The position numbers and the translations under genes were made by a program. This document shows, one piece after another, positions 1 to 64,000 of a DNA stretch of 64,000 nucleotides. The number at the start of each line of letters is the position of its first letter. The first letter of the stretch is position 1. Source of the stretch: Bacteroidales bacterium (GTDB lineage: Bacteria > Bacteroidota > Bacteroidia > Bacteroidales > UBA6680); NCBI GenBank assembly GCA_025210735.1, contig JAOARD010000022.1, positions 1 to 64,000 of the forward strand. Direction: 5' to 3'. Below the pieces are notes generated by a model. It saw only the letters and a program-made list of their open reading frames with translations. It did no database searches and was not told the origin of the DNA.

Positions 1-140
1 GCGGAGGACCACTTATTAATAATAAAGGATTAGTTGTTGGTATTGTAAGCCAAAAATTGGTTGGCATTGGTACTGATGGTATCGCTTTCGCTATTCCAAT
101 ATCGGTTGCTTTAGAGAAGCTAAATATCACTATGAATTAA
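1..140 (+). CDS. HtrA-like trypsin-family protease, 3' end only
   Basis: The window opens inside a coding frame that ends at the TAA at 138-140. The 45 visible codons begin in GGPL, the end of the GNSGGPL serine motif of S1 (HtrA/Deg-like) proteases, and finish ...LEKLNITMN. They are almost identical to codons 454-498 of the next gene, differing at one silent site (atc/att) and at Met versus Leu in the last but one residue. This is therefore the tail of a tandem duplicate. The start and the His/Asp part lie outside the window. Confidence 0.85.
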   Translation, partial: GGPLINNKGLVVGIVSQKLVGIGTDGIAFAIPISVALEKLNITMN

Positions 141-167
141 GATTACCTCAAATAAATAATAACTACA

Positions 168-200
168 GAGTCGGGTTAATACAAATCCGGCTCTTGTATT
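168..200 (+). terminator. Hairpin terminator after the first protease copy
   Basis: gagtcgggtt (168-177) pairs with aatccggctc (184-193), with one G.T pair, and a short T-rich stretch follows. The same hairpin recurs after the second copy, so the duplicated unit included its terminator. Confidence 0.55.
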
Positions 201-240
201 ATAACTACCAGATAAAACATTTATTAAAAAAATAACAGCA

Positions 241-1737
241 ATGAAAAAACTATTATCACTATCAATGTGCATTATACTATTCACAATGTACTCTATTGCA
301 CAAAAACACAGATTCTACATATATACCAAAGAAAGTAATCTGACAGTTCTTTTAGATGGAAAGCTTCATGGAACAACAGATAGTAATGGATATTACTCCC
401 TGAAAATTCCTTTTGATAAGGTTACACCAAAACATACCATAACCCTTAGCAAATCAGGTTTCGAAGACAAAGTATATCAATATGACTCTAAACCTGAAGA
501 GAAATTTACAAATATTCTATGGGGTATGAAGAACAAAAGGTATAGAATGAAGGAGAAGGTAAAACGCTCTTTTGATCTTGCTAAGGTAAGATATGATATT
601 GATCCGGGCGAAAAGGTACTTCATTATATACAAGATTTCTATTGGAGCAATTTATACGTTATGGGTAGGTTCTTAAACCTAACAACTTCAACTCCTATAA
701 TAATATATGAGAAAAATATCTTAGATGAACTGAAGATTTGCGGATTTGAGATCAAAGAAGAGACTGAGGACGAAGGCAGTATGTTTGACGAAGCTGAAGA
801 AGAGTCTGTAGCTGAGAAAAAGACAGATATCTCTATAGGAGCAATTGTAAAAGATATTAAGATGAAAGCTGAGTTATCATACTCTAGTAAAATAGCTGAT
901 CTCTCTGTTAAAATGGATGTAGAGTGGCAGTTCTATGATAATGTATCAAAGAAACTTCTTAAAAAGGTATCTACCTCAGAAGATATAATAATGCCGGGTG
1001 CATCAAGTGATTTTGCTATTGGTGTAAATATGGCATTTACAGAGAATTTTGCAGCAGCACTAAAAGATACATCTCTGATTGATGCAATAAAGAGTTCTGA
1101 CTCCAATGCAGAAAAGAATTATAAAGAGGAGGTACTGAAGAAATACACACTATCAAAAACAAAAGTTAAGAAGTTTGAGTCATACGGTAAGATGGTTAAA
1201 GATGTAAATCCTGCCGTTGTAACACTTATTGGTAGCCAAGGACATGGTAGTGCTTTTCTTATTAACAACGAGGGTTATATACTTACAAACTACCATGTGG
1301 TTAAAGGCAATAAAGGTCTTAAAGCCAAGTTCCAGATGGGATTTGAACTACCTGTTAAGTTGCTAAACTACGACGAGGAGGCTGACCTTGCTCTGCTTAA
1401 GGTTCAGGGTAGCGGATACAAAGCTTTACCTATTGCTACAAAAGAGTACGAGGTAGGTAACGAGGTTATTGCAATTGGTACTCCTGAAACCACCAGCTTA
1501 TCAAACACTGTTACCAAAGGTATTATCAGTGGTAAAAGAGAGGCTAAAAATGGTATTGAGTATATACAAACAGATGTAAGTGTTAGTCCGGGAAACAGCG
1601 GAGGACCACTTATTAATAATAAAGGATTAGTTGTTGGTATTGTAAGCCAAAAATTGGTTGGCATTGGTACTGATGGTATTGCTTTCGCTATTCCAATATC
1701 GGTTGCTTTAGAGAAGCTAAATATCACTCTGAATTAA
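241..1737 (+). CDS. Secreted HtrA/Deg-like serine protease with PEGA-like N-terminus
   Basis: This 498-residue protein starts with a signal peptide (MKKLLSLSMCIILFTMYSIA). A short beta-rich segment (about 22-85, TVLLDGKLHGTT...ITLSKSGFEDK) resembles PEGA domains. An unassigned region of about 230 residues follows, then a trypsin-like domain from about residue 310. The catalytic triad is visible: His352 in LTNYHVV, Asp382 in EADLALLKV and Ser453 in GNSGGPL. No PDZ domain follows; the chain stops 45 residues after Ser453, so it is not a classical DegP. It probably acts in the periplasm or at the envelope. It is a tandem duplicate of the partial gene just upstream. ATG 241 is chosen because the signal peptide begins there. 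Confidence 0.85.
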   Translation: MKKLLSLSMCIILFTMYSIAQKHRFYIYTKESNLTVLLDGKLHGTTDSNGYYSLKIPFDKVTPKHTITLSKSGFEDKVYQYDSKPEEKFTNILWGMKNKRYRMKEKVKRSFDLAKVRYDIDPGEKVLHYIQDFYWSNLYVMGRFLNLTTSTPIIIYEKNILDELKICGFEIKEETEDEGSMFDEAEEESVAEKKTDISIGAIVKDIKMKAELSYSSKIADLSVKMDVEWQFYDNVSKKLLKKVSTSEDIIMPGASSDFAIGVNMAFTENFAAALKDTSLIDAIKSSDSNAEKNYKEEVLKKYTLSKTKVKKFESYGKMVKDVNPAVVTLIGSQGHGSAFLINNEGYILTNYHVVKGNKGLKAKFQMGFELPVKLLNYDEEADLALLKVQGSGYKALPIATKEYEVGNEVIAIGTPETTSLSNTVTKGIISGKREAKNGIEYIQTDVSVSPGNSGGPLINNKGLVVGIVSQKLVGIGTDGIAFAIPISVALEKLNITLN

Positions 1738-1769
1738 ACTAAATTAGCCTAAATAAATTATAACTACAG

Positions 1770-1800
1770 AGCCGGATTAATACAAATCCGGCTTTTGTAT
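1770..1800 (+). terminator. Hairpin terminator after the second protease copy
   Basis: agccggatt (1770-1778) pairs perfectly with aatccggct (1785-1793), followed by tttt. It is a near copy of the hairpin at 168-193. Confidence 0.65.
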
Positions 1801-1872
1801 TATATAGAACTCTTTACATCTTGTATTGAAATTCATATACCAACAGTATTATGCCTGTGTTTCTTTATAATC

Positions 1873-2066
1873 AACGGACGCGGCTATGAAGCGTAAGTGA
1901 GATTTAACCGTACTCACTCTCAAACTTCACGGAGCCAAAACGTTGTATTTGTTTTTATCATTTCATTTTAAAAAGCCAAATTAACGATTTGGCGGTGGTG
2001 ACCAAAGTTGCGAACCAACAAAAACTAGTCCGCTCACTTATGCTTTATTAGCCATTGTTGGTGGCA
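1873..2066 (-). other. attC-like site 1 (lipoprotein cassette)
   Basis: Outer arms: caacggacgcggctatgaag (from 1872) against the complement of ctttattagccattgttg (2043-2060), continued by gcgtaagtga/tcacttatgc. The R''-type core GTTGGTGGCA (2057-2066) is the exact complement of the cassette start TGCCACCAAC at 2621-2630. The central hairpin gccaaattaacgatttggc lies near 1975. This is the last attC of the array; beyond it lies the protease terminator. Confidence 0.75.
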
Positions 2067-2080
2067 GTGATTTATTGTTT

Positions 2081-2620
2081 TTATTCAATAAGCTCAATTT
2101 CAGGAGTTTCTTCAATATGTAATTCACTGACTCTATAAGAATTCATTAAATCAATTGGGAATTGCTCTTTCTGTTGATGTTTATATTCAATTTTGTCTAT
2201 TATTAACTTTTCTCCTATCTCGACGGTCCAGGTAATAAATTCTGGTTTAAATATTTCGTTTCCGGTTATTGAATCAACTAATGTTTCTCGAATACAATAG
2301 TCACAATTAATTAATGTCAGGCTAAGGTATTGAGATGTTTGATTTTTGTCCTTATTTATATGACCTCTATAACAGTAAAAACCACCATCAGAGGCAGAAC
2401 GTATTGTGTCTCCATTTTCTACAAAGTATGGTTCTTTATATAGAAATGCAGAATCTCCTTTTAATAAAAGATGGTTTTTATGAATCAATTCACAATCAAT
2501 GTTCATTTTACCTATTTTTTCAAATCCAATAAAATACTCTTCTTTGATTGAAGTACAGGAGTAGCTCCAAATAATTAATACGAGTAGGATAATTAGTTTA
2601 TACATTCTGTGAATTTTCAT
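2081..2620 (-). CDS. Small lipoprotein of unknown function (cassette gene)
   Basis: A protein of about 179 residues with a lipoprotein signal: hydrophobic YKLIILLVLIIWSYSC with the lipobox Cys at residue 22. The mature part is hydrophilic, with beta-rich character and a Cys pair (NCDYC). I do not recognise the family. The frame extends upstream through GTG 2635 into the neighbouring repeat. I choose the ATG at 2620, immediately behind the cassette core GTTGGTGGCA, which is where cassette genes usually start; ATG 2605 (MYKLI) is also possible. It is the only gene of its cassette, and the repeat at 2631-2835 lies just upstream and may bring its promoter. Confidence 0.65.
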   Translation of the reverse strand: MKIHRMYKLIILLVLIIWSYSCTSIKEEYFIGFEKIGKMNIDCELIHKNHLLLKGDSAFLYKEPYFVENGDTIRSASDGGFYCYRGHINKDKNQTSQYLSLTLINCDYCIRETLVDSITGNEIFKPEFITWTVEIGEKLIIDKIEYKHQQKEQFPIDLMNSYRVSELHIEETPEIELIE

Positions 2621-2630
2621 TGCCACCAAC

Positions 2631-2835
2631 ATCACGATAAACCAACTAGTTCAGTTTATCAAACCAATAGATATAGTTGGTTTATTGCTCTAACAAATGT
2701 AATAAAATTACTTGCAACCTTTTGTTTAAGGTGTTTTATTACATGTATGTTTTTAGGATAAACCAACTTATTGTAAAAATATAGTAGGTGTGTATATCCA
2801 ACTATTATTCTATAATTACAATGCTATTTTATCTA
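2631..2835 (-). repeat. Junction repeat copy 1 (AT-rich tail only)
   Basis: This is the tail half of the repeat found at most cassette junctions: gataaaccaac...agttcag, aaaccaatagatatagttgg, caaatgtaataaaattactt, and a second gataaaccaac. The group II-like half and the attC are missing, and the copy runs straight into the 3' end of the serine hydrolase gene. On the minus strand it contains TACATTTG (plus-strand caaatgta near 2694-2701), a possible -7 box facing the lipoprotein gene. Confidence 0.8.
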
Positions 2836-2843
2836 GAAATTAT

Positions 2844-3875
2844 TTAAAATTTATCCTTCAGTTTTTTTATTAATTCCATCAATTCAGTATGTACCCGAAA
2901 AGTTTCTTTAAAATCATCCAATTCTCTTGCAGTATTTTCAAGCACAATTAAGTTCATATCGGTCTGCGGATAATGATAACAAGCTGACACAAAACCTGGA
3001 GAATATCCAAATGCTCCGATTTCCGTATTACTTTCTCCGTCTTTAAAAAGCAAGCCATATCCATATTCTATTTTGTCAAATATCGGATGAAGTCTCGTGG
3101 CATACCTTGTTCTCATTAACGCCAAAGTCTTTTCATTTACCAGTTTTCCAGAATAAAGCAGAACATTCCATTTACTCAAATCTTCTGCATTAGAAATAAA
3201 CGAACCTGCTGGAACGTAATTTTTTAAACTATTTGTGCAATATTCCAATTCTCCGTTTTCTGATTCTTCATAGCCTTTTACAAGATCTCTATATTTTTTA
3301 TTATCTGGATGATAACTGTTTTTGAATCCATACTCAGCAAAAAGTTCGGTTGATATTTCATTAAATGTTTTTCCTGTTGCTTTTTCTAAAATTTGAGCCA
3401 ATAATTCATATCCTAACTGAGAATAACCAAACTGAGAACCTAACTCAAATTTCAATGGTTTATTTAAATCTACAATGCCGTGCGTATGAGTTAATAAATG
3501 ATGGATTGTTACCTCATTAGCCCAAGACTGCTTTATATCAGGTAAGTACTGAATGATTTTATCATTTAGCTTTAAATTCCCCTTTTCGTACTCTCTCAAT
3601 ATCAGGACTGCTGTTATCTGTTTACTTATTGAACCAATTACAAACTGATTCTCCATATTTAATGGAGTTTTGCTTTCTAAATCAGAAAAACCAAAAGCCT
3701 TTGAATAAATTGTAGTTGTGTCTTTTGTAACAAGTATAACTCCGTTAAATTTTTTGTTTCCTGAAATCGAATCAATTTTTACTATTAAATCATGATATTC
3801 TTTGTTTCCTGTTGACTCTGTATTTTGGCAAGAAACCAAAACTATTAACACTAAGATTATTATAATATTTTTCAT
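2844..3875 (-). CDS. Serine hydrolase, class C beta-lactamase / esterase-like lipoprotein
   Basis: A 343-residue protein with a lipoprotein signal ending VLVSC (Cys16). The beta-lactamase/transpeptidase-like fold is shown by SISK (Ser82, Lys85; the SxxK motif), YSQ (Tyr151; the YxN position, here with Gln), an HTH segment (LLTHTHG) and a late GYSPGF near the usual KTG position. Relatives include D-aminopeptidases and esterases, so true beta-lactamase activity cannot be assumed. The cassette starts with GTTGGGT (complement of 3933-3939), a perfect GTTRRRY core, but its own attC is missing at the 3' end. The last codons (KKLKDKF) lie in sequence also found at 32344-32367. Confidence 0.8.
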   Translation of the reverse strand: MKNIIIILVLIVLVSCQNTESTGNKEYHDLIVKIDSISGNKKFNGVILVTKDTTTIYSKAFGFSDLESKTPLNMENQFVIGSISKQITAVLILREYEKGNLKLNDKIIQYLPDIKQSWANEVTIHHLLTHTHGIVDLNKPLKFELGSQFGYSQLGYELLAQILEKATGKTFNEISTELFAEYGFKNSYHPDNKKYRDLVKGYEESENGELEYCTNSLKNYVPAGSFISNAEDLSKWNVLLYSGKLVNEKTLALMRTRYATRLHPIFDKIEYGYGLLFKDGESNTEIGAFGYSPGFVSACYHYPQTDMNLIVLENTARELDDFKETFRVHTELMELIKKLKDKF

Positions 3876-3936
3876 TTAAAATCTATCCATTTTAATTACT
3901 TCTGTGAATTTAGTAAGTGCTCCCAAAACGACACCC

Positions 3937-4027
3937 AACGCCACACTATACCCTGTTTGAATTTAGAAGTAGAAATGCTTCCAATTGCACAAACCCAAAT
4001 GGGGTATAAACGATTGTTACATGGCAT
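3937..4027 (-). other. attC-like site 2 (higBA cassette)
   Basis: Outer arms: caacgccacactataccc (3936-3953) against the complement of ggggtataaacgattgttac (4001-4020). The core GTTACATGGCAT (4016-4027) is the exact complement of the cassette start ATGCCATGTAAC (4747-4758). Here attC joins the next cassette directly, with no junction repeat, and the next core reads GTTGGGT. Confidence 0.75.
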
Positions 4028-4028
4028 C

Positions 4029-4334
4029 TTAGATTTGGATTGATATGTTAACCTTTCCACCAAGTCCTTTCTCAACTATGTCAAATAGCGTCTTCAGCGT
4101 AATATTGCTTCCGTCATTCTCAACTCTAGAAATGTAGCTGCGCTTTTTTTCAATCAATTTAGCAAGGTCTTCTTGAGTCAAGTTCTTTTTCATTCTTGCC
4201 TCACGAAGTAGAATACCAATTTTAAACGCTTCAAAGTCTCTGTCAAGTTCGTCTCGAACAGCAGTGCCTTTTTCTCCAAATTGTTCGTCTTTAATTTGCG
4301 ACCAAGTCTTAATATTACCTTTTTTATTTTTCAT
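4029..4334 (-). CDS. HigA-like XRE antitoxin
   Basis: A 101-residue protein. An N-terminal extension (to about residue 40) is followed by a helix-turn-helix of the HTH_3/XRE type (LREARMKKNLTQEDLAKLIEKKRSYISRVEND in short segments), then a C-terminal GKVNISIQI strand. It follows the toxin gene with a 4-base overlap, the toxin-first order typical of higBA. It should neutralise HigB and repress the pair. It is the second gene of a 743-bp cassette that holds nothing else. Confidence 0.85.
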   Translation of the reverse strand: MKNKKGNIKTWSQIKDEQFGEKGTAVRDELDRDFEAFKIGILLREARMKKNLTQEDLAKLIEKKRSYISRVENDGSNITLKTLFDIVEKGLGGKVNISIQI

Positions 4335-4675
4335 CGTTTTACCTCCTCAAAGTATTCATTCATTAGTCTTACTGCTTTGTCAATTTCTTTCTTTGGCGTC
4401 TTTTGAGTCTTCTTTTGGAAGCCATTTAGAAGTATGACAAGCTTTCCATTGTCAAAGAAGCAGAATACTCTCCAGATATTCTTACCTAATGAGAACCTGG
4501 TCTCATAAAGCCCTTTTGTCCCTTCAATGTGTTTCAAGTATTTAGAAGGAATTTTTTCTTGAAACTCAACCAGTTCTAAAATCTTATAAATCTTTGCTTT
4601 AACCTTATTTGATTGAGACTTAAGGAACTCCTCAAAATAATGCTTATAGGTAATTATCTGTCGTACTGGCTTCAC
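4331..4675 (-). CDS. HigB/RelE-type toxin (Gp49-like family)
   Basis: A 114-residue protein of the phage-derived Gp49-like/HigB group of RelE-fold mRNA interferases. Typical elements are the early basic helix (FLKSQSNKVKAKIYKIL), the central LYETRFSLGKNIWRVFCFF strand pair and the FQKKTQKTPKKEIDKA helix. The toxin is expected to cut mRNA on the ribosome. Overlap with higA points to translational coupling. Toxin-antitoxin cassettes are known to stabilise integron arrays, which fits this location. Confidence 0.85.
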   Translation of the reverse strand: MKPVRQIITYKHYFEEFLKSQSNKVKAKIYKILELVEFQEKIPSKYLKHIEGTKGLYETRFSLGKNIWRVFCFFDNGKLVILLNGFQKKTQKTPKKEIDKAVRLMNEYFEEVKR

Positions 4676-4758
4676 TTTTCTGTATTTACAACAAAGGTAA
4701 CTTATAAGTTACATCGATACAAGTAAAATTTGAATTATTATTAGGTATGCCATGTAAC

Positions 4759-4922
4759 ATCATGATAAACCAACTTATTGTAAAAATATTGTATGTGTAT
4801 ATCCAACTATTAATCTAGTGGTCGGGTTGTCCCGAGGCACCTTGCCACTTGCTAACAGTTCGGTTTACCTCCGCCTGTTCAGGACTTACATCCTATAGTT
4901 AATACCCATGCCGGGCACACAC
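4759..4922 (-). repeat. Junction repeat copy 2 (internally deleted)
   Basis: It runs from atcatgataaaccaac to the group II-like end (minus strand GTGTGCCCGGCATGG). Compared with long copies it lacks everything between the two gataaaccaac motifs, consistent with recombination between those direct repeats, so the TACATTTG box is lost. The segment between ccaactatt and agtggt is also absent. Confidence 0.8.
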
Positions 4923-4999
4923 GATTGGGCTATGAAACGTTACTCTCTGTGTTGCGCCTGCCGCGAGCCTATGCTTTATAAGCCATTGTTGAATACAGG
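4923..4999 (-). other. attC-like site 3 (Fic cassette)
   Basis: attgggctatgaaacg (4924-4939) pairs imperfectly with the complement of atgctttataagccattg (4971-4988). The centre (tactctctgtgttgcgcctg...) closely resembles sites 12 and 13. The core is GTTGAAT (4988-4994), a good GTTRRRY. The matching cassette start was not found, probably removed with the mini-intron insertion at 6174-6431. Confidence 0.7.
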
Positions 5000-5007
5000 T
5001 GTTTTTT

Positions 5008-6063
5008 CTATTTCTTGATAACTCTCCAATGGCCAGTTTTATCACTTCCAATGCGTTCTATTTGCCCACTTTCTTTAAGCGATTTTATTTTGCGTTTAGC
5101 TGTACTTAAACTCACTTTCAAGTGTTTGCTAATTTCTACAGCTGTAATTTTATTATTATTCTTTATTAAACCCAATACAGTGTCATTTACAGTGTCACCA
5201 CTACACTTTACAGTGTCATCTTGGCCTTTTACAGTATCAATGTAATTAACATGCATTTCTCGGTTTTTGAACTCGTGATTCTCATCTAATATTAAGTTTG
5301 AAAGAAAATTAATCAGGTATTTTTCTGTTTTATGAATTCCTTTCGACAAATCTTCGTAGTTTGCTCGAACTAAAGCATTTCGAAAATACAATGAATGCTT
5401 CTCAAATAATCCATTGTTAACATCTTTAAAGCCAAGCTTACGAAGGTATTTTATTAAGAAAATTGCTGTTGTTCTGGTATTACCTTCTCCAAAAATGTGA
5501 ATTTGCCATAAATAGCTTGTAAAATGAGCTATATGTTCTATTATTTCTCGCTGGTTTAAACCTTTGTAACTAAACTTCTTCTCTTGTTCAAAATCATATT
5601 CAAGAGTTACTTTCAAACTCTCGGCACTTGCATACAAAACAGTTTCTCCGTCTAATATCCACTCTTTTTTTGTTATGTTATAATCTCGTATTTTACCTGC
5701 ATAGTTGTATATATCTTGAAACAACCTTCGATGAATAGTGAGGTATTCAGCTGGTGAAAATGTAAAAGTTTGCTCATTTAAAATTTCTGCAATTCGTGCA
5801 GAAACTTTGTCAGCTTCCTCAGTTCTATTTTTAGCATCTTTTACAGGGCTTTCTTCATAATAACTATCGATTCTTTGTTTTACCTCATCAATAGATATAT
5901 CACCTTCAATATTCTGTTTAGCAGTTGCTATTAAATATTCCGAAGGCTTTAAACCATCAACCTGTTGTAAACCAATAGCAGTTTTCCAAACTTTTGCTTT
6001 TTCAGCCTTATTGGGTTCTCCCTGTCTTAAATATTCATCAAAATTATCCATTGAGTATCTCAC
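5008..6063 (-). CDS. Fic-domain protein with C-terminal winged helix
   Basis: A 351-residue protein. The Fic core carries HIFGEGNTRT at 189-198 (consensus HxFxxGNxR; the usual Pro is Ile and the second Gly is Thr). A C-terminal HTH follows (about 290-350, ITAVEISKHLKVSLSTAKRKIKSL). Fic enzymes transfer AMP or other nucleotide groups to target proteins, often as toxins. The linker carries three near repeats of DTVK/DTVN, from an 18-base-like repeat around 5178-5245. It is the only gene of its cassette. AMP transfer itself is inferred from the family. Confidence 0.8.
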   Translation of the reverse strand: MRYSMDNFDEYLRQGEPNKAEKAKVWKTAIGLQQVDGLKPSEYLIATAKQNIEGDISIDEVKQRIDSYYEESPVKDAKNRTEEADKVSARIAEILNEQTFTFSPAEYLTIHRRLFQDIYNYAGKIRDYNITKKEWILDGETVLYASAESLKVTLEYDFEQEKKFSYKGLNQREIIEHIAHFTSYLWQIHIFGEGNTRTTAIFLIKYLRKLGFKDVNNGLFEKHSLYFRNALVRANYEDLSKGIHKTEKYLINFLSNLILDENHEFKNREMHVNYIDTVKGQDDTVKCSGDTVNDTVLGLIKNNNKITAVEISKHLKVSLSTAKRKIKSLKESGQIERIGSDKTGHWRVIKK

Positions 6064-6173
6064 TTAAATATTAACTCAAAAATACATTAATCATCGCCAA
6101 ATTGCATTGTTTCTCACATAAATCTCTGTTGTTAGAATATTCTCTGTTGTAGGTTTGCATACACTTCTACCCA

Positions 6174-6431
6174 GTCGAGTAAAGCAAGATACAAAAAGAA
6201 TTCGTACCTCCACCCTCTCACAGTTCTACTGAGTTATGTCAAAGTACCACAGTACGTTCCTACCAGTATATGGGGGAGCGATAAACATGGCGATTTTTTT
6301 GCTGCTCTTCATTAAATAAATACCGGGAAGTATCAGGATACCCCGAGGCACCTTGCCACTTGCTAACAGTTAGGTTTACCTCCACCTGCTCAGGACTTAC
6401 ACCTTATGGTTAATACCCATGTCAACCACAC
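6174..6431 (-). mobile_element. Mini group II intron 1 (ORF-less, 258 nt)
   Basis: On the minus strand it begins GTGTGGTTGACATGGG (G at 6431) and ends ...TTTACTCGAC at 6174. The first 100 nt match the domain I-like part of the junction repeats (tgctaacagttaggtttacc, plus strand). The 3' part holds a degenerate domain V (GAACGTACTGTGG arm) and a domain VI-like hairpin (GTACGAATTC...TATCTTGC) before CTCGAC. The RT/maturase and most of domains I-IV are missing. The structure and deletion junction match the copy at 13535-13791. It sits right after the L' arm of attC site 4 and has replaced the expected GTT of the Fic cassette. Confidence 0.7.
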
Positions 6432-6523
6432 AGGTTTAGTATAAGAAACATAAGTGATTTCAAGCACTTATCTGTCAATTTGCACTGAGCCACTTATGTT
6501 TTTTATACATTGTTGTAAGCTGG
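6432..6523 (-). other. attC-like site 4 (PhzF module cassette)
   Basis: tttagtataagaaacataag (6435-6454) is the imperfect complement of cacttatgttttttatacat (6491-6510). The core GTTGTAAGC (6512-6520) pairs at 7 of 9 positions with the cassette start near 9547-9555 (complement GTTATAGGC). Confidence 0.65.
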
Positions 6524-6611
6524 TGTTCCTCTTAAATGGTAATCCATATCAAGTTTGTAATATTTTATTTATAAATCCTAATCAATCTGTACTGACCTTG
6601 ATACGGAGTAC

Positions 6612-6639
6612 GAATTTATTTTGTTTTTTTGTGCGCGGG
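6612..6639. repeat. Inverted repeat, left copy, of the PhzF module
   Basis: gaatttattttgttttttt followed by gtgcgcggg. The inverted partner is at 9408-9435. The same inverted pair bounds the restriction cassette (20872-20902 and 28320-28347). The 150 bp around this copy also resemble the end of the restriction cassette, e.g. the shared ctgtgggcaa. Confidence 0.55.
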
Positions 6640-6699
6640 AAAACCCTAATACACTGTGGGCAATTCCACTATTCTCTTATATCATGTGTCACCTTAGTT

Positions 6700-6990
6700 T
6701 TACAATTTCACAATCAAACGTTCAAAACCAGTATAGGGTAATAATTCATTTATTTCGAATTTAATATAGTTATGTTCAACCAAAGGAAATTTGCTGAGTA
6801 TTACATCTGCTTCAATTTTATCCTTGCATTCTAAAATTAGTACAGCACGTTTATCTTCGTTAAAATGGATTTCACGCAGAATACCTTGCTTTTGCAATAT
6901 ATACACATGTTCTGCCTCCTCCCTTAAAATCGCCTTAGCATTATTCCAGTTTTTGCCTTCAATTTCTTGTTCAATTGCCAGTATTTTCAT
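6700..6990 (-). CDS. Small muconolactone isomerase-like / YciI-like protein
   Basis: A 96-residue protein with a single alpha/beta ferredoxin-like domain: MKILAIEQEI strand, EEAEHVYILQKQGILRE helix, RAVLILEC strand and the ending ELLPYTGFERLI, which is typical of muconolactone isomerase-like small proteins found beside oxidoreductases. It overlaps phzF by 4 bases (ATGA). The reaction is unknown. Confidence 0.6.
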   Translation of the reverse strand: MKILAIEQEIEGKNWNNAKAILREEAEHVYILQKQGILREIHFNEDKRAVLILECKDKIEADVILSKFPLVEHNYIKFEINELLPYTGFERLIVKL

Positions 6991-7778
6991 TTCACTATGA
7001 TTTTACCTTTTAAATATAATACCACCTTCCCTGCAATTCCTGTTCTTTCTTTTTTTAAGTTACAGGTTAAATATCCTGATCTTTTAGATAGCTGTATAGC
7101 TTCGAGTTTTGTTTTATTTAAGCGTTTCGCCCAATATGGAGTCAGAGTTGTATGTGCAGAACCAGTAACCGGATCTTCATCAATACCGCTTTGAGGGGCA
7201 AAAAACCGAGAAACAAAATCGCAATCTTTCCCTTTCGCTGTAACAATGACACCTCGGCCATCAGCGTTCGACAATACTCTAAAATCAGGTATGATAGTCT
7301 CAATATTCGTTTGTGACTCATAAACTAAAAGATAATCGGTTTTACCTTTGTAACATTCTTGGGGTGCAATATTTAGACCATTCTTTATTACCTCCGGTAA
7401 ATTACATTCTTGGTATTGGTCGGTGGGAAAATCCAACTCAAGTAGACCATTATTGAGTTTGTTAACAAACAAATCGCCTGATAGATGCGAATAAAAATGT
7501 ACTTTAGTAACTGCGATTTTATGTTCATGAATTAATATATAAGCACTAGCCAGAGTAGCATGTCCACATAATTCAACTTCTACTAATGGTGTAAACCACC
7601 TTATTTCATACAAATTGTCTCTTTGAACAAGAAAAGCTGTTTCTGCCAAATTATTTTCAGCAGCAATATTTTGCATTATATTGTCATCTATCCATTCATT
7701 CAATATACACACAGCTGCCTGATTTCCTAAGAAGAGCTCATCAGTAAAAGCATCCAGTTTATAAATGTTTATTTCCAT
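6987..7778 (-). CDS. PhzF family isomerase/epimerase
   Basis: A 263-residue protein of the PhzF (diaminopimelate epimerase-like) fold. It shows YKLDAFTDELFLGNQAAVCIL at the start, the catalytic Glu in NNLAETAFL (about residue 45), GHATLASAYIL and the C-terminal half motif DPVTGSAH. Members isomerise small cyclic or amino acid-derived compounds; the substrate here is unknown. It sits between a flavodoxin-like gene and a small isomerase-like gene in one minus-strand operon, with overlaps at both ends (7759-7778 and 6987-6990). Confidence 0.85.
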   Translation of the reverse strand: MEINIYKLDAFTDELFLGNQAAVCILNEWIDDNIMQNIAAENNLAETAFLVQRDNLYEIRWFTPLVEVELCGHATLASAYILIHEHKIAVTKVHFYSHLSGDLFVNKLNNGLLELDFPTDQYQECNLPEVIKNGLNIAPQECYKGKTDYLLVYESQTNIETIIPDFRVLSNADGRGVIVTAKGKDCDFVSRFFAPQSGIDEDPVTGSAHTTLTPYWAKRLNKTKLEAIQLSKRSGYLTCNLKKERTGIAGKVVLYLKGKIIVK

Positions 7779-8286
7779 CTGTTTGTTTTAATTTATTTGT
7801 AAATATTTCAAAAGCTTTTTGGGTTAACCGTTCACCAAATTTCCAACACCTTTCATAATCCAATGTATTGGGTAATGGCTTGTTTTGGGAAACTGCACCA
7901 AAATGTATTATAGGTGCACCTTCTGTAATGCCGCTTGAATAAACTAGCATGCCACATACCAACAACTCTGCTATCATCGACATGGCAGCAAAACTAGCTC
8001 CACCGCCACCAGGCTGGTTTTGCGACACGAAAACACCTCCAAGTTTTCCAATTAAAGATTTAGGATGATAATCGAGATACTGTTTTATTTGCCAGCAACA
8101 GTTTCCACAATATGTTGGTGAACCAAACAATACAATATCTGAAGTTTGTACAAATTTATCATCAACAGCATCAACAGCCATTAATTTTACATTCACATCG
8201 TTATGTGTTTTACATCCCTCGGAAATAACCTCGCCCATAGTTTTTGTATTTCCCGATTTTGAATAATAGATAATTGAAATGTTCAT
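7759..8286 (-). CDS. Flavodoxin-fold NAD(P)H:quinone oxidoreductase (WrbA-like)
   Basis: About 175 residues with the FMN phosphate-binding loop YYSKSGNTKTMGE right after the first strand, the aromatic loop FGSPTYCGNCCWQ and QNQPGGGGASF, which is common in WrbA/NQO-like flavoproteins. It probably reduces quinones or nitro compounds with FMN. The frame is open to 8304 (MFKKMS...). I prefer the Met at 8286, which places the first beta strand at the N-terminus; 8292 is equally possible. It is divergent from the lysR gene at 8367, a usual sign of control by that regulator. Confidence 0.75.
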   Translation of the reverse strand: MNISIIYYSKSGNTKTMGEVISEGCKTHNDVNVKLMAVDAVDDKFVQTSDIVLFGSPTYCGNCCWQIKQYLDYHPKSLIGKLGGVFVSQNQPGGGGASFAAMSMIAELLVCGMLVYSSGITEGAPIIHFGAVSQNKPLPNTLDYERCWKFGERLTQKAFEIFTNKLKQTDGNKHL

Positions 8287-8366
8287 ACTCATTTTTTTGA
8301 ACAAACATAAATGTTTATTTTAGATACCGAAAATGCATTATAAGTATTAGAAAATACCTTTTGAGT

Positions 8367-9245
8367 ATGATTGATTTAAGACATCTTAAGTATTTTATGG
8401 TTTTAGCTGAGGAACTACACTTTGGAAGGGCTGCCGAAAAATTATTTATTTCACAGCCACCACTTAGCAGACAAATTAAGCAATTAGAAGAACTGTTAGG
8501 CGTACCTCTTTTTATACGAAACAATAAGAAAGTTGAACTTACCCGTTTTGGTAGTTTCTTAAAAGCTGAAGGAGAAAAAATATTTACAGAAATGCTACAG
8601 TTAGAAAAAAACATTCAGCTTATGAAAGTCAACGATGAAGGTACTGTTAGAATTGGATATGTTGGAGCTGTAATGTTTTCAGTTTTTAAATCAATCTTTG
8701 TACAATTAAAATCTGCATTCCCGAAACTACAATTTGTTCTCAACGAACTTAATAATGAATCGCAAATTGATGGGCTAAGAAGAAATATGCTTGATATTGG
8801 GTTTATCAGAGGGCCGCTTGATGTTAATGATTTATCGTACTATACTATTGAACAAAGTTCGTTCTCAATAATAATATCAGCTAACCATGAATTAGCAAAC
8901 AAAGAAAGTATTGCTTTGTGTGATTTAGCTACAGAACCGTTTATACAATTTTCAAAAATATGTGCTCCTCCCTTACATAAAAGCATTGATAATATTTTTA
9001 CAAATGAGAATATTGAGCCTCTGGTAGTGCACGAAACCAGCCAGTTCTCTGCTTTGGTGCGTCTTGTAGAAAGTGGCTTTGGTTATTCAATTGTTCCTAC
9101 AAATCTGGAACAAGGCTTTGATATTGGGGTAAAATATTTTGATATACCCAACTGTAAAGAAAAAACTGAAATAGGAATGATTCATAATTCCAAATATAAA
9201 ACCATGTTACTTGATAATATTATAGATAGGATTAGAAGCATGTAA
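8367..9245 (+). CDS. LysR-family transcriptional regulator
   Basis: About 292 residues. The winged HTH at 1-60 (LRHLKYFMVLAEEL, AAEKLFISQPPLSRQIKQLE, LGVPLFIR) is followed by a LysR substrate-binding domain to the end. I choose ATG 8367 (MIDLRHLKYF) rather than the in-frame TTG at 8361 because this is the family's normal first motif. It is the only clearly plus-strand gene in the cassette array and faces the flavodoxin-phzF operon across about 80 bp that probably hold its operator. Confidence 0.9.
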   Translation: MIDLRHLKYFMVLAEELHFGRAAEKLFISQPPLSRQIKQLEELLGVPLFIRNNKKVELTRFGSFLKAEGEKIFTEMLQLEKNIQLMKVNDEGTVRIGYVGAVMFSVFKSIFVQLKSAFPKLQFVLNELNNESQIDGLRRNMLDIGFIRGPLDVNDLSYYTIEQSSFSIIISANHELANKESIALCDLATEPFIQFSKICAPPLHKSIDNIFTNENIEPLVVHETSQFSALVRLVESGFGYSIVPTNLEQGFDIGVKYFDIPNCKEKTEIGMIHNSKYKTMLLDNIIDRIRSM

Positions 9246-9407
9246 AATTATATTTTGAAATCGGTCAATTGTTTTTGACCTTATGATTTTGTAAAGCTGG
9301 ATAATGTAGTTTAAAAATAGCTCTTTTGTAAACTTTGGTTTGCAGGACTGGCTTGCAGCAGTTTGCAAATGTGCTGTTTTGTGCGGTGGGGTTTCATTGT
9401 CTTTGCA

Positions 9408-9435
9408 CGGGGAGAAAAAACAAAATAAATCCCCC
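9408..9435. repeat. Inverted repeat, right copy, of the PhzF module
   Basis: cggggagaaaaaacaaaat continues aaatcccc. It is the inverted counterpart of 6612-6639. Together they bound a 2.8-kb segment with the lysR, flavodoxin, phzF and isomerase-like genes. The stretch 9246-9552 around it has no convincing gene. Confidence 0.5.
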
Positions 9436-9552
9436 TCAAACTGCACCACCCTATCAGCGGAGTACCTGTCCAATCAATTCGTTTTTTATAATTATTTCAA
9501 TTTCTTTTATCGTATCAATGTGTCGAGTTGGTGTTTCTCCACGCTTGCCTAT

Positions 9553-9681
9553 AACGGTTTGGCTATACTCAGTAAGGGATTTCAAAGCACTTCCGTTTCA
9601 ATTTATTACAAATTCTTATTACTTGCATTATCTTTCAATTTACCACTTAAACCCTTATTGGGTATGGCTTTTGTTACCTGC
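9553..9681 (-). other. attC-like site 5 (Zn-ribbon cassette)
   Basis: aacggtttggctatactcag (9553-9572) followed by taaggg is the imperfect complement of cccttattgggtatggcttt (9652-9671) followed by tgtt. The core GTTACCTGC (9673-9681) is the exact complement of the cassette start GCAGGTAAC (10477-10485). The next core in minus-strand direction is GTTATAGGC. No junction repeat is present here. Confidence 0.75.
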
Positions 9682-9691
9682 TGGCATTCTT

Positions 9692-10459
9692 TTACGAATT
9701 TGGTGATAATGTTGAAATCAATCGACATTTATCACATTTGAAATCATAAAATCCATGTAGCTGTTTATTTAAATTCCATTTATTGCCACAACTTGGACAA
9801 GGTCTTGTCAATTGGTCTCCTTTAAACTTTTTGTAATTATACAAATAGTAAAAAGTTGGAATCGAAGTTAATTCCTCGATTTTCCTACAAATTTCAAGTC
9901 CTTGTTTTGATAGTTGTGAAGCTATTTCCTGCATTTGATTTAACGCCCAACGTTCTCCAACTTCACAATTCATTTGTAAATTGTCACAAGAAATGTAATT
10001 TGTTTCCCAACTCAATAATGGCATATATCCATAGTCGTAGTACTCAGGTAGTCGGTAAAGTGGCACCGCTTTATTACAAGTTCCGCAAGTTAATGGAGAT
10101 TCAATGGAGACATAATTTGTAATGAGGATGTAGAAGTCCGACTTTTTACATATACAGGGTGTCTTATAGCTGTCATAAGATTTACCAACTGTATTAAATG
10201 TTAGTTTGGAATTGCAAAGCTTTTCTATTTTCTCACTCTGTCTATTTACGTAGAAGTTATTGAATTTCTTGTCAAGTGAGTGTTTTTCAAGTGTAAAAGG
10301 CAAACAAACTATTTTGTTATTTTCGATATACTGAGATTCGATTCTTCCTTGTGCCTGTCCACTACCACGATAGAAAGACATTAGTAAACTAAACTCGTCA
10401 ATAAGCTCATCTTTGTCTGCTTTGGTATTTATGTCAATTGATATTTCTTGAATGTACAT
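9692..10459 (-). CDS. Zn-ribbon protein, DUF2310-like
   Basis: A 255-residue protein with Cys pairs at CICKK, CGTCNK, a C-terminal CPSCGNKW and CDKC, which fits a zinc-ribbon nucleic acid-binding protein of the DUF2310/COG4332 type. Family assignment is from memory of the overall pattern (MYIQEISIDI start, GERWALNQM core). Function is unknown. It is the sole gene of a cassette with perfect R'/R'' cores at both ends. Confidence 0.6.
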   Translation of the reverse strand: MYIQEISIDINTKADKDELIDEFSLLMSFYRGSGQAQGRIESQYIENNKIVCLPFTLEKHSLDKKFNNFYVNRQSEKIEKLCNSKLTFNTVGKSYDSYKTPCICKKSDFYILITNYVSIESPLTCGTCNKAVPLYRLPEYYDYGYMPLLSWETNYISCDNLQMNCEVGERWALNQMQEIASQLSKQGLEICRKIEELTSIPTFYYLYNYKKFKGDQLTRPCPSCGNKWNLNKQLHGFYDFKCDKCRLISTLSPNS

Positions 10460-10485
10460 AGTCGTTGTTTATGCTTGCAGGTAAC

Positions 10486-10772
10486 ATCATAATAAACCAA
10501 CCAGTTCAGTTTATTAAACCAATATTTGTAGTTGGTTTATTGCTCTAACAAATGTAATAAAATTACTTGTAACTCTTTGTTGCATTACTTTTTATTATGT
10601 TCTGTTTTTAGGATAAACCAACTTATTGTAAAAATATTGTAGGTCTGTATATCCAACTATTATTCTAGTGGTAGGGTTGCACCGAGGCACCTTGCCACTT
10701 GCTAACAGTTCGGTTTACCTCAGCACGTTTAGGACTTACACTCTATAGTTAATACTCATGCCGGGCATACAC
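10486..10772 (-). repeat. Junction repeat copy 3 (short form)
   Basis: The complete AT-rich tail with caaatgtaataaaattactt (minus-strand TACATTTG) is present. About 105 bp between ccaactattattct and agtggt are absent, and the group II-like end reads GTATGCCCGGCATGAG on the minus strand. It lies exactly between attC 6 and the cassette start GTTACCTGC. Confidence 0.85.
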
Positions 10773-10868
10773 GTTGGCGCTATGAATAGTTGCCGATTGC
10801 GGGTTATTTCTCTGTCCAGTTACGCTGAACTGAATACGGGCTATTGCCTTTATAAATTGTTAGCTATT
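10773..10868 (-). other. attC-like site 6 (membrane-protein cassette)
   Basis: ttggcgctatgaatagttg (10774-10792) is the imperfect complement of tattgcctttataaattg (10842-10859), with tgcggg/atacggg inside. The core GTTAGC (10859-10864) matches the cassette start GCTAAC (11730-11735). Confidence 0.7.
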
Positions 10869-10873
10869 CGACT

Positions 10874-11485
10874 TTATTCAGTTTCGTTGAATTCATTCTT
10901 TATTATCCAAAGTTCATGTCCAATCGTATCGTTCTTATTCTCATAACGAATTAAATCAAACTTATTATTAACTGTCCCAAATCTTGACGGCATAATCAAT
11001 GCAAAATCGTAATACGAAGTGTCACCTCGTGGCAGATTAACATTGCTAAAATAAATAGTATCATTGATTATTTCAAAATCTCCGTCTATCTCTGAAACTC
11101 CAAAACAAACACTTCTCTCGACAAACTTATTGTTCTCTTTTAATTTGAATGTTGTCATACAATTTGCAGCTCCTTCTCTTTGTGCAATCAATAAGTCTTG
11201 TCCTGAGAACTTATCAAAATCCACTAATCCATAAGGTTTAAGTAAAGTAATAATCAAGATGCTTAACACAAAAACAATAGTGAAAATCCGATACTTTTTA
11301 GTAAATCGTTCTCTAATCGCTAGAATCAATTGTCTTAACAATCCAATTGCTAAAACAATGTATCCAATTACAAGTATCAAGAAAGCTAGCATTGCAAGTA
11401 TCCCAAGCTTTCCCTCCCAAAAGCAAGTCGTATTCACTAAAAGGAAGAAAATCAGTGAGGATAGAATAAGTAACTTGTTTTTCAC
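10874..11485 (-). CDS. Membrane protein of unknown function
   Basis: A 203-residue protein with three hydrophobic segments at the N-terminus (LLILSSLIFFLLV, LGILAMLAFLILVIGYIVLAIGLL and IFTIVFVLSILIITLL) and a soluble C-terminal half of about 110 residues (MTTFKLKENNKF, DTIYFSN). I do not recognise the family. It is the main gene of a 0.9-kb cassette. ATG 11485 is used; the preceding 250 bp hold only the small frameshifted frame described next. Confidence 0.5.
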   Translation of the reverse strand: MKNKLLILSSLIFFLLVNTTCFWEGKLGILAMLAFLILVIGYIVLAIGLLRQLILAIRERFTKKYRIFTIVFVLSILIITLLKPYGLVDFDKFSGQDLLIAQREGAANCMTTFKLKENNKFVERSVCFGVSEIDGDFEIINDTIYFSNVNLPRGDTSYYDFALIMPSRFGTVNNKFDLIRYENKNDTIGHELWIIKNEFNETE

Positions 11486-11512
11486 AATCTTATCGTTTAC
11501 GTTTGGTTTGAT

Positions 11513-11706
11513 TCATTTTTTTGTTTTACCAGTAATCTTTTTTTCACGCTTCTCTATCTTGTGCAATATTAAGATACCAATCAAATTTGGAATCAATACT
11601 AAATGCTTAAAATAGTTAAATTATGTCTAAGCCTGAAAATCACGATACAAACCAAGATAATCAAGTTTAATAATCCTATCCATTTAAATGCTTTATCATC
11701 TGTCAT
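11513..11706 (-). pseudogene. Short two-helix membrane ORF with apparent frameshift
   Basis: An ATG at 11706 opens MTDDKAFKWIGLLNLIILV... for 35 codons to a TAG at 11599. In the overlapping -1 frame the coding sense goes on as KHLVLIPNLIGILILHKIE... to a TGA at 11513. The two halves together would make a plausible small protein with two membrane helices, so I infer an indel near the tttaactatttt stretch (about 11608-11616). It may instead be a real 35-residue peptide. Confidence 0.35.
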
Positions 11707-11735
11707 ATTGTGATGTCTTGTAGCTGACCGCTAAC

Positions 11736-12134
11736 GTCACAATAAACCGACCAATTCAGTTTATCAAACTGATAGATATAGCTGGTTTATTGTTCTAACA
11801 AATGTAATAAAATTACTTATAACCCTTAATTGTATTACTTTTTATTATGTTCTGTTTTTAGGATAACCCAACTTATTGTAAAAATATAGTAGGTGTCTAT
11901 ATCCAACTATAACTCTATAAAGTACAATGCTATTTCAACATAATTTATACAAGTACAGATTTTTGCAATCTGGTTTTACTCATATCTGATCTCTCTGTTT
12001 TGAATTCGTGAATACTTAGTATTCCTTCAGTGATCGGGTTGCCCAGAGGCACCTTGCCACTTGCTAACAGTTCGGTTTACCTCCGCCTGTTCTGGACTTA
12101 CACCTTATAGTTAATAACCATACCGGGCACACAC
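11736..12134 (-). repeat. Junction repeat copy 4 (full length, about 399 bp)
   Basis: The full form: tail with two gataaaccaac-like motifs and caaatgtaataaaattactt, then tatccaactat, a segment ending aaaacagagagatc (minus strand) and the group II-like 5' end (minus GTGTGCCCGGTATGG). The group II-like stretch includes gcaagtggcaaggtgcctc and TAAGTCCAGAACAGGCGGAG. It lies between attC 7 and the cassette start GTTAGCGG. Confidence 0.85.
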
Positions 12135-12321
12135 GAGTGGCGGTATGAAACGTAGGCGTTTTAGAAGCGATGAACTTTCAAGTTTCTAAGTAGCCAAATC
12201 TGCGATTTGACTTCGCTATCTTTTCGTCAACTCAACCGTCAAATTGCAGATTTGGCGGAGCCTACTAAAAGCTACAAAACTTCGCTAACCTACGAACCGC
12301 CAATGTTTTATAACGTGTGTC
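12135..12321 (-). other. attC-like site 7 (DUF4172/Fic cassette)
   Basis: gtggcggtatgaaacgtagg (12137-12156) pairs with the complement of cctacgaaccgccaatgttt further in (12289-12308). The interior has a 19-bp perfect stem: GCCAAATCTGCGATTTGAC (12193-12211) with GTCAAATTGCAGATTTGGC (12238-12256). The core on the cassette side is atypical (GTGTGTC instead of GTT). Confidence 0.65.
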
Positions 12322-12338
12322 AGAGCCTGTACATTCCG

Positions 12339-13436
12339 TTAATCAAGCACTAATTCATAATTAGTACTTCGTCCGCCAGAATCATCTTGTTTAAGAATCT
12401 CTTTATCTATTAAATCCTTAATATCTCTTAGAGCAGTATCTTTTGAACACTTTGTCATTTTTGCCCATTTAGAAGATTTGAGTTTCCCTTCAAAACCATC
12501 AAAAAGCCTATTAATCATCAGTCTTTGTCGAGAATTTATTGCGGTCTTTTCATGCTTGTTCCAAAATAGAGCTTTTTGCAAGATGTTTTGAACTTTCAAA
12601 TCAGCTGACTTTATTGCATTGTACAGACATTCTAAATACCAAATTATCCATTCTGTTATATCTCCACTGCTATATTGTACTTTTTGTAAAGTTGAATAAT
12701 ACTGTTTTTTTTCTTCTAACAACTGATTAGACAGACTGTAAAATCTTAAAGGACTATTTTCTGAACGAGCTAATAACAAATCCGATAAAGCTCTCGATAT
12801 TCTACCATTACCATCATCAAATGGATGAATTATAATAAACCAGAAATGAGCTATTGCAGATTTAACAACTAAATCAAGTTTTGCTTCGGTGTTTAGCCAA
12901 ACAATTAGTTTGTCCATTTCTGATTTAACATTTTCTGACTTAGGCGCCTCATAATGCACTTTTTCCATTCCCATCGCACCAGAGACTATTTGCATTCCTC
13001 CAGTCCGATATTTAGCAACATCAATTTGAGTCATACCACTCCAACCAGTTGGAAATAAACATGAGTGCCAACCAAATAATCTTTCTTCTGTAATTTCGTT
13101 GTTAAATTTCTGGGTTGCATCAAGCAACATTTCAACAACTCCTTCGACATCTCGCCTTGTGTTTTCAACACCAACATGTTCTATTCCTAACCTTTTTGCT
13201 ATTGAAGAACGAACATGTTCTGGGTTTAATATTTCTCCTTCAATTTCAGATGATTTTACCACATCTAAAGTTAAAGTAGAAAGAATAGTCTCTTCTTTTA
13301 CAGTGAATCCTAAAGTACTAATTTGTCCATAAATCCTACCTTGAAGATGTCGAAGTTTACCTAAAAGATTTTGAACTTCTTTTTCATCCCAAGTAAAATT
13401 AGGCCAACTCGCATATTGATAAATATATTTTGCCAT
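12339..13436 (-). CDS. Fic family protein with DUF4172-like N-terminus
   Basis: A 365-residue protein. The N-terminal domain (about 1-110, FTWDEKEVQNLLGKLRHLQG) resembles DUF4172 and holds SSEIEGE, which matches the inhibitory (S/T)xxxE(G/N) motif of self-inhibited Fic proteins. The Fic core has the canonical HPFDDGNGR at 204-212. A C-terminal winged helix (about 300-365) follows. It is expected to AMPylate or otherwise modify a target protein when inhibition is relieved. It is the only gene of the cassette; the mini-intron at 13535-13791 lies upstream, where its cassette core should be. Confidence 0.85.
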   Translation of the reverse strand: MAKYIYQYASWPNFTWDEKEVQNLLGKLRHLQGRIYGQISTLGFTVKEETILSTLTLDVVKSSEIEGEILNPEHVRSSIAKRLGIEHVGVENTRRDVEGVVEMLLDATQKFNNEITEERLFGWHSCLFPTGWSGMTQIDVAKYRTGGMQIVSGAMGMEKVHYEAPKSENVKSEMDKLIVWLNTEAKLDLVVKSAIAHFWFIIIHPFDDGNGRISRALSDLLLARSENSPLRFYSLSNQLLEEKKQYYSTLQKVQYSSGDITEWIIWYLECLYNAIKSADLKVQNILQKALFWNKHEKTAINSRQRLMINRLFDGFEGKLKSSKWAKMTKCSKDTALRDIKDLIDKEILKQDDSGGRSTNYELVLD

Positions 13437-13534
13437 AATATTAAATTATGCGATAAATATACGAATTATTCATCGCATATTTAAGGAGATTATTGCTTTT
13501 TTTTGACGCATCAACTCTCCTCGTATTGCCGCTA

Positions 13535-13791
13535 ATCGAGTAGAGCAAGATACGAATTCTTTTCGTATCTCCACCCTCTCACAGTTCTACTGAGTTATGT
13601 CGATGTACCACAGTACGTACTGGTTGGTATACGGCGGAGCGATAAACATGGCGATTTTTTTGCTGCTCTTCATTAAATAAATACCGGAAGTATTAGGATA
13701 CCCCGAAACACCTTGCCACTTGCTAACAGTTAGGTTTACCTCCGCCTGTTCAGGACTTACACCTTATAGTTAATACACATGCCGGGCACAC
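13535..13791 (-). mobile_element. Mini group II intron 2 (ORF-less, 257 nt)
   Basis: The minus strand begins GTGTGCCCGGCATG at 13791 and ends CTCTACTCGAT at 13535. The 5' part (about 100 nt) equals the domain I-like part of the junction repeats. The 3' part has a domain V-like stem (CGCCGTATAC, loop, GTACGTACTGTGG), then CTGTGAGAGGGTGG and a domain VI-like hairpin (GATACGAAAAGAATTCGTATC) before the terminal AT. These are standard features of a bacterial group II intron 3' end. No reverse transcriptase is present, and domains I-IV are mostly deleted. It lies directly after attC 8. The deletion junction is the same as in mini-intron 1. Confidence 0.75.
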
Positions 13792-13917
13792 ATGTCTCGA
13801 ATATGCGTAGTGCGGGCTTTACAACCCTACCCTTCCAAACAGCAATGTCGTTTATTAATCTCTTATTTCTCAATATGAGCTAGAAATTCCGCTTACGTAT
13901 AGCTTGTGTTATCGATA
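13792..13917 (-). other. attC-like site 8 (cassette of the 354-residue unknown)
   Basis: ctcgaatatgcgtagtgcgg (13796-13815) pairs imperfectly with the complement of ccgcttacgtatagcttg (13889-13906). The core GTTATCGATA (13908-13917) is the exact complement of the cassette start at 14996-15005. Confidence 0.7.
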
Positions 13918-13918
13918 T

Positions 13919-14983
13919 TTAATCAGTGTCAGTACCAGCTAATAATCCAAATTGTCCAGTATCTTTGTTTCGACAAAAGATGCCAAAATCGCACCATTCG
14001 TTAATAAACCAACTATCAGTATTAAATTCATACCATTTGTATGCTTCCATTAATACAGAAACTTCAGAGTTAGTATTAAAGTCTGATAATCCTATTAGTT
14101 GACCAATTGTAGACCAGGTTTTTAATCTGCCCACCCCTCCATATTCACCTGAACTATATGCGGCACCTTTTGAAATAGCATCAAAAATACGACAAAATGC
14201 ATTACGTGTATTAAGTTCCTTAAGTCGAATTCTTTTTGATTCTGTGAATTCTGGAATGTTAGTAATTATATCAATATCAGTGACAATACCTCTAGTTTGT
14301 CCGTTGTACCCAATTACTATTCCTCCAGATTGATCTGTCCAATGTGACAATCCATTTTCCAATTGAATATTTTGACTAAAAGACAATCTTATATCTGCCA
14401 CCTTTTCTATTTGTTGATATATATCATCGTCACTGAAACCAAAAGATAAGCTTGAAGAACTACTATCCCTTGTGTAGGATGGAAATGAATTTGACATTTC
14501 CTGAGGTAGAGGGTATAACTCTAATTTCTTGAATTCCGATTTATTATTAAGATCTATAAGTAGTGAAATATTTTTATTATCAGAAAGGGAGATTCCTCTT
14601 GAAATTAATTCATGTAAAACGAGTAACAAAAGCTGTTTGTCTTCTATATCTAGTAGATTTTCTATTATTTCATTTGGGTTTTGACAAGAAGCTAAATATG
14701 AACCTATTCTATATTTATCGAGTTTTCTTTCGATTTTTAAGTATAGAGAAGAAGCAAGTAATATATACCTCTTTCCCAAACTAAAACATGTCGCTTTTAT
14801 TATTTTTTCGTATAAGGCTCGGAGTTGCCAATTCTTTAGAAGAAAATCCCAATCTTTTGGAATTTTAGAGAATATATCAAGTATTATGTCTGAATTGTAA
14901 ACAAGATAATGGTCTATTAAATCACAATGTTTTCTTACATTTTCAGACTTTTGAATATCCTTTATAAAATCGTTTATTTCCAT
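13919..14983 (-). CDS. Cassette protein of unknown function (354 residues)
   Basis: I do not recognise this protein. The first half is helical, with HEAT-like hydrophobic spacing (about 10-150). A serine-rich linker (RDSSSSSLSF) separates it from a C-terminal region rich in aromatic residues (YKWYEFNTDSWFINEWCDF). The frame also opens at ATG 15007 and GTG 15010, which lie on the junction of repeat and cassette. I choose the Met at 14983 (MEINDFIKDI), fully inside the cassette. Its place between TIR and Fic cassettes makes a defence role possible but unproven. Confidence 0.5.
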   Translation of the reverse strand: MEINDFIKDIQKSENVRKHCDLIDHYLVYNSDIILDIFSKIPKDWDFLLKNWQLRALYEKIIKATCFSLGKRYILLASSLYLKIERKLDKYRIGSYLASCQNPNEIIENLLDIEDKQLLLLVLHELISRGISLSDNKNISLLIDLNNKSEFKKLELYPLPQEMSNSFPSYTRDSSSSSLSFGFSDDDIYQQIEKVADIRLSFSQNIQLENGLSHWTDQSGGIVIGYNGQTRGIVTDIDIITNIPEFTESKRIRLKELNTRNAFCRIFDAISKGAAYSSGEYGGVGRLKTWSTIGQLIGLSDFNTNSEVSVLMEAYKWYEFNTDSWFINEWCDFGIFCRNKDTGQFGLLAGTDTD

Positions 14984-15005
14984 TCCATATTCTATTATCG
15001 ATAAC

Positions 15006-15401
15006 ATCACAATAAACCAACCAGTTCAGTCTATTAAACCAATAGATATAGTTGGTTTATTGTTCTAACAAATGTAATAAAATTACTTATAACCCTTTAT
15101 TGTATTACTTTTTATTATGTTCTGTTTTTAGGGTAACAACTTATTGTAAAAATATTGTAGATGTCTATATCCAACTATTACTCTATAAGTACAATGTTAC
15201 TTCAACCTAATTTATATAAGTACATGATTTTGCAGTCTGGCTTTACTCATCTGTGATCTCTCTGTTTTGAGTTCGTGAATACTTCTTATTTCTTCAGTGG
15301 TAGGGTTGTCCCGAGGCACCTTGCCACTTGCTAACAGTTATGTTTACCTCCGCCTGTTCAGGACTTACACCTTATAGTTAATACCCATGCCGGGCACACA
15401 C
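15006..15401 (-). repeat. Junction repeat copy 5 (full length)
   Basis: A full copy of about 396 bp in the standard order: tail with caaatgtaataaaattactt, tatccaactattactc, a segment with gagttcgtgaatacttctta, and a group II-like 5' end (minus GTGTGCCCGGCATGGG). It sits exactly between the TIR cassette's attC and the GTTATCG of the next cassette. Confidence 0.85.
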
Positions 15402-15528
15402 GGTCTGAATATGGTGCGTTTCGCACTTCAACGCCCAAGTTTTTCGAGTTACTACTACGTACCTTAATTTCTACTATCTCCAATTTTTGCACTATCTGCA
15501 AAATGCACTATATTTTTTGTTAGCAATA
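15402..15528 (-). other. attC-like site 9 (TIR cassette)
   Basis: ctgaatatggtgcgtttcgc (15405-15424) is the imperfect complement of tgcaaaatgcactatatttt (15498-15517). The core GTTAGCAATA (15519-15528) is the exact complement of the cassette start TATTGCTAAC (16410-16419). Confidence 0.75.
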
Positions 15529-15533
15529 GTGAT

Positions 15534-16379
15534 TTAATCTATGTGGTTTATAAAATCTATTCCTTGTCGGGTTAAATAGTAAAACTGGTTAAGCTCTTGG
15601 TCTGTTTTTATTTCTACTAAACCATTAATAATCAGATCTCCTGTGAAATCAGAAACGTTGTAGTTTTCTCTAAACTTATCATACTGAGGGTTAATAAATA
15701 AATCTTCATCTTCTATTACTAAATAATTCTGGGCTTGTTTAATTATCTGATATTCATTACATCCATCAGCTAATTTTGATTTCAAGTCAACAAATAGAGT
15801 AAAAAGTGAAACATTTCTATCATCTATTTCAAATATTTTTGAATTTAAGAGTGTGTTAATCTTTTCAAAATCAATAGTAGAATTTTGGTTTAACTTTAAA
15901 ATTTTATTTTCTAATTCAAGAATTTCAATCTTGGATTCTTTGTTTTGTTGTCTTAGTAATTTGTTAGAATAAACATTCCATGTTTTTGACAACATTTTAC
16001 CAAAAGGTATTAAATAATTCTCATTATTAAACTCTGGAATATTTAGTGTCTTTAAATCCATTGTTAGTCTATCTCTCGAAGTATCATTATCAACATATAA
16101 GAGCAAAAAACTATCTTTTAGGCTCATTTCATGAACAAGAGCTGAATCCAATTCTCGCTGAACCCATACAGAATCTATAGAATTTGGTGTCAAGTAAACA
16201 AAAAAAACATCACACGATGAGATTCCATCTTCAAATATCTTTTTTCTTAATGATTCTCCTGGTGGAATTTCCCATTCATCATACCAGACATCAACACCAC
16301 AGCTCCTTAAGTCATTTGCAATTTTGACTATAAAATCTTTATCTTTTTTATTATGTGAGAGAAATATTTTCGGTTTCAT
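15534..16379 (-). CDS. TIR-domain protein
   Basis: A 281-residue protein. The N-terminal TIR domain (about 1-140) begins KIFLSHNKKDKDFV-like, with box 1 FLSHN, WYDEWEIPPGESL (the BB-loop region) and SVWVQREL, where Glu77 is at the position of the catalytic NADase glutamate. A short coiled coil (about 145-170, KIEILELENKILKLNQN) and a C-terminal winged helix-like part follow (about 215-281). TIR proteins of this layout often cleave NAD+ in abortive phage defence; that role is inferred. It is the only gene of a perfectly bounded cassette. Confidence 0.85.
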   Translation of the reverse strand: MKPKIFLSHNKKDKDFIVKIANDLRSCGVDVWYDEWEIPPGESLRKKIFEDGISSCDVFFVYLTPNSIDSVWVQRELDSALVHEMSLKDSFLLLYVDNDTSRDRLTMDLKTLNIPEFNNENYLIPFGKMLSKTWNVYSNKLLRQQNKESKIEILELENKILKLNQNSTIDFEKINTLLNSKIFEIDDRNVSLFTLFVDLKSKLADGCNEYQIIKQAQNYLVIEDEDLFINPQYDKFRENYNVSDFTGDLIINGLVEIKTDQELNQFYYLTRQGIDFINHID

Positions 16380-16416
16380 ATTATAAATTCACGTTTCTAT
16401 TTTCGTCATTATTGCT

Positions 16417-16606
16417 AACGTCATATGTATGTTTCGTGCGCCTTTTGAAGCATTATCATTAAAATTTCTCAAGGAGTCAAATCTGCGATTTGATTACGCT
16501 TCATTTTCAATTATAAATGTCAAATCACAGATTTGACAGAGCTCAATAAATGCTCAAACCTTCAAAATTTCACAGACCAATCATGAAATATACATTTTGT
16601 TAATGG
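16417..16606 (-). other. attC-like site 10 (258-residue unknown cassette)
   Basis: aacgtcatatgtatgtttcg (16417-16436) is the imperfect complement of catgaaatatacattttgtt (16582-16601). The interior stem is TCAAATCTGCGATTTGA (16477-16493) and TCAAATCACAGATTTGA (16520-16536). The core GTTAATGG (16599-16606) pairs at 7 of 8 bases with the cassette start CCGTTAAC (16416 is outside; start at 17416-17423). It joins the TIR cassette directly, with no junction repeat. Confidence 0.75.
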
Positions 16607-16612
16607 CAGCTT

Positions 16613-17389
16613 TTATCTTTTCATAATTCCATTTATAAAAATGTTTTGATATTCTTCGATAGTTTCAAAACCTGGAGGGACATAATCCCAACCTTGGTCT
16701 TCATCTGTATAATCAAAATCTGAGATTCTATCGGGTAAAATTGGTTGCGGTGTAACTTTATTTAAATAACCTTTAAACAAGTGGTTTATTCCACATTCAC
16801 CAACTTTCCCTCTTAGTTCATGCCATCTATCATCTTCATCCATTCCATCTTCAATGTATGATGTCATTACCCAGCCCCATATTCTAATTTCTGCATCGTC
16901 TATATCTAAGCCCAATGTTGTAAAATTTTCTTTTGTAAAATATTGTTGTGGGTCAATTTGCTTTCCCAGTTCAATATAGCAGTCGTAAACGATTTCGAGT
17001 AATTTCACAAACTGTACTCTGCAGTTTGTAACTACATCCATAAATTCAGTGTAGTCACTATCTGGGAATCGATATTTTGCATTTCCATGAAAAAACATTG
17101 CTCCTCCAATAGGAACAGGACCACCATGAACATTATCGTTTCTAAGTTCTACAAAGAATTTGGCAAGTGGATCCTTTTTTAATATTTCTTGTTTGGTTTC
17201 ATACCATTCATTAAATCCAGATAAATGTTTAAATCTTTGAAGAGCAAACGTTATTGATCTAGATGCTGATAAAAAAGCTGTTAAATAGCAAGAAAACTCA
17301 AACCATTGCTGTCCACTTTCAATCATTTTCTTTAAGAAAAACTCTGATTCTTTAACTTTCTGCTCGACTATTTCAAATGAATATACCAT
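16613..17389 (-). CDS. Cassette protein of unknown function (258 residues)
   Basis: Family not recognised. The N-terminal part is helical (VEQKVKESEFFLKKMIES, CYLTAFLSASRSITFALQRF) and carries RNDNVHGG at about 85-92, a pattern often seen in HEPN-like and related helical nuclease or accessory domains. The C-terminal half is acidic and aromatic. The HEPN link is only a suggestion from RNxxxH-like spacing (RNDNVH). ATG 17389 follows the cassette core by about 30 bases. It neighbours the TIR cassette. Confidence 0.5.
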   Translation of the reverse strand: MVYSFEIVEQKVKESEFFLKKMIESGQQWFEFSCYLTAFLSASRSITFALQRFKHLSGFNEWYETKQEILKKDPLAKFFVELRNDNVHGGPVPIGGAMFFHGNAKYRFPDSDYTEFMDVVTNCRVQFVKLLEIVYDCYIELGKQIDPQQYFTKENFTTLGLDIDDAEIRIWGWVMTSYIEDGMDEDDRWHELRGKVGECGINHLFKGYLNKVTPQPILPDRISDFDYTDEDQGWDYVPPGFETIEEYQNIFINGIMKR

Positions 17390-17423
17390 TCGTTCATATT
17401 GAGTTGTTTAAACTACCGTTAAC

Positions 17424-17793
17424 ACCACGATAAACCAACCAGTTCAGTCTATTAAACCAATAGATATAGTTGGTTTATTGTTCTAACAAATGTAATAAAA
17501 TTACTTATTACCCTTTGTTGTATTACTTTTTATTATGTTCTGTTTTTAGGATAAACCAACTTATTGTAAAAATACTCTATAAGTACAATGCTATTTAAAC
17601 CTAATTTATACAAATACAGGGTTTTGCAGTCTGGTTTTACTCATATCTGATCTCTCTGTTTTGAATCCGTGAATACTTCGTATCTCTTCAGTGGTAGGGT
17701 TGCCCAGAGGCACCTTGCCACTTGCTAACAGTCCGGTTTACCTCCGCCTGTTCATGACTTACACCCTATAATTAATACACATACCGGGCATAC
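17424..17793 (-). repeat. Junction repeat copy 6
   Basis: A full-type copy with a small deletion (gtgtctatatccaactat missing after gtaaaaata). The group II-like end reads GTATGCCCGGTATG on the minus strand. The TACATTTG box is conserved (plus caaatgta). Confidence 0.85.
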
Positions 17794-17965
17794 CGACTCA
17801 GCTATGGAGAGTAGGCGTACTACGAAGAACATTCTCTCCTATCTTCCACTGAGCCAAATATGCGTTTTGACACAAATTTAAAATATTAAACAGCTCCGTC
17901 AAATCGCAGATTTTGCGGAGCTGATTAAATGCTCTAAAGTTTCATAAACCACTGAACCACTTATG
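17794..17965 (-). other. attC-like site 11 (decarboxylase/Ada cassette), degenerate
   Basis: The left arm is cgactcagctatggagagta (17794-17813). The right arm accacttatgtttttattca (17956-17975) resembles site 4 but lacks the GTT core, so the expected match to the cassette start GTTATAGGGC is missing. The inner stem gagccaaatatgcgttttga / tcaaatcgcagattttgcgg is kept. Confidence 0.5.
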
Positions 17966-17968
17966 TTT

Positions 17969-18814
17969 TTATTCATTTTCCAATATTGAAGCTTCCCAAC
18001 CAATTATTGCTTTCTTTCTTGTCGGATTCCAATGATAGCCTCCAAATTTTCCTGATTTTTGAATTACTCTATGGCATGGAATCAGGTATGCTATCGGATT
18101 GTTTCCTATTGCAGTTCCCACTGCTCTCGATGCTTTTGGATGCTGAATCGCTTCTGCTATTTCTCCATAAGTAGAGAGATTTCCATAAGGAATGGATAAC
18201 AATGCTTCCCAAACTTTCAATTGAAATTTTGTTCCTTTCAAATGTAATTTTATTTCATTTAGATTAGTCCAGTCGTTACGGAAAATAAACAAAGCGTCTT
18301 GTTGAAATTTATCTACTTTTTGATTGAATATTGCATTCGGGAAAATAGCTTGTAACTCCTCGAATGCTAATACATTATTCTCGCTAAATGCCATATGGCA
18401 GATTCCTTTATTGGTGGCTGCTACTATGATTTCGCCAAAAGGAGTTTCTGCAAAACTATAATTGATTATCAGGCTTGAACCACCGTTTTTATATTCTCCA
18501 GGAGTCATGCCCTCTATTGTTACAAACATGTCGTGAAGCCTTCCTGTTCCAGATAAACCCATTTCAAAAGCAGTGTCAAATAAATTGCTTTCTTTTTTCC
18601 TTAGCAAACTCTTTGCATAATTTGAGCTGATAAATTTCAAGTATTTTTTTGGACTAATTCCTACCCATTCCTTGAATAGACGCTGAAAATGAAAAGGACT
18701 TAAGTTAACATGCTCAGCTATTGCGTCTAAAGATGGCTGTCCTTTATGGTTATCATCTATAAAAGCAATAGCCTCTGCAATTTTATTATATTGGTATGTT
18801 TTATTGTCCAACAT
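17969..18814 (-). CDS. AraC-type regulator fused to O6-alkylguanine-DNA alkyltransferase (Ada-like)
   Basis: A 281-residue protein. The AraC HTH (about 10-100: SPFHFQRLFKEWVGISPKKYLKF) is followed by a methyltransferase domain (about 115-281) with the suicide cysteine in PCHRV (Cys247) and GxxxSRAVGTAIGNNP upstream. The zinc-binding AdaA domain is absent, as in many short Ada-like proteins. It should repair alkylated guanine by self-alkylation and may regulate genes. It overlaps the decarboxylase gene upstream by 14 bases. Confidence 0.9.
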   Translation of the reverse strand: MLDNKTYQYNKIAEAIAFIDDNHKGQPSLDAIAEHVNLSPFHFQRLFKEWVGISPKKYLKFISSNYAKSLLRKKESNLFDTAFEMGLSGTGRLHDMFVTIEGMTPGEYKNGGSSLIINYSFAETPFGEIIVAATNKGICHMAFSENNVLAFEELQAIFPNAIFNQKVDKFQQDALFIFRNDWTNLNEIKLHLKGTKFQLKVWEALLSIPYGNLSTYGEIAEAIQHPKASRAVGTAIGNNPIAYLIPCHRVIQKSGKFGGYHWNPTRKKAIIGWEASILENE

Positions 18815-20222
18815 AGGCTGTTACTTCATCATTTAGTTCATCAACCAATTCATCAATTTCCTTTTCAGTGGTATTATAATTTGTAATACAAGCTCTAAAA
18901 CAAGGAATGCCTTTTATAGGATAAACAGATAACCATGATTTACCTTTTGCTAAAACCTTATCCAATATTTCTTTCGGGAAATTTGAATCTGTTTCAAATT
19001 CAGATTTTACAAAGCATACAACTGGCAAATCTGTATTATTTTTGATTTTCCAACCATTTTCTATCAGCTGATTTTTTAAATATTCCCCCATCTTTGCCTG
19101 ATGATTTATGGTTTGTTCATATCCCTGCCAACCATAAAATAGTAGTGAAAGATATACTTTTAAACCAATGAATCTTCTCGACCATTGAATAGAATGTGTA
19201 AAGGGTTCAGTAATCGTGAGTTTATCAGCTTCCTTTGGCATGTATTCCGTTGTAATTCTGAACGTTTTTCCGAGAATATCATTTCTCGATGTCAAAAATA
19301 TACTTGTTCCCATTGGTACCGACATCCATTTATGAGCATCAAAAGTAATAGAATCAGACTTTTCGATACCTATTAATTGGTGCTTCAAATCCTGACTTAA
19401 AATTGCTCCTCCTCCATAAGCTGCATCGACATGAAACCAAATGTTGTTCTTTTTGCAAATGGAACTTAGCTGATTCAATTCGTCAATTGTACCTGTCCCA
19501 GTAGTTCCAGCAGTTCCAATAATCATTAATGGCGCATAAATTGATGAGTCAAGTTCATTTAGTTTTTGCTGTAAAATCTCCGTGTCCAGTTTTAATTCAT
19601 CTGTAATTGGAATTGATTTTACAAGATTATATCCAATCCCAACAACTTTTGCGGCTTTTTGAATAGAGTGATGAGCCTCTGCTGAACAAAATACAACAGG
19701 TTTTTTGTCTAAACCAAATACTCCATCCTTAGCAAAATTTTGGTATTTATGGTTCAAAGCACAGAGCATTGCTGTAAGATTGGCTTCAGCTCCTCCTGTT
19801 GTGAAAACACCATCTGCATTTTTATCATATCCAAATTTATTTGCAAATTCCCTAATTATTAACTCCTCTACTTCAACTGCAAAAGGGGCATGGCTCCAAG
19901 CAGCTAATTGAGGGTTATAGGTAGCTGTGATTAGGTCAGCGATAATTCCTGCATAATTAGAACGTGGATTGAACAATCCAAAATATTTAGGATGTGGTGT
20001 ATGAACACTAAAGGTTTCAAGTCCATTTGTTACGTGTTGGATAGCTTTATCTGGTTTGATTCCATTAACTAACTCTGTGGAAAGAAGCGATTCTCTAATT
20101 TTATTAATATTTAAATCAGGATTGGTCTTAAAATCTTGTGTTGAGCTATAATAGTTCTCCAGCTTTTCAAATACTATTTCGAGTATTTCTTTTCTCTGTT
20201 TATTGTCAAAATCAAATTGCAT
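18801..20222 (-). CDS. PLP-dependent group II amino acid decarboxylase
   Basis: About 473 residues of the DDC/glutamate decarboxylase-like family. Motifs: TTGGAEANLTAM, HHSIQKAA (the stacking His), GTAGTTGTGTIDEL, HVDAAYGGG and DAHKW with the PLP lysine at about 298. It removes the carboxyl group of an amino acid, perhaps aromatic; the substrate cannot be told from sequence. The frame is open to 20258, but the ATG at 20222 has AAAGGA eight bases upstream and starts the family's usual N-terminus. The first gene of its cassette, it is translationally coupled to the Ada-like gene. Confidence 0.85.
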   Translation of the reverse strand: MQFDFDNKQRKEILEIVFEKLENYYSSTQDFKTNPDLNINKIRESLLSTELVNGIKPDKAIQHVTNGLETFSVHTPHPKYFGLFNPRSNYAGIIADLITATYNPQLAAWSHAPFAVEVEELIIREFANKFGYDKNADGVFTTGGAEANLTAMLCALNHKYQNFAKDGVFGLDKKPVVFCSAEAHHSIQKAAKVVGIGYNLVKSIPITDELKLDTEILQQKLNELDSSIYAPLMIIGTAGTTGTGTIDELNQLSSICKKNNIWFHVDAAYGGGAILSQDLKHQLIGIEKSDSITFDAHKWMSVPMGTSIFLTSRNDILGKTFRITTEYMPKEADKLTITEPFTHSIQWSRRFIGLKVYLSLLFYGWQGYEQTINHQAKMGEYLKNQLIENGWKIKNNTDLPVVCFVKSEFETDSNFPKEILDKVLAKGKSWLSVYPIKGIPCFRACITNYNTTEKEIDELVDELNDEVTAYVGQ

Positions 20223-20311
20223 ATTAATTCCTTTTAAATGTTTTGACAAAATTCTCAATTCTCAAAACGTAATGAAACCCGATTCTTGCGGTTTTTAAAA
20301 TGCCCTATAAC

Positions 20312-20711
20312 ATCACGATAAATCAACCAATTCAGGTTATCAAACCAGTAGATATAGCTGGTTTATTGTTCTAACAAATGTAATAAAATTACTTGCACCC
20401 CTTTGTTGTATTACTTTTTATTATGTTCTGTTTTTAGGATAACCCAACTTATTGTAAAAATATAGTAAGTGTCTATATCCAACTATTATTCTATAAAGTA
20501 CAATGTTATTTCAACCTAGTTTATACAAGTACAGGGTTTTGCAGTCTGGCTTTACTCATATGTGATCTCTCTGTTTTGAATTCGTGAATACTTCGTATCT
20601 CTTCAGTGGTAGGATTGCCCCCGAGGCACATTGCCACTTGCTAACAGTTAGGTTTACCTCCGCCTGTTCAGGACTTACACCCTATAGTTAATACACATAC
20701 CGGGCATACAC
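20312..20711 (-). repeat. Junction repeat copy 7 (full length, about 400 bp)
   Basis: A full copy between the restriction cassette's attC and the start (GTTATAGGGC) of the decarboxylase cassette. It includes tail, TACATTTG, ccaactattattctataaag, gcagtctggctttactcata and the group II-like end (minus GTATGCCCGGTATG). Confidence 0.85.
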
Positions 20712-20785
20712 GGTGAGTATATGCCCAGTATGCCTATGTTACGCCTGCGGCAAAGAGTTATGTTTTATAAGCCATTGTTGTATGC
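20712..20785 (-). other. attC-like site 12 (type I restriction cassette)
   Basis: The right arm agttatgttttataagccat (20757-20775) and the centre acgcctgcgg closely resemble site 3. The left arm (gagtatatgcccagtatgcc) is diverged and pairs poorly. The core GTTGTATGC (20777-20785) is the exact complement of GCATACAAC (28396-28404), which makes 20777-28404 one cassette of 7.6 kb. Confidence 0.6.
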
Positions 20786-20871
20786 TGGGGTTTATTCTTT
20801 CATATCTGTTTATCACTCTATTAGTCATTATTTAATATCTTTATCAAATCGTACAAAAATATCTACGAAGC

Positions 20872-20902
20872 ATAAATATATTTTGTTCTTTTGAGCGAGT
20901 GC
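20872..20902. repeat. Inverted repeat, left copy, of the restriction cassette
   Basis: atatattttgttcttttgag followed by cgagtgc; the inverted partner is at 28320-28347. It is homologous to the pair around the PhzF module. The 160 bp from the core GTTGTATGC resemble 6512-6670, so two cassettes share the same ends. Confidence 0.55.
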
Positions 20903-20958
20903 AAACCCGAATGCCCTGTGGGCAAATCAGGTAGGCATATCATCATTTGAATCATATT

Positions 20959-23900
20959 TTATATCACATCTCCAACACCTTTAAATTTATCGACAAATGC
21001 TTGAATCTTTTGAAAAACGCTTTGCTTCCTAATTAGATATTGTGGATTTAAAGGGCTCATTTTAGGTAAAATCGAATTTAATTCGGTACCGTTTTCACTA
21101 GCGTATTCACGTTTCAATGAGCTTTTGATATAACGTTTTGCTGCTTCCTCGTTTAAACTTTCATCTTCTATCAAATGAGTCACTTCCTCCTTCTGCTTCT
21201 CTTGAGCAAAACTAAAAAATGCCTCAATGATACTTGTTTTATCCTCGATGGTATCAAGGTCAGTGCTATTAATAAAATCGACCACCAAGCTTTCTTTTGC
21301 TCTATTGCCAATGCTTGCACGGATAATACGGCGAATTTCATCTATTAAATCAGCTTTGTTTTTGGTTTTCTTATTGTGTTCAAAAACTAGTTCTAGAATG
21401 TAATCCAAGTTTATTTCTTGCGATTTGAGCAAGTCAACCTCAAAAACAACATCGTCCCAATCAATATCCGATTCTTCTGCTTCACTACCACTTTTCTCAC
21501 GTCGTAGCCAATCACGGATATCATTATAGGTTGAGCGATAATTTTGAACTGTTCGTTCGGCAGGCATTTCAATTTCCTGCATTTCTGCAATTTCTTCGTC
21601 AGTTACAAAATGAGCTTCTTTGAAAGCTTCTACAGCATCGGTATCATTTATATCAATAGATTGCAATGCCTTTAAGTGATTAAACTCATCATAGTTTTGT
21701 AAGATATTTTCTACACGTAGATATTCTCCAAAAAGTTTTACAAACTCCTTTTTACTCTTTTCAGTTTCAATCTCATCAGGGTTAGGGAATTTTTTATTTA
21801 ACTCTTTTACAACTTCAATATATCCACGACGAGCCAAACCTGTGGCTATATCAGTAAAGCCTTCCAAATACTCTTTATAGCTTTTTTCCAGTACAACATT
21901 TTTTGTTTTACTGTCTCCAAAAAGAGTTATGGCATCTATAGTTGACTGTTCTAGATTTCTGAATGTAACAATGTTTCCAAAAGTTTTGGTAGCATCGTAT
22001 ATTCGGTTAGTACGAGAAAACGCTTGCATCAGACCATGATAACGTAGATTCTTGTCTACAAAAAGAGTATTAAGTGTAGGAGCATCAAAACCTGTAAGGA
22101 ACATACCTACCACTATAAGCAAATCAATTTCTTTGTTTTTTACTCTTTTTGCTAAGTCACGATAGTAATTCTGGAACTCTTTACTTTCTACACCATAATT
22201 ACTGCCAAACATAGCATTATAGTCACCAATGGCAGATGTAAGAAATTCTTTTGCACTGCTGTCCATAGCAGTAGGTTCAAAGGTTTCATCCGGTATTTCG
22301 CCTACTGCGTTTTGTTCTTCATTAGCAGCAAAAGAGAATATAGTTGCTACTTTGAGAGGCTTATCGCTTTCTTTTTGTATCTTATTGATGGCTTCATAAT
22401 AGCATTTGGCAGCATCTACACTGCTAACAGCAAACATAGCATTAAAGCCATTTTGTCCGCCATGTGATCTGTGTGTTTTTAGCCTAAAATTATTTAGAAT
22501 ATATTGCGAGATTTCATTGATACGCGTAGGATGTAAAAATGCTTTTTTGTTTTCGGCAGCGGTTAGCTTTTTCTCGTCCTTTTCATTTTCTATATTTTTA
22601 AATTGAGGACGAACATCATTGTAATCAACTTTGAACTTTAAAACCTTTTCGTCACGAATAGCATCGGTAATTACATACGAATGTAGTTCACGACCAAAAA
22701 CACTTGATGTAGTTTCTGCACCCAAAGCATTTTCAGGAAATATTGGAGTTCCCGTAAAACCAAACTGATAATATTTTTTAAACTTCTTTTTTAGATTCCT
22801 TTGAGCCTCCCCAAATTGCGAGCGGTGTGCTTCATCAAAAATAAACACCACTTGTTTCTGAAAGATAGGTAGATTGCTTTCACCTTTCATTAGGTTGTTC
22901 AATTTTTGAATAGTTGTAACAATAATTTTGTTGTCCTCTTTTTCGATATTGCGTTTTAAACCTGCGGTACTATCTGAGCCATTCACGCTATCAGGTGAAA
23001 AGCGTTGATATTCCTTCATAGTTTGAAAATCAAGGTCTTTACGGTCAACAACAAAAAATACTTTATCAATAAAATCGAGCTGAGTAGCCAAACGAGCAGC
23101 TTTAAAACTGGTTAATGTTTTTCCAGAACCTGTTGTATGCCAGATAAAACCACCGCTTTCTGGTTTACTCCATTTTTTTGCTTGAAAAGCACTGTTGATT
23201 TTCCATAAAATACGCTCGCTAGCTGCTATTTGGTAAGGACGCATTATTAGCAGCGTATTGTTAACATCAAATACCGAATAGTTAAGCAATACATTTAAAA
23301 TGGTATTCTTTTGAAAAAATGTAGCGGTAAAATCCTTAAGGTCTTTAATTAGCGTATTATCTGCTTTTGCCCAGTTCATCGTAAAATCGAAACTGTTTTT
23401 GTCTCGTTTTACGGTATTGGCAAAATAGCGACTGTCTGTTCCGTTTGAGATAACGAAAATCTGCAAATATTTATAGAGTGAATTACTACTATTAAAGCTC
23501 TCTCTGCTATAGCGGTGTAGTTGATTAAAAGCTTCACGAATGGCTACACCACGTTTTTTGAGTTCGATTTGTACCAAAGGCAAACCATTAACCAATACGG
23601 TAACATCGTAGCGATTGGCGTGTGTGCCAGTTTGTTCGAATTGTGAAATGACCTGCACTTTATTGCGAGCAATGGTCTTTTTATCTACAAGATAGATGTT
23701 TTGAATATGTCCATCGTCAAACACAAAGTCATAGATGTAATCATCATGTATCTTTCGGGTTTTATCTATTATGCTGTCGCTTGGCTTGTCTAGGTATTCT
23801 TCTAAAAAACGTGTCCATTCACTTTGGGTAAAAGTGGTATTGTTTAGGTTTTGTAACTGTACACGCACATTTGCAAGCATTGCCTCGGGAGTTGTAAGTT

Positions 23901-24066
23901 GTGGCAAGTGTTCATAGCCTTGATTACACAAGTCTTCTATAAACTCTTTTTCTAAGCCAGCTTCAGTTTGATAGCTTGCTGCTGGTTCATTTACCTCATT
24001 ATATTTCTTGAATTTATCAAGAACAATGAAGTTATTTGATTCAATTATGGGTTTATAAGTACTCAT
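20959..24066 (-). CDS. hsdR: Type I restriction enzyme HsdR subunit
   Basis: A 1035-residue motor and nuclease subunit. The N-terminal nuclease domain includes [17 protein letters not shown] (PD-ExK family). The SF2 translocase starts with TTGSGKT (Lys316), has FDEAHRSQ as motif II and a later SRTNRIYD-like motif VI region. The C-terminal part binds the methylase core. It starts inside the end of the PrrC-like gene (ATGA overlap of 4 bases). It is the last gene of a prr-like operon in one cassette. Confidence 0.95.
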
Positions 24067-25256
24067 ATGTTTATACTTGCGGTATCAATATTAAAATTAA
24101 AAGTTTGGATAATTTCCTTCAATAAACGTTTGAAAATACGTTTATCATTTTCTTCTATTATTCTCCATTCTTCTCCTGAGTGCTTTGAATGACTTGTGAT
24201 ATTTAATATTCGTTTTACATAAGGAGTTTCATCTTCAAGTGGTGTTTTTCCAATCAATTCTCCCCAATCATCATAGTTTAAAAACGTTGCCGTTTTTTCT
24301 AATACATTGCGAAGAAGATGAAAGTGATATTTCTCAATATTATTTGATATTGCTGTATCTACGAGGGTAGAAAAAACATGTAAATGATAAGAGAAAGGAG
24401 AGTCGTTATTATGATTAATTAATCTAAAGCTCCCATCTTCAAAACTATTTAAAAGGTATTTTTTAAATTTTGTTTTTTTGAACTCATTATACAAGACATT
24501 AAAAAACAATGGATTATGTGTTGTAATTATAAACTTCAATCCAGATTTACTTGATTTAATTAGCTCAGCAATATTCACTGCTAATTCAATTAAATGGCTA
24601 TCATCTAGTGAACTCACAGGGTCATCGATAAAGACATATTCAAGATTATTAAATTTATCTGTAGCACGGTCATCTAATTCAACTGTATTTAACGCTTCTA
24701 TTACTTGATCCAAAAGACTGTAAAACACACACCAAATAAAATTACTTTCTTCGCCTTTTGAGATTTTTGCATTAGGAATATTTTCATCATCACCACGGTC
24801 AATAGAAAAAGTAACTTCTGAGTATGCTGGAATTGTAACATCCTCGTCTCTATCATTTTTTGCAGTGTACTCTGCATTAAATTTTGGTGTTAAATTATCA
24901 CTTGTATAGTGCTGAAACTTTTTAATAATGGTTGGCTCCTGTCCCAAATCTTTCAGAACCAGATTTGTAAAATTATTTGGACGAATAATTAGCTTTCTAT
25001 TATTATCACCATCTAAATCATTATCCCAGTAGAAGAGGTCTTCTGTAAAAGCATTATAGTAAAGAGCTTTTAATTCTGTTTCTTCTTCTTTTGGAGCAAT
25101 CAACTCTTTAAATTCACGTGACAAACGTGTTTTGCCATTACCGTTAAAAGCATAAATTAATTGGACTTTTACATCAGAAATTTGAGCTTCTTTAGCTCTT
25201 GTGATATTTTGGGCATCTCTTAGTGATTCCGCAATTTGTTTTAATGATTGACTCAT
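24063..25256 (-). CDS. PrrC-like anticodon nuclease
   Basis: A 397-residue protein, the same size as E. coli PrrC as I recall it (396). The N-terminal ABC-type ATPase has GNGKT at 39-43, a signature-like SKGEES and Walker [12 protein letters not shown] (Asp pair 211-212). The C-terminal domain has RNVLE (Arg316, Glu320) and SHSKH (His356, His359), which fit the Arg/Glu/His triad described for PrrC (320/324/356). The order hsdM-hsdS-this gene-hsdR is that of the prr locus. By analogy it stays silent in the restriction complex and cleaves a tRNA anticodon loop when a phage inhibits the enzyme. The tRNA target cannot be read here. Confidence 0.8.
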
Positions 25257-25268
25257 ATGTTTATGCTT

Positions 25269-26510
25269 CTAATTTTCTTTCGGAAAGGTTAATAATTTGT
25301 CTCGATAATACTCATACTGCTTCTTTCGTAACTCAATCTCCTTAGGTAAACCCTCGCTAATTGATGCTGTCAATACGTCAAATTTATCTAAGATTGAGAC
25401 TATACGTTCTTGTTCATCTAAAGAAGGTATTGGTATGATTACTTTGCTTAATCCTTTGGCATTAATTGCTGAAATTTTCCCAGATGATACACTTTTACGT
25501 ACTTGATTACTAAAAAAGTCAGTACGAGTGAAATATGCAACATACTTAGGATTTAAATCTGACTTGTAAAAAAAACAGGCATCGTGAATAACAACGCCTT
25601 CATCTCCATACCACGCTGTAGCCATTCCAATATCTTCTATTGTCTCACCAGCTGCAACAAAAATAACATCCCCTTTTTTAGCTCTACGAAGTTTCTTTGT
25701 TTCAACTAATTTGGTTGTAACAAAAGATTTCGCTTTATCTGTCCAAATACCATAATGAGTGTACATCTGACCATAATGAATACAAGGAATACCTTCAGAA
25801 ATCATATCTGTTTTAACAAATCTTTTTCCACGAATAAATTCGCCAACTTCTCCCAAGGTTTTCCACTCCACTTCATTATCTCCAAAGCTTAAGAGGTTAT
25901 TACGATAATAACTATACTGCTTTTTACGAGCTGTAAGCTCTGCTGTAAGCTCTGCTGTAAGCTCTGTAAATGTATCGAGAATACGCACTATTTCTTGTTG
26001 TATTTTTAGTGGTGGGATGGGGATTTGGAGTTTCTCCCATTGTGATTTAGTTAAACCAAATCTTGTTAATCCTTTAGCTTGTTTATTTATTTGTTCCTGT
26101 AAGGTGTTAGACCTAAATAAATAATTCATAAACATTGATTGAGTAAGATTGTATTTTTTTAATCTCACTCTCATTATATGATAACTATAAACAACATTTG
26201 GCATATCTTCAATTGCCATCGCTGAAAAACCAATCTCATTTTTCACTTCAGAACTAGGAGTAATAAAAAGGTCACCTTTTAAAACATTACATTGCTCAAT
26301 CTTCCTACTGTTTGCAGTAACTTGCATTGTAGGAATATTTGAATTTAAATATGGGTTTCTATAGACATCCATGTAATTTAGTAGTGTAATTGTTTTTTCG
26401 GTTTCAATTATTTTTTTGTCAACGCCTGCTCCCGAGATATCAGCGATCTCGCTGAGTGCTTTCCATTCAATATCAACACCTTCAAGTAATTTATCTAAAT
26501 AGTTACTCAT
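25269..26510 (-). CDS. hsdS: Type I restriction specificity subunit HsdS
   Basis: A 413-residue protein with two target recognition domains (about 15-160 and 215-370), each followed by a conserved helix ([15 protein letters not shown] and [15 protein letters not shown], then RKKQYxYYRxxLL). The first helix ends in [13 protein letters not shown], encoded by three perfect 12-bp repeats. The repeat resembles the TAEL repeats that set recognition-site spacing in EcoR124-type enzymes. It overlaps hsdM by 4 bases. Confidence 0.95.
25930..25965 (-). repeat. Three 12-bp repeats in hsdS (TAEL repeat)
   Basis: gctgtaagctct occurs three times without a break (25930-25941, 25942-25953, 25954-25965). Each unit codes for four residues, so gain or loss keeps the frame and lengthens or shortens the spacer helix. 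Confidence 0.9.
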
Positions 26511-28057
26511 TCCTCAATCTCCTTTACAATGTTATCAATATCGGAACGCAGCGAAGTTATTTTACTCACTGTGGCAGCAATCTCCTTATTCAGCTCTGCT
26601 ATGTCAATAACCTCACGAGTATCTTTTGCCTCTACATAAGAACTTACTGAAAGATTATAGTCGTTTTCGGCAATGGTAGTATTATCTATAGAAATGGCAA
26701 CGTGTTCTACATCCTCTTTGGTGTCGAACATCTGCATAATCTCTTCGATATGTCTGGATTCTAGCACATTGTTATTTGTCTCTTTCTTAAAGAAATCTTC
26801 GCCACTGGCATCTATAAACTGAGTTTTGGTATCAGTTTTACTTTTAGAAAGCACTAAAATATTTACAGCAATAGAAGTTCCAAAGAAAAGGTTTGGAGCT
26901 AATGAAATCACGGTCTCTACGTGATTATTATCTACCAAGTATTTTCTAATCTTCTGCTCTGCACCACCACGGTAAAAAATACCAGGAAAACAGACAATAG
27001 CAGCACGTCCTTTGCTTGATAAATAGCTCAATGCATGAAGTACAAAAGCAAAATCTGCTTTCGATTTAGGAGCTAGTACACCTGCAGGTGCAAAACGGTC
27101 ATCGTTAATAAGCGTTGGGTCATCGCTACCTATCCATTTTACAGAATACGGGGGATTAGAAACAATGGCATCAAATGGTTTATCGTCTTTTAATTGTGGA
27201 TCTGTTAATGTATTGCCCAATGAAATATGAAACTTGTCGTAATTGATGTTATGCAAAAACATGTTCATTCGAGCCAAATTGTAAGTAGTGTGGTTAATCT
27301 CTTGTCCAAAGAAACCATCTTCAATAATGTGGTTGTCGAAATGTTTTTTAGCTTGCAAAAGCAGTGATCCAGAACCGGCAGCAGGGTCGTATATTTTGTT
27401 TACGCTGGTTTGCTTGTGCATGGCAAGTTGAGCAATAAGCTTAGATACACTTTGAGGGGTGAAAAACTCACCGCCCGATTTCCCTGCATTAGCAGCATAG
27501 TTTGAGATAAGAAACTCGTAGGCATCACCGAAGAAGTCTATCTTATTATCTTCGAATTTACCCTCAAGCTTTAATACTGCTACACCTTTTATAACAGCGG
27601 CTAGTCGACTATTTTTATTTTCAACTGTATTACCAAGACGATTACTGGTTGTATCAAAATCTGCAAACAATCCTTTAATGTCATCCTCTGATGGATAACC
27701 ATTAGCTGAGCTTTCAATTGCTGAAAAAATTGCAGCTAAGTCGGTGTTCAAGTTTTCATTATCATTTGCTTTTTTTGCAATATTTACAAAAAGTTGGCTT
27801 GGATAAATAAAGTAACCTTTGGTTTTTATGGCATCATCTTTTATTTCGGGAGTTATTATATCATCAGACAAGGAAGCGTAATTGATGCTATCATCTCCTG
27901 CTTCTATATAGTTAGAAAAGTTCTCACTTATAAAACGGTAAAACAGAGTTCCCAACACAAATTGTTTAAAATCCCATCCATCTACCGAGCCACGCACATC
28001 GTTGGCTATCCTCCATATTTGAGCCTGTAATTCAGCCCTTTGTATTGTACTTGTCAT
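26507..28057 (-). CDS. hsdM: Type I restriction methyltransferase HsdM
   Basis: A 516-residue N6-adenine methyltransferase. The N-terminal helical domain ([21 protein letters not shown]) is followed by SAM motif [11 protein letters not shown] and the catalytic NPPY at 301-304. The C-terminus is a coiled coil. The ATG overlaps the stop codon of the small HTH gene (TAATG) and the end overlaps hsdS, so the operon is tightly coupled. Confidence 0.95.
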
Positions 28058-28245
28058 TACTCTTCCTTTAATAAATCTTTTGGTTTAACTCCTAATATCT
28101 CTGCTATTTCAAAAAGCACCTCAAGTCTCGGTTGCTGTCTGTTCTGCACATAAGAGTTCACCATATTGTAACTCTTTCCCAACTTCTCAGCTAACCAAGT
28201 CTGTTTAATGCCTTTTTCTTCAAGCACTTCTTTAATTCGATTCAT
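28057..28245 (-). CDS. Small XRE-type regulator of the restriction operon
   Basis: About 62 residues, a single helix-turn-helix ([26 protein letters not shown]) ending KDLLKEE. I choose the Met at 28245 ([10 protein letters not shown]), the usual start of these proteins; 28254 is possible. It is the first gene of the hsd operon and overlaps hsdM by one base, so it is probably a controller that delays or limits restriction. Confidence 0.8.
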
Positions 28246-28319
28246 TCCAGTCAAATTATTTTGTAGCTAAGATATATGATTATCTCAAAAAACAAGATAT
28301 AATTACCAATTTATTCTGG

Positions 28320-28347
28320 GTGCGAGAAAAAAAACAAAATAAATTCC
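28320..28347. repeat. Inverted repeat, right copy, of the restriction cassette
   Basis: gtgcgagaaaaaaaacaaaa continues taaattcc; it is the inverted counterpart of 20872-20902. The space 28255-28400 upstream of the HTH gene should hold the operon promoter. Confidence 0.55.
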
Positions 28348-28404
28348 TCCAAGTTTGCACTTAATCTCTTATATGAACGGTGTATTTTTCCGCTTGCATA
28401 CAAC

Positions 28405-28446
28405 GTCATGATAAACCAACTTATTGTAAAAATATTGTAGGTGTGC
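28405..28446 (-). repeat. Junction repeat copy 8 (remnant)
   Basis: gtcatgataaaccaacttat and tgtaaaaatattgtaggtg are the tail parts also seen in copy 2. The rest is missing and the sequence changes at about 28447 into the minisatellite region. Confidence 0.75.
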
Positions 28447-28475
28447 ATATCCTATCTGTTGTATATAATGCATAC

Positions 28476-29290
28476 CAGTGATATGTAGAGCCAAACTAAT
28501 AACATTGTAATGCTACCGAATGAGATGTAGCACAAAACAGTGCATTGTAATCCAAAACCAGTGATATGCAGAGCCAAACTAACTACATTGTAATGCTCCC
28601 AAATAACAATGTAGCGTCAAAATAATATCATTGTAATCCAAAACCAGTGATATGTAGAGCCAAACTAACGATATTGTAATGCTCCAGAATGAGATGTAGC
28701 GTCAAAATAGTGGCATTGTAATCCAAAAACAGTGATATTTAGAGCTAAACTAACAACATTATAATGCTCAAGAATGATATGTAGCGTCAAAACAGTGCAT
28801 TGTAATCCAAAACCAGTGATATGTAGAGCCAAACTAACAACATTGTAATGCTCCCGAATGAGATGTAGCGTCAAAATAGTGGCATTGTAATGCAAAACAA
28901 GTGATATTTAGAGCTAAACTAACAACATTGTAATGCTCCAGAATGAAATGTAGCGTCAAAATAGTGGCATTGTAATACAAAACAAGTGATATTTAGAACT
29001 AATCTAACAACATTGTAATGCTCCCGAATGACAATGTAGCGTCAAAACAGTGGCATTGTAATGCAAAACCAGTGATATGTAGAGCCAAATTAACGACATT
29101 GTAATGCTCCCGAATGACAATGTAGCATCAAAACAGTGGCATTGTAATCCATAACCAGTGATATTTAGAGCCAAACTTACTACATTGTAATGCTCCCGAA
29201 TGAGATGTTGCGTCAAAACAGTGCATTGTAATCCAAAACCAGTGATATATAGAGCCAAACTAACTACATTGTAATGCTACCGAATAATAT
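28476..29290. repeat. Minisatellite, about ten 85-bp units
   Basis: The unit starts cagtgatatgtagagccaaa and continues with actaac, an acattgtaatgctcc box, gaatgagatgtagcgtc and aaaacagtggcattgtaatcc. Unit starts are at 28476, 28559, 28645, 28730, 28814, 28899, 28984, 29070, 29156 and 29240, so spacing is 83-86 bp. Units differ by point changes. acattgt/acaatgt allows a hairpin in several units. Frames crossing it shift from unit to unit and are not genes. Confidence 0.95.
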
Positions 29291-29510
29291 GTTCAAACCA
29301 TCTGTTGATATATAAAAACGTTCCGTAATAAAGAAAAATACAATAATGTAAAAAGCCCGATAAAACAGCTGCTCTGAGATTAATTCATTACCAGATAGCA
29401 ACAGTATAAATCTATAAATCAGAATAATATTTTGTATTTAATAAAAAAAGGTTTTAACTTATATTTAGTTAATACTCAGAAATTTTATTGTTGAACTAAA
29501 CATATATGTA

Positions 29511-30152
29511 ATGAGTCAAAAAATTTCCCTACAAATGGAAAAGTACGGAACAATTGTAAAAAGCCTTACAGTTCCTGAAATAGCAAGTGCATTAATTAAG
29601 TTCGGGTATACCCCTGAGGTTATCAGCAATATTACCCGTCATTATGAAGATACAGTAGTATCAGTTCTTAATCAGGAAAAGGAGAACAAAGAGAAATTCT
29701 TTGCCACACAAAATTTCATAAAACTGAGAGACGAAATTGATACAGATTTTTCAAATGATAAAAAGATCTGTTCATTGGCATTTGCCAGTGACGATAAACT
29801 ATCTCTGATTGTACCTCCTTTTATAAGAATTAGTCCTTACGATAAATGGTTTGATTCTTTGACTAAGATGTATCACAATATATTAAATATTGAAGGTGCT
29901 CTTGACAAACTAAAAAGATTCAATTATAGCGCTGAAGATATAAATGCAAGGTTAAACAGACTTAATACTCTGTCTGAGCTTAAAGCTGAGAAGTTGAAAG
30001 AGAAGAGTGAAGCAGAGAGTGCTACCATTAAACGTAACGATATGGTAGATGAGTTAACAGTAACATGTCGTGAGATATCAGAGATTGCGAAGATAGCATT
30101 TGATAAAAAATCGCAGTTACTTGAAATTATGGGGATTATTACAAAAAGTTAA
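29511..30152 (+). CDS. Conserved-looking protein of unknown function (213 residues)
   Basis: A soluble, mostly helical protein. The start MSQKISLQMEKYGTIVKSLTVPEIASALIKFGYTP is given in parts: an initial strand, then a helix (EIASALIKFG). Helical pairs follow (NIEGALDKLKRF, LSELKAEKLKEKSEAES). I do not recognise the family. It stands alone on the plus strand between the minisatellite and attC 13 with its own strong terminator, so it is not a normal cassette gene. It may be chromosomal DNA between two array segments. Confidence 0.6.
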   Translation: MSQKISLQMEKYGTIVKSLTVPEIASALIKFGYTPEVISNITRHYEDTVVSVLNQEKENKEKFFATQNFIKLRDEIDTDFSNDKKICSLAFASDDKLSLIVPPFIRISPYDKWFDSLTKMYHNILNIEGALDKLKRFNYSAEDINARLNRLNTLSELKAEKLKEKSEAESATIKRNDMVDELTVTCREISEIAKIAFDKKSQLLEIMGIITKS

Positions 30153-30194
30153 ATAAGTTAATGCCATAGGTAGGATTTAGTTATATCTTATCGT

Positions 30195-30236
30195 AAAACA
30201 GGCAGACACCGGGACGGTATTCTGCCTGTTTTTTTT
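30195..30236 (+). terminator. Strong intrinsic terminator
   Basis: aaaacaggcaga (30195-30206) pairs perfectly with tctgcctgtttt (30221-30232), followed by more T residues. It ends the gene at 29511-30152. Confidence 0.85.
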
Positions 30237-30288
30237 ATGCCTTACTGATATGTTAAAATATATCACAAAAAAAAGCTTGCATCTTATA

Positions 30289-30361
30289 GCGTTTGGACTA
30301 TGAAACGCAACTCTGTGTTGTGCATACGGCAGAGAGTTATGTTTTATGATCGTCTGTCAGG
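30289..30361 (-). other. attC-like site 13 (RloA/RloB)
   Basis: gtttggactatgaaacgcaa (30291-30310) then ctctg pairs imperfectly with cagagagttatgttttatga (30330-30349). The centre (tgtgttgtgcatacggcaga) closely resembles sites 3 and 12. The core reads GTCTGTCAGG (30352-30361), not GTT, and the rloB stop codon (30357-30359) lies in it. I found no matching cassette start near 32130-32250. Confidence 0.6.
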
Positions 30362-30923
30362 TTTTCGTACTTTTCTGTTTTACAATTTCTTCAAGTTCCT
30401 CAATAAACTCATAAACGTTTGTCGATGGATTTGTGTTTTGTTTTAATTCTTTGGCTCTATCAATGGCTATATTTCGACCATTATCAAGCTCGTTCTTTTG
30501 TTTATCAGTCAGCAAACTTTTTTTATAATCTTTCCAATGCGTTTTAAGAAGTCGGACACAGTCTTCAGAAGATACCCGCTTTCTTAAATCCTGCTTATGA
30601 AGTATAAACCATAGCTCAATGCAAGGATTAGTAAGTAATAGATTGCTGTCTTTTATTGATTTGAGTTTATCAATTATTTCAGAAACGTCTTCATCGTAAA
30701 AAAGAAAAACCTTATCATTTTTTGTAAAAATCTTGTCACTCAGATAACCCGATACAAATCGTTGTGATATTTTACTTCCTGATATTTTCGACTTAATCTC
30801 AATTGGAATACGATACCTACTCCGCAGATAGTTAATATACTCTTTCTCAGTTTCTCCTTCACAGAAGACATAGAATGTAGGATTTATTTGCCTAACCTTT
30901 GGTTGTCGTTTCGCTCTACCCAT
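30357..30923 (-). CDS. RloB-like protein
   Basis: A 188-residue protein of the RloB family: PTFYVFCEGETEKEYINYL at the start is a TOPRIM-like first motif (CEGxTE), FLFYDEDVSE the acidic motif and NPCIELWFILH the conserved NPxFExWF-like motif. It is the second gene of an RloA/RloB pair (8-base overlap), similar in layout to AbiL-type defence pairs. It probably has a nuclease-related role; this is inferred from the TOPRIM-like residues. Confidence 0.8.
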   Translation of the reverse strand: MGRAKRQPKVRQINPTFYVFCEGETEKEYINYLRSRYRIPIEIKSKISGSKISQRFVSGYLSDKIFTKNDKVFLFYDEDVSEIIDKLKSIKDSNLLLTNPCIELWFILHKQDLRKRVSSEDCVRLLKTHWKDYKKSLLTDKQKNELDNGRNIAIDRAKELKQNTNPSTNVYEFIEELEEIVKQKSTKT

Positions 30924-32127
30924 TCTTTATTTCGTTTATAAAGGATTGCGATAAATCTATGAATGGTATAGCATCAAATCTGCCTTGAAGGTAACCTTTC
31001 TCGGCATCCATGTTCTCTCTAAAATCCTTAAAATCAAACAACGAATACAACTCTGTATCGCCTGATTGCGATTTATTAACAAAGTAAATCTGGTCTTTTC
31101 TGGTTTTCTTTAAATCCAATAAGTTTGTATTATGAGTCGTGTAAATTAGCTGTGATTTATTACTCATATTAAACAATTGAATTATAAACTCGATTATACT
31201 TGTATGAAGACTTGTTTCAATCTCATCTACCAGTAAAATTTTGTCATTTTTAATGATGTCGAGTATATTAAGCATTGCAAAAAACAACTTCCTCGTTCCG
31301 TCAGATTCTTCCTTATCGAAGTCAAACGGAATGTCAGGTGCGGATTTATGATAACTTATTATCTTTATTGAATCACCACCCGATTTATCTAACGAACTAC
31401 TCTCCTTTTTATAATCCAGACCGACAATATCACTGTCTGCAATTTGCATCGCTCTTAATAGAAACTCTTTGTTATTAGCAAGTTGAGAAATTATTGTTTT
31501 GGTGTTAAATCCCATGTATCCAAGAACAAACTTGTTACTGAAGTAGTTAAAAATTTCTTTTCCAAGTTCCCTGTCCATTTGACTTGCTCTGGAAATATAT
31601 AGAGTCTTATTTGACGTGTTCTGTGCAACGTCCAATGGTCGCTTAATAACTTTTGTAAATGAATATTTATCACGTTTCTGAGAGCTTAACGATTCGTCTC
31701 TTTCAAATACTTTTGCCCTGCGATTGTTTGGGTAATAATAAAGCGTCTCTTTTGTAATCTCTGTTTTGGTCAATGAAAATGAGTACTCATATTCAATATC
31801 ATTTGATACAAATCTAATAAAGAATGTGCTTTCTTTTTGACTTTTATCAAACTTGAATGGCTCGAAGTCAAAAATTGTATTTTCATTGTAAAGATGAGAT
31901 TCAAAAATCATTTTACAACAAAATCTTATGGCTTTTACCACATTGCTTTTTCCTGATGCATTTGCACCATATATAGCAACTGTTTTCAATATCTTTTCAT
32001 CACTCCATTCAAAAACGTTTGTGTCTAGTTCCTTGGCTTGCTTGGTTTGAATATTTCCAGCCCTCAGGTCTAAAATTATCTCGTCTTTTATTGAATAAAA
32101 GTTATTTAATCGTATCTCTAAAACCAT
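30916..32127 (-). CDS. RloA-like AAA ATPase
   Basis: A 403-residue SMC/RecF-like ATPase. Walker A is GANASGKSN (about 51-59) after a first strand LEIRLNNFYSIKDE. Late motifs are DKILLVDEIETSLH (Walker B) and YTTHNTNLLD (His switch). The family is the AAA_15/21 type coupled with RloB. It likely senses infection and activates RloB. It is the first gene of the outermost cassette-like unit. Confidence 0.85.
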   Translation of the reverse strand: MVLEIRLNNFYSIKDEIILDLRAGNIQTKQAKELDTNVFEWSDEKILKTVAIYGANASGKSNVVKAIRFCCKMIFESHLYNENTIFDFEPFKFDKSQKESTFFIRFVSNDIEYEYSFSLTKTEITKETLYYYPNNRRAKVFERDESLSSQKRDKYSFTKVIKRPLDVAQNTSNKTLYISRASQMDRELGKEIFNYFSNKFVLGYMGFNTKTIISQLANNKEFLLRAMQIADSDIVGLDYKKESSSLDKSGGDSIKIISYHKSAPDIPFDFDKEESDGTRKLFFAMLNILDIIKNDKILLVDEIETSLHTSIIEFIIQLFNMSNKSQLIYTTHNTNLLDLKKTRKDQIYFVNKSQSGDTELYSLFDFKDFRENMDAEKGYLQGRFDAIPFIDLSQSFINEIKNG

Positions 32128-32336
32128 TTTATATTTAGTATTTGTAACAAAAATACAAAATTAGAGCTTAAAACACAATTTATTTAAACCAATTGAGTAA
32201 CTGAGCAGTTTGCTTGGGAGTTTCTTAGTATGAAACCTAATTTCACACCAAAGTAATGTTGCAAACACCTTTAGTTTATGTTAATTCTATTCTGGATGTA
32301 AGCCTTTTTACAACACTCTGAAACAGGGTGCTAATC

Positions 32337-32502
32337 TAAGAAGCTGTTTAAAACTTATCCTTCAGTTTTTTTATATGGAAATATTAAGCCTAATTTCGTT
32401 AAATTTCATTTAAACGGAGCCACCATTCGCATAAAATTTGCCTTATTATGCTCCAATTTGCATTGATAAAAATTCCAAAAACAAATTCAAACAGCTTCTG
32501 AA
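32337..32502. repeat. Palindromic element, 166 bp
   Basis: taagaagctgtttaaaactt (32337-32356) with atc matches, in inverted form, the end gataaaaattcc...ttcaaacagcttctgaa (32465-32502). Family members: a short one at 59542-59602 and one arm shared with 2838-2862. The gap between rloA and clpB (32128-32530) contains nothing else that I can name. Confidence 0.6.
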
Positions 32503-32530
32503 TCATATAATTGTTAACTAATCTATTATG

Positions 32531-35119
32531 TTAATTTTCGAACCTGAGATTCTCTTCTGCTACAGTTATTGTAACAGGTTTGTCCTTATCAATCTCATTT
32601 GCCAATATCTTTGTAGATAATTCATTAAGTATATATCTCTGTACAGCCCTCTTAATTGGTCTTGCTCCATATTGAGGATCGAAACTATTGTTACCTAACC
32701 ACTCTAATGCATCATCTGTTATCTTCAGCTCAACTCCATTACCAGCCAGACGTTTTGCTATAATGTTAAACTGCAACTCAACAATCTCTTTTATCTGACT
32801 ACTGTCAAGAGGTGTAAACATCACAATCTCATCAACACGGTTAAGAAACTCCGGACGCATGGTGCTCTTAAGTTTATCAAATACCATCTCTGATGTTTTA
32901 TCGTACAACGCTCTGAAGTTACTCTCATTGGCACTCTTAAGCTGCTCATTAATATACTCCGAACCTATATTAGAGGTCATTATAATTATGGTATTCTTAA
33001 AATCTACTGTTCGCCCTTTATTATCGGTAAGTATACCATCGTCAAGTACCTGAAGCAGTATATTAAAAACATCCGGATGCGCCTTCTCTATCTCATCAAG
33101 CAGTATCACAGAGTATGGTTTACGCCTTACGCTCTCTGTAAGCTGACCTCCTTCATCGTATCCAACATATCCCGGAGGTGCTCCTATAAGTCTGGATACT
33201 GAGTGTTTCTCCTGATATTCCGACATATCTATACGTACCATGTGCGATTCATCATCAAACAGAAAATCGGCTAATGATTTTGCAAGCTCTGTTTTTCCAA
33301 CACCCGTTGTTCCTAAGAATATAAACGATCCTATTGGTTTTCTTGCATCCTGTACCCCTGCCCTGCTACGTCTTACAGCATTTGCTACTGCCTCTATAGC
33401 CTCTTGCTGACCAACAACACGTTTGTGCAGTTCATTCTCCAGATTAAGCAGTTTTGCTCTCTCTGTCTGCATCATTTTTGATACCGGAATACCTGTCCAT
33501 CGTGCTACAACTTCAGCTATATCGTCTGAGTCTACCTCCTCTTTTATCATTGCACTTGTTGCCTGCATATTTGCAAGTTCAGCTTTTGCGCTCTCTACCG
33601 CCTGTTCAAGCTCCTTAAGTTTACCATATCGTATCTCTGCAACACGTTCGTAATCGCCATTACGTTCTGCCTGCTCTGCCTCTGTCTTAAGCTCCTCTAT
33701 CTGCTGTTTGCTCTGCTGTATTGTATCAACTACATCCTTCTCATTACGCCATTTAGCCATCAGCTCATCGCGTTGCGATGTAAGTTCTGCCAACTCTTTT
33801 GATAACTGACTCTGCTTTGCATTATCGCGCTCTCGTTTAATTGCCTCTTTCTCAATCTCAAGCTGAGTAATTTTTCGGTTCAACTCATCTATCTCTTCCG
33901 GTACCGAGTTTATCTCCATACGCAGTTTAGATGCAGCCTCATCTATCAGGTCAATAGCTTTATCGGGTAAAAATCGCTCTGTAATATATCGTTGCGATAG
34001 CTCTACAGCCGATATTATCGCCTCATCTTTTATGCGCACTTTATGGTGTGTCTCATACCGCTCTTTTAATCCTCTAAGTATAGATATTGCGCTCAATGTA
34101 TCAGGTTCATCAACTGTAACCTTCTGAAACCGGCGTTCAAGTGCTTTATCCTTCTCAAAATATTTCTGATACTCATTAAGTGTTGTTGCTCCAATTGCTC
34201 TGAGCTCACCGCGTGCAAGAGCGGGTTTCAGAATGTTTGCTGCATCCATAGCTCCTTCGCCTTTTCCTGCACCAACAAGGGTATGTATCTCGTCAATAAA
34301 CAACACAACCTCTCCGTCTGATTTTATAACCTCATTAACAACCGCTTTAAGTCGCTCTTCGAACTCTCCTTTATATTTTGCTCCGGCAATAAGTGCCCCC
34401 ATATCAAGTGAGAATATCTGTTTACTTTTAAGATTCTCTGGCACATCACCGTTTACTACTCTATGGGCAATTCCTTCTGCAATGGCTGTTTTACCAACAC
34501 CAGGCTCTCCTATAAGCACCGGATTATTCTTGGTGCGTCTAGATAATATCTGTAATACACGTCTTATCTCCTCATCGCGTCCAATTACAGGGTCCAGTTT
34601 ACCATCCGATGCCTGTTTGTTAAGGTTAATTGCAAAACGGTTAAGTGAATCGAATGTATCCTCTGCTGATGGGTTATCTATCTTAGCTCCTTTACGCAAA
34701 TCATTTATTGCCGCTAGCAGCTCTTTTTCGTTTATTCCGGCATCTTTAAGTATTCGCGATGCCGGAGACGACTCTTTTACAATACCAACAAGCATGTGCT
34801 CTACCGATACATATTTATCATCCATCTTCTCAGCCTGCTTTACAGCTTGCTGCATAGCCTTTGATGCATCGTGCGACAATACAGGCTCGCCACCTGATAC
34901 CTTTGGCAGATGCTCAATCTCTTTATCGGTAAGTGAGACAATGTGAGATGTATTTACTCCAATCTTTGAAAAAATAAACTCAACAATGCTCTCGCTTCTG
35001 GTAGTTAAAGCTTTTAATATATGTATTGGTTCTACAATTTGCTGTTGGTTGCCTCCTGCAATCTCAAAACTCTTTTGCAGTACCTCTTGTGCTTTAATTG
35101 TAAATTGATCTAATTTCAT
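32531..35119 (-). CDS. clpB: ClpB disaggregase
   Basis: An 862-residue ATP-dependent chaperone of normal ClpB length. The N domain (1-145) is followed by AAA1 with GEPGVGKT and DEIHTL, a long coiled-coil middle domain (about 400-530) and AAA2 with GTTGVGKT and DEIEKAH. It pulls apart protein aggregates with DnaK. Single gene; the region downstream to 32503 is the palindromic element. Confidence 0.97.
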
Positions 35120-35123
35120 ATTT

Positions 35124-35570
35124 TTATAATTGTTTTTTCATTTGCCAGATGGAACTCCGCATAATAATCATCTCCGTGTGTGAGAAAAACTCTATATCAT
35201 GCTTCGTTTCATTTGTTTATAATATTTTAGTTATCCACCTAAATGTCAACCCGAACGGAAGTTGCGAACAACACATTTCGACTTCGCTCAATGTGACAAA
35301 TACATGCAATATATTTTATAATTTAAATGTATCTTTATTGCTTAATCATAATAGTTCTTCCGTTTATAATTGTTTCTTCATTTGTAAGATGGAACTCCGC
35401 ATAATAATCATCTCCGCGTGTGAGAAAAGCCCTTACTCATGCTTCGTTTCATATGCTTATAATATTTTAGTTATCACCTAAATATCAATCCAAACAGGAG
35501 TTACGAACAACACATTTCGACTTCGCTCAATGTGACAAGTACATGCAATAAATTTAATAATTCCGGTACG
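35124..35570. repeat. Two copies of a 220-bp intergenic repeat
   Basis: Copy a (35124-35345) and copy b (35356-35570) share agatggaactccgcataata, catgcttcgtttcat, ataatattttagttatc, caacacatttcgacttcgc and tcaatgtgacaaatacatgc. The acatttcgacttcgctcaatgt core is a hairpin (cacatt/aatgtg). No coding sense. Confidence 0.85.
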
Positions 35571-35697
35571 AGAAAAACACTTTGCTCATTCTCCTGTTTC
35601 GTTAGCAAACAGATCAAATCAGATACCAATATATAAACAGTGTCAAAATGTCTTACAAAACAGCTTCTACACAGACAAAATGACACTGTAATACAAA

Positions 35698-35730
35698 AAA
35701 GGAGCTACCAAACTGGCAGCTCCTGCAAAT
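35698..35730 (-). terminator. Terminator of the TlpA-like gene
   Basis: On the minus strand GGAGCTGCC, loop AGTTT, GGTAGCTCC, then TTTTTTG. It lies 30 bp after the stop codon at 35762. Confidence 0.8.
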
Positions 35731-35761
35731 AATCTCAGAAGAGTTCTACTAATAACTTAAC

Positions 35762-36835
35762 TTATAGAACAACCTTCTCTTCGACAAGATCATTTATAAT
35801 TTCATCAAACTTATCTCCGGCTATTGCACCGTTGAACCTGTGTCTGATAACACCTTTTTTATCAATTATTATTATTGTTGGATACTGAGTAATATTCAAT
35901 CGTTTTGCCAAATCTCCTTTTGGCCCGCTATACCAATGAATCCATGGCATAGGTCTCTTTTTTATAAATGCTTTTACTATCTCAGGACTATTATCCATAC
36001 TTAAACTGATAAACTTAAATGGTTTATCTTTTAATCTGTGTACCATCTCAACCTCATGGGGTATCATCTTTACACACGGGCCACACCATGTTGCCCATGC
36101 ATCAAGAACTATCACGTTACCTTTATAGTTACTCAATCTGTCTGCGTTACCATCAAGGTCTGCACATGTAACATCCGGTATCTGACTTCCTACACTAAAC
36201 TCTGTTAATGCCGAAATAGCATTATTTGCAAGCTCTGATAGTTTTGTCTTCTCTTTATCTGAGGCATAGTTTATTGAGATATCGCTATAATCGCTTAATA
36301 TCTGCTTATATATCTTAAGTTTGCTATCCTTATCGTTTTTTAGTCTGTCTGCTTTTACAAGCATAGCCATTCCTTTAATCTCTCTGTTTTTATTCTTTTC
36401 CAGAATTTTATCTATCAACTCATCGCACTTTTTATTGTTGTCTTTACACAGAGCAAATACGTTTAAATCTACCAGCTTTTCGCTCTCAATATAGCTGCTA
36501 ATAATTGTATTCAGAGCTTTATCTGATACATCGCTTGCCGGATTATACCATGTAAAATTGTACAATCTTACCCATGCATCAGCTACAAAATCATTCTCTG
36601 GATTAGCCTCTATCAATTTAATAATCTTATTTGCATGCCCATCAAAATCGGGCAACTGGGTTCTTAGTGCATTTTTCTCCTCATCTGTTGTGGCTGTTTT
36701 ATACTTCTCTTTAAGTTCTTCAACCTTTTTGTCAAACTCACTAATAAGAGCAGTATACTCTCTGTCGGCTTTATCTGATGTGCAACCAAAAATCAGGCAC
36801 ATCGCTACCATGGCAAAAATAATTCTTAATTTCAT
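35762..36835 (-). CDS. TlpA-like thiol-disulfide lipoprotein
   Basis: About 357 residues. The lipoprotein signal (MKLRIIFAMVAMCLIFGC) is followed by a helical region (about 25-210) like those of Bacteroidota AhpC/TSA-type proteins and a thioredoxin-like domain (about 215-355) with WATWCGPCVKM and a cis-Pro motif QYPT. It probably reduces disulfides in the periplasm. The start at 36835 begins the signal peptide; a Met two codons upstream is possible. Confidence 0.85.
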   Translation of the reverse strand: MKLRIIFAMVAMCLIFGCTSDKADREYTALISEFDKKVEELKEKYKTATTDEEKNALRTQLPDFDGHANKIIKLIEANPENDFVADAWVRLYNFTWYNPASDVSDKALNTIISSYIESEKLVDLNVFALCKDNNKKCDELIDKILEKNKNREIKGMAMLVKADRLKNDKDSKLKIYKQILSDYSDISINYASDKEKTKLSELANNAISALTEFSVGSQIPDVTCADLDGNADRLSNYKGNVIVLDAWATWCGPCVKMIPHEVEMVHRLKDKPFKFISLSMDNSPEIVKAFIKKRPMPWIHWYSGPKGDLAKRLNITQYPTIIIIDKKGVIRHRFNGAIAGDKFDEIINDLVEEKVVL

Positions 36836-36861
36836 ATGCATATTTTTTCTTTTTAAAGGTC

Positions 36862-37609
36862 ATATGGAACTCGCATAATTTAGTCATTCCCGTGTGTGAG
36901 AAAAGCTCTTACTCATGCTTCGTTTCATATATTTATAATATCTTAGTTATCCACTTAAATGTCAATCTGAACGGAAGTCGCTAACAACACATTTCGACTT
37001 CGCTCAATGTGACAAATACATGCAATACATTTAATAATTTAAATGTGTGTTTATAGCTTAATCATAATAGTTCATCTTATTATAATTGTTTTTCCATTTG
37101 TCATATGGAACTCTCATTTATAATCATTTATCTGTTATAATTATTTTTTTATTGCCAGATAGAACTCGCATTAAGATTGTCTTTGTGTACTAGCAAAGTC
37201 TTTCTTATGCTCGTTTCTCGTGTGTGTGAAAATTCTTTCTAATGCTTCGTTTCATATGTTTATTATATTTTTAGTTATCCACTTAAATGTCAATCTGAAC
37301 GGAAGTCGTGAACAACACATTTCGACTTCGCTCAATGTGACAAATACATGCAATACATTTAATAATTTAAATGTGTGTTTATAGCTTAATCATAATAGTT
37401 CATCTGATTATAATTGTTTTTTCATTTGTCATATGGAACTCGCATTTCATAATCATCTCCGTGTGTGTAAAAACTTTTTCTCATGCTTCGTTTCATATTT
37501 TTATAATACCTTAGTTATCTACCTAAATATCAATCCGAACAAAGGTCGCGAACAACACATTTCGACTTCGCTCAATGTGACAAATACATGCAATACATTT
37601 AATAATTTG
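36862..37609. repeat. Four further copies of the 220-bp repeat
   Basis: Copies at about 36862-37080, a partial one at 37084-37130, 37150-37400 and 37408-37609. Each complete copy has catgcttcgtttcatat, gttatcyacytaaat and the hairpin caacacatttcgacttcgct. The whole 770-bp gap between the TlpA-like gene and the response regulator consists of these. Confidence 0.85.
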
Positions 37610-38293
37610 TTAGTGTTTTATCTTGTTTATAAAGTCGTCTCTATAGCTGTTTGATATTGGTATAACTGCATCTCCTATATTTATCCTGTTTCTCTCAATA
37701 CTATCTATTTTGGGTATTGCAACTATGTATGAGTTGTGTACTCTGGTAAATATATTGTCTGGCAGAAGTTTAATTATGTTTTTAAACGACATCAAAGTCA
37801 TTATCTTCTTGCTGGTAGTACAGATCATAAGGTAATCTTTCATTCCCTGTATATAGAGTATATTATTAATATCAATTCGCTCTGTTCTGTACTCCGTTTT
37901 AACGAATATAAAATCGGTTTGCTGAGTACTATTTGTCTTATCAATGTATTTATATGCCTTATCTACAGCTTTCACAAACCTCTCTATTGAGAATGGTTTT
38001 AATATATAGTCTACCACATCAAGCTCATAACCCTTTATAGCATATTCATCATATGCAGTTGTTATAATTACAGCTGGTTTTACATCTATTGATTCTAATA
38101 GCTGAATTCCTGTTAACCTTTTCATTCTTATATCAAGAAATATAAGATCTACTCTGTTTTTATTCAGAAAGCTTATTGCACTAATTGCATTATCAAATGT
38201 ATCAAGCAGGTTAAGATAATCTATCATGCCTATATATTCAGTTATCTTTCTGCGTGCAAGAGGTTCATCTTCTATTACAATACAGTTAATCAT
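37610..38293 (-). CDS. LytTR response regulator
   Basis: A 227-residue protein. The receiver domain has the phosphorylated Asp in LIFLDIRM (about 54) and ITTAYDEYAIKGYEL, followed by a LytTR DNA-binding domain (about 125-225, FTRVHNSYIVAIPKI). It pairs with the histidine kinase upstream (8-base overlap). Confidence 0.9.
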   Translation of the reverse strand: MINCIVIEDEPLARRKITEYIGMIDYLNLLDTFDNAISAISFLNKNRVDLIFLDIRMKRLTGIQLLESIDVKPAVIITTAYDEYAIKGYELDVVDYILKPFSIERFVKAVDKAYKYIDKTNSTQQTDFIFVKTEYRTERIDINNILYIQGMKDYLMICTTSKKIMTLMSFKNIIKLLPDNIFTRVHNSYIVAIPKIDSIERNRINIGDAVIPISNSYRDDFINKIKH

Positions 38294-39299
38294 TACAGGT
38301 ATCTATTTCAAGTGTAACAATAAATTCATTATGGTTTGTAGTTATTCTCAGCCGGTGTCTGTCAGGATACATAAGTTGTAATCTTCTTTTTACTGTTGCC
38401 AAACCTATTCCATGCGTATTATCTTTATCTGATTCATCTGCACTATAAATGTTCCGGCAACTGAATACAATTCTGTTACTCTTACAACTAAAGCTTATTG
38501 TAATACCCGCCTCTATGTCTGAATCAACGGAGTGTTTAAATGCATTCTCTACAAATGGTACAAACAGCATAGAGTGTATCCTGATATTTTCGTAATCTCC
38601 ATCTATACTAAGGTTCAGGAAATCCGGATTTTTAAATCTCAGTCTCTCTAACTCAATATAGTTTTTTATGTAGCTAAGCTCCTTCTCTAATAATACCATC
38701 TCTGTTTTATTCTGATACAACATATATCTCATTATTGATGATAGCTTAATGAGTGCATCAGATGCTTTATTTTGGTCAAACCTTATAAGTGTATCTATAT
38801 TATTTAGGGTGTTAAACAGGAAATGAGGATTAAGTTGCGAGCGCAACAGTGTTAGTTCGCTTTTAAGGTTCTCTTCCTTTAGTTTGGCATTCAGTTTACT
38901 CTGCTCAATCCAACCAAACAGGCTTCTGAAACTTACTCCAATAATAAAGAAAATGGCCTGAAACGATATCATATAAACTATGTTATCAATAAGACCTATA
39001 AATGTCCCGAATGCTACTAAATATAGTACTATTGGCATTACAATACATATGGCAAGCACGGCTAAAAACAGTATATTCTTCTTTATCTTTCTTTGATATA
39101 GTGATGTTACTATATATCCGGTATAGAATGGTATTACAAAGCCCAGTGTTGTGCTAAATGTTTTTACATATGTTTTTATATCCAGATTACTCTGTGGTCT
39201 GTTCAATACCTCGCCAAGTGTAATAATAAAGTTGTTTGCAATTATAAAGAGCAACAGCCATATTATAATGTGCATTAATACTATATATCTCTTCTTCAT
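38286..39299 (-). CDS. LytS-type sensor histidine kinase
   Basis: A 337-residue protein with four predicted membrane helices in the first 150 residues, then the His_kinase domain with RSQLNPHFLFNTLNNID and a C-terminal ATPase with PFVENAFKHSV and HGIGLATVKRRL. It phosphorylates the adjacent LytTR regulator. The signal is unknown. Confidence 0.9.
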   Translation of the reverse strand: MKKRYIVLMHIIIWLLLFIIANNFIITLGEVLNRPQSNLDIKTYVKTFSTTLGFVIPFYTGYIVTSLYQRKIKKNILFLAVLAICIVMPIVLYLVAFGTFIGLIDNIVYMISFQAIFFIIGVSFRSLFGWIEQSKLNAKLKEENLKSELTLLRSQLNPHFLFNTLNNIDTLIRFDQNKASDALIKLSSIMRYMLYQNKTEMVLLEKELSYIKNYIELERLRFKNPDFLNLSIDGDYENIRIHSMLFVPFVENAFKHSVDSDIEAGITISFSCKSNRIVFSCRNIYSADESDKDNTHGIGLATVKRRLQLMYPDRHRLRITTNHNEFIVTLEIDTCND

Positions 39300-39428
39300 A
39301 CTATCAAACTTACTTCACGAACATAGTAACAATTAGTAATTTACAAAAAAACAATATACAATCGGGGCTTTTTTGTCTACCCTTTTAATATTTATATCTA
39401 TGGTTTATTTTGCCTTTACACAAAAAAA

Positions 39429-39460
39429 GGGGCTACCAAAATGGCAACCCCAATAAACCA
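39429..39460 (-). terminator. Terminator of the M16 peptidase gene
   Basis: On the minus strand GGGGTTGCC, ATTTT, GGTAGCCCC, TTTTTTT (plus 39422-39451). It has nearly the same stem as the terminator of the TlpA-like gene. Confidence 0.85.
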
Positions 39461-39482
39461 AACTAAAAAACTAGATATTAAT

Positions 39483-42293
39483 CTATTGCTGTGGATTCAT
39501 AAGAATCTCTATTTTGTTAGATTTCTTGAATAACTTCTTAAGATTCTTTTTCAATTTCTTAGGAGTCATTGCTTTTAGCTCTTTAAGAAAAGCATCATCT
39601 GTAATAGCATCGTAATTGTATTTCTCTTTACTATTAATTGAGCTTATCCAGAATGCATTCTTTTTTGTAGCCTCATTATACTGCTTTGCAAAGTACTCTA
39701 TGGTTTTATCCATATCCTCTTGTGTTGGTCCCTCTGCAAGTATCTTAGCAATCTCTTTGTGTACAATTTTTATCATATCCTCTGCTTTCTCCGGATCAGT
39801 ATCAAACTGTACATTAAGCTTAAATTCAGGCGATGGAATTATATCATTCTCTGACCATACACCAACAGTATAAGCTCCACCACTCTCTTCTCTTATTGAC
39901 TGTGTATATCTTATATCAAGAAGATATGCAAACAGACGAAGCGAAAGATTATTTCTTAAATTATATTTATATGGTGCAGCATACGATACTCTTAATGCTG
40001 TTTTTGGAGTTTCCATCTTAAAATCAAATGTCTTTCTGATATTCTTTGACGGATATTTTACGTTATCATCTTTCCAGCTCTCTTTACGTCCTGTATTAGG
40101 CAACGCTCCAAGGTACGACTCTATTAAAGATTTGGTCTTAGCAGGATCTATATTTCCAACAAATGTAAATGTAAAGTCTCCTGCATTTGCAAAACGATCT
40201 GCAAATATACTCTTAGCTGCATTAAAGTCTACATGCTTAAGTGCTGCAGCATTTACTACCGGACGACGATCGCTACGGCTGTTCATTACAACCTGTATAG
40301 AGTCGCGGAAGTTTGCGTTTGGATCTTTTGACTGATTTGCCATATATGCCTCAACACGTCCCATGAATGTGTTAAACTTCTCCTCATCAAAACGTGGTGC
40401 TGTAAAGTTAAGGTATACAAGCTGTAGCATTGCCTCAAAATCTTTTACCGATGATACACCTGAGAAGCCTTCGCTATATGTATTTATAACAGGGCTAACA
40501 CGTACTGTTTTTCCGGTAAGTTGTTTCTTAAGGTTAACCGGATCAAATTTACCAAGTCCGCTCATCTCTACAACTGTTGTGGCAAACTCACCAGATATAA
40601 TATCTTTTGTTGGAACAAGAGATAATCCTCCTTTACTTGTTGCTGACATATTAATCTCATCTTTCTTGAAATCTGTCTGCTTAATAATAACCTTAACGCC
40701 ATTTGCAAGTGTCCATTTTGTTGTTCCAAACGACTTATCAAACTCCTCTTTAACAACCTTTGATCCTTTTGGAACTGTTGCTACAAGTGGTTCTACCACA
40801 AAGTCGTCTTTATATGCATCTACTTTAGCCTCTCTTGAAGCCTTAAGAGCCTCTAACAACTCAGCCTCTGTAGGGTAATCTATTCCTTTGTCTGGACCTG
40901 TAACAGATACAAGAATATTCTTATCTGTAAACCATCCTTTAATTGCCTGATTAAACTGATCTACAGTAACCATTCCTAATATCTGCTGAGCCATCTTATA
41001 TTCAGCCTCCATACCCGGCATTGGAACATTCTCAAGGAAATGACGAACAATCTCTGTTACAATATCCTCATGAGTCATGTTGTTGCGCTCATTGTAAGCT
41101 TTCTCATATCTGTTAAGCAGGCTTGTTTTTGCTCTCTCAAATTCAGATGTGGTAAACCCGTAACGCTTAACTCTCTCCAACTCTGTAAGAAGAGCATTAT
41201 ATGCTGTCATAACACCATTACCTTTTGCTGCCGAACGGAATGTAACAGCATCAATTGGCAGGAATGTATGTCCGAAATTTGACGCTCCATAAACAAATGG
41301 AGGATTACCATTCTGTACAATCTCGTTAAATCTCTCATTTATCATCTGTGAGTATAACGCTGCAACAAAGTTCTGTACCAACATTGCTGGTGAATTTCTG
41401 TACTCGCGTGGAATACGTGGATGCTTTATTGTTATATTAACCTGTGTTGAAACAGCTTCAGGGTCTTTAACAATTGCAAATCGCGGCTCAATATTCTCAG
41501 GTATTGGATCTACAATACGCTCTTTTACATTTGTTCTTGCAGGAATCTTGCCCAGAATATCTTTAACCTTCTTCTCTACCTGATCAACATCAATATCTCC
41601 AACAATAATTACTGCCTGAAGATCGGGACGATACCAATCTTTGTATAGTGTCTTGATACGCTCATACGGAAAGTTATCTATTACTTCAAGATCTCCAATA
41701 ACTGTTCTCTTACCATACTTAGAGTCTTTAAACAGTATTGCATTAGCCTCAATCATAGCTCTGCGTCCGCCACCCATTCTGGTTCTGTACTCTTCATGAA
41801 TAACACCACGCTCGCTATCAATCTCTTTATCTGCAAGAGTAATATAGCTTGACCAATCGTTAAGAACAAGTATACATGAGTCAATTATTGTCTCTCTTAA
41901 AAGAGGAATCTCTTTAAGGTTATATACAGTCTCATCGTAATAAGTATATGCATTTATATTTCCTCCAAACGATGCTCCTATTCCCTCAAGAAATGTAAAT
42001 AACGATTTCTCCGGAAAGTTTTTTGTTCCGTTAAATGCCATATGCTCAAGAAAGTGAGCAAGACCATGCTGATTATCATCTTCCTGTAGCGAACCTACAG
42101 CATTTGCTATATAAAAATCGGCAGTCTTTTCCGGCTTACTGTTGTGTTTAATATAGTATTTCATCCCGTTAGGAAGAACACCATGTCTTATATTCGGATC
42201 TATTGGCATATTCTGATTTGCCTGTGAATATCCGAATGCTGAAACCCCTGCAAATAGTGTTACAATAAGGAGTTTTCTGAATGATAATTTCAT
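39483..42293 (-). CDS. M16 family zinc metallopeptidase (pitrilysin-like)
   Basis: A 936-residue protein with signal peptide (LLIVTLFAGVSAFGYSQ). The active inverted zinc motif HFLEH (HGLAHFLEHMAFNGT, about 80) has its downstream Glu region ERGVIHEEYR. The second half repeats the M16 fold without the zinc motif. It is a periplasmic or outer membrane-linked protease found widely in Bacteroidota; the substrate is unknown. Confidence 0.92.
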   Translation of the reverse strand: MKLSFRKLLIVTLFAGVSAFGYSQANQNMPIDPNIRHGVLPNGMKYYIKHNSKPEKTADFYIANAVGSLQEDDNQHGLAHFLEHMAFNGTKNFPEKSLFTFLEGIGASFGGNINAYTYYDETVYNLKEIPLLRETIIDSCILVLNDWSSYITLADKEIDSERGVIHEEYRTRMGGGRRAMIEANAILFKDSKYGKRTVIGDLEVIDNFPYERIKTLYKDWYRPDLQAVIIVGDIDVDQVEKKVKDILGKIPARTNVKERIVDPIPENIEPRFAIVKDPEAVSTQVNITIKHPRIPREYRNSPAMLVQNFVAALYSQMINERFNEIVQNGNPPFVYGASNFGHTFLPIDAVTFRSAAKGNGVMTAYNALLTELERVKRYGFTTSEFERAKTSLLNRYEKAYNERNNMTHEDIVTEIVRHFLENVPMPGMEAEYKMAQQILGMVTVDQFNQAIKGWFTDKNILVSVTGPDKGIDYPTEAELLEALKASREAKVDAYKDDFVVEPLVATVPKGSKVVKEEFDKSFGTTKWTLANGVKVIIKQTDFKKDEINMSATSKGGLSLVPTKDIISGEFATTVVEMSGLGKFDPVNLKKQLTGKTVRVSPVINTYSEGFSGVSSVKDFEAMLQLVYLNFTAPRFDEEKFNTFMGRVEAYMANQSKDPNANFRDSIQVVMNSRSDRRPVVNAAALKHVDFNAAKSIFADRFANAGDFTFTFVGNIDPAKTKSLIESYLGALPNTGRKESWKDDNVKYPSKNIRKTFDFKMETPKTALRVSYAAPYKYNLRNNLSLRLFAYLLDIRYTQSIREESGGAYTVGVWSENDIIPSPEFKLNVQFDTDPEKAEDMIKIVHKEIAKILAEGPTQEDMDKTIEYFAKQYNEATKKNAFWISSINSKEKYNYDAITDDAFLKELKAMTPKKLKKNLKKLFKKSNKIEILMNPQQ

Positions 42294-42454
42294 AATTTAA
42301 ACATTAAATAAATAAATCAAATCTGTGTTATTGTATCTCCTTTGATTTATAAACACGTAAATAGTTTAATGTTTTATTTTAATTTTTTTACCATTCGTAT
42401 AAAAACTGGTTGATAACGCCTGTTTATAGGGCTTTCATATATTTATAATTGTTT

Positions 42455-42560
42455 TTTACTTCATCTGTTTATAATTGTTTTTTATTTGCCAGATGGAACT
42501 CCGAATTATAATCATCCTCGTATGTGTGAATGATCTTTCTCATGCTTCGTTTCTTAATAG
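42455..42560. repeat. Partial copy of the 220-bp repeat
   Basis: ttgccagatggaactccg and catgcttcgtttct, as in the copies at 35-37 kb. The rest of the gap 42294-42902 shows no gene; a hairpin gttccgaagc...gcttcggaac lies at 42860-42888, after the small HTH gene. Confidence 0.7.
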
Positions 42561-42859
42561 AGATCTGTTGTACATATTCTATCAATAACTATTCAGCTTA
42601 TAAAAACAATATCCAATTGTAGAAAACAATAAACAGCAGAATAATAATTAGTAATATCAGTTTCATAACACATATTTATTGATCTGAAACAAGTATCATC
42701 AATTATTATATCAATCAGAAATTTTTTCGTTGAACTACCAATTTATCACGTTAAATCGGTAAAATACAGTTTTACCTTAACTGTAGTTTAAATATAAATA
42801 TGAGTATTTTTTTTGCAAACTGATTGCAACAGGAAGTATATGTGAGAGTTGTTATTTGA

Positions 42860-42888
42860 GTTCCGAAGCCGGATATCAGCTTCGGAAC
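42860..42888 (-). terminator. Perfect hairpin after the XRE gene
   Basis: gttccgaagc (42860-42869) and gcttcggaac (42879-42888) form a 10-bp perfect stem 15 bp beyond the stop codon of the HTH gene. The T-run is weak. Confidence 0.5.
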
Positions 42889-42902
42889 AATATTATGATT
42901 AT

Positions 42903-43115
42903 CTACTCTTCTTCGTTAATGTATTCGAGAATATCTGCCGGCTGGCAATCCAGTTCTCTACAAATTGATGATAGTGTGGAAAATCTAACACCTTTTGCTT
43001 TACCTTTTTTCAGAATAGAAAGGTTAACTATTGAAATCCCTATCTTCTCTGACAGCTTTGTAAGAGTCATTTTTCTCTTAGCTAGCATTACATCTAAATT
43101 AACAACAATGGGCAT
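42903..43115 (-). CDS. Small XRE-type regulator (YozG-like)
   Basis: A 70-residue protein, an HTH_26-like domain (KRKMTLTKLSEKIGISIVNLSILKKGKAKG, in parts; SICRELDCQPADILEY). It is the standard partner of DUF2975 membrane proteins, here 12 bp upstream. It probably controls its own operon. Confidence 0.9.
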   Translation of the reverse strand: MPIVVNLDVMLAKRKMTLTKLSEKIGISIVNLSILKKGKAKGVRFSTLSSICRELDCQPADILEYINEEE

Positions 43116-43127
43116 CGTAATAACTGT

Positions 43128-43769
43128 TTAAATGAAACTATCCTGTTCTTCTTTCAACTCGGCTCCGTACTTAAATACCAATGCTATAATAAGCAGAAAC
43201 ATTGGCTCAATTAATAATCCGGGAAGTCCAAGCAGGTGACCGGTAAGGCTAAAGTCAGCCGAAACACCAGAAGCTGCATCAAATATCAGCCTACTTTGCA
43301 CATAGTGTTCACCCCACATGTTAAATAACCACGACATGGTTGTTAAACTTATATATATAACAGCAATATTTCTCAGCCCTTTAAAATTACGAACAGAGAA
43401 TGGATTTTTTTCTGCTACAGATTTAATAAGTCTGATAATAAATCTGAACACATACAAAACAGCAAGAATCTGCATTAAAGCGAGTATATAACCCAGATAT
43501 CCTACCATAGGAATTGTTTCTAAAAACCCAATATTTCCGTGTGCTCCTTCAATATATGCAGCTAATTTGCCTGCATGATCTTCTGCAACAAATGAGATGT
43601 TCTCAATTGTAAGCTCAACAGGAAGGAATACAACCGAATCGGCCATTAAGTCGGGTTTAAAAATTGAGAGGACAAACGCGACGGACATTATCGCAAATAA
43701 AATCCATAAGATTATGTACAGGATTTTAAATATCCATCGTGTAATGTTTACAAATACACTTAAATTCAT
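43128..43769 (-). CDS. DUF2975 membrane protein
   Basis: A 213-residue protein with four hydrophobic helices (about 10-35, 85-112, 130-155 and 180-200). The segment KSVAEKNPFSVRNFKGLRNIA is typical of DUF2975. Function is unknown; it always travels with a small XRE regulator, as here. Confidence 0.85.
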   Translation of the reverse strand: MNLSVFVNITRWIFKILYIILWILFAIMSVAFVLSIFKPDLMADSVVFLPVELTIENISFVAEDHAGKLAAYIEGAHGNIGFLETIPMVGYLGYILALMQILAVLYVFRFIIRLIKSVAEKNPFSVRNFKGLRNIAVIYISLTTMSWLFNMWGEHYVQSRLIFDAASGVSADFSLTGHLLGLPGLLIEPMFLLIIALVFKYGAELKEEQDSFI

Positions 43770-43951
43770 TTTGGTTTAATTTTGTTTACAGTAACAAAAA
43801 TAGAATAAAACATAAAAACTGCACTATTTTTACGTCTTATTTTAAACCTTTAGTGTAAAAAATAGTCGCTTGCACCATTTAATAATGCTGTTTTATCATA
43901 TAAGTAATATAATTACTAACTTGCGCACAATTTATAATTATTGTGTAATTT

Positions 43952-44365
43952 ATGAAGTTGACGGTTTGCAGGAAAGCACATTTTAATGCTACTCACAGAT
44001 TAAATAATCCGAATTGGAGCGAGGATAAGAACAGAAAGGTATTTGGGGTTTGCAATAATACAAATTACCACGGACACAATTACGAGCTCATTGTTAAGGT
44101 AAAAGGCGAAGTTGATGCCGAAACAGGAATGGTTATGAATATGAATCACCTGAAAGGTATTATTGATGAATTTGTAATTGACAGATACGACCATAAAAAC
44201 CTGTATGTTGATATAGAAGATTTTAAAGATCTTAACCCAACAGCAGAGAATATAGCCATTGCAATATGGAGGTTGTTGCGTGAACAGATTGATAAGAAAC
44301 ACGACCTGCTGATACAGCTTTATGAGACAGATCGTAATTTTGTTGAATTTAGTGGCGAATTTTGA
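43952..44365 (+). CDS. queD: 6-carboxytetrahydropterin synthase (QueD/PTPS)
   Basis: A 137-residue protein. Zinc ligands are seen as HFNATHRL (early His) and YHGHNYEL (two His); the catalytic YDHKNL is present, and the end ETDRNFVEF is typical. It makes carboxytetrahydropterin for queuosine (or folate-type pterins). First gene of a three-gene operon with yidD and a DUF493 gene. Confidence 0.9.
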
Positions 44366-44634
44366 GAGTAGTATTTAGATACATATCGCGTTTTTTTGTT
44401 TTCATACTGATGATTCCTTTATGGATATACAGGAATCTTATATCGCCATTCACACCATCATCGTGCAGGCATATACCTACATGCTCAGCATATGCTGTTG
44501 AGGCGTTGAAAAAACGTGGTCCAATAGTTGGGCTTTGGCTTACTATCAGGAGGGTATCAAGATGCCACCCGTGGGGAACACACGGATATGACCCTGTTCC
44601 GGAAAAGAGAGTAAAGAAAAAAGAGAATATATAA
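44362..44634 (+). CDS. yidD: YidD membrane insertion efficiency factor
   Basis: A 90-residue protein. [28 protein letters not shown] is the hallmark region, here in parts: [18 protein letters not shown], and [12 protein letters not shown] near the end. It aids YidC-dependent insertion of membrane proteins. The start is a TTG at 44362 that overlaps the queD stop (TTGA), since the RYISRFF amphipathic helix precedes the first ATG. Confidence 0.9.
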
Positions 44635-44635
44635 T

Positions 44636-44923
44636 ATGAGTTTAACAAGAAAAACTGAGGACGATTACATAAGTCTTCAGGAGAAACTAAACAAACAGAA
44701 GTGGCCGGGTAAATATATGTTTAAATTTATTGTGCCAAATGATCAGGATCATATAAGTAAAGTTCTGGCACTGGTTATTAATCCTAAGGCACAGGTAAGA
44801 ACAGCTCTTTCTAAAAATGGTAAATATGCCAGCATAAGTATTGTTGAGGTTATGAAAAGTTCGCAGGCAATTATAGACAGATACAAAGAAGCCGAGAAAA
44901 TTCCCGGCCTCTATTCATTATAA
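44636..44923 (+). CDS. DUF493 family protein
   Basis: A 95-residue protein of the YbeD-like DUF493 family: WPGKYMFKFIVPN, then SKNGKYASISIVEVMKS and the ending IPGLYSL. A small ACT-like regulatory fold; the exact role is unknown. It follows yidD by one base. Confidence 0.85.
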   Translation: MSLTRKTEDDYISLQEKLNKQKWPGKYMFKFIVPNDQDHISKVLALVINPKAQVRTALSKNGKYASISIVEVMKSSQAIIDRYKEAEKIPGLYSL

Positions 44924-44933
44924 AAACATTGTG

Positions 44934-44968
44934 CAGCAGCTTACATATCAAGCTGCTGTTTTATTTTC
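44934..44968 (+). terminator. Terminator of the queD operon, shared with the facing gene
   Basis: cagcagctt (44934-44942) and aagctgctg (44950-44958) then ttttattttctt. The stem includes the stop codon of the convergent response regulator. Confidence 0.75.
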
Positions 44969-45693
44969 TTTAATCCTGTTTTACTCACCTTAAGCGTATC
45001 GCCATCGGTAGTCTTCACAACATATGAATCTTTCTCATATAACTGTAGCGATGATATAATATTAATATTCACAATATACGATCTGTGAATCCTCACAAAC
45101 TGTTTTGGATCAAGAGAACTCTCAAAGAACTTCATGGTTTTCTGTTTCAGAAAATTACCCTTCTCTGAATGTATCATAACATAATCGTCCTCTGCCTTAA
45201 TATATTTTATCTCTGTTGTTGCAACAACATTAATCTTTGATCTGTCTTTTATCACCACACGCTGAAGAAACTCCTCTTCTGTAGCGTTTGTAGTTTCTAA
45301 CAGCTTCTTCTCATTCTCACCCTTCTCACCTTTTGCTAAACGTACTGATGCTTTCTCTATTGCCTCAGCAAATCTTTTACGCGAGTATGGTTTAAGAAGA
45401 TAATCAACAGCATTTATCTCAAACGCTTTTATTGCATACTCATTATATGCTGTGGTAAATATTACACATGGCATATTCTCTACAAGCTCCAGCACCTCAA
45501 GTCCGGTTAGCTTTGGTATTTGAATATCAAGAAATATTAAATCAGGATTATGCTCATTTATAAGCTTAACGGCATCAAATCCATTATCAATCTCTCCAAT
45601 CACCTCTATCTGTTGGTGGTTAGATATATAATTATTCAGCAGATCTCTTGCTGGTTTTTCATCTTCAATAATTAATGCCTTTATTGTTTCCAT
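44941..45693 (-). CDS. LytTR response regulator
   Basis: A 250-residue protein with receiver (LIFLDIQIPKLTG, Asp about 57), TTAYNEYAIKAFEI and a LytTR domain (about 145-248, QFVRIHRSYIVNI). It is controlled by the histidine kinase 70 bp upstream. Confidence 0.9.
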   Translation of the reverse strand: METIKALIIEDEKPARDLLNNYISNHQQIEVIGEIDNGFDAVKLINEHNPDLIFLDIQIPKLTGLEVLELVENMPCVIFTTAYNEYAIKAFEINAVDYLLKPYSRKRFAEAIEKASVRLAKGEKGENEKKLLETTNATEEEFLQRVVIKDRSKINVVATTEIKYIKAEDDYVMIHSEKGNFLKQKTMKFFESSLDPKQFVRIHRSYIVNINIISSLQLYEKDSYVVKTTDGDTLKVSKTGLKKIKQQLDM

Positions 45694-45762
45694 ATGTTTT
45701 GTTTTCTTTTAAAGGTCTTTTTAAATATATATTATGTTTAAGTCTGTCAACCTATACACTTT

Positions 45763-46815
45763 CTACTGCGGAATTTTAAGCTTTACAATAAAGTTATCAT
45801 CTTGTTTTAATCTGGAAAAATGTGCTCTGTTTCCATATATCAGGGCTAACCGCTCCTCAATATTCCTTAAACCAACACCACTACCCTTTTTTACATAAAC
45901 AGTGTCGTTACAACTATTTGTTATAGTAATAACCAGACTGTTCTCCTCTTTATCAATAGTAGTATTAATTGCCGTTGCCTCAATAGAGTCCTGAACTCCA
46001 TATTTAATAGCATTCTCATACAGAGGTTGTAATATCAAATTCGGAATAAGCATATTTTCAATATCACTATTATACTCAAAGTTGCATATAAGTTTATCTC
46101 CAAATCTTACCTGCTCAATCTCAAGATACGACTTTATATTCTCTATCTCGCTCTTTAACGATGTCTTTTCATCTTTGTTATGCGCAAGCGAATACCTCAG
46201 AAAATCGGATAGTAGTATTATCATCTCATGAGCCTTCTCAGGATGCGTAATTGTAAGTGAACTAATTGAGTTCAGACTATTAAACAGAAAATGCGGATTA
46301 AGCTGCCACTTAAGCATATTAAGTTCGGTCTCCTTAACAAGTTTCTTAAGCTTCACCTCTGCCATTGATCGCTCTTGCAACTTACTGTTATTAATTGCCA
46401 TGTGGTATATCATAGCTATAACAAAATAGTAAAGGGTTCCCATACCAAGTCGCCATGGCATTGGCTCAACAAGATAATCTCTGTAATATTCAGGCTCTCC
46501 ATATATCAATATGGTTATACCTAAACCAATTGCAAGCCATATAAACTGTATTATAAGTGCCGCAGAAATATGGTGTATAAGTAAACTAACAAAATCCGAT
46601 TTATGGTTTGTTGTATGTATAACAGGAAACCATATTCCCAAACCAAGTATTGCAAACAGTCCGTTATATACAACAGAATCCATTACTGCCTTTCCTACCG
46701 ACAACGGAGTATAATTCAGCAATAAACTAACATGCAGAGTACCAAACACCATCCAGAATGCCAGATAGATAATTATACTCTGCTTGTTTTTGAATATTGG
46801 ATTTTCAGTAATCAA
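45763..46815 (-). CDS. LytS-type sensor histidine kinase
   Basis: A 350-residue protein with four membrane segments in the first 145 residues, KWQLNPHFLFNSLNSIS (phospho-His region) and PLYENAIKYGV with GSGVGLRNIEERL (ATP binding). It overlaps the LiaF-like gene by 4 bases, so sensor and LiaF-like protein are made together. Confidence 0.9.
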   Translation of the reverse strand: MITENPIFKNKQSIIIYLAFWMVFGTLHVSLLLNYTPLSVGKAVMDSVVYNGLFAILGLGIWFPVIHTTNHKSDFVSLLIHHISAALIIQFIWLAIGLGITILIYGEPEYYRDYLVEPMPWRLGMGTLYYFVIAMIYHMAINNSKLQERSMAEVKLKKLVKETELNMLKWQLNPHFLFNSLNSISSLTITHPEKAHEMIILLSDFLRYSLAHNKDEKTSLKSEIENIKSYLEIEQVRFGDKLICNFEYNSDIENMLIPNLILQPLYENAIKYGVQDSIEATAINTTIDKEENSLVITITNSCNDTVYVKKGSGVGLRNIEERLALIYGNRAHFSRLKQDDNFIVKLKIPQ

Positions 46816-47534
46816 TGTCTGCTTCTTTTAGATCGTATTTCGCCACCGCCAAACAGTACAAAACCTTTTATAACAATCACATTATTGTTCTCTGCCGGTT
46901 GAGCATCAATATGTCTCTTATCCGAAAATCCTCCGAATATAGATACAAGCTCTATCTTAACAGTCCAGTCTTTTGGCACCACAAAGTTTACTCCTCCGAA
47001 TATTGCAGCAATATCAAACACACATGGTCTTGTAGCAGGCGTTGCATTAAGCAGATTAAGTTCAGTTCCGCCAAATGTAGCAAACACCTTTCCTCCTTCC
47101 AGGCTTTGCGACGTAATCTGTCTCTCACCGCCACTAAATATTACAAGTTCATCTACGAAGTTGTCGTTGCTCTTTTTTTTTGATTTACTGTGGCAACCAG
47201 TAAACTCCCGTCTTATTCTCTTCTGTTTAAACAGCAGCGCTATACCAACAACAACCAAAATACTTGGCCAGAATAAGCGGCGTAATTCGTAATTAAAATG
47301 AAACACATCCGGGAAGTATAAAAGAGATCCAATACCAATCATAATAATACCTCCTGTTTTGTTTCTGTTAGTTAACAGAATCAACAGACCAATACCGATT
47401 AAGATCATCTGCCAGCGGAATATATAGTAACTTACTTCGTAAGGTATAACATTTAATTTATAAAGGATGAGTGCAAGCCCGGCTATTATAAAACCGATCC
47501 CCATCCAGCTCTTATTATTGCAACTCTTTTCCAT
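46812..47534 (-). CDS. LiaF-like membrane protein
   Basis: A 240-residue protein with four short membrane helices (1-110) of the LiaI/LiaF type and a C-terminal beta domain (FATFGGTELNLLNA, AIFGGVNFVVPKDW, GFVLFGGGEIRSKR) typical of the cell wall-active LiaF C-terminal domain. It may sense envelope stress for the downstream LytS/LytR pair. Confidence 0.85.
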   Translation of the reverse strand: MEKSCNNKSWMGIGFIIAGLALILYKLNVIPYEVSYYIFRWQMILIGIGLLILLTNRNKTGGIIMIGIGSLLYFPDVFHFNYELRRLFWPSILVVVGIALLFKQKRIRREFTGCHSKSKKKSNDNFVDELVIFSGGERQITSQSLEGGKVFATFGGTELNLLNATPATRPCVFDIAAIFGGVNFVVPKDWTVKIELVSIFGGFSDKRHIDAQPAENNNVIVIKGFVLFGGGEIRSKRSRH

Positions 47535-47732
47535 AATATTGTATTTTTTTGATTTCTAGCGTAAAATTAATTCTTACTGCTATTTATATTTATCAATAAT
47601 CGGCGAATATACCTTTTTTGTCGGTTAAAACTAACCTTAAGAAACTATTAAGATAAAATGTTTCAAAAACTATAATCCGCAATAAGGAATTAATAGTAGT
47701 TTTGTGGCAGATTAAAATAAATTATTAGACAC

Positions 47733-48644
47733 ATGCAATATATTTCATACTTGTTATTCAGATTATTCAGAACATTAATGATAATCACACCATTCTGGTT
47801 TATATACCTGTTTTCTGATTTTATATTTGTGCTGATATATCATCTGTTTGGTTACAGAAAAGGCGTTGTTACTCAGAATATAGAGAGATCATTCCCTGAT
47901 AAAAACAAGCAAGAGGTTAAAACAATAGTCAGACAGTACTATCGTCATCTTGCCGACAATATTGTTGAGAGTGTAAAGGGGTATGGAATGAGCACAAAAC
48001 AACTTCATAAACGATACAAGGTTACCAACCCCGAGATATTGGATGAATACTATAAATCAGGACAGAACCTAATAGCACTTGCCAGCCATTACGGAAACTG
48101 GGAGTGGGGAATTTCATCTGTGGCAACACAGTTTCAGCATCAGTGTATATCTCTGTATATGCCTATGAGCAACAAATATGTAGAAGACTACATGAAAAAG
48201 ATCAGAGCAAAAGGTGGTATGCAGCTTGTTTCTGTTAAAGATACAAAAGAGGCATTCTCGGCAGAGAGAGAGAGACCTGCAATGTTCATTATGGCTGCCG
48301 ATCAGAATCCGGGAAAGCTTGATTACGCTATCTGGATGAAATTTCTGAACCAGATTACTCCTTGTCTGCACGGCCCGGAAGCATACTCAAAAAAATACGA
48401 TCTGCCTCTTATCTACTTTAATGTACAAAAGGTAAAAAGAGGTTACTACACACTAGAGGTTACAAAACTTCTGGATAATCCAAGAGAGACAGGCTTAGGC
48501 GAGATAACAATAAAGTATATGAAAACAGTTGAATCTGTTATTAATGCTAAACCTGAATATTATCTGTGGTCTCACAGACGTTGGAAAAGATCTGGCAAGT
48601 ATCAGGAGTATGGTAAAGAGAAGTTTCCGGGACTTGATGAGTAG
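47733..48644 (+). CDS. Lipid A acyltransferase (LpxL/HtrB family)
   Basis: A 303-residue protein with an N-terminal membrane helix. The active motif is ASHYGNWEWG (HxxxxE-type, about 112-121) and later AADQNPG. It adds the late acyl chains to lipid A in the inner membrane. TAGTTTTG at 47697-47704 fits a -7 promoter box. Confidence 0.85.
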   Translation: MQYISYLLFRLFRTLMIITPFWFIYLFSDFIFVLIYHLFGYRKGVVTQNIERSFPDKNKQEVKTIVRQYYRHLADNIVESVKGYGMSTKQLHKRYKVTNPEILDEYYKSGQNLIALASHYGNWEWGISSVATQFQHQCISLYMPMSNKYVEDYMKKIRAKGGMQLVSVKDTKEAFSAERERPAMFIMAADQNPGKLDYAIWMKFLNQITPCLHGPEAYSKKYDLPLIYFNVQKVKRGYYTLEVTKLLDNPRETGLGEITIKYMKTVESVINAKPEYYLWSHRRWKRSGKYQEYGKEKFPGLDE

Positions 48645-48713
48645 TCCTGTTGATATCTTATTTTTAGAGAGATTGATATTTTTTATATATTTCTCTACTA
48701 AAACTATTGACAA

Positions 48714-50948
48714 TTGAGAGTTTGTATAGCAGAGAAACCCAGTGTTGCAAAAGAGATTGCATCAATACTGAAAGCCACATCGCGCAGAGACGGATATTTT
48801 GAAGGAAACGGATATCAGGTTACCTGGACATTCGGGCACCTGTGTACCCTTAAAACACCTGATGATTATACCCAGCAATGGAAATGGTGGAAGTTGGATA
48901 CATTACCAATGATACCTCCTAAGTTTGGTATAAAACTCATAACCAATAATGGCGTTGAGAAGCAGTTTAATACAATTAAGAGCCTTGTTGATAAATGCGA
49001 TGAGGTAATAAACTGTGGTGATGCCGGAATTGAGGGAGAGCTTATTCAGCGGTGGGTACTTGCTAAAGCAGGATGCAAAAAACCTGTTAAACGACTATGG
49101 ATATCATCGCTTACCGAAGAGGCAATAAAAGAGGGATTTGAAAGCCTGAAAGATGCCGATGATTACAATCTGCTATATGCGGCAGGAAATGCACGTGCAA
49201 TAGGCGACTGGCTTTTAGGAATGAATGCCAGCAGATTATACACTCTTAAATATGCAAATGGCAAAGGTGTATTGTCAATAGGAAGGGTTCAGACCCCTAC
49301 CCTTGCAATTGTTGTAAACAGATTCTACGAAATAGAGAACTTTGTACCCACAAAATATTGGGAGATAAAGACAAAATATAAGGATGTACTCTTTAACTCA
49401 ACAAAAGGACGATTCAAAACTGTTGAGGATGCCAATGTTGTACTTGAAAAGATTAAAGAGGCACCGTTCACAATAACCTCATACACCAAAAAGAAAGGTA
49501 AAGAGGCTCCTCCAAAGCTTTTTGACCTTACTGCACTGCAGGTGGAGTGTAACAAAAAACTTGGTTATACTGCCGAAGAGACTCTTAAGTATATACAGAG
49601 TCTGTATGAGAAGAAACTTGTAACATATCCTCGTGTTGATACCACATTTCTTCCGAACGATATGTACCCGAAGATTGGTGGCGTATTATCAAAGCTATCG
49701 CAATACAAGGAGTTTGTTGAACCTCTGCTAAAAGAGAAGATAAAGAAAAGCAAGAAGGTATTTGACGATAAAAAAGTTACCGATCACCATGCCATAATAC
49801 CTACCGGAGTAGCACCAGGAGGTGGTTTAAGACAGGAGGAGTTGCGTGTTTACGACACAATAACCAGACGCTTTATTGCAGCCTTTTCACCAGACTGTAT
49901 TGTATCTAATACAACAGTTATGGGTAAGGTTGATGAATACGAGTTTAAAGCTACAGGAAAAGTAATTGTAGAGGATGGTTGGCGCATATTATATCCCAAA
50001 AGAGATAACTCTTCTGACGACGGAACAGGTCAGATAATGCCTCAGTTTGAGAAAGGTGAATCGGGACCACATGAACCAAGTCTGCTTGAGAAACAGACTC
50101 AGCCACCTAAGTTACACACAGAGGCTACACTTCTGCGTGCAATGGAGACTGCCGGAAAGAGTGTAGACGACGAAGAGCTTAGTGACGCAATGAAGGAGAA
50201 TGGTATTGGAAGACCATCTACCAGAGCAAATATTATAGAGACACTGTTTAAACGCAAGTATATAAAGAGACAGAAAAAGAATATTCTGCCAACACAAACC
50301 GGAATAGGCCTTATAAAAACCATTAAGAACGATCTGCTAAAATCAGTTGAGCTTACAGGTATGTGGGAACGCAACCTTAGACTTATTGAGAAAGGTGAGT
50401 ACGATGCAAAAACCTTTGTTGATGAGATGAAGAAGATGATTTACGATCTGGTGGTAGAGGTTAAGCGCGATAACTCAAGAGGTGTTACCTTTGAGGAAGA
50501 AGCAGCAAAAACAAAAAGTACAGAAAAAAAGAAGAGTACCGAAAGTAAAGATATCACATGTCCAAAATGTAATCAGGGTAAAATACTAAAGGGTAAAAGT
50601 GCTTTTGGCTGCAACAGGTTTAAAGAGGGGTGCGATTTCAGAATAGATTTTGAACAACACGGAAAAAAACTTACCGACAAACAGATATCTACACTTATAA
50701 CCAAAAAGAAAAGTGCTAAAATAAGTGGTTTTGTTATTAACCAAGAGAAACAATCAGGCATACTTAAGCTTACAGATAACTTTACAGTTGAGTTTGAGCC
50801 TGTAAAAACCAAAAAGAAACCGGAGATAAAAGCTGGTGATAAATGTCCTAAGTGTGGAGAAGGAACCATATTAAAAGGAAAAACAGCCTATGGCTGTAGC
50901 AGATTCAGAGAGGGGTGTGATTTCAGATCACCACTCGGGGAGCAGTAA
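48714..50948 (+). CDS. topB: DNA topoisomerase III
   Basis: A 744-residue type IA topoisomerase. The TOPRIM begins at once with RVCIAEKPSVAKEIA, so translation must start at the TTG 48714. The catalytic Tyr lies in TYPRVDTTFLP. The C-terminus has two CPKC...C..F zinc ribbons (CPKCNQGKILKGKSAFGC and CPKCGEGTILKGKTAYGC). It removes negative supercoils and resolves recombination intermediates. Confidence 0.95.
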   Translation: MRVCIAEKPSVAKEIASILKATSRRDGYFEGNGYQVTWTFGHLCTLKTPDDYTQQWKWWKLDTLPMIPPKFGIKLITNNGVEKQFNTIKSLVDKCDEVINCGDAGIEGELIQRWVLAKAGCKKPVKRLWISSLTEEAIKEGFESLKDADDYNLLYAAGNARAIGDWLLGMNASRLYTLKYANGKGVLSIGRVQTPTLAIVVNRFYEIENFVPTKYWEIKTKYKDVLFNSTKGRFKTVEDANVVLEKIKEAPFTITSYTKKKGKEAPPKLFDLTALQVECNKKLGYTAEETLKYIQSLYEKKLVTYPRVDTTFLPNDMYPKIGGVLSKLSQYKEFVEPLLKEKIKKSKKVFDDKKVTDHHAIIPTGVAPGGGLRQEELRVYDTITRRFIAAFSPDCIVSNTTVMGKVDEYEFKATGKVIVEDGWRILYPKRDNSSDDGTGQIMPQFEKGESGPHEPSLLEKQTQPPKLHTEATLLRAMETAGKSVDDEELSDAMKENGIGRPSTRANIIETLFKRKYIKRQKKNILPTQTGIGLIKTIKNDLLKSVELTGMWERNLRLIEKGEYDAKTFVDEMKKMIYDLVVEVKRDNSRGVTFEEEAAKTKSTEKKKSTESKDITCPKCNQGKILKGKSAFGCNRFKEGCDFRIDFEQHGKKLTDKQISTLITKKKSAKISGFVINQEKQSGILKLTDNFTVEFEPVKTKKKPEIKAGDKCPKCGEGTILKGKTAYGCSRFREGCDFRSPLGEQ

Positions 50949-50982
50949 AATGCTCCCTAGGTAATCCTCACACTAAACTATA

Positions 50983-51807
50983 CTATACAAAACAGTCGTG
51001 TATTACTATAAACGGATACTTAGCCATTGATGTAAGCTTCTTAGATACATTCTCACTATACAGTTTATATACGGTATCCTCTTTACTATCAACAATAGCA
51101 AGCATATCCACACTGTTCTCATCAACATATCTGGTTATGCCTTTCAGAATATCCTTATTCTCAATACAGTAATACTCAAACTCTCTGTTAAACTTATTTC
51201 TGAACTTCTCCTTAAAATCAACATCGCAACCATCCGGGTCGCAAACATTTACAACCACCAGCTCTGAGCCAAACAGGTTTACAATATCCATCATCTTAGC
51301 TATCGACTTACAATTATCCATACTCGTAAGGTCTGCAGCAATAGCCACCTTTTTAGGCAACGAGAACTCAATATGTTCAGGAATAAGCAACGTAGGTATC
51401 TGCGTATTGGCAACAATATCAGCAGCGGTATTGCCAATAATCATCTCCTTAAGAATATTCGATCCGCTAATACCCAGAACCAACAGATCAAAATCTATAC
51501 GCTTAGATAACCTGTCAATAATTCTGTAAGGTTTGCCCTGACGCGCATAATATGTAACCTCTATCTTGTCTTCTCCAAACTCTTCTGTTATTATCTTCTT
51601 CTCGTACTCCAAATCATTTATTGCATTCTCCTCAAGAATATCTGTTATATGCAACATTACACTCTGTCCGGTAGTAGGTCTGTTGTAAGTATTTAACAGT
51701 ACAAGATTTATCTTCTCGTCTGTCTTATCAAACAAAGCTCTCAGAAAGTCTAGTATTGCCTTTCTTGAGGCTTTAGAAAATTTTGTCGGGAATAATATTG
51801 TTTTCAT
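50983..51807 (-). CDS. Universal stress protein, two-domain
   Basis: A 274-residue protein with two Usp domains (1-145 and 150-274). The first has LVLGISGSNILKEMIIGNTA, the usual ATP-binding GxxG...N(S/T)A pattern; the second is diverged. Cytoplasmic stress protein of unknown exact function. Confidence 0.85.
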   Translation of the reverse strand: MKTILFPTKFSKASRKAILDFLRALFDKTDEKINLVLLNTYNRPTTGQSVMLHITDILEENAINDLEYEKKIITEEFGEDKIEVTYYARQGKPYRIIDRLSKRIDFDLLVLGISGSNILKEMIIGNTAADIVANTQIPTLLIPEHIEFSLPKKVAIAADLTSMDNCKSIAKMMDIVNLFGSELVVVNVCDPDGCDVDFKEKFRNKFNREFEYYCIENKDILKGITRYVDENSVDMLAIVDSKEDTVYKLYSENVSKKLTSMAKYPFIVIHDCFV

Positions 51808-51915
51808 ACATTTAGGTGTTTTAAAGTTTAAAACTACTGTAACAAGAACCTCAGCAATAAGTTCTATACTATTACAGAATATAACAAACCGATCAATATT
51901 TATACCAAAAAAATG

Positions 51916-52467
51916 TTAACTCCACACAATATTGTCTTTTATTAAAGAACAGTTATAATCCTCAGCCTTTAACTTGTAACCAACAGATACTGCTGTAAGC
52001 GGAATCATGTTTTTGTCTGCTCCTATACGGTTCATAAACTCATTGCCATCTGCGCTACTCAGTATATCAGTATGCCAAAACGAACCAAGTTCTAAAGCTT
52101 CTGCAGCAAGCAACATATTCTGTGTTGATGCAATAACTAATGGCTGTAAAACATCTCGCGTGGTCTGATATCTCTCGCAAATAACAATTAATGTAGCAGG
52201 ACTGGTAATGATATCCTTATTTGCAAAAAGATGCGCAATATCACTCTTTGCCTGCTCTTTGGTTATAACCAAATAATTAAGATTGTTATTAATGTCAGGG
52301 GTTTGTCCTGCACATGCGGCCTTTAAAAGTTCATTGATCAACCAATGTGGCGTATCTTTCTCAATAAACTTTATTGTGTTAGTCCTGCTATGTAAAAATC
52401 CTAAAAAATCCAGATGCATATCGCTAATTTGTGGTTTTAAGTTAGCTTTTGTTCTGCCAAATTCCAA
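51916..52467 (-). CDS. Nitroreductase family protein
   Basis: About 183 residues. LDFLGFLHSRTNTIKF is the usual FMN-binding N-terminus, ELGSFWHTDI the middle motif, and LTAVSVGYK the end. The frame opens only with a TTG at 52467; the first ATG (52419, MHLDFLG) gives 167 residues and may be the true start. A run of nine T on the coding strand (52466-52474) comes just before it, and an upstream ATG (52484-52486) would be in frame with ten. Confidence 0.75.
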   Translation of the reverse strand: MEFGRTKANLKPQISDMHLDFLGFLHSRTNTIKFIEKDTPHWLINELLKAACAGQTPDINNNLNYLVITKEQAKSDIAHLFANKDIITSPATLIVICERYQTTRDVLQPLVIASTQNMLLAAEALELGSFWHTDILSSADGNEFMNRIGADKNMIPLTAVSVGYKLKAEDYNCSLIKDNIVWS

Positions 52468-52650
52468 AAAAAAACGTTATCCATTTTCAAAAAACACATC
52501 ATTTTACCACAGTTTGTTCATCAATAAAAGTGGAATTTCTGAATCTAATTAACTAAATTTAGATACTACGCTAGTATTGATTATGAACAGAACAAAACAC
52601 AACATAGTCGCTATTATTTGGGATGTAATTTGTAACACTAAAAGTTATCT

Positions 52651-53775
52651 ATGAAATTTTTCGAATATCTTACACTGAGTTCTTATATAGCTTTGGTAAT
52701 TGTATGGGGCGGAGTATTAATATATTTTTTACGAAGATCATATAACCTGCGTAAAGACAATTCGCAATTATCAATACTACTTGCAATACTTGCTCTGGCA
52801 TCATTCGGATTACTGTTTGACAGTATCTTCTTTGGTCTTTGGTTTGCCCGCAACACCTTTAATATAGCAAAGGTTTTAAACTTCTTATCGTTTCCCCACA
52901 TAGCATTAATACCTAAATTAATTAATGTAATATCGGGTATTGTAATTGTTGTATTACTTATTGGCAGATGGATTCCGCTGCAAGTAAAATATGTAGATAA
53001 CCTCAACAGAGAGATTACCAGACACACAAAAAAACTTATTGAGTCTAACCTGTCATTACGCAAAGCCAAAGAAAAAGCAGAGGAGAGCAACAGACTTAAA
53101 TCAGAGTTTCTTTCAAACATGTCGCATGAGATACGCACCCCAATGAACGGTATAGTAGGGTTCTCAAGAATGCTACAAAAAAGCGACGTATCTGAAAAGA
53201 TGCGCAAAAAGTATATAGATGTTATTGTTGATAGTAGTTTTAAGCTGTTAAGCACTGTTGATGATATAATGGAGATATCAAGGTTAAATACCGACTCTTT
53301 TGAGGTACTAAAGAACAACTTCTTTGTAACCTCCCTGCTAAGAGAGATATATACAGAGAAATTAAAATCTCACAAAAACGATAATGTTAAGTTTATTCTT
53401 AACGAACTCTTGCAGGACGATGAATCGGTAATACAGAGCGATAGAATAAGGCTAAAGAAGATTGTGATTGCTGTAGTTGACAATGCTCTTAAATTTACAG
53501 AGAGAGGAAAAGTTGTACTATCAGCCCATGTAAAACACGGCAATATGATTATTCAGGTACGCGATACAGGTATTGGAATATCTCCGGGGCTATATCACAC
53601 TATATTTGAACCTTTCTCTCAAGGAAAAAGAGTTAATAACGATATACAAACCGGGTTAGGTTTAGGACTATGTATTGCCAAAGGAAATGCAGGACTGATT
53701 GGGGCTAAAATAAACTATAAATCAAAAAAAGGGGTATGGACAAAATTCACAATAACCCTGCCTATGAAAATGTAA
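52651..53775 (+). CDS. Membrane-bound hybrid-type histidine kinase without receiver
   Basis: A 374-residue protein with three membrane helices in the first 115 residues, a coiled coil, HisKA with FLSNMSHEIRTPMNG (phospho-His about 160) and HATPase with DTGIGISPG and GLGLGLCIAK. No receiver or output domain follows, and no regulator gene is adjacent. Confidence 0.9.
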   Translation: MKFFEYLTLSSYIALVIVWGGVLIYFLRRSYNLRKDNSQLSILLAILALASFGLLFDSIFFGLWFARNTFNIAKVLNFLSFPHIALIPKLINVISGIVIVVLLIGRWIPLQVKYVDNLNREITRHTKKLIESNLSLRKAKEKAEESNRLKSEFLSNMSHEIRTPMNGIVGFSRMLQKSDVSEKMRKKYIDVIVDSSFKLLSTVDDIMEISRLNTDSFEVLKNNFFVTSLLREIYTEKLKSHKNDNVKFILNELLQDDESVIQSDRIRLKKIVIAVVDNALKFTERGKVVLSAHVKHGNMIIQVRDTGIGISPGLYHTIFEPFSQGKRVNNDIQTGLGLGLCIAKGNAGLIGAKINYKSKKGVWTKFTITLPMKM

Positions 53776-53891
53776 ATATAATTTATCCGGCAAAGCATGT
53801 TTACAACAGAGTTTTTGGGCATCCTAAACGGTAATAACCCCAAAACAACACAGAAAAGGTTCAGGCTAAGTTTCAAAACATATTAAGTGCT

Positions 53892-53921
53892 TTGCTAATT
53901 CATTATTAATATCTAATTTTG
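53892..53921 (+). promoter_or_regulatory. gapA promoter, Bacteroidota type
   Basis: TTG (53892-53894), 19-base spacer, TAATTTTG (53914-53921). This is an exact TTG-N19-TAnnTTTG match, 44 bp before the gapA ATG. Confidence 0.75.
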
Positions 53922-53959
53922 GACTTTACTTTTACAATATTAGTAACGATAAAACATAA

Positions 53960-54970
<1,011 letters not shown>

Positions 54971-54990
54971 GATTAATTTTATATATTTAA

Positions 54991-55026
54991 ATGGTCATCG
55001 GTAAATAGCGATGACCATTTTTATTT
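54991..55026 (+). terminator. gapA terminator
   Basis: aatggtcatcg (54990-55000) and cgatgaccatt (55009-55019) form an 11-bp perfect stem followed by T-rich tttattttaac. Confidence 0.9.
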
Positions 55027-55040
55027 TAACAATGCCTGCA

Positions 55041-55583
55041 ATGACAAACATACGGTCTGAAAAAATAGTACTACGAGCACCGGAACCGGAAGATATAGAC
55101 TTTATATATGCACTGGAAAACAACCCAGATATATGGGAATTCGGAAACACACTGGTTCCATTCTCAAGGTATACATTACGCGAGTATCTTCAGACAGCAC
55201 ATCTTGATGTATATACAAATAAACAGGCACGTTTTATTATTGAGTGCACAGAAACATCAGAACCAGTTGGTGCAATAGATATATTTGAGTTTGATCCGTA
55301 CCACAACAGAGCAGGAATAGGTGTTGTAATAAACAACACAAACAACCGCAAAAAAGGCTATGCAAAAGAGTCGTTAAAACTACTGCTTAACTACTGCTTT
55401 AACACACTACTCCTTAACCAGGTATACTGCACAATAACTCACGATAATGAGGCAAGCCTGAATCTGTTTAAAAGTGTAGGATTTGAAATTACAGGAAAAA
55501 AAATAGCGTGGATAAAGACCGCATCCGGATATAAAGACGAGTATACACTACAATATTTCCGCGATAACTATAACGATTTATAG
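55041..55583 (+). CDS. GNAT acetyltransferase (RimJ/RimL-like)
   Basis: About 180 residues. RSEKIVLRAPEPEDIDFIY is the typical start; the acetyl-CoA loop is NNRKKGYAKESLKLL; ENEASLNLFKSVGF-like DNEASLNLFKSVGFE ends the fold. The frame is open from 55011, but that start lies in the gapA terminator, so I choose ATG 55041; ATG 55032 is also possible. It converges with the next gene (16-base overlap). Confidence 0.85.
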   Translation: MTNIRSEKIVLRAPEPEDIDFIYALENNPDIWEFGNTLVPFSRYTLREYLQTAHLDVYTNKQARFIIECTETSEPVGAIDIFEFDPYHNRAGIGVVINNTNNRKKGYAKESLKLLLNYCFNTLLLNQVYCTITHDNEASLNLFKSVGFEITGKKIAWIKTASGYKDEYTLQYFRDNYNDL

Positions 55584-56038
55584 TGAGGTATCTCCCTGAT
55601 GAAGTTATAACTCTTATTATCAAAATCAACCTTGCAGGCATAATGGTTCAGACCATTGGTTACAACAAGATACTCAACCTTAAGAATCATATTATAACGT
55701 GCTATCTGCTCAAAAACAGCATTGGTTATCTTTACACCCGGCGCTTTACACTCAACAATAAGTGCCGGATTACGCTGCTTTGAGAACACAACAATATCGC
55801 CCCTGCGGTTCATACCGTTAAACTTTAACGGGTACTCAACTGCCGTTAACCCCTGCGGATAGCCCAGATACATTATCATATAATTCAGAAAACACTGGCG
55901 CACATGCTCCTCTGGCGTTAAAACCAGAAACTGCTTTCTTATTATATCCCAGATATAGTTTTTACCATCCTCGGTTTTTGTTTTATAATTATATGGCGGA
56001 AGATTCAGCTGAGTCATATATTGTTGTTTATGATTCAA
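55568..56038 (-). CDS. Type I restriction R N-terminal domain protein (HSDR_N_2)
   Basis: A 156-residue stand-alone nuclease-like domain: PEEHVRQCFLNYMIMYLGYP, GDIVVFSKQRNPALIVECKAPG (D...ExK pattern) and TNGLNHYACK. No helicase part is present. It is a small conserved gene in Bacteroidota rather than a broken hsdR. Start 56038 or 56017 (MTQLNLPP). Confidence 0.8.
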   Translation of the reverse strand: MNHKQQYMTQLNLPPYNYKTKTEDGKNYIWDIIRKQFLVLTPEEHVRQCFLNYMIMYLGYPQGLTAVEYPLKFNGMNRRGDIVVFSKQRNPALIVECKAPGVKITNAVFEQIARYNMILKVEYLVVTNGLNHYACKVDFDNKSYNFIREIPHYKSL

Positions 56039-56238
56039 AGAAAGTAAAAAATGACCAATAATGTTGTTTATAAGTTTTTTTGTATATCTGATAAAAGTGA
56101 TATAGCTTTGCTCAATTTTATATTTTATTACTAACTATATAGGAGAGTTTATGAAACAAAGCATAATAAAATTTGCCATACAAGAGAGCAATTAAATATG
56201 CTGGTTACATATTACAATTTGAAAGGAGATTATTACAT

Positions 56239-57012
56239 ATGAAGACAAAAGAAGATATAGTAAAGAACTGGTTATACAGATATACAGGACAAGAGCTAGA
56301 TAAATTTGGACAATATATACTACTTACAAACTTTAGTTACTATCTGGAATTATTTGCCGAGTGGCACAATGTACCAATAACAGGCGACGACAGAAATATG
56401 CCATGTGCAACAGCAGATGACATTACAATGATAAACTTTGGTATGGGTAGCCCGAATGCTGCTACAATAATGGATCTGCTTAGCGCAATAAAACCAAAAG
56501 CTGTACTATTCTTAGGAAAGTGTGGAGGTCTTAAAAAGAAAAACATGCTTGGCGACCTTATATTGCCTATTGCAGCAATACGATCAGAAGGTACATCAAA
56601 TGACTACCTTCCGGCAGAGGTACCTGCCCTGCCTGCATTTATGCTTCAGCGCTCTGTATCAACAGCTATTAAAAATCACGAAAGAGAGTACTGGACAGGA
56701 ACAGTATATACAACAAACAAACGTGTGTGGGAATATGACGAACGTTTTAAAAAGTACCTGCAAAAAACACGTTCAATGGCTATAGATATGGAGACAGCTA
56801 CTATATTTACAGTCGGATTCTGTAATGAGATTCCATCGGGTGCACTGCTGCTTGTTTCTGATCAGCCTATGATATCAACAGGTATAAAAACAGAAGAGAG
56901 CGATAGTAAGATTACTCAGAAGTTTGTTGAAGATCATATAAAGATTGGTATAGAGGCACTGAAAGACCTTAGAAAAGGATCGCACTCGGTTAAACATCTT
57001 GTATTTGACTAA
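56239..57012 (+). CDS. amn: AMP nucleosidase
   Basis: About 257 residues, phosphorylase-like fold: GMGSPNAATIMDLL, LGKCGGLK, AIDMETATIF and a C-terminal LRKGSHSVKHL. It cleaves AMP to adenine and ribose 5-phosphate. The start at 56239 has a rare clear SD (AAAGGAG, 56222-56228); the longer frame from 56173 is less likely. Confidence 0.85.
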   Translation: MKTKEDIVKNWLYRYTGQELDKFGQYILLTNFSYYLELFAEWHNVPITGDDRNMPCATADDITMINFGMGSPNAATIMDLLSAIKPKAVLFLGKCGGLKKKNMLGDLILPIAAIRSEGTSNDYLPAEVPALPAFMLQRSVSTAIKNHEREYWTGTVYTTNKRVWEYDERFKKYLQKTRSMAIDMETATIFTVGFCNEIPSGALLLVSDQPMISTGIKTEESDSKITQKFVEDHIKIGIEALKDLRKGSHSVKHLVFD

Positions 57013-57015
57013 ATT

Positions 57016-58041
57016 ATGGCAAAGAAAAAGCAGGGAACAATAACCTACGACGCTTTAGGAAAAGCACTTAAGAGCAGACAGTATAAACCGGTATATCTGT
57101 TTATGGGCGATGAGGCCTATTTTATAGATGTTGTAACCAAATATATAATGTCATCGGTACTTAAGCCGGAAGAGCAAGGTTTTAATCAGCACGTTTTATA
57201 TGGTAAAGATACCGATGTAAACAACCTTATTCTTACGGCTAAGCAGTTTCCTATGATGTCTGCTCATCAGCTTATTATTCTTAAAGAGGCACAGGATATG
57301 AAGAAGATAGAGGAGTTGGTAGCATATACCGACAACCCTCTTGAATCTACCATACTTGTTATAAACTACAAGTACGGATCGTTACCTGCTAACAGAAAAT
57401 TATATAAAAGCATTGCCAAATGTGGCGAGATATTTATCTCAAACTCACTATATGAGAATGAGATTCCGGCATGGGCAACCAGAACACTACGCAGCAAAAA
57501 AATATCTATCGATAATAACGCTGCGCTGTTGCTGGCTGAATTCCTCGGAAACGATCTTAGTAAGATATCTAATGAGCTGGACAAACTGGCAATGCTAATG
57601 CCAAAAGGCGAAAACCATATTACTCCAACACATGTTGAGAAGAATATTGGGATAAGTAAAGATTACAACAACTTTGAGCTGCAAAAGGCATTAGGGACTA
57701 AAGATGTGGCTAAAGCTTTCAGAATAGTTAACCACTTTAAGGCAAACCCCAAGAACAATCCGCTTACAGTAACACTTGGAGTACTCTACAACTACTATAT
57801 GAAGATATTTAACCTTCATATGTTAAAGGGTAAATCACAAAGCGAGCAAGAGGCAACACTACGCATACCATCGTTCTTTATGAATGAGTATAAACTTGCT
57901 GCACGCAACTACTCACCGGGTAAAATTGTTAATATTATTGCCGATTTGCGCGAGTATGACCTTAAAAGCAAAGGTGTAAACAACGTATCATCGTCAGATG
58001 GCGACCTTCTGCTTGAGCTGGTATACAAAATAATTAAATAG
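57016..58041 (+). CDS. holA: DNA polymerase III delta subunit
   Basis: A 341-residue clamp-loader subunit: VYLFMGDEAYFID at the start, then LIILKEAQDMKKIEEL and LGNDLSKISNELDKL in the middle. It follows the AMP nucleosidase gene by three bases and is followed by the rhomboid gene after four. Confidence 0.9.
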   Translation: MAKKKQGTITYDALGKALKSRQYKPVYLFMGDEAYFIDVVTKYIMSSVLKPEEQGFNQHVLYGKDTDVNNLILTAKQFPMMSAHQLIILKEAQDMKKIEELVAYTDNPLESTILVINYKYGSLPANRKLYKSIAKCGEIFISNSLYENEIPAWATRTLRSKKISIDNNAALLLAEFLGNDLSKISNELDKLAMLMPKGENHITPTHVEKNIGISKDYNNFELQKALGTKDVAKAFRIVNHFKANPKNNPLTVTLGVLYNYYMKIFNLHMLKGKSQSEQEATLRIPSFFMNEYKLAARNYSPGKIVNIIADLREYDLKSKGVNNVSSSDGDLLLELVYKIIK

Positions 58042-58045
58042 AATA

Positions 58046-58663
58046 ATGATTACAATAATTATAATTGCTGTTACCGTATTGGTTTCATTCAGTGCGTTCA
58101 ATTCGCAGGAACTTATGTACAAGTGTATACTTAATCCGTATGTAACCATACGCAATAAACAGTGGCACCGCGTTGTCTCACACGGATTTCTTCATGCCGA
58201 TTATGTTCACCTGCTTGTAAATATGATTGTACTCTACTCTTTTGGACGTAATGTAGAGTTTATATTTAAAGATCTACAAAAATCAAATATAATAAGTAAC
58301 TACACCCTTACATTTCTTCTGCTTTATGTAGGAGGATTAATTGTAGCATCGTTACCATCGTTTATAAAACACCGTAACAATCCCGGATATAACTCTCTTG
58401 GTGCATCAGGGGCTGTATCGGCAGTAACATTTACAAGCATATTCTTCTTTCCAAAAGATAATATATACCTCTATTTTGCCATCCCTATTCCGGCATATAT
58501 ATTTGGTGCACTCTACCTGTTTTTTGAGCACTACATGTCCAGAAAAAAGTCAGGCAATATAGCACACGATGCTCACTTTGCAGGAGCAGTATATGGTTTT
58601 TTATTCCCACTGCTTATAGATCCTAATCTTATTATGGTTTTTATTGATAACTTCAGGTCATGA
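58046..58663 (+). CDS. Rhomboid family intramembrane protease
   Basis: A 205-residue protein with about six membrane helices. HGFLHADYVHLLVNM is the first motif (HxxxN), the catalytic Ser is in SLGASGAVSAV (about 118) and the catalytic His is in HDAHFAGAVYG. It cuts membrane proteins within the membrane; the substrate is unknown. Confidence 0.9.
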   Translation: MITIIIIAVTVLVSFSAFNSQELMYKCILNPYVTIRNKQWHRVVSHGFLHADYVHLLVNMIVLYSFGRNVEFIFKDLQKSNIISNYTLTFLLLYVGGLIVASLPSFIKHRNNPGYNSLGASGAVSAVTFTSIFFFPKDNIYLYFAIPIPAYIFGALYLFFEHYMSRKKSGNIAHDAHFAGAVYGFLFPLLIDPNLIMVFIDNFRS

Positions 58664-59529
58664 TAGCAAAACGCAACCATATTAACTACAACGGAGAGTT
58701 TATACAGATAGATCATCCGGCACTACAGGCATCAAACAGAGGTTATCAGTATGGCGATGGCTTTTTTGAGACAATACGCTGCAACGGAACTGTACCACTG
58801 CATTTTGATCTGCATATGGAGCGTATTGAACGTGCTTTTCAGGTATTTGAGTTTGAGAAAGGATCAACATTCAGCCGCGAATATCTGTCGTTACAGATTA
58901 CACGCACACTGAACAAAAACAGATTCTTTAAAGCATCAAGAGTAAGATTCAGCTTCTATCGCGACAGCGATGGTCTGTATACCCCAACAGGAAACAAATG
59001 GGGATTTGTTATATACCCAACAATACTGGAGAACGAACAGTATACAATAAACAGAACAGGTCTGCTAACAGATATATACCCTACAATGGCAAAGCAGATT
59101 AATATGTTCTCAAGTCTTAAAAACAGTGCAGCAATGCTTTACGTTAAAGCCGGACTATACAAAAAGGCTATGAATATAGACGATTGCATTATCATGAACG
59201 ATAAAGGATACGTTTGCGAAACAATAAGCTCAAATATATTTGTGGTTAAAGACGATGCTATTGTTACGCCATCGTTAAAAGAGGGATGTGTTGCCGGAAT
59301 AATGCGCCATATAATAATTAAACTGCTCCAGAAACTTGGTTATAACATATCGGTTATAGATGGTCTGTTTGTTGAAGATCTGGTTGACGCCGATGAGATA
59401 TTTATAACAAACTCTATTCAGGGTATTCAGTGGGTTGGAGGTTTCAACGATAAACGTTACGACTACAAACTTGCAAATCAGATTATATACGAACTAAATC
59501 AGCATACATTTAAAGGAATATTTCTGTAG
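58660..59529 (+). CDS. Aminotransferase class IV (PabC-like)
   Basis: A 289-residue PLP enzyme: GYQYGDGFFETIR is the typical start, Lys in SSLKNSA (about 150), CETISSNIF with the PLP-binding Glu, and FITNSIQGIQWV. It may be 4-amino-4-deoxychorismate lyase or a branched-chain/D-amino acid aminotransferase; sequence alone does not decide. It overlaps the rhomboid gene by 4 bases. Confidence 0.85.
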   Translation: MIAKRNHINYNGEFIQIDHPALQASNRGYQYGDGFFETIRCNGTVPLHFDLHMERIERAFQVFEFEKGSTFSREYLSLQITRTLNKNRFFKASRVRFSFYRDSDGLYTPTGNKWGFVIYPTILENEQYTINRTGLLTDIYPTMAKQINMFSSLKNSAAMLYVKAGLYKKAMNIDDCIIMNDKGYVCETISSNIFVVKDDAIVTPSLKEGCVAGIMRHIIIKLLQKLGYNISVIDGLFVEDLVDADEIFITNSIQGIQWVGGFNDKRYDYKLANQIIYELNQHTFKGIFL

Positions 59530-59541
59530 ATAACCACAACA

Positions 59542-59602
59542 TTAAGAAGCAGTTTGAATTTTTTATCAATGAAACGAAGGATAAATTTTAAACGGCTTCT
59601 AA
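59542..59602. repeat. Palindromic element, short form
   Basis: ttaagaagcagtttgaattt (59542-59561) and atttttaaacggcttctaa-like aattttaaacggcttctaa (59584-59602) form a long imperfect hairpin around tgaaacgaag. It is the same family as 32337-32502. It overlaps the first bases of the yqgE stop region and may end both converging genes. Confidence 0.6.
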
Positions 59603-60186
59603 TTCATAACCGGATCTTCAGGGAAATTCTGCCACAACTTAAACCCCTCTCCCATACGCTTAATCTCCGATTTATAGTCGCAGTTATCTGTAAGCAATAT
59701 ATCAGCATTACCAACCTTAGATACCGCCCAGTGTCGCTCAGTTAGCTCTGTAATTAACTGGCTGTTCTCCCAACCAGAATAACCAACAAAAAACTTAATA
59801 TGTTCTGGCAACAGAATCTTCTTACCCATAAGCTCTTTAACCTTATCAAGGTTACCACCCCAGTACAATCCATTACCTATTGGTGTAGCATCATCAATCA
59901 AATTACCAGCATTATGTATAAAATTAAGCATATCCTGACCAACCGGACCACCCAGATATAGTTTTATATCCTTTACCGGAAAATCGTCAATTACAGAATC
60001 TATATTAACGCCGGAATACTTATTCAGAATATATCCCACTGTCCCGTTATCGTTATGCTCTGTAATTAACACAACCGCTTTTGTAAAGTACATATCGCGC
60101 AGTGTGGGCGATGCAACAAGAATTCTACCCGGTTTTGGCGATAATCGGTTTGCAACAACATTAAATATATCAGAGTCCTGAGCCAT
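59599..60186 (-). CDS. YqgE/AlgH family protein (UPF0301)
   Basis: A 195-residue protein: PGRILVASPTLRDMYFTKAVVLITEH at the start, then GTVGYILNK, YLGGPVGQD and a late FVGYSGWENSQL. Conserved in Gram-negatives, with no settled function. It is divergent from the NhaC gene. Confidence 0.92.
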   Translation of the reverse strand: MAQDSDIFNVVANRLSPKPGRILVASPTLRDMYFTKAVVLITEHNDNGTVGYILNKYSGVNIDSVIDDFPVKDIKLYLGGPVGQDMLNFIHNAGNLIDDATPIGNGLYWGGNLDKVKELMGKKILLPEHIKFFVGYSGWENSQLITELTERHWAVSKVGNADILLTDNCDYKSEIKRMGEGFKLWQNFPEDPVMN

Positions 60187-60373
60187 GCTTATACACTTAA
60201 TTACAGTGCAAATTTAATAAAAATTTATATATTGGTTTTTTATTACAAAAGCCTTTGATAAGTAAGTACACCTAAAAGTAGTGTACAAAAACTGATACTA
60301 CAAACAGCCTTTGCCCACTATATTTAATGGTACAACTGCTTTACAAAGACTTAAACTATTACCCTAAAAATAT

Positions 60374-62272
60374 ATGACTAAAAAGATAACCCTTACTGTT
60401 TTTGCACTACTGTGCTTTTTAAATCTGTTTGCAAACAAGTCTGAAAAAGCCCCGCCGGGTGTTTATATTCAGAATATTGAGACCTCAGTTACCATTGATA
60501 TACCAAAAGATGTAAATGATACACTGATTACAATAAAACATAATCAGGAGATAATAGAGGCAGATATATCAAACGGAAAAGCAACATTCAATTACTCTTT
60601 TAACGATTCCGGCGATCAACATATTGATGTTATTGTACAAGGAAAAAGCAACATATATACATTTGGTGTAATTCCGTTATGGTTATCGGTAATACCACCA
60701 CTTATTGCCATATTCTTTGCACTGGCATTTAAAGAGGTATACTCTGCTCTGCTATTGGGTATACTCTCCGGTACATTTATCCTCTTCTTTTACGCAGGCG
60801 ATGGAGTATTGGGAGCACTGCTAAACGGGCTACTTGATATTGTTGACAACAGAGTTATATCTACCATGACAGACAGAGATCATATTGCAATTATTGTATT
60901 CTCTATGCTCATTGGTGGTATGGTGAGCCTCATCACAAAAAACGGCGGCATGACCGGAGTAGTAAACAAACTGTCAAAATATGCATCAACACCACGGTCA
61001 GGGCAGTTAATAACATGGTTTATGGGTATTGCTATATTCTTTGACGATTACGCAAACACTCTTGTTGTTGGTAACACAATGCGCCCTATTACCGACAGGT
61101 TAAAGATATCGAGAGAGAAGCTTGCCTATATTGTAGACTCTACAGCAGCACCTATTGCAGCAATTGCATTTATAACAACATGGATTGGTGCCGAGCTGAG
61201 TTATATTGTATCGGGTACTGAAAATCTGGGTATAGATGAGAGCCCATACAACATACTTCTGTCATCAATACCATACTCATTTTATCCGGTATTTACTCTG
61301 GTATTTATGTTTATGCTTATAATGAAACGCCGTGATTTTGGTCCTATGCACAGGGTAGAGACTGCTGCACGTAAAAACCCGCCAACCGACAATCTGCAAC
61401 CACATTCGCAAAGCAATGCCGGAAGTGTTGCCAAAGGTAAAGAACGATGGTACAACGCAGCAATTCCGGTACTTATTATAATATTTGGTACAATAATAGG
61501 ACTTTTATACACTGGTTGGGACAGTGCTCTGTGGGCAGACAATACAAAAGGATTTGCAGCAAAATTATCGGGTGTAATCGGAGCTGCCGATCCTTATAAA
61601 GCACTGCTGTGGTCATCTACACTTGGAGTACTAACCGCTGTAGTTCTTACAATAGGTCAGAGAATAATGTCGCTAAAAGATGCTACAGAGAGTGTTATTG
61701 ATGGCTTTAAAATAATGCTTACAGCAATGCTTATACTTGTGCTTGCATGGAGTCTGGCAGGTGTAACAGCCGATCTGCATACAGCCGATTTCCTGTCGCA
61801 ACTACTTACCGGAGCAAATATTCCAACATTCCTTTTACCTGCAATTGTATTTATGCTATCGGCACTGGTTGCATTCTCTACAGGATCAAGCTGGGGAACA
61901 ATGGCAATACTATATCCGCTTGTACTACCTACAACATGGATGCTTACAAAAAGCGCCGGACTACCTCCTGATGAGGCAATGAATATCTTCTACAATGTAA
62001 CAGCATCGGTACTTGCCGGATCGGTACTTGGCGATCACTGTTCACCGATATCTGACACTACAATACTCAGCTCTCTTGCAAGCTCGTGTAACCATATATC
62101 GCATGTAAATACACAGTTGCCATACTCGCTTACTGTTGGTGCTGTATCGGTGGTTATGGGTACAATATCGGCAGCATTTAACCTATCGCCGGTTATTGTA
62201 TTTATTCCCGGATTTATTATTCTATACTTTGTAGTTGCCAAATGGGGAAAACCGGTTCAGGATTTCAGCTAA
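60374..62272 (+). CDS. Na+/H+ antiporter, NhaC family
   Basis: A 632-residue protein with signal peptide and an extra N-terminal soluble Ig-like part (about 25-95), then about twelve membrane helices. FFDDYANTLVVGNTMRPI and GSVLGDHCSPISDTTILSS are hallmark motifs. It exchanges sodium for protons across the inner membrane. No neighbour in the operon. Confidence 0.9.
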   Translation: MTKKITLTVFALLCFLNLFANKSEKAPPGVYIQNIETSVTIDIPKDVNDTLITIKHNQEIIEADISNGKATFNYSFNDSGDQHIDVIVQGKSNIYTFGVIPLWLSVIPPLIAIFFALAFKEVYSALLLGILSGTFILFFYAGDGVLGALLNGLLDIVDNRVISTMTDRDHIAIIVFSMLIGGMVSLITKNGGMTGVVNKLSKYASTPRSGQLITWFMGIAIFFDDYANTLVVGNTMRPITDRLKISREKLAYIVDSTAAPIAAIAFITTWIGAELSYIVSGTENLGIDESPYNILLSSIPYSFYPVFTLVFMFMLIMKRRDFGPMHRVETAARKNPPTDNLQPHSQSNAGSVAKGKERWYNAAIPVLIIIFGTIIGLLYTGWDSALWADNTKGFAAKLSGVIGAADPYKALLWSSTLGVLTAVVLTIGQRIMSLKDATESVIDGFKIMLTAMLILVLAWSLAGVTADLHTADFLSQLLTGANIPTFLLPAIVFMLSALVAFSTGSSWGTMAILYPLVLPTTWMLTKSAGLPPDEAMNIFYNVTASVLAGSVLGDHCSPISDTTILSSLASSCNHISHVNTQLPYSLTVGAVSVVMGTISAAFNLSPVIVFIPGFIILYFVVAKWGKPVQDFS

Positions 62273-62310
62273 AACAGCTTTAACAAATAGCTGCCATATA
62301 TAAGATTCCC

Positions 62311-62357
62311 AAAAGTGCTGTATCAACGTTATAATTTAACGTCGATACAGCACTTTT
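62311..62357 (+). terminator. Strong terminator after NhaC
   Basis: aaaagtgctgtatc (62311-62324) and gatacagcactttt (62344-62357) with an inner aacgtt/aacgt part. Almost perfect. Confidence 0.9.
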
Positions 62358-62366
62358 CAATCCAAG

Positions 62367-62599
62367 GCAATAATCTCCGATAATACATATCCTAAAGCTA
62401 GTTCGAATTGGTAACTCGGACTGAACCCGCCAATGTAAAGCGATCTCTTAGCGTAGTTGATGACAGAGCTAATATGTAAATAGTTTATTGGTTAAGGTAG
62501 TAATTATCAATAAACATGTCTCGCTTAGAGTAGAGCGATTGATAGCCAAATGCTAGTTCGAGCTGGTAGCTCGGACTGAGCCAGTTAAACTATTGCAGA
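62367..62599. repeat. Direct repeat, first copy
   Basis: About 230 bp with cgccaatgtaaagcgatctc, gttgatgacagagctaatat and gctagttcgagctggtagct recur at 63783-64000 with few changes. No coding sense. Confidence 0.85.
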
Positions 62600-62912
62600 T
62601 AACTTTACTACTTTCATTTCCGAAGTAGTATTATACAGTAACACATCCTTTAACACGAAGGAACTCTCCTCCTCGGAGGAGATACAGAGGTGGGTTTGAT
62701 TGCTAATTCCAAAAAGTCGCTTAGAGTAGAGCTATTGATACCCAAATGCTAGTTCGAGCTGGTAGCTCGGACTGAGCCAGTTAAACTATTGCAGATAACT
62801 TTACTACTTTCATTTCCGAAGTAGTATTATACAGTAACACATCCTTTAACACGAAAGAACTCTCCTCCCCGGAGGAGACACAGAGGTGGTTTGATTGTTA
62901 GCTCCAAAAAGT
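62523..62912. repeat. Tandem 195-bp repeat, two units
   Basis: Unit 1 (62523-62717) and unit 2 (62718-62912) share ttagagtagag, gctagttcgagctggtagct, ttgcagataactttactact and agtaacacatcctttaacac, then a small hairpin ctcctc/gaggag that differs by one base. Confidence 0.85.
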
Positions 62913-63410
62913 AAGTGATCTCTTAGCGTAGTTGATAGGAAACGATTGTAACAAAAATTAAAATTCTAATACAAATAAAGTTGGAATGTTCTATAATCGT
63001 TAATTCTTTATAATTAGCTGAAAAGCTATTAATTGCCTATTCAATACTTTTTTCAATAGCAAAAAAAGTATTCAAAAATGCCACCGCCACACAAAATGCT
63101 TAACGCTTTTTCTTGAATAATATTTACTAAATTTTGTGATCTCCCTTCGGTCAAACAGCACAAAATCCTTAACGTAAATATCATTCGAAAAACCTACATT
63201 TTATGATGCGGACTTTGGTGCTACCAAATATCTTAATATCTCTTTATGTTCAAGTCCCCAGATGCTAGTTCGAGCTGGTAGCTCGGACTGAACTCGCTTA
63301 AATATAGAAGATATTCTGATTGATGATAACAATTCTACATACCTACAACATATAATCAATTTGTTTACAGTATACTAAACATCAAACTTTATACGCTTAA
63401 ACTTTAAGCT

Positions 63411-63711
63411 GTCCTTTCAGGACGCCTTCTTCCATACTCATCTAACCCGATGTGTTACATCGGGTTAAATAACCTGGGCTTTCAGCCCGTTATTGTAGAA
63501 CGGTTGACATCCATACATTTTACCTGTTACAGCTATCTACTCAGACATGAACCCGTTTATTATTGGAGATACTCTTATCGCCACGAAGTGGCAGCTTACC
63601 TAGCCCTATGCAACGCGTAGGGCAGTCAGATCAGAAGAACAATCGCACTGAAAGTGCAGGTTAAAAATAAGATACATCCTGATTACCCACCCCAACCCCT
63701 CCAAGGAGGGG
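63411..63711. repeat. Run of seven short perfect hairpins
   Basis: gtcctttcaggac (63411-63423), acccgatgtgttacatcgggt (63445-63465), gggctttcagccc (63476-63488), gccacgaagtggc (63580-63592), gccctatgcaacgcgtaggg c (63603-63623), gcactgaaagtgc (63645-63657) and cccctccaaggagggg (63696-63711). Loops are mostly three to five bases. They look like REP-type palindromes; no transposase is seen nearby. Confidence 0.7.
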
Positions 63712-63782
63712 AGTTTACTGTAATATAATGTATTACACTAATTCAAGATCAAGTTATTTAACCTATCTCACAACTCAATTTG

Positions 63783-64000
63783 AGGCAATAATCTCCTGTA
63801 ATACACACCCTTAAGCTAGTTCAAGCTGACAACTCGGACTGAACCCGCCAATGTAAAGCGATCTCTTAGCGTAGTTGATGACAGAGCTAATATGTAAATA
63901 GTTTATTGGTTAAGGTAGTAATTATCAATAAACATGTCTCGCTTAGAGTAGAGCGATTGATACCCAAATGCTAGTTCGAGCTGGTAGCTCGGACTGGACC
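63783..64000. repeat. Direct repeat, second copy
   Basis: Repeats 62367-62599 (cgccaatgtaaagcgatctc, attggttaaggtagtaatta) and runs off the window. The stretch 62913-63400 holds only AT-rich sequence and another gctagttcgagctggtagct at about 63263. Confidence 0.85.

Follow-up and report, generated by a model that had tools for sequence, protein, structure and literature searches.

How the same internal deletion came to be present in two intron remnants at unrelated places in one array of gene cassettes is the question raised by this locus. The window, that is, the whole stretch of 64,000 nucleotides of Bacteroidales DNA that was analysed, contains two short elements, here called A and B, each of which begins and ends like a group IIC intron:

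6174..6431, minus strand: element A, a gutted group IIC intron of 258 nt, with its 5' end at 6431 and its 3' end at 6174
13535..13791, minus strand: element B, a gutted group IIC intron of 257 nt, with its 5' end at 13791 and its 3' end at 13535
6342..6431, minus strand: retained 5' portion of domain I in A, about 90 nt, common to 17 other copies
13702..13791, minus strand: retained 5' portion of domain I in B, about 90 nt

Both start with GTGTG...CATGGGTATTAAC and finish with CTCGAY; neither contains an ORF, and the class C reverse transcriptase/maturase of domain IV is absent. BLAST finds 87-89% identity between A and B across essentially the entire element, and in the alignment, which matches them end to end, the interior holds a stretch of about 50 identical nt. 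A and B are the remains of group II introns that have lost their middles alike. A preliminary description of this DNA had reported twin elements of 258 and 257 nt, derived from group II introns and sharing one deletion. The elements and their ends were correctly identified, and common descent of the deletion is borne out by a shared interior between unrelated flanks. The further statement that both ends and nothing else were kept is right for the ends only, since A and B also have in common some 65 nt of interior, which takes in the domain IV/V boundary, as well as a 24-nt insert in J5/6. Homologous flanks had been named as the mark of a simple segmental duplication. There is no homology on either side, and duplication of a segment holding A and B is rejected for this reason and because the Fic proteins encoded next to them differ.

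A, B and the genes on both sides of them all lie on the minus strand, and each element is inserted at GT|TRRRY, the end of an attC-like site (R' box), on the strand of the cassette genes. The immediate neighbours are as follows:

6432..6519, minus strand: attC-like hairpin upstream of A (AACAATGTATAAAAAACATAAGTG...CACTTATGTTTCTTATAC), about 87 nt, which folds better than shuffled sequences (z -2.7)
13792..13917, minus strand: attC-like site of the cassette upstream of B, whose R'' TATCGATAAC at 13917 matches the cassette start TTATCGATA at 15004
5008..6063, minus strand: cassette gene after A, encoding a Fic/DOC protein of 351 aa; the same cassette follows a mini-intron in the sister genome G002
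12339..13436, minus strand: cassette gene after B, encoding a DUF4172-Fic protein of 365 aa

The preliminary description was correct in placing the two behind different attC sites: A follows the hairpin of about 87 nt, and B adjoins the R' end of the site that belongs to the cassette starting at 15004, with its R'' at 13917. The two Fic proteins are of different kinds, and BLASTP finds nothing useful between them (E 0.02 over 55 aa). The surroundings of A and B are a genuine cassette array. Four of the seven cassette starts tested match their own R'' box (RYYYAAC) over 8-9 nt, against a background at random TT sites of 0.7% for 8 nt and 0/300 for 9 nt. In the assembled contigs of the three genomes searched within the genus, no integron integrase scored higher than the TIGR02249 cut-off, and the array is CALIN-like. 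A tandem array of about ten 85-nt units occupies positions 28450-29290 of the window.

A and B belong to a larger population. The window's genome and the sister MAG UBA6680 (G002) together contain eighteen elements with the same 5' end; a nineteenth row of the 5'-end listing, C16:44866, is a chance match and was left out. Sixteen of the 18 have a CATA box beginning 12-14 nt ahead of them, compared with a background of 1.3%. This distance was used in place of folding for the upstream attC sites, as a fixed 100-nt window gave no clear overall signal (mean z -0.68 versus -0.30 for the control), probably because many attC sites are longer than 100 nt. Both ends are kept in seven elements (A, B, C60_1, C60_2, C16, G002:C140 and G002:C79), among which there are five different internal deletions: one common to A and B, another to C60_1 and C60_2, and one each in C16, C140 and C79. 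Many further intron 3' ends occur in both genomes, some of the A/B subtype and some of a second subtype. In the intron-like rows of the listed 3' ends the following exon begins with T; the listing was made with a loose pattern, and several of its other rows are chance matches. Beyond these two genomes, the search of the genome collection for further copies returned the sister MAG UBA6680 only, viral contigs and phages held none, and a Bacillus smithii plasmid contained one 44-nt match to the 5' end.

The search for a full parent, which the preliminary description had proposed, was successful in part. G002 contains an RT-bearing relative of full length (G002:C132:1-1960), which has RVT_1 and GIIM domains and belongs to the second subtype; the two draft genomes, the second of which is a MAG, yielded no full-length copy with the A/B 5' end. 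No RT of the group II kind is assembled in the window's genome. The genome does contain a maturase fragment (C76) and two contigs, C44 and C47, that stop inside the same intron ORF remnant, and these suggest that full-length copies exist there and were collapsed in assembly. The sole RVT_1 match in its assembled sequence is an RT-containing ORF of about 540 aa with a YCDD motif (G000:C61, about 3743-5362), which by its look is not a group II intron protein. One candidate trace of the lost coding sequence was also rejected. The stretch ATGAGTAAAGCC...CCTGT of the longer copies had been considered a remnant of the intron-encoded protein (IEP) left by a single founder ORF deletion; it belongs to domain I, because the C16 copy runs on from it into sequence resembling domain I of the full-length relative (AGACTGCAAAATTTGGTACCGACGAACAGGAACAGCATATGAGGC). 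Likeness to the IEP C-terminus is limited to the following ...ACAACAATAACC... of C60_1 and C60_2.

The following parts of the ribozyme are recognised toward the 3' end of A and B:

6247..6276, minus strand: domain V of A, with CCC rather than CGC at the triad position and 3 of 11 pairs broken
13608..13637, minus strand: domain V of B, with the CGC triad kept and 1 of 11 pairs broken (C-U)
6221..6246, minus strand: J5/6 of A with the 24-nt insert (...CATAACTCAGTAGAAC...)
13582..13607, minus strand: J5/6 of B with the 24-nt insert
6176..6220, minus strand: domain VI stem of A, from the consensus fold
13537..13581, minus strand: domain VI stem of B, from the consensus fold

A domain V/VI fold, which the preliminary description had also called for, was obtained: both domains are recovered in a consensus fold of nine 3' ends. 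Compensatory changes affect 8 of its 28 pairs, all of them in domain VI, the stem of which precedes a 3' end in AY (CTCGAC or CTCGAT). Folded singly, A and B do no better than shuffled sequence (z 0.58 and -0.61). In class IIC introns domain V measures about 34 nt and has a CGC (or AGC) triad and conserved pairing. It is intact, with its CGC triad, in other copies of the family; B keeps 10 of the 11 pairs and A only 8, one of the broken pairs of A being in the triad itself. Part of the sequence difference between A and B is due to an inversion, as the domain VI hairpin of B has at its tip the exact reverse complement of the sequence found there in the other copies. Such hairpin-tip inversions, with the stem kept, occur in domains V and VI and distinguish B (13551-13570) from the others, and C60_1 from C60_2.

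The core of domain I and domains II-III are gone from A and B, leaving about 90 nt of the 5' side of domain I. Over the window, Rfam gives no group II match in the array and neither RF02001 nor RF00029 in A or B; RF02001, the domain I model, does match the full-length relative and a pair of shorter introns in G002. In IIC introns EBS1 and EBS3 sit in the domain I core, precisely the portion that is missing, and retrohoming by the known route is therefore not expected of A and B. Judged from their sequence, it is implausible.

The 24-nt J5/6 insert is present at 17 places in the window's genome and at 4 in G002, almost invariant and in two intron subtypes, and is otherwise represented by one match with 3 mismatches among 393 genomes of the order; it is essentially restricted to this genus. 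The canonical copies C44, G002:C132:2820 and G006 are without it. The shorter introns of G002 just mentioned are a pair of 294-nt ORF-less group IIC introns (G002:C165:64082-64375 and 108405-108698) behind two different terminator-like hairpins. Both RF02001 and RF00029 match them at full length, and on these matches the pair would be a better candidate than A and B for a very small, possibly active intron.

Half of the population takes a different form. Nine of the 18 elements consist of the 5' part of the intron fused to an AT-rich, attC-like element, without the intron 3' half (domains V and VI). Those in the window, with the positions of the AT-rich element, are:

4758..4920, minus strand: composite of intron 5' fragment and AT-rich attC-like element
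10485..10770, minus strand: composite of intron 5' fragment and AT-rich element
11735..12132, minus strand: composite of intron 5' fragment and AT-rich element
15005..15399, minus strand: composite of intron 5' fragment and AT-rich element
17423..17793, minus strand: composite of intron 5' fragment and AT-rich element
20311..20709, minus strand: composite of intron 5' fragment and AT-rich element
2630-2850, 4758-4820, 10485-10680, 11735-12020, 15005-15290, 17423-17700 and 20311-20600: AT-rich element

The composites occupy nine different cassette boundaries in the two genomes, sit exactly between G and TTRRRY, and in several cases share junctions. Their AT-rich element, which looks like a second type of attC, ends in G directly ahead of the next cassette start. 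It is about 300 nt long (short at 4758) and has GTTGGTTTATYRTGAYG as its end just before cassette starts. In C40 and G002:C139 it is joined to 3' pieces of introns in antisense, and at 2844 it directly follows a gene, without any intron piece. As the composites have been copied to many boundaries without an intron 3' half, such copying needs no activity of the intron RNA, and the same can hold for A and B.

The reading that we prefer, with a probability of roughly 0.62, is that A and B are dead, internally deleted IIC introns whose deletion was passed between sites as DNA and not by retrohoming of the 257-nt form. In essence, full-length, RT-bearing introns of the lineage would have made the original site-specific insertions at attC sites, after which the intron middles would have been lost in several different ways. 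The A/B deletion would then have moved as DNA, either by ectopic recombination or gene conversion between intron copies or by recombination within the cassette array. The identity of the ends, the insertion rule, the other deletions elsewhere, including that at the A site of the sister species, and the loss of the domain I core are direct observations.

The sister species provides the most informative comparison. The Fic351 cassette behind A is also present in G002, with 92% identity over 1640 nt reaching into the preceding mini-intron, and that mini-intron has another internal deletion, and another attC upstream, than A. Most simply, an intron already occupied site A before the two species separated, and A gained the A/B deletion, or passed it on, afterwards. 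Near its ends A has derived bases in common with the G002 copy (positions 7 and 225), whereas its middle is shared with B (the interior and positions 60 and 181; the base at 60 is also seen in one composite). This mosaic is the pattern that gene conversion would produce, on the strength of two derived end sites and few sites in all. No empty site was found in the sister species, as the cassettes have turned over between the genomes. Since no empty site and no full-length A/B-type copy turned up, the order of events is not seen directly, and nor is the parent of the A/B subtype.

These results bear on the central proposal of the preliminary description, that A and B are mobile mini group II elements. 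The description is upheld only in part, and this proposal is not supported, in view of the loss of the domain I core, the broken triad of A and the different deletion at the sister A site. The description had argued that a shared deletion means that the shortened form moved after it arose. Spread between sites is upheld by our results and RNA-level movement in trans is not. It had offered copying in trans by an IEP, or transport as part of a cassette, as the means; DNA-level copying suffices, as the recurrence of composites without a 3' half illustrates. Against DNA copying stands the case of Thermosynechococcus elongatus, where an ORF deletion shared by 17 introns has been explained by spread in trans (PMC2882425).

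An unlikely, though not negligible, alternative is that the intron-attC fusions are mobile ORF-less cassettes and that both-ended minis such as A and B were passed round the array with them. A more specific form, for which we would give slightly poorer odds, treats the intron pieces as the 5' ends of ORF-less integron cassettes running from TGTGTGCC to the G of the AT-rich element and moved by an integrase, with A and B travelling or recombining as their neighbours. The exact placement of the composites between G and TTRRRY at nine boundaries, with shared junctions and no intron 3' end, is what such cassettes would give, and the turnover of other cassette content between the two genomes and the AT-rich element that follows a gene at 2844 without an intron piece are in keeping with them. 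However, the units start with TG and not TT, no integrase passes TIGR02249 in any of the three genomes searched, and A and B end in an intron 3' end rather than an attC-like element. If true, mobile intron-attC cassettes would offer a direct view of intron-driven cassette formation.

It is improbable, in our estimation, that the 257-nt form moves as a non-autonomous retroelement, with the RT/maturase of a full-length IIC intron in the same cell acting in trans to copy it into new attC sites. The same deletion at two unrelated attC sites, an intact IEP in a close relative and the conservation of domain VI and the J5/6 insert among copies would all fit, and the ORF-less introns of T. elongatus, mobilised in trans, provide a precedent (PMC2882425). 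Those introns, however, lost domain IV sequence only, whereas A and B have lost domains II-III and the domain I core with EBS1 and EBS3. Furthermore, the triad of A is broken, neither Rfam model finds A or B whereas both the full-length and the 294-nt forms are matched, and the 257-nt form exists in just two copies in the two genomes searched.

Retention of the minis as functional RNA or DNA signals, for example as terminators, insulators or leaders of the following cassette, we consider very improbable. A and B each stand about 100 nt ahead of a cassette gene and their domain VI stems stay paired through changes, but whole-element folding is no better than that of shuffled sequence, most other cassettes have no both-ended mini, and the deletion types vary freely. 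Least probable of all is that A and B lost their middles independently, at a sequence hot spot in one and the same parent intron. The five deletion types do indicate that internal deletions happen often in this population, but part of the common interior of about 65 nt has no counterpart in any other copy, and A and B have further derived bases in common at positions 60 and 181.

The elements resemble known systems. Like the group IIC-attC introns of the S.ma.I2 lineage (PMC7923331, PMC4424553), they have a IIC 5' end, a CGC domain V in intact copies and insertion at GT|TRRRY beside an attC stem-loop, and truncated introns of that group in integrase-less cassette arrays are already known (PMC7923331). 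Group IIC-attC introns occupy R'' on the bottom strand and run against the cassette genes, whereas A and B occupy R' on the top strand, in the same direction as the genes. They differ further in the loss of the ORF and the domain I core, in the 24-nt J5/6 insert and in having many deletion types side by side. The ORF-less TeI3 introns of T. elongatus similarly exist in several copies, with one deletion that predates dispersal and with RT-bearing relatives. They have lost domain IV only, retain good EBS/IBS pairing and have experimentally demonstrated mobility (PMC2882425), whereas A and B are without the domain I core and domains II-IV. UHB.F1, in a soda-lake array rich in toxin-antitoxin genes, is likewise a truncated group IIC-attC intron within cassettes (PMC7923331), but it is truncated at the 5' end and opposite in orientation to the cassettes, whereas in A and B it is the middle that is missing and both ends remain. 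What is new in this locus is that the elements lie at R' on the gene strand, that they carry the J5/6 insert, that so many types of deletion occur side by side and that introns are fused to attC-like elements.

An internal deletion common to two intron copies is no proof of RNA-level mobility, and the interest of the locus lies in the whole population of intron wrecks, which merits a specialist's look. A part for group IIC-attC introns in the making of integron cassettes has been proposed (Leon and Roy, cited in PMC4424553 and PMC7923331). Two sister species in whose array the cassette boundaries abound in intron 5' ends, 3' ends and intron-attC fusions make this idea testable in one system. 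A further peculiarity of the introns themselves is that several, including the RT-bearing full-length copy G002:C132 (1-120), seem to have a large insertion in the apical loop of domain V (GAACCGCC...GTACGGTGGT, with about 50 nt between).

Follow-up and report, generated by a model that had tools for sequence, protein, structure and literature searches.

An intergenic minisatellite of ~21-bp monomers in a Bacteroidales genome, and a second locus of its family shared with a sister species

Bacterial VNTRs and minisatellites are non-coding arrays of head-to-tail units of 10-100 bp, typified by patchy homogenisation and by whole-unit differences in length. The closest described systems belong to Porphyromonas gingivalis. 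BrickBuilt is a 23-nt minisatellite within a MITE, with imperfect copies and up to 22.8 units at 19 loci, some of its sites being common to a sister species (PMC4596501). The same source describes MITE464/PgRS, a MITE with IS5-type ends that carries 41-nt tandem repeats, so that this one species has both 41-nt and 22-23-nt arrays (PMC4596501).

Here we describe an array in a Bacteroidales bacterium of lineage UBA6680 (assembly GCA_025210735.1). Throughout, the window denotes the whole 64,000-nt stretch that was analysed (contig JAOARD010000022.1, positions 1 to 64,000). Like bacterial VNTRs, the window array is non-coding, head-to-tail and patchily homogenised, with apparent whole-unit length differences at a sister locus, and nothing excludes it from that class. 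It resembles BrickBuilt in being an intergenic tandem array of 20-odd-bp units with imperfect copies, in a Bacteroidales genome and with a site shared with a sister species. It differs from the 23-nt unit in having a 21.25-bp monomer arranged in an 85-bp order, and from the 19 BrickBuilt loci in that two family loci were found in its own genome, the two systems being compared here by unit length, unit order, terminal repeats and number of loci. Taken alone, the window array is a routine minisatellite, and it serves as a warning against reading the end of a cassette array into such a block.

The array and its surroundings

The array has a period of 85 with 88% matches by TRF (Table 1), and an ungapped repeat search places ten in-register copies of a 74-nt reference within it. 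The original prediction of a ten-unit 85-bp minisatellite was accordingly right about the tandem array and its ten copies, but not about the basic unit. Autocorrelation of the array peaks at 169, 85, 86, 171, 21 and 43, and an iterated weight matrix parses it into 39 monomers, the first of them degenerate, with all 38 steps measuring 20-22 bp over a span of 806 bp. The basic unit is therefore a monomer of ~21.25 bp, four of which make up the 85-bp unit. The monomer consensus is about ACATTGTAATGC, then AAACCAGTG, and the weight matrix is sharpest at TGTA and at the C four bases downstream. A doubled core pattern occurs six times in the window, each time within the array, and never in 100 shuffles. 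Pairwise identity among nine 85-bp units is 82-94%, with the most alike units scattered along the array (rows 3-5 and 5-6, 0.94; rows 1-9, 0.93), as in patchy homogenisation. A doubled 169-bp unit, suggested by a TRF row, is not claimed, since unit identity at lag 2 (0.886) does not exceed that at lag 1 (0.889). Every unit had also been said to carry boxes able to pair with a nearby acaatgt; the boxes are partly present, but exact acattgtaatgctcc occurs only six times and acaatgt three times, so the pairing fails for most units. Nor is the organisation that of a CRISPR, as the whole unit repeats, with no unique spacers between repeats.

That the array does not code, as predicted, is borne out: no ORF of at least 100 aa spans it, and an 84-aa ORF within it (29004-29258, minus strand) has no Pfam match. 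The suggestion of a structural array fared unevenly. As RNA, the plus strand folds no better than chance (z +0.30; 12 of 20 dinucleotide shuffles as good) and the minus strand more weakly than its shuffles (z +3.87; 20 of 20 as good), and the window has no Rfam match at gathering scores; a structured RNA array was thus rejected. As DNA, its predicted curvature (from a wedge table) is higher than in all 200 whole shuffles and in 190 of 200 arrays built from shuffled units. Predicted curvature is ordinary in L045, L185, L214, L242 and L254, whereas against whole shuffles it is high in L215 and L244 and less so in L255; as most other arrays do not follow the window array, intrinsic curvature was dropped as a common property. 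Sigma-70-like promoters occur in the array at chance frequency (nine found, 9.2 expected), and the two-part Bacteroidetes-type promoter motif does not occur in it.

Table 1. Features of the window and tandem arrays of the genus (window coordinates unless a locus handle precedes them)
Feature	Position	Strand	Basis or remark
Type I restriction-modification operon (hsdR, PrrC-like, hsdS, hsdM), left of array	20959..28057	-	Domain and PADLOC matches
Small Cro/C1-type HTH gene, left, start side facing array	28060..28245	-	Pfam HTH_3 3.7e-12
43-bp junction-repeat fragment of cassette-like array	28410..28452	+	91% to 429-bp copy at 11725
Direct repeat, left copy (15/16 bp), array edge	28454..28468	+	5/1986 random window pairs and 1/1000 shuffles score as well
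Degenerate first monomer, score 3.7	28460..28479		Monomer parsing
Minisatellite array, ~39 monomers of ~21.25 bp, 9.6 four-monomer 85-bp copies	28474..29292		TRF, monomer parsing, autocorrelation
Direct repeat, right copy, one extra base, array edge	29300..29315	+	Near-identical to left copy
213-aa protein gene without Pfam domain, right of array, multicopy family	29511..30152	+	Relatives elsewhere in genome
RloB / RloA-type (AbiL) pair, beyond 213-aa gene	30357..32127	-	Domain and PADLOC matches
Own-genome array, 43-bp unit	C73/C4		TRF
Own-genome array, 41-bp unit	L185:12387-12813		TRF
Own-genome array, 41-bp unit	L214:12965-13236		TRF
Own-genome array, 42-bp unit	L215:6270-6615		TRF
Own-genome array, 82-bp unit	L242:2554-2744		TRF, 2.3 copies
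Own-genome array, 42-bp unit	L244:6898-7034		TRF
Own-genome array, 84-bp unit	L254:10405-10700		TRF
Own-genome array, 41-bp unit	L255:9519-9734		TRF
Own-genome arrays outside the band, 105-bp unit	L198, L231		TRF
Own-genome arrays outside the band, 66- and 166-bp units	L183		TRF
Own-genome arrays outside the band, 88-92-bp units	three loci		TRF, one dispersed repeat
Own-genome tRNA tandem, outside the band, 114-bp unit			TRF
Near-42-bp locus, sister species G002	L260:2928-3637
Near-42-bp locus, sister species G002	L265:2555-3153

To the left of the array, the PrrC-like gene (24063-25256) inside the restriction operon gives a PADLOC PrrC match of 453 bits. Beyond the operon lies a cassette-like region (2000-20730), whose genes stand singly or a few together, for the most part on the minus strand, with long junction repeats between the blocks; its genes include a beta-lactamase family member, HTH with Gp49, Fic twice, PhzF, DUF2310, DUF6183, TIR, and AraC-OGT with a PLP decarboxylase. 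The block had been said to begin where a junction repeat, copy 8, breaks off. The array does start just after a junction fragment, the last junction match in the window on the array side, but that fragment is an internal piece of the repeat, and positions 1-137 of the reference, the junction sequence preceding it, have no match there either.

To the right, the 213-aa protein has no Pfam, PADLOC or PDB match. Among 21 genomes searched, its family occurs 13 times in the own genome (counting this gene), 22 times in the sister species G002, three times in G001, once in G004 and twice in G017; a protein scan of viral contigs gave 37 stretches, none of them a relative. One relative (C38:243048) has the 105-bp array of L198 at a distance of ~450 bp, and four others that were examined have no array nearby. 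From 29250 to ~32330 no DNA match was found in the two genus mates, G002 and G001 (query 29250-35200; 40 candidates scored in each, out of 223 and 56 respectively), which we take as marking a variable island at 29.25-32.3 kb and not as proof of absence. Dispersed intergenic repeats at 32334-32503 and 35114-35200 have many copies in the own genome and in G002. The window holds further long direct repeats (62357-63996; 1-203 and 1598-1804), one of which is a 196-bp tandem pair.

A second locus and the distribution of the family

The array unit was also found at the ends of two other contigs of the own genome, C73 and C4 (all 11 candidates scored). These ends share a stretch in the same direction, and so are probably one array split by assembly, with the contigs abutting. 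Over the common stretch the C4 copy lacks 129 bp, or three 43-bp units, of the C73 copy; the second array therefore varies in length by whole units, either in cells or only in the assembly. This three-unit difference, which may be an assembly effect, is a possible sign of variable copy number; the window locus was covered in one strain. In the sister species, an array of 24 monomers adjoins a matching Fur-family gene, and in both species this gene has the second locus immediately upstream of it (Pfam FUR, 2.8e-10 and 9.8e-9). Genes for an M14-type peptidase and PhzF are found a few kilobases beyond the opposite end of the array in both, while the genes adjoining the array on that side differ, namely a hydrolase in G002 as against flavodoxin-like and Na/H-exchanger genes in the own genome (G000). 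Between the two species the right edge and its flank are 87% identical over 242 bp, and the left flank 72% over 470. Because the family also has an array at another site of the genome, with a counterpart in the same place in the sister species, it is not part of the cassette array.

Searches for the unit in the genome and its relatives recovered the second locus and its counterpart in the sister species. With the array as blastn query, three of 99 relatives match (the own genome, G002 and, by a 35-bp piece at 6.5e-4, G083; at most five candidates scored per genome). For a profile of the 85-bp unit in 21 genomes, G000 and G002 alone give matches below 1e-5, followed by lone and weak ones (for example G006, 4.2e-4; own contig C1, 5.9e-4), and a wider profile at E 1e-4 matches three of 393 genomes of the order (G000, G002 and G610; stricter filters, 11 candidates scored per genome). 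An exact pattern of two adjacent alike monomers matches none of 395 genomes of the phylum; this is a narrow test, because the own genome is missed as well. By these profiles the family looks rare in the order, and with three of 393 genomes matching and few candidates scored per genome it does not come out as a widely spread intergenic repeat; a period of ~42 bp, however, is common to unlike arrays.

Farther afield, the Bacteroidetes MAG Umea1_bin-1585 (L096) carries 13 nearly alike 21-bp copies between genes for an ABC-transporter ATPase and a TPR protein. Its monomer agrees with that at L045:7684 at 20 of 21 positions, and its relation to the family beats 500 of 500 tandem shuffles with the C73 unit and 491 of 500 with the window unit. 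The 21-bp array that the profile found in G610 (L195, 1.6e-6) is doubtful as a relative, because tandem shuffles of its majority 21-mer do as well in 16 of 500 cases with the window unit and 53 of 500 with the C73 unit. A pattern scan of genome contigs gave seven stretches, of which L096, L099 (the G002 locus) and L095, a short ~21-bp array in a possibly misbinned Lachnospiraceae MAG, look ~21-bp, while L097, L098, L100 and L101 do not. No plasmid matched the window array, and neither plasmid nor phage matched that of L096. In viral contigs the double-spaced pattern gave L102-L105, two of them resembling the Niameybacter pair and two being 10-bp repeats, and the eight stretches found with the adjacent pattern (L104 included) hold no array of the window kind.

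Origin and possible function

We lean, with some reservation, towards an intergenic minisatellite that grew in place by slippage or recombination and is probably without a dedicated role here. A ~21-bp monomer would have been multiplied in place first, its copies diverging into four types, after which the four-monomer 85-bp block would have been multiplied by slipped replication or unequal exchange; we infer this mode of growth and the near-neutrality of the array. Neutral slippage does not explain why eight unlike families have units of 41-43 or 82-85 bp in common, nor why nearly the same monomer forms the 13-copy array of Umea1_bin-1585. The main rival, possible though unlikely in our estimation, is a helically phased protein platform, in which the core TTGTANNNC would recur on one face every two turns (~21 bp) and a dimer- or filament-forming protein would cover the array and so silence, insulate or anchor the region. 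The unbroken run of 20-22-bp steps, the retention of the array position in the sister species and the 41-43 bp of the unlike arrays would all suit such a platform. So would the core, where conservation within the monomer is strongest across family loci, although it was defined from the same data as the comparison. Two LytTR response regulators are encoded in the window; such regulators bind direct repeats mostly 12, and in some cases 11 or 13, bp apart (PMC6193735). Within the array, variation is half as frequent at core sites as in linkers (8 of 215 against 41 of 546 cells in nine window units), which speaks against neutrality, but at a Fisher p of 0.07 this constraint is only suggestive; one of 20 shifted masks beats the core mask, and the mask displaced by 18 is no worse. 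Curvature, being high in the window array and ordinary in the five arrays named above, likewise tells against the platform, and together the core and curvature results neither prove nor exclude it. Since the unlike arrays have only their period in common, no single sequence-specific protein serves them all. Direct repeats on one helical face would be compatible with an operator- or iteron-like array, without proving one; of the predicted protein-binding array, the two-turn spacing fits and binding itself stays a candidate function.

The favoured minisatellite must also be set against three readings that give the array a particular origin. The position of the conserved second locus, which immediately precedes a Fur-family gene in the two species, could mean that the arrays began there as repeated Fur-family operators, one copy reaching the defence island afterwards; this seems improbable, as a Fur-family match is lacking both among eight scanned proteins of the window locus and in the two genes flanking the L096 array. 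We also know of no practice of so many operators in a row. The direct repeat at both edges of the window array hints at insertion rather than growth in place, and might be the target duplication of a mobile block that arrived as a unit, perhaps in keeping with the DNA at 29.25-32.3 kb that finds no match in the two genus mates. Such an arrival has a small chance at best: the left copy overlaps the degenerate first monomer, no empty site was found, the 213-aa neighbour has protein-level relatives in both genus mates, and inverted matches between the flanks stay at chance level, 231 of 2000 random pairs scoring as well. The four TIR patterns for the IS5-type ends of BrickBuilt/PgRS that were taken from PMC4596501 are all absent from 28001-29600. 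Lastly, the block had been proposed as a relic that marks the attI-like recombination end of the cassette array, and it does occupy the outer end of the region of junction repeats, upstream of cassette genes that are mostly on the minus strand. No integron integrase was found among the scanned window proteins, and the best score in the genome (97.7% complete) is 75 bits against a TIGR02249 cut-off of 265, matches below the cut-off being given by all 14 control genomes as well. At E 0.01, stretches of 18-19 kb round the second locus (C73, C4) and its G002 counterpart have no junction repeat. Among the 40 candidates scored out of 77, junction-repeat matches occur on C16, C20, C24, C40, C60 and C61, besides two weak matches on C75 and C36. 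The junction-repeat stretches examined on C20, C40 and C60 (L047-L050) lack a satellite of the array family, their only array of at least 100 bp and 2.3 copies being a 105-bp repeat inside a 409-codon open frame. On these three grounds the array is not shown to be part of the cassette system, and we regard an attI relic as scarcely credible.

Unlike arrays with units near 42 bp

The one point worth pursuing is a bias in period. TRF was run over 2,157,169 bases of the own genome (the window and 107 further stretches, ~38%, with ~2 kb double-counted), and arrays were counted that had a period of 15-200, at least 100 bp and at least 2.3 copies and lay outside long ORFs, with the dispersed repeat taken as one locus and the tRNA tandem excluded. 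Nine of the 14 non-coding loci so counted have units of 41-43 or 82-86 bp, or eight of 13 with the window and C73 as one family. L214 is counted by its 41-bp row, its best-scoring row being 2.1 copies of 123, and L254 and L244 may lie in short ORFs (117-163 and 130 aa). Outside the counting rules fall repeats in long ORFs, longer periods (such as 226, 238, 255, 282 and 485), arrays under 100 bp (22, 23, 24, 27 and 34 bp) and lower-copy rows (such as 90, 91, 92, 102 and 186). If periods were drawn uniformly from 20-169 bp, nine of 14 would have a p of 5e-9, which is a guide only, because the band was chosen after the data were seen and the null is crude. The ~42-bp bias is, as such, post hoc.

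Of 55 unit pairs, two beat 300 of 300 shuffles, namely window-C73 and the orthologues L185-L265; the next were passed by 4, 7 and 10 of 300 shuffles, about as expected from 55 tests. The near-42-bp loci of the own genome thus form eight families with no alignment beyond chance. L185 had seemed by eye a relative of the window family and was rejected, 219 of 300 shuffles aligning as well with the window unit; for its G002 orthologue L265 four of 300 pass, the third lowest of the 55 pairs. We know of no bacterial VNTRs in which a unit of ~42 bp is common to unlike families. Nor did we find a report of such a bias in the portions of the open-access literature consulted on such repeats, on Bacteroidetes/Porphyromonas and on helical turns. 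An excess in divergent intergenic regions was too weak to retain (five of nine under either of two gene-calling rules, with L214 included under one and L244 under the other; p 0.06 or 0.04).

It is conceivable, though we hold it doubtful, that the genus carries sequence-unlike intergenic satellites whose units are locked to four turns of the helix (41-43 bp) or to double that length. This would imply either a generator that measures DNA by its turns or selection in favour of a phased platform for a sequence-blind nucleoid protein, and the 41-nt and 22-23-nt arrays of P. gingivalis would be of the same class. The 41-nt unit of MITE464/PgRS, as described in PMC4596501, equals in length the units of three arrays of the own genome (L185, L214 and L255) and two of G002 (L260 and L265). 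If unlike arrays of one genus do stay near 42 bp, the birth of bacterial minisatellites would be non-random in length, and sequence data could serve to test whether replication, repair or nucleoid proteins impose helical phasing.

In 0.4 Mb of the sister species (TRF, periods up to 300, at least 80 bp), a 41-bp array upstream of clpX lies in two pieces round a run of N, and L260 is a 41/164-bp array. Other arrays there are of 106 bp (L272, possibly in a 102-codon frame), 84 bp (in a 153-codon frame) and 27 bp (95 bp long), besides a tRNA tandem. The array upstream of clpX is unrelated to the window family and is kept between the two species with flanks of 87 and 94% identity and repeat pieces of 66-77%; the repeats therefore change faster than their flanks.
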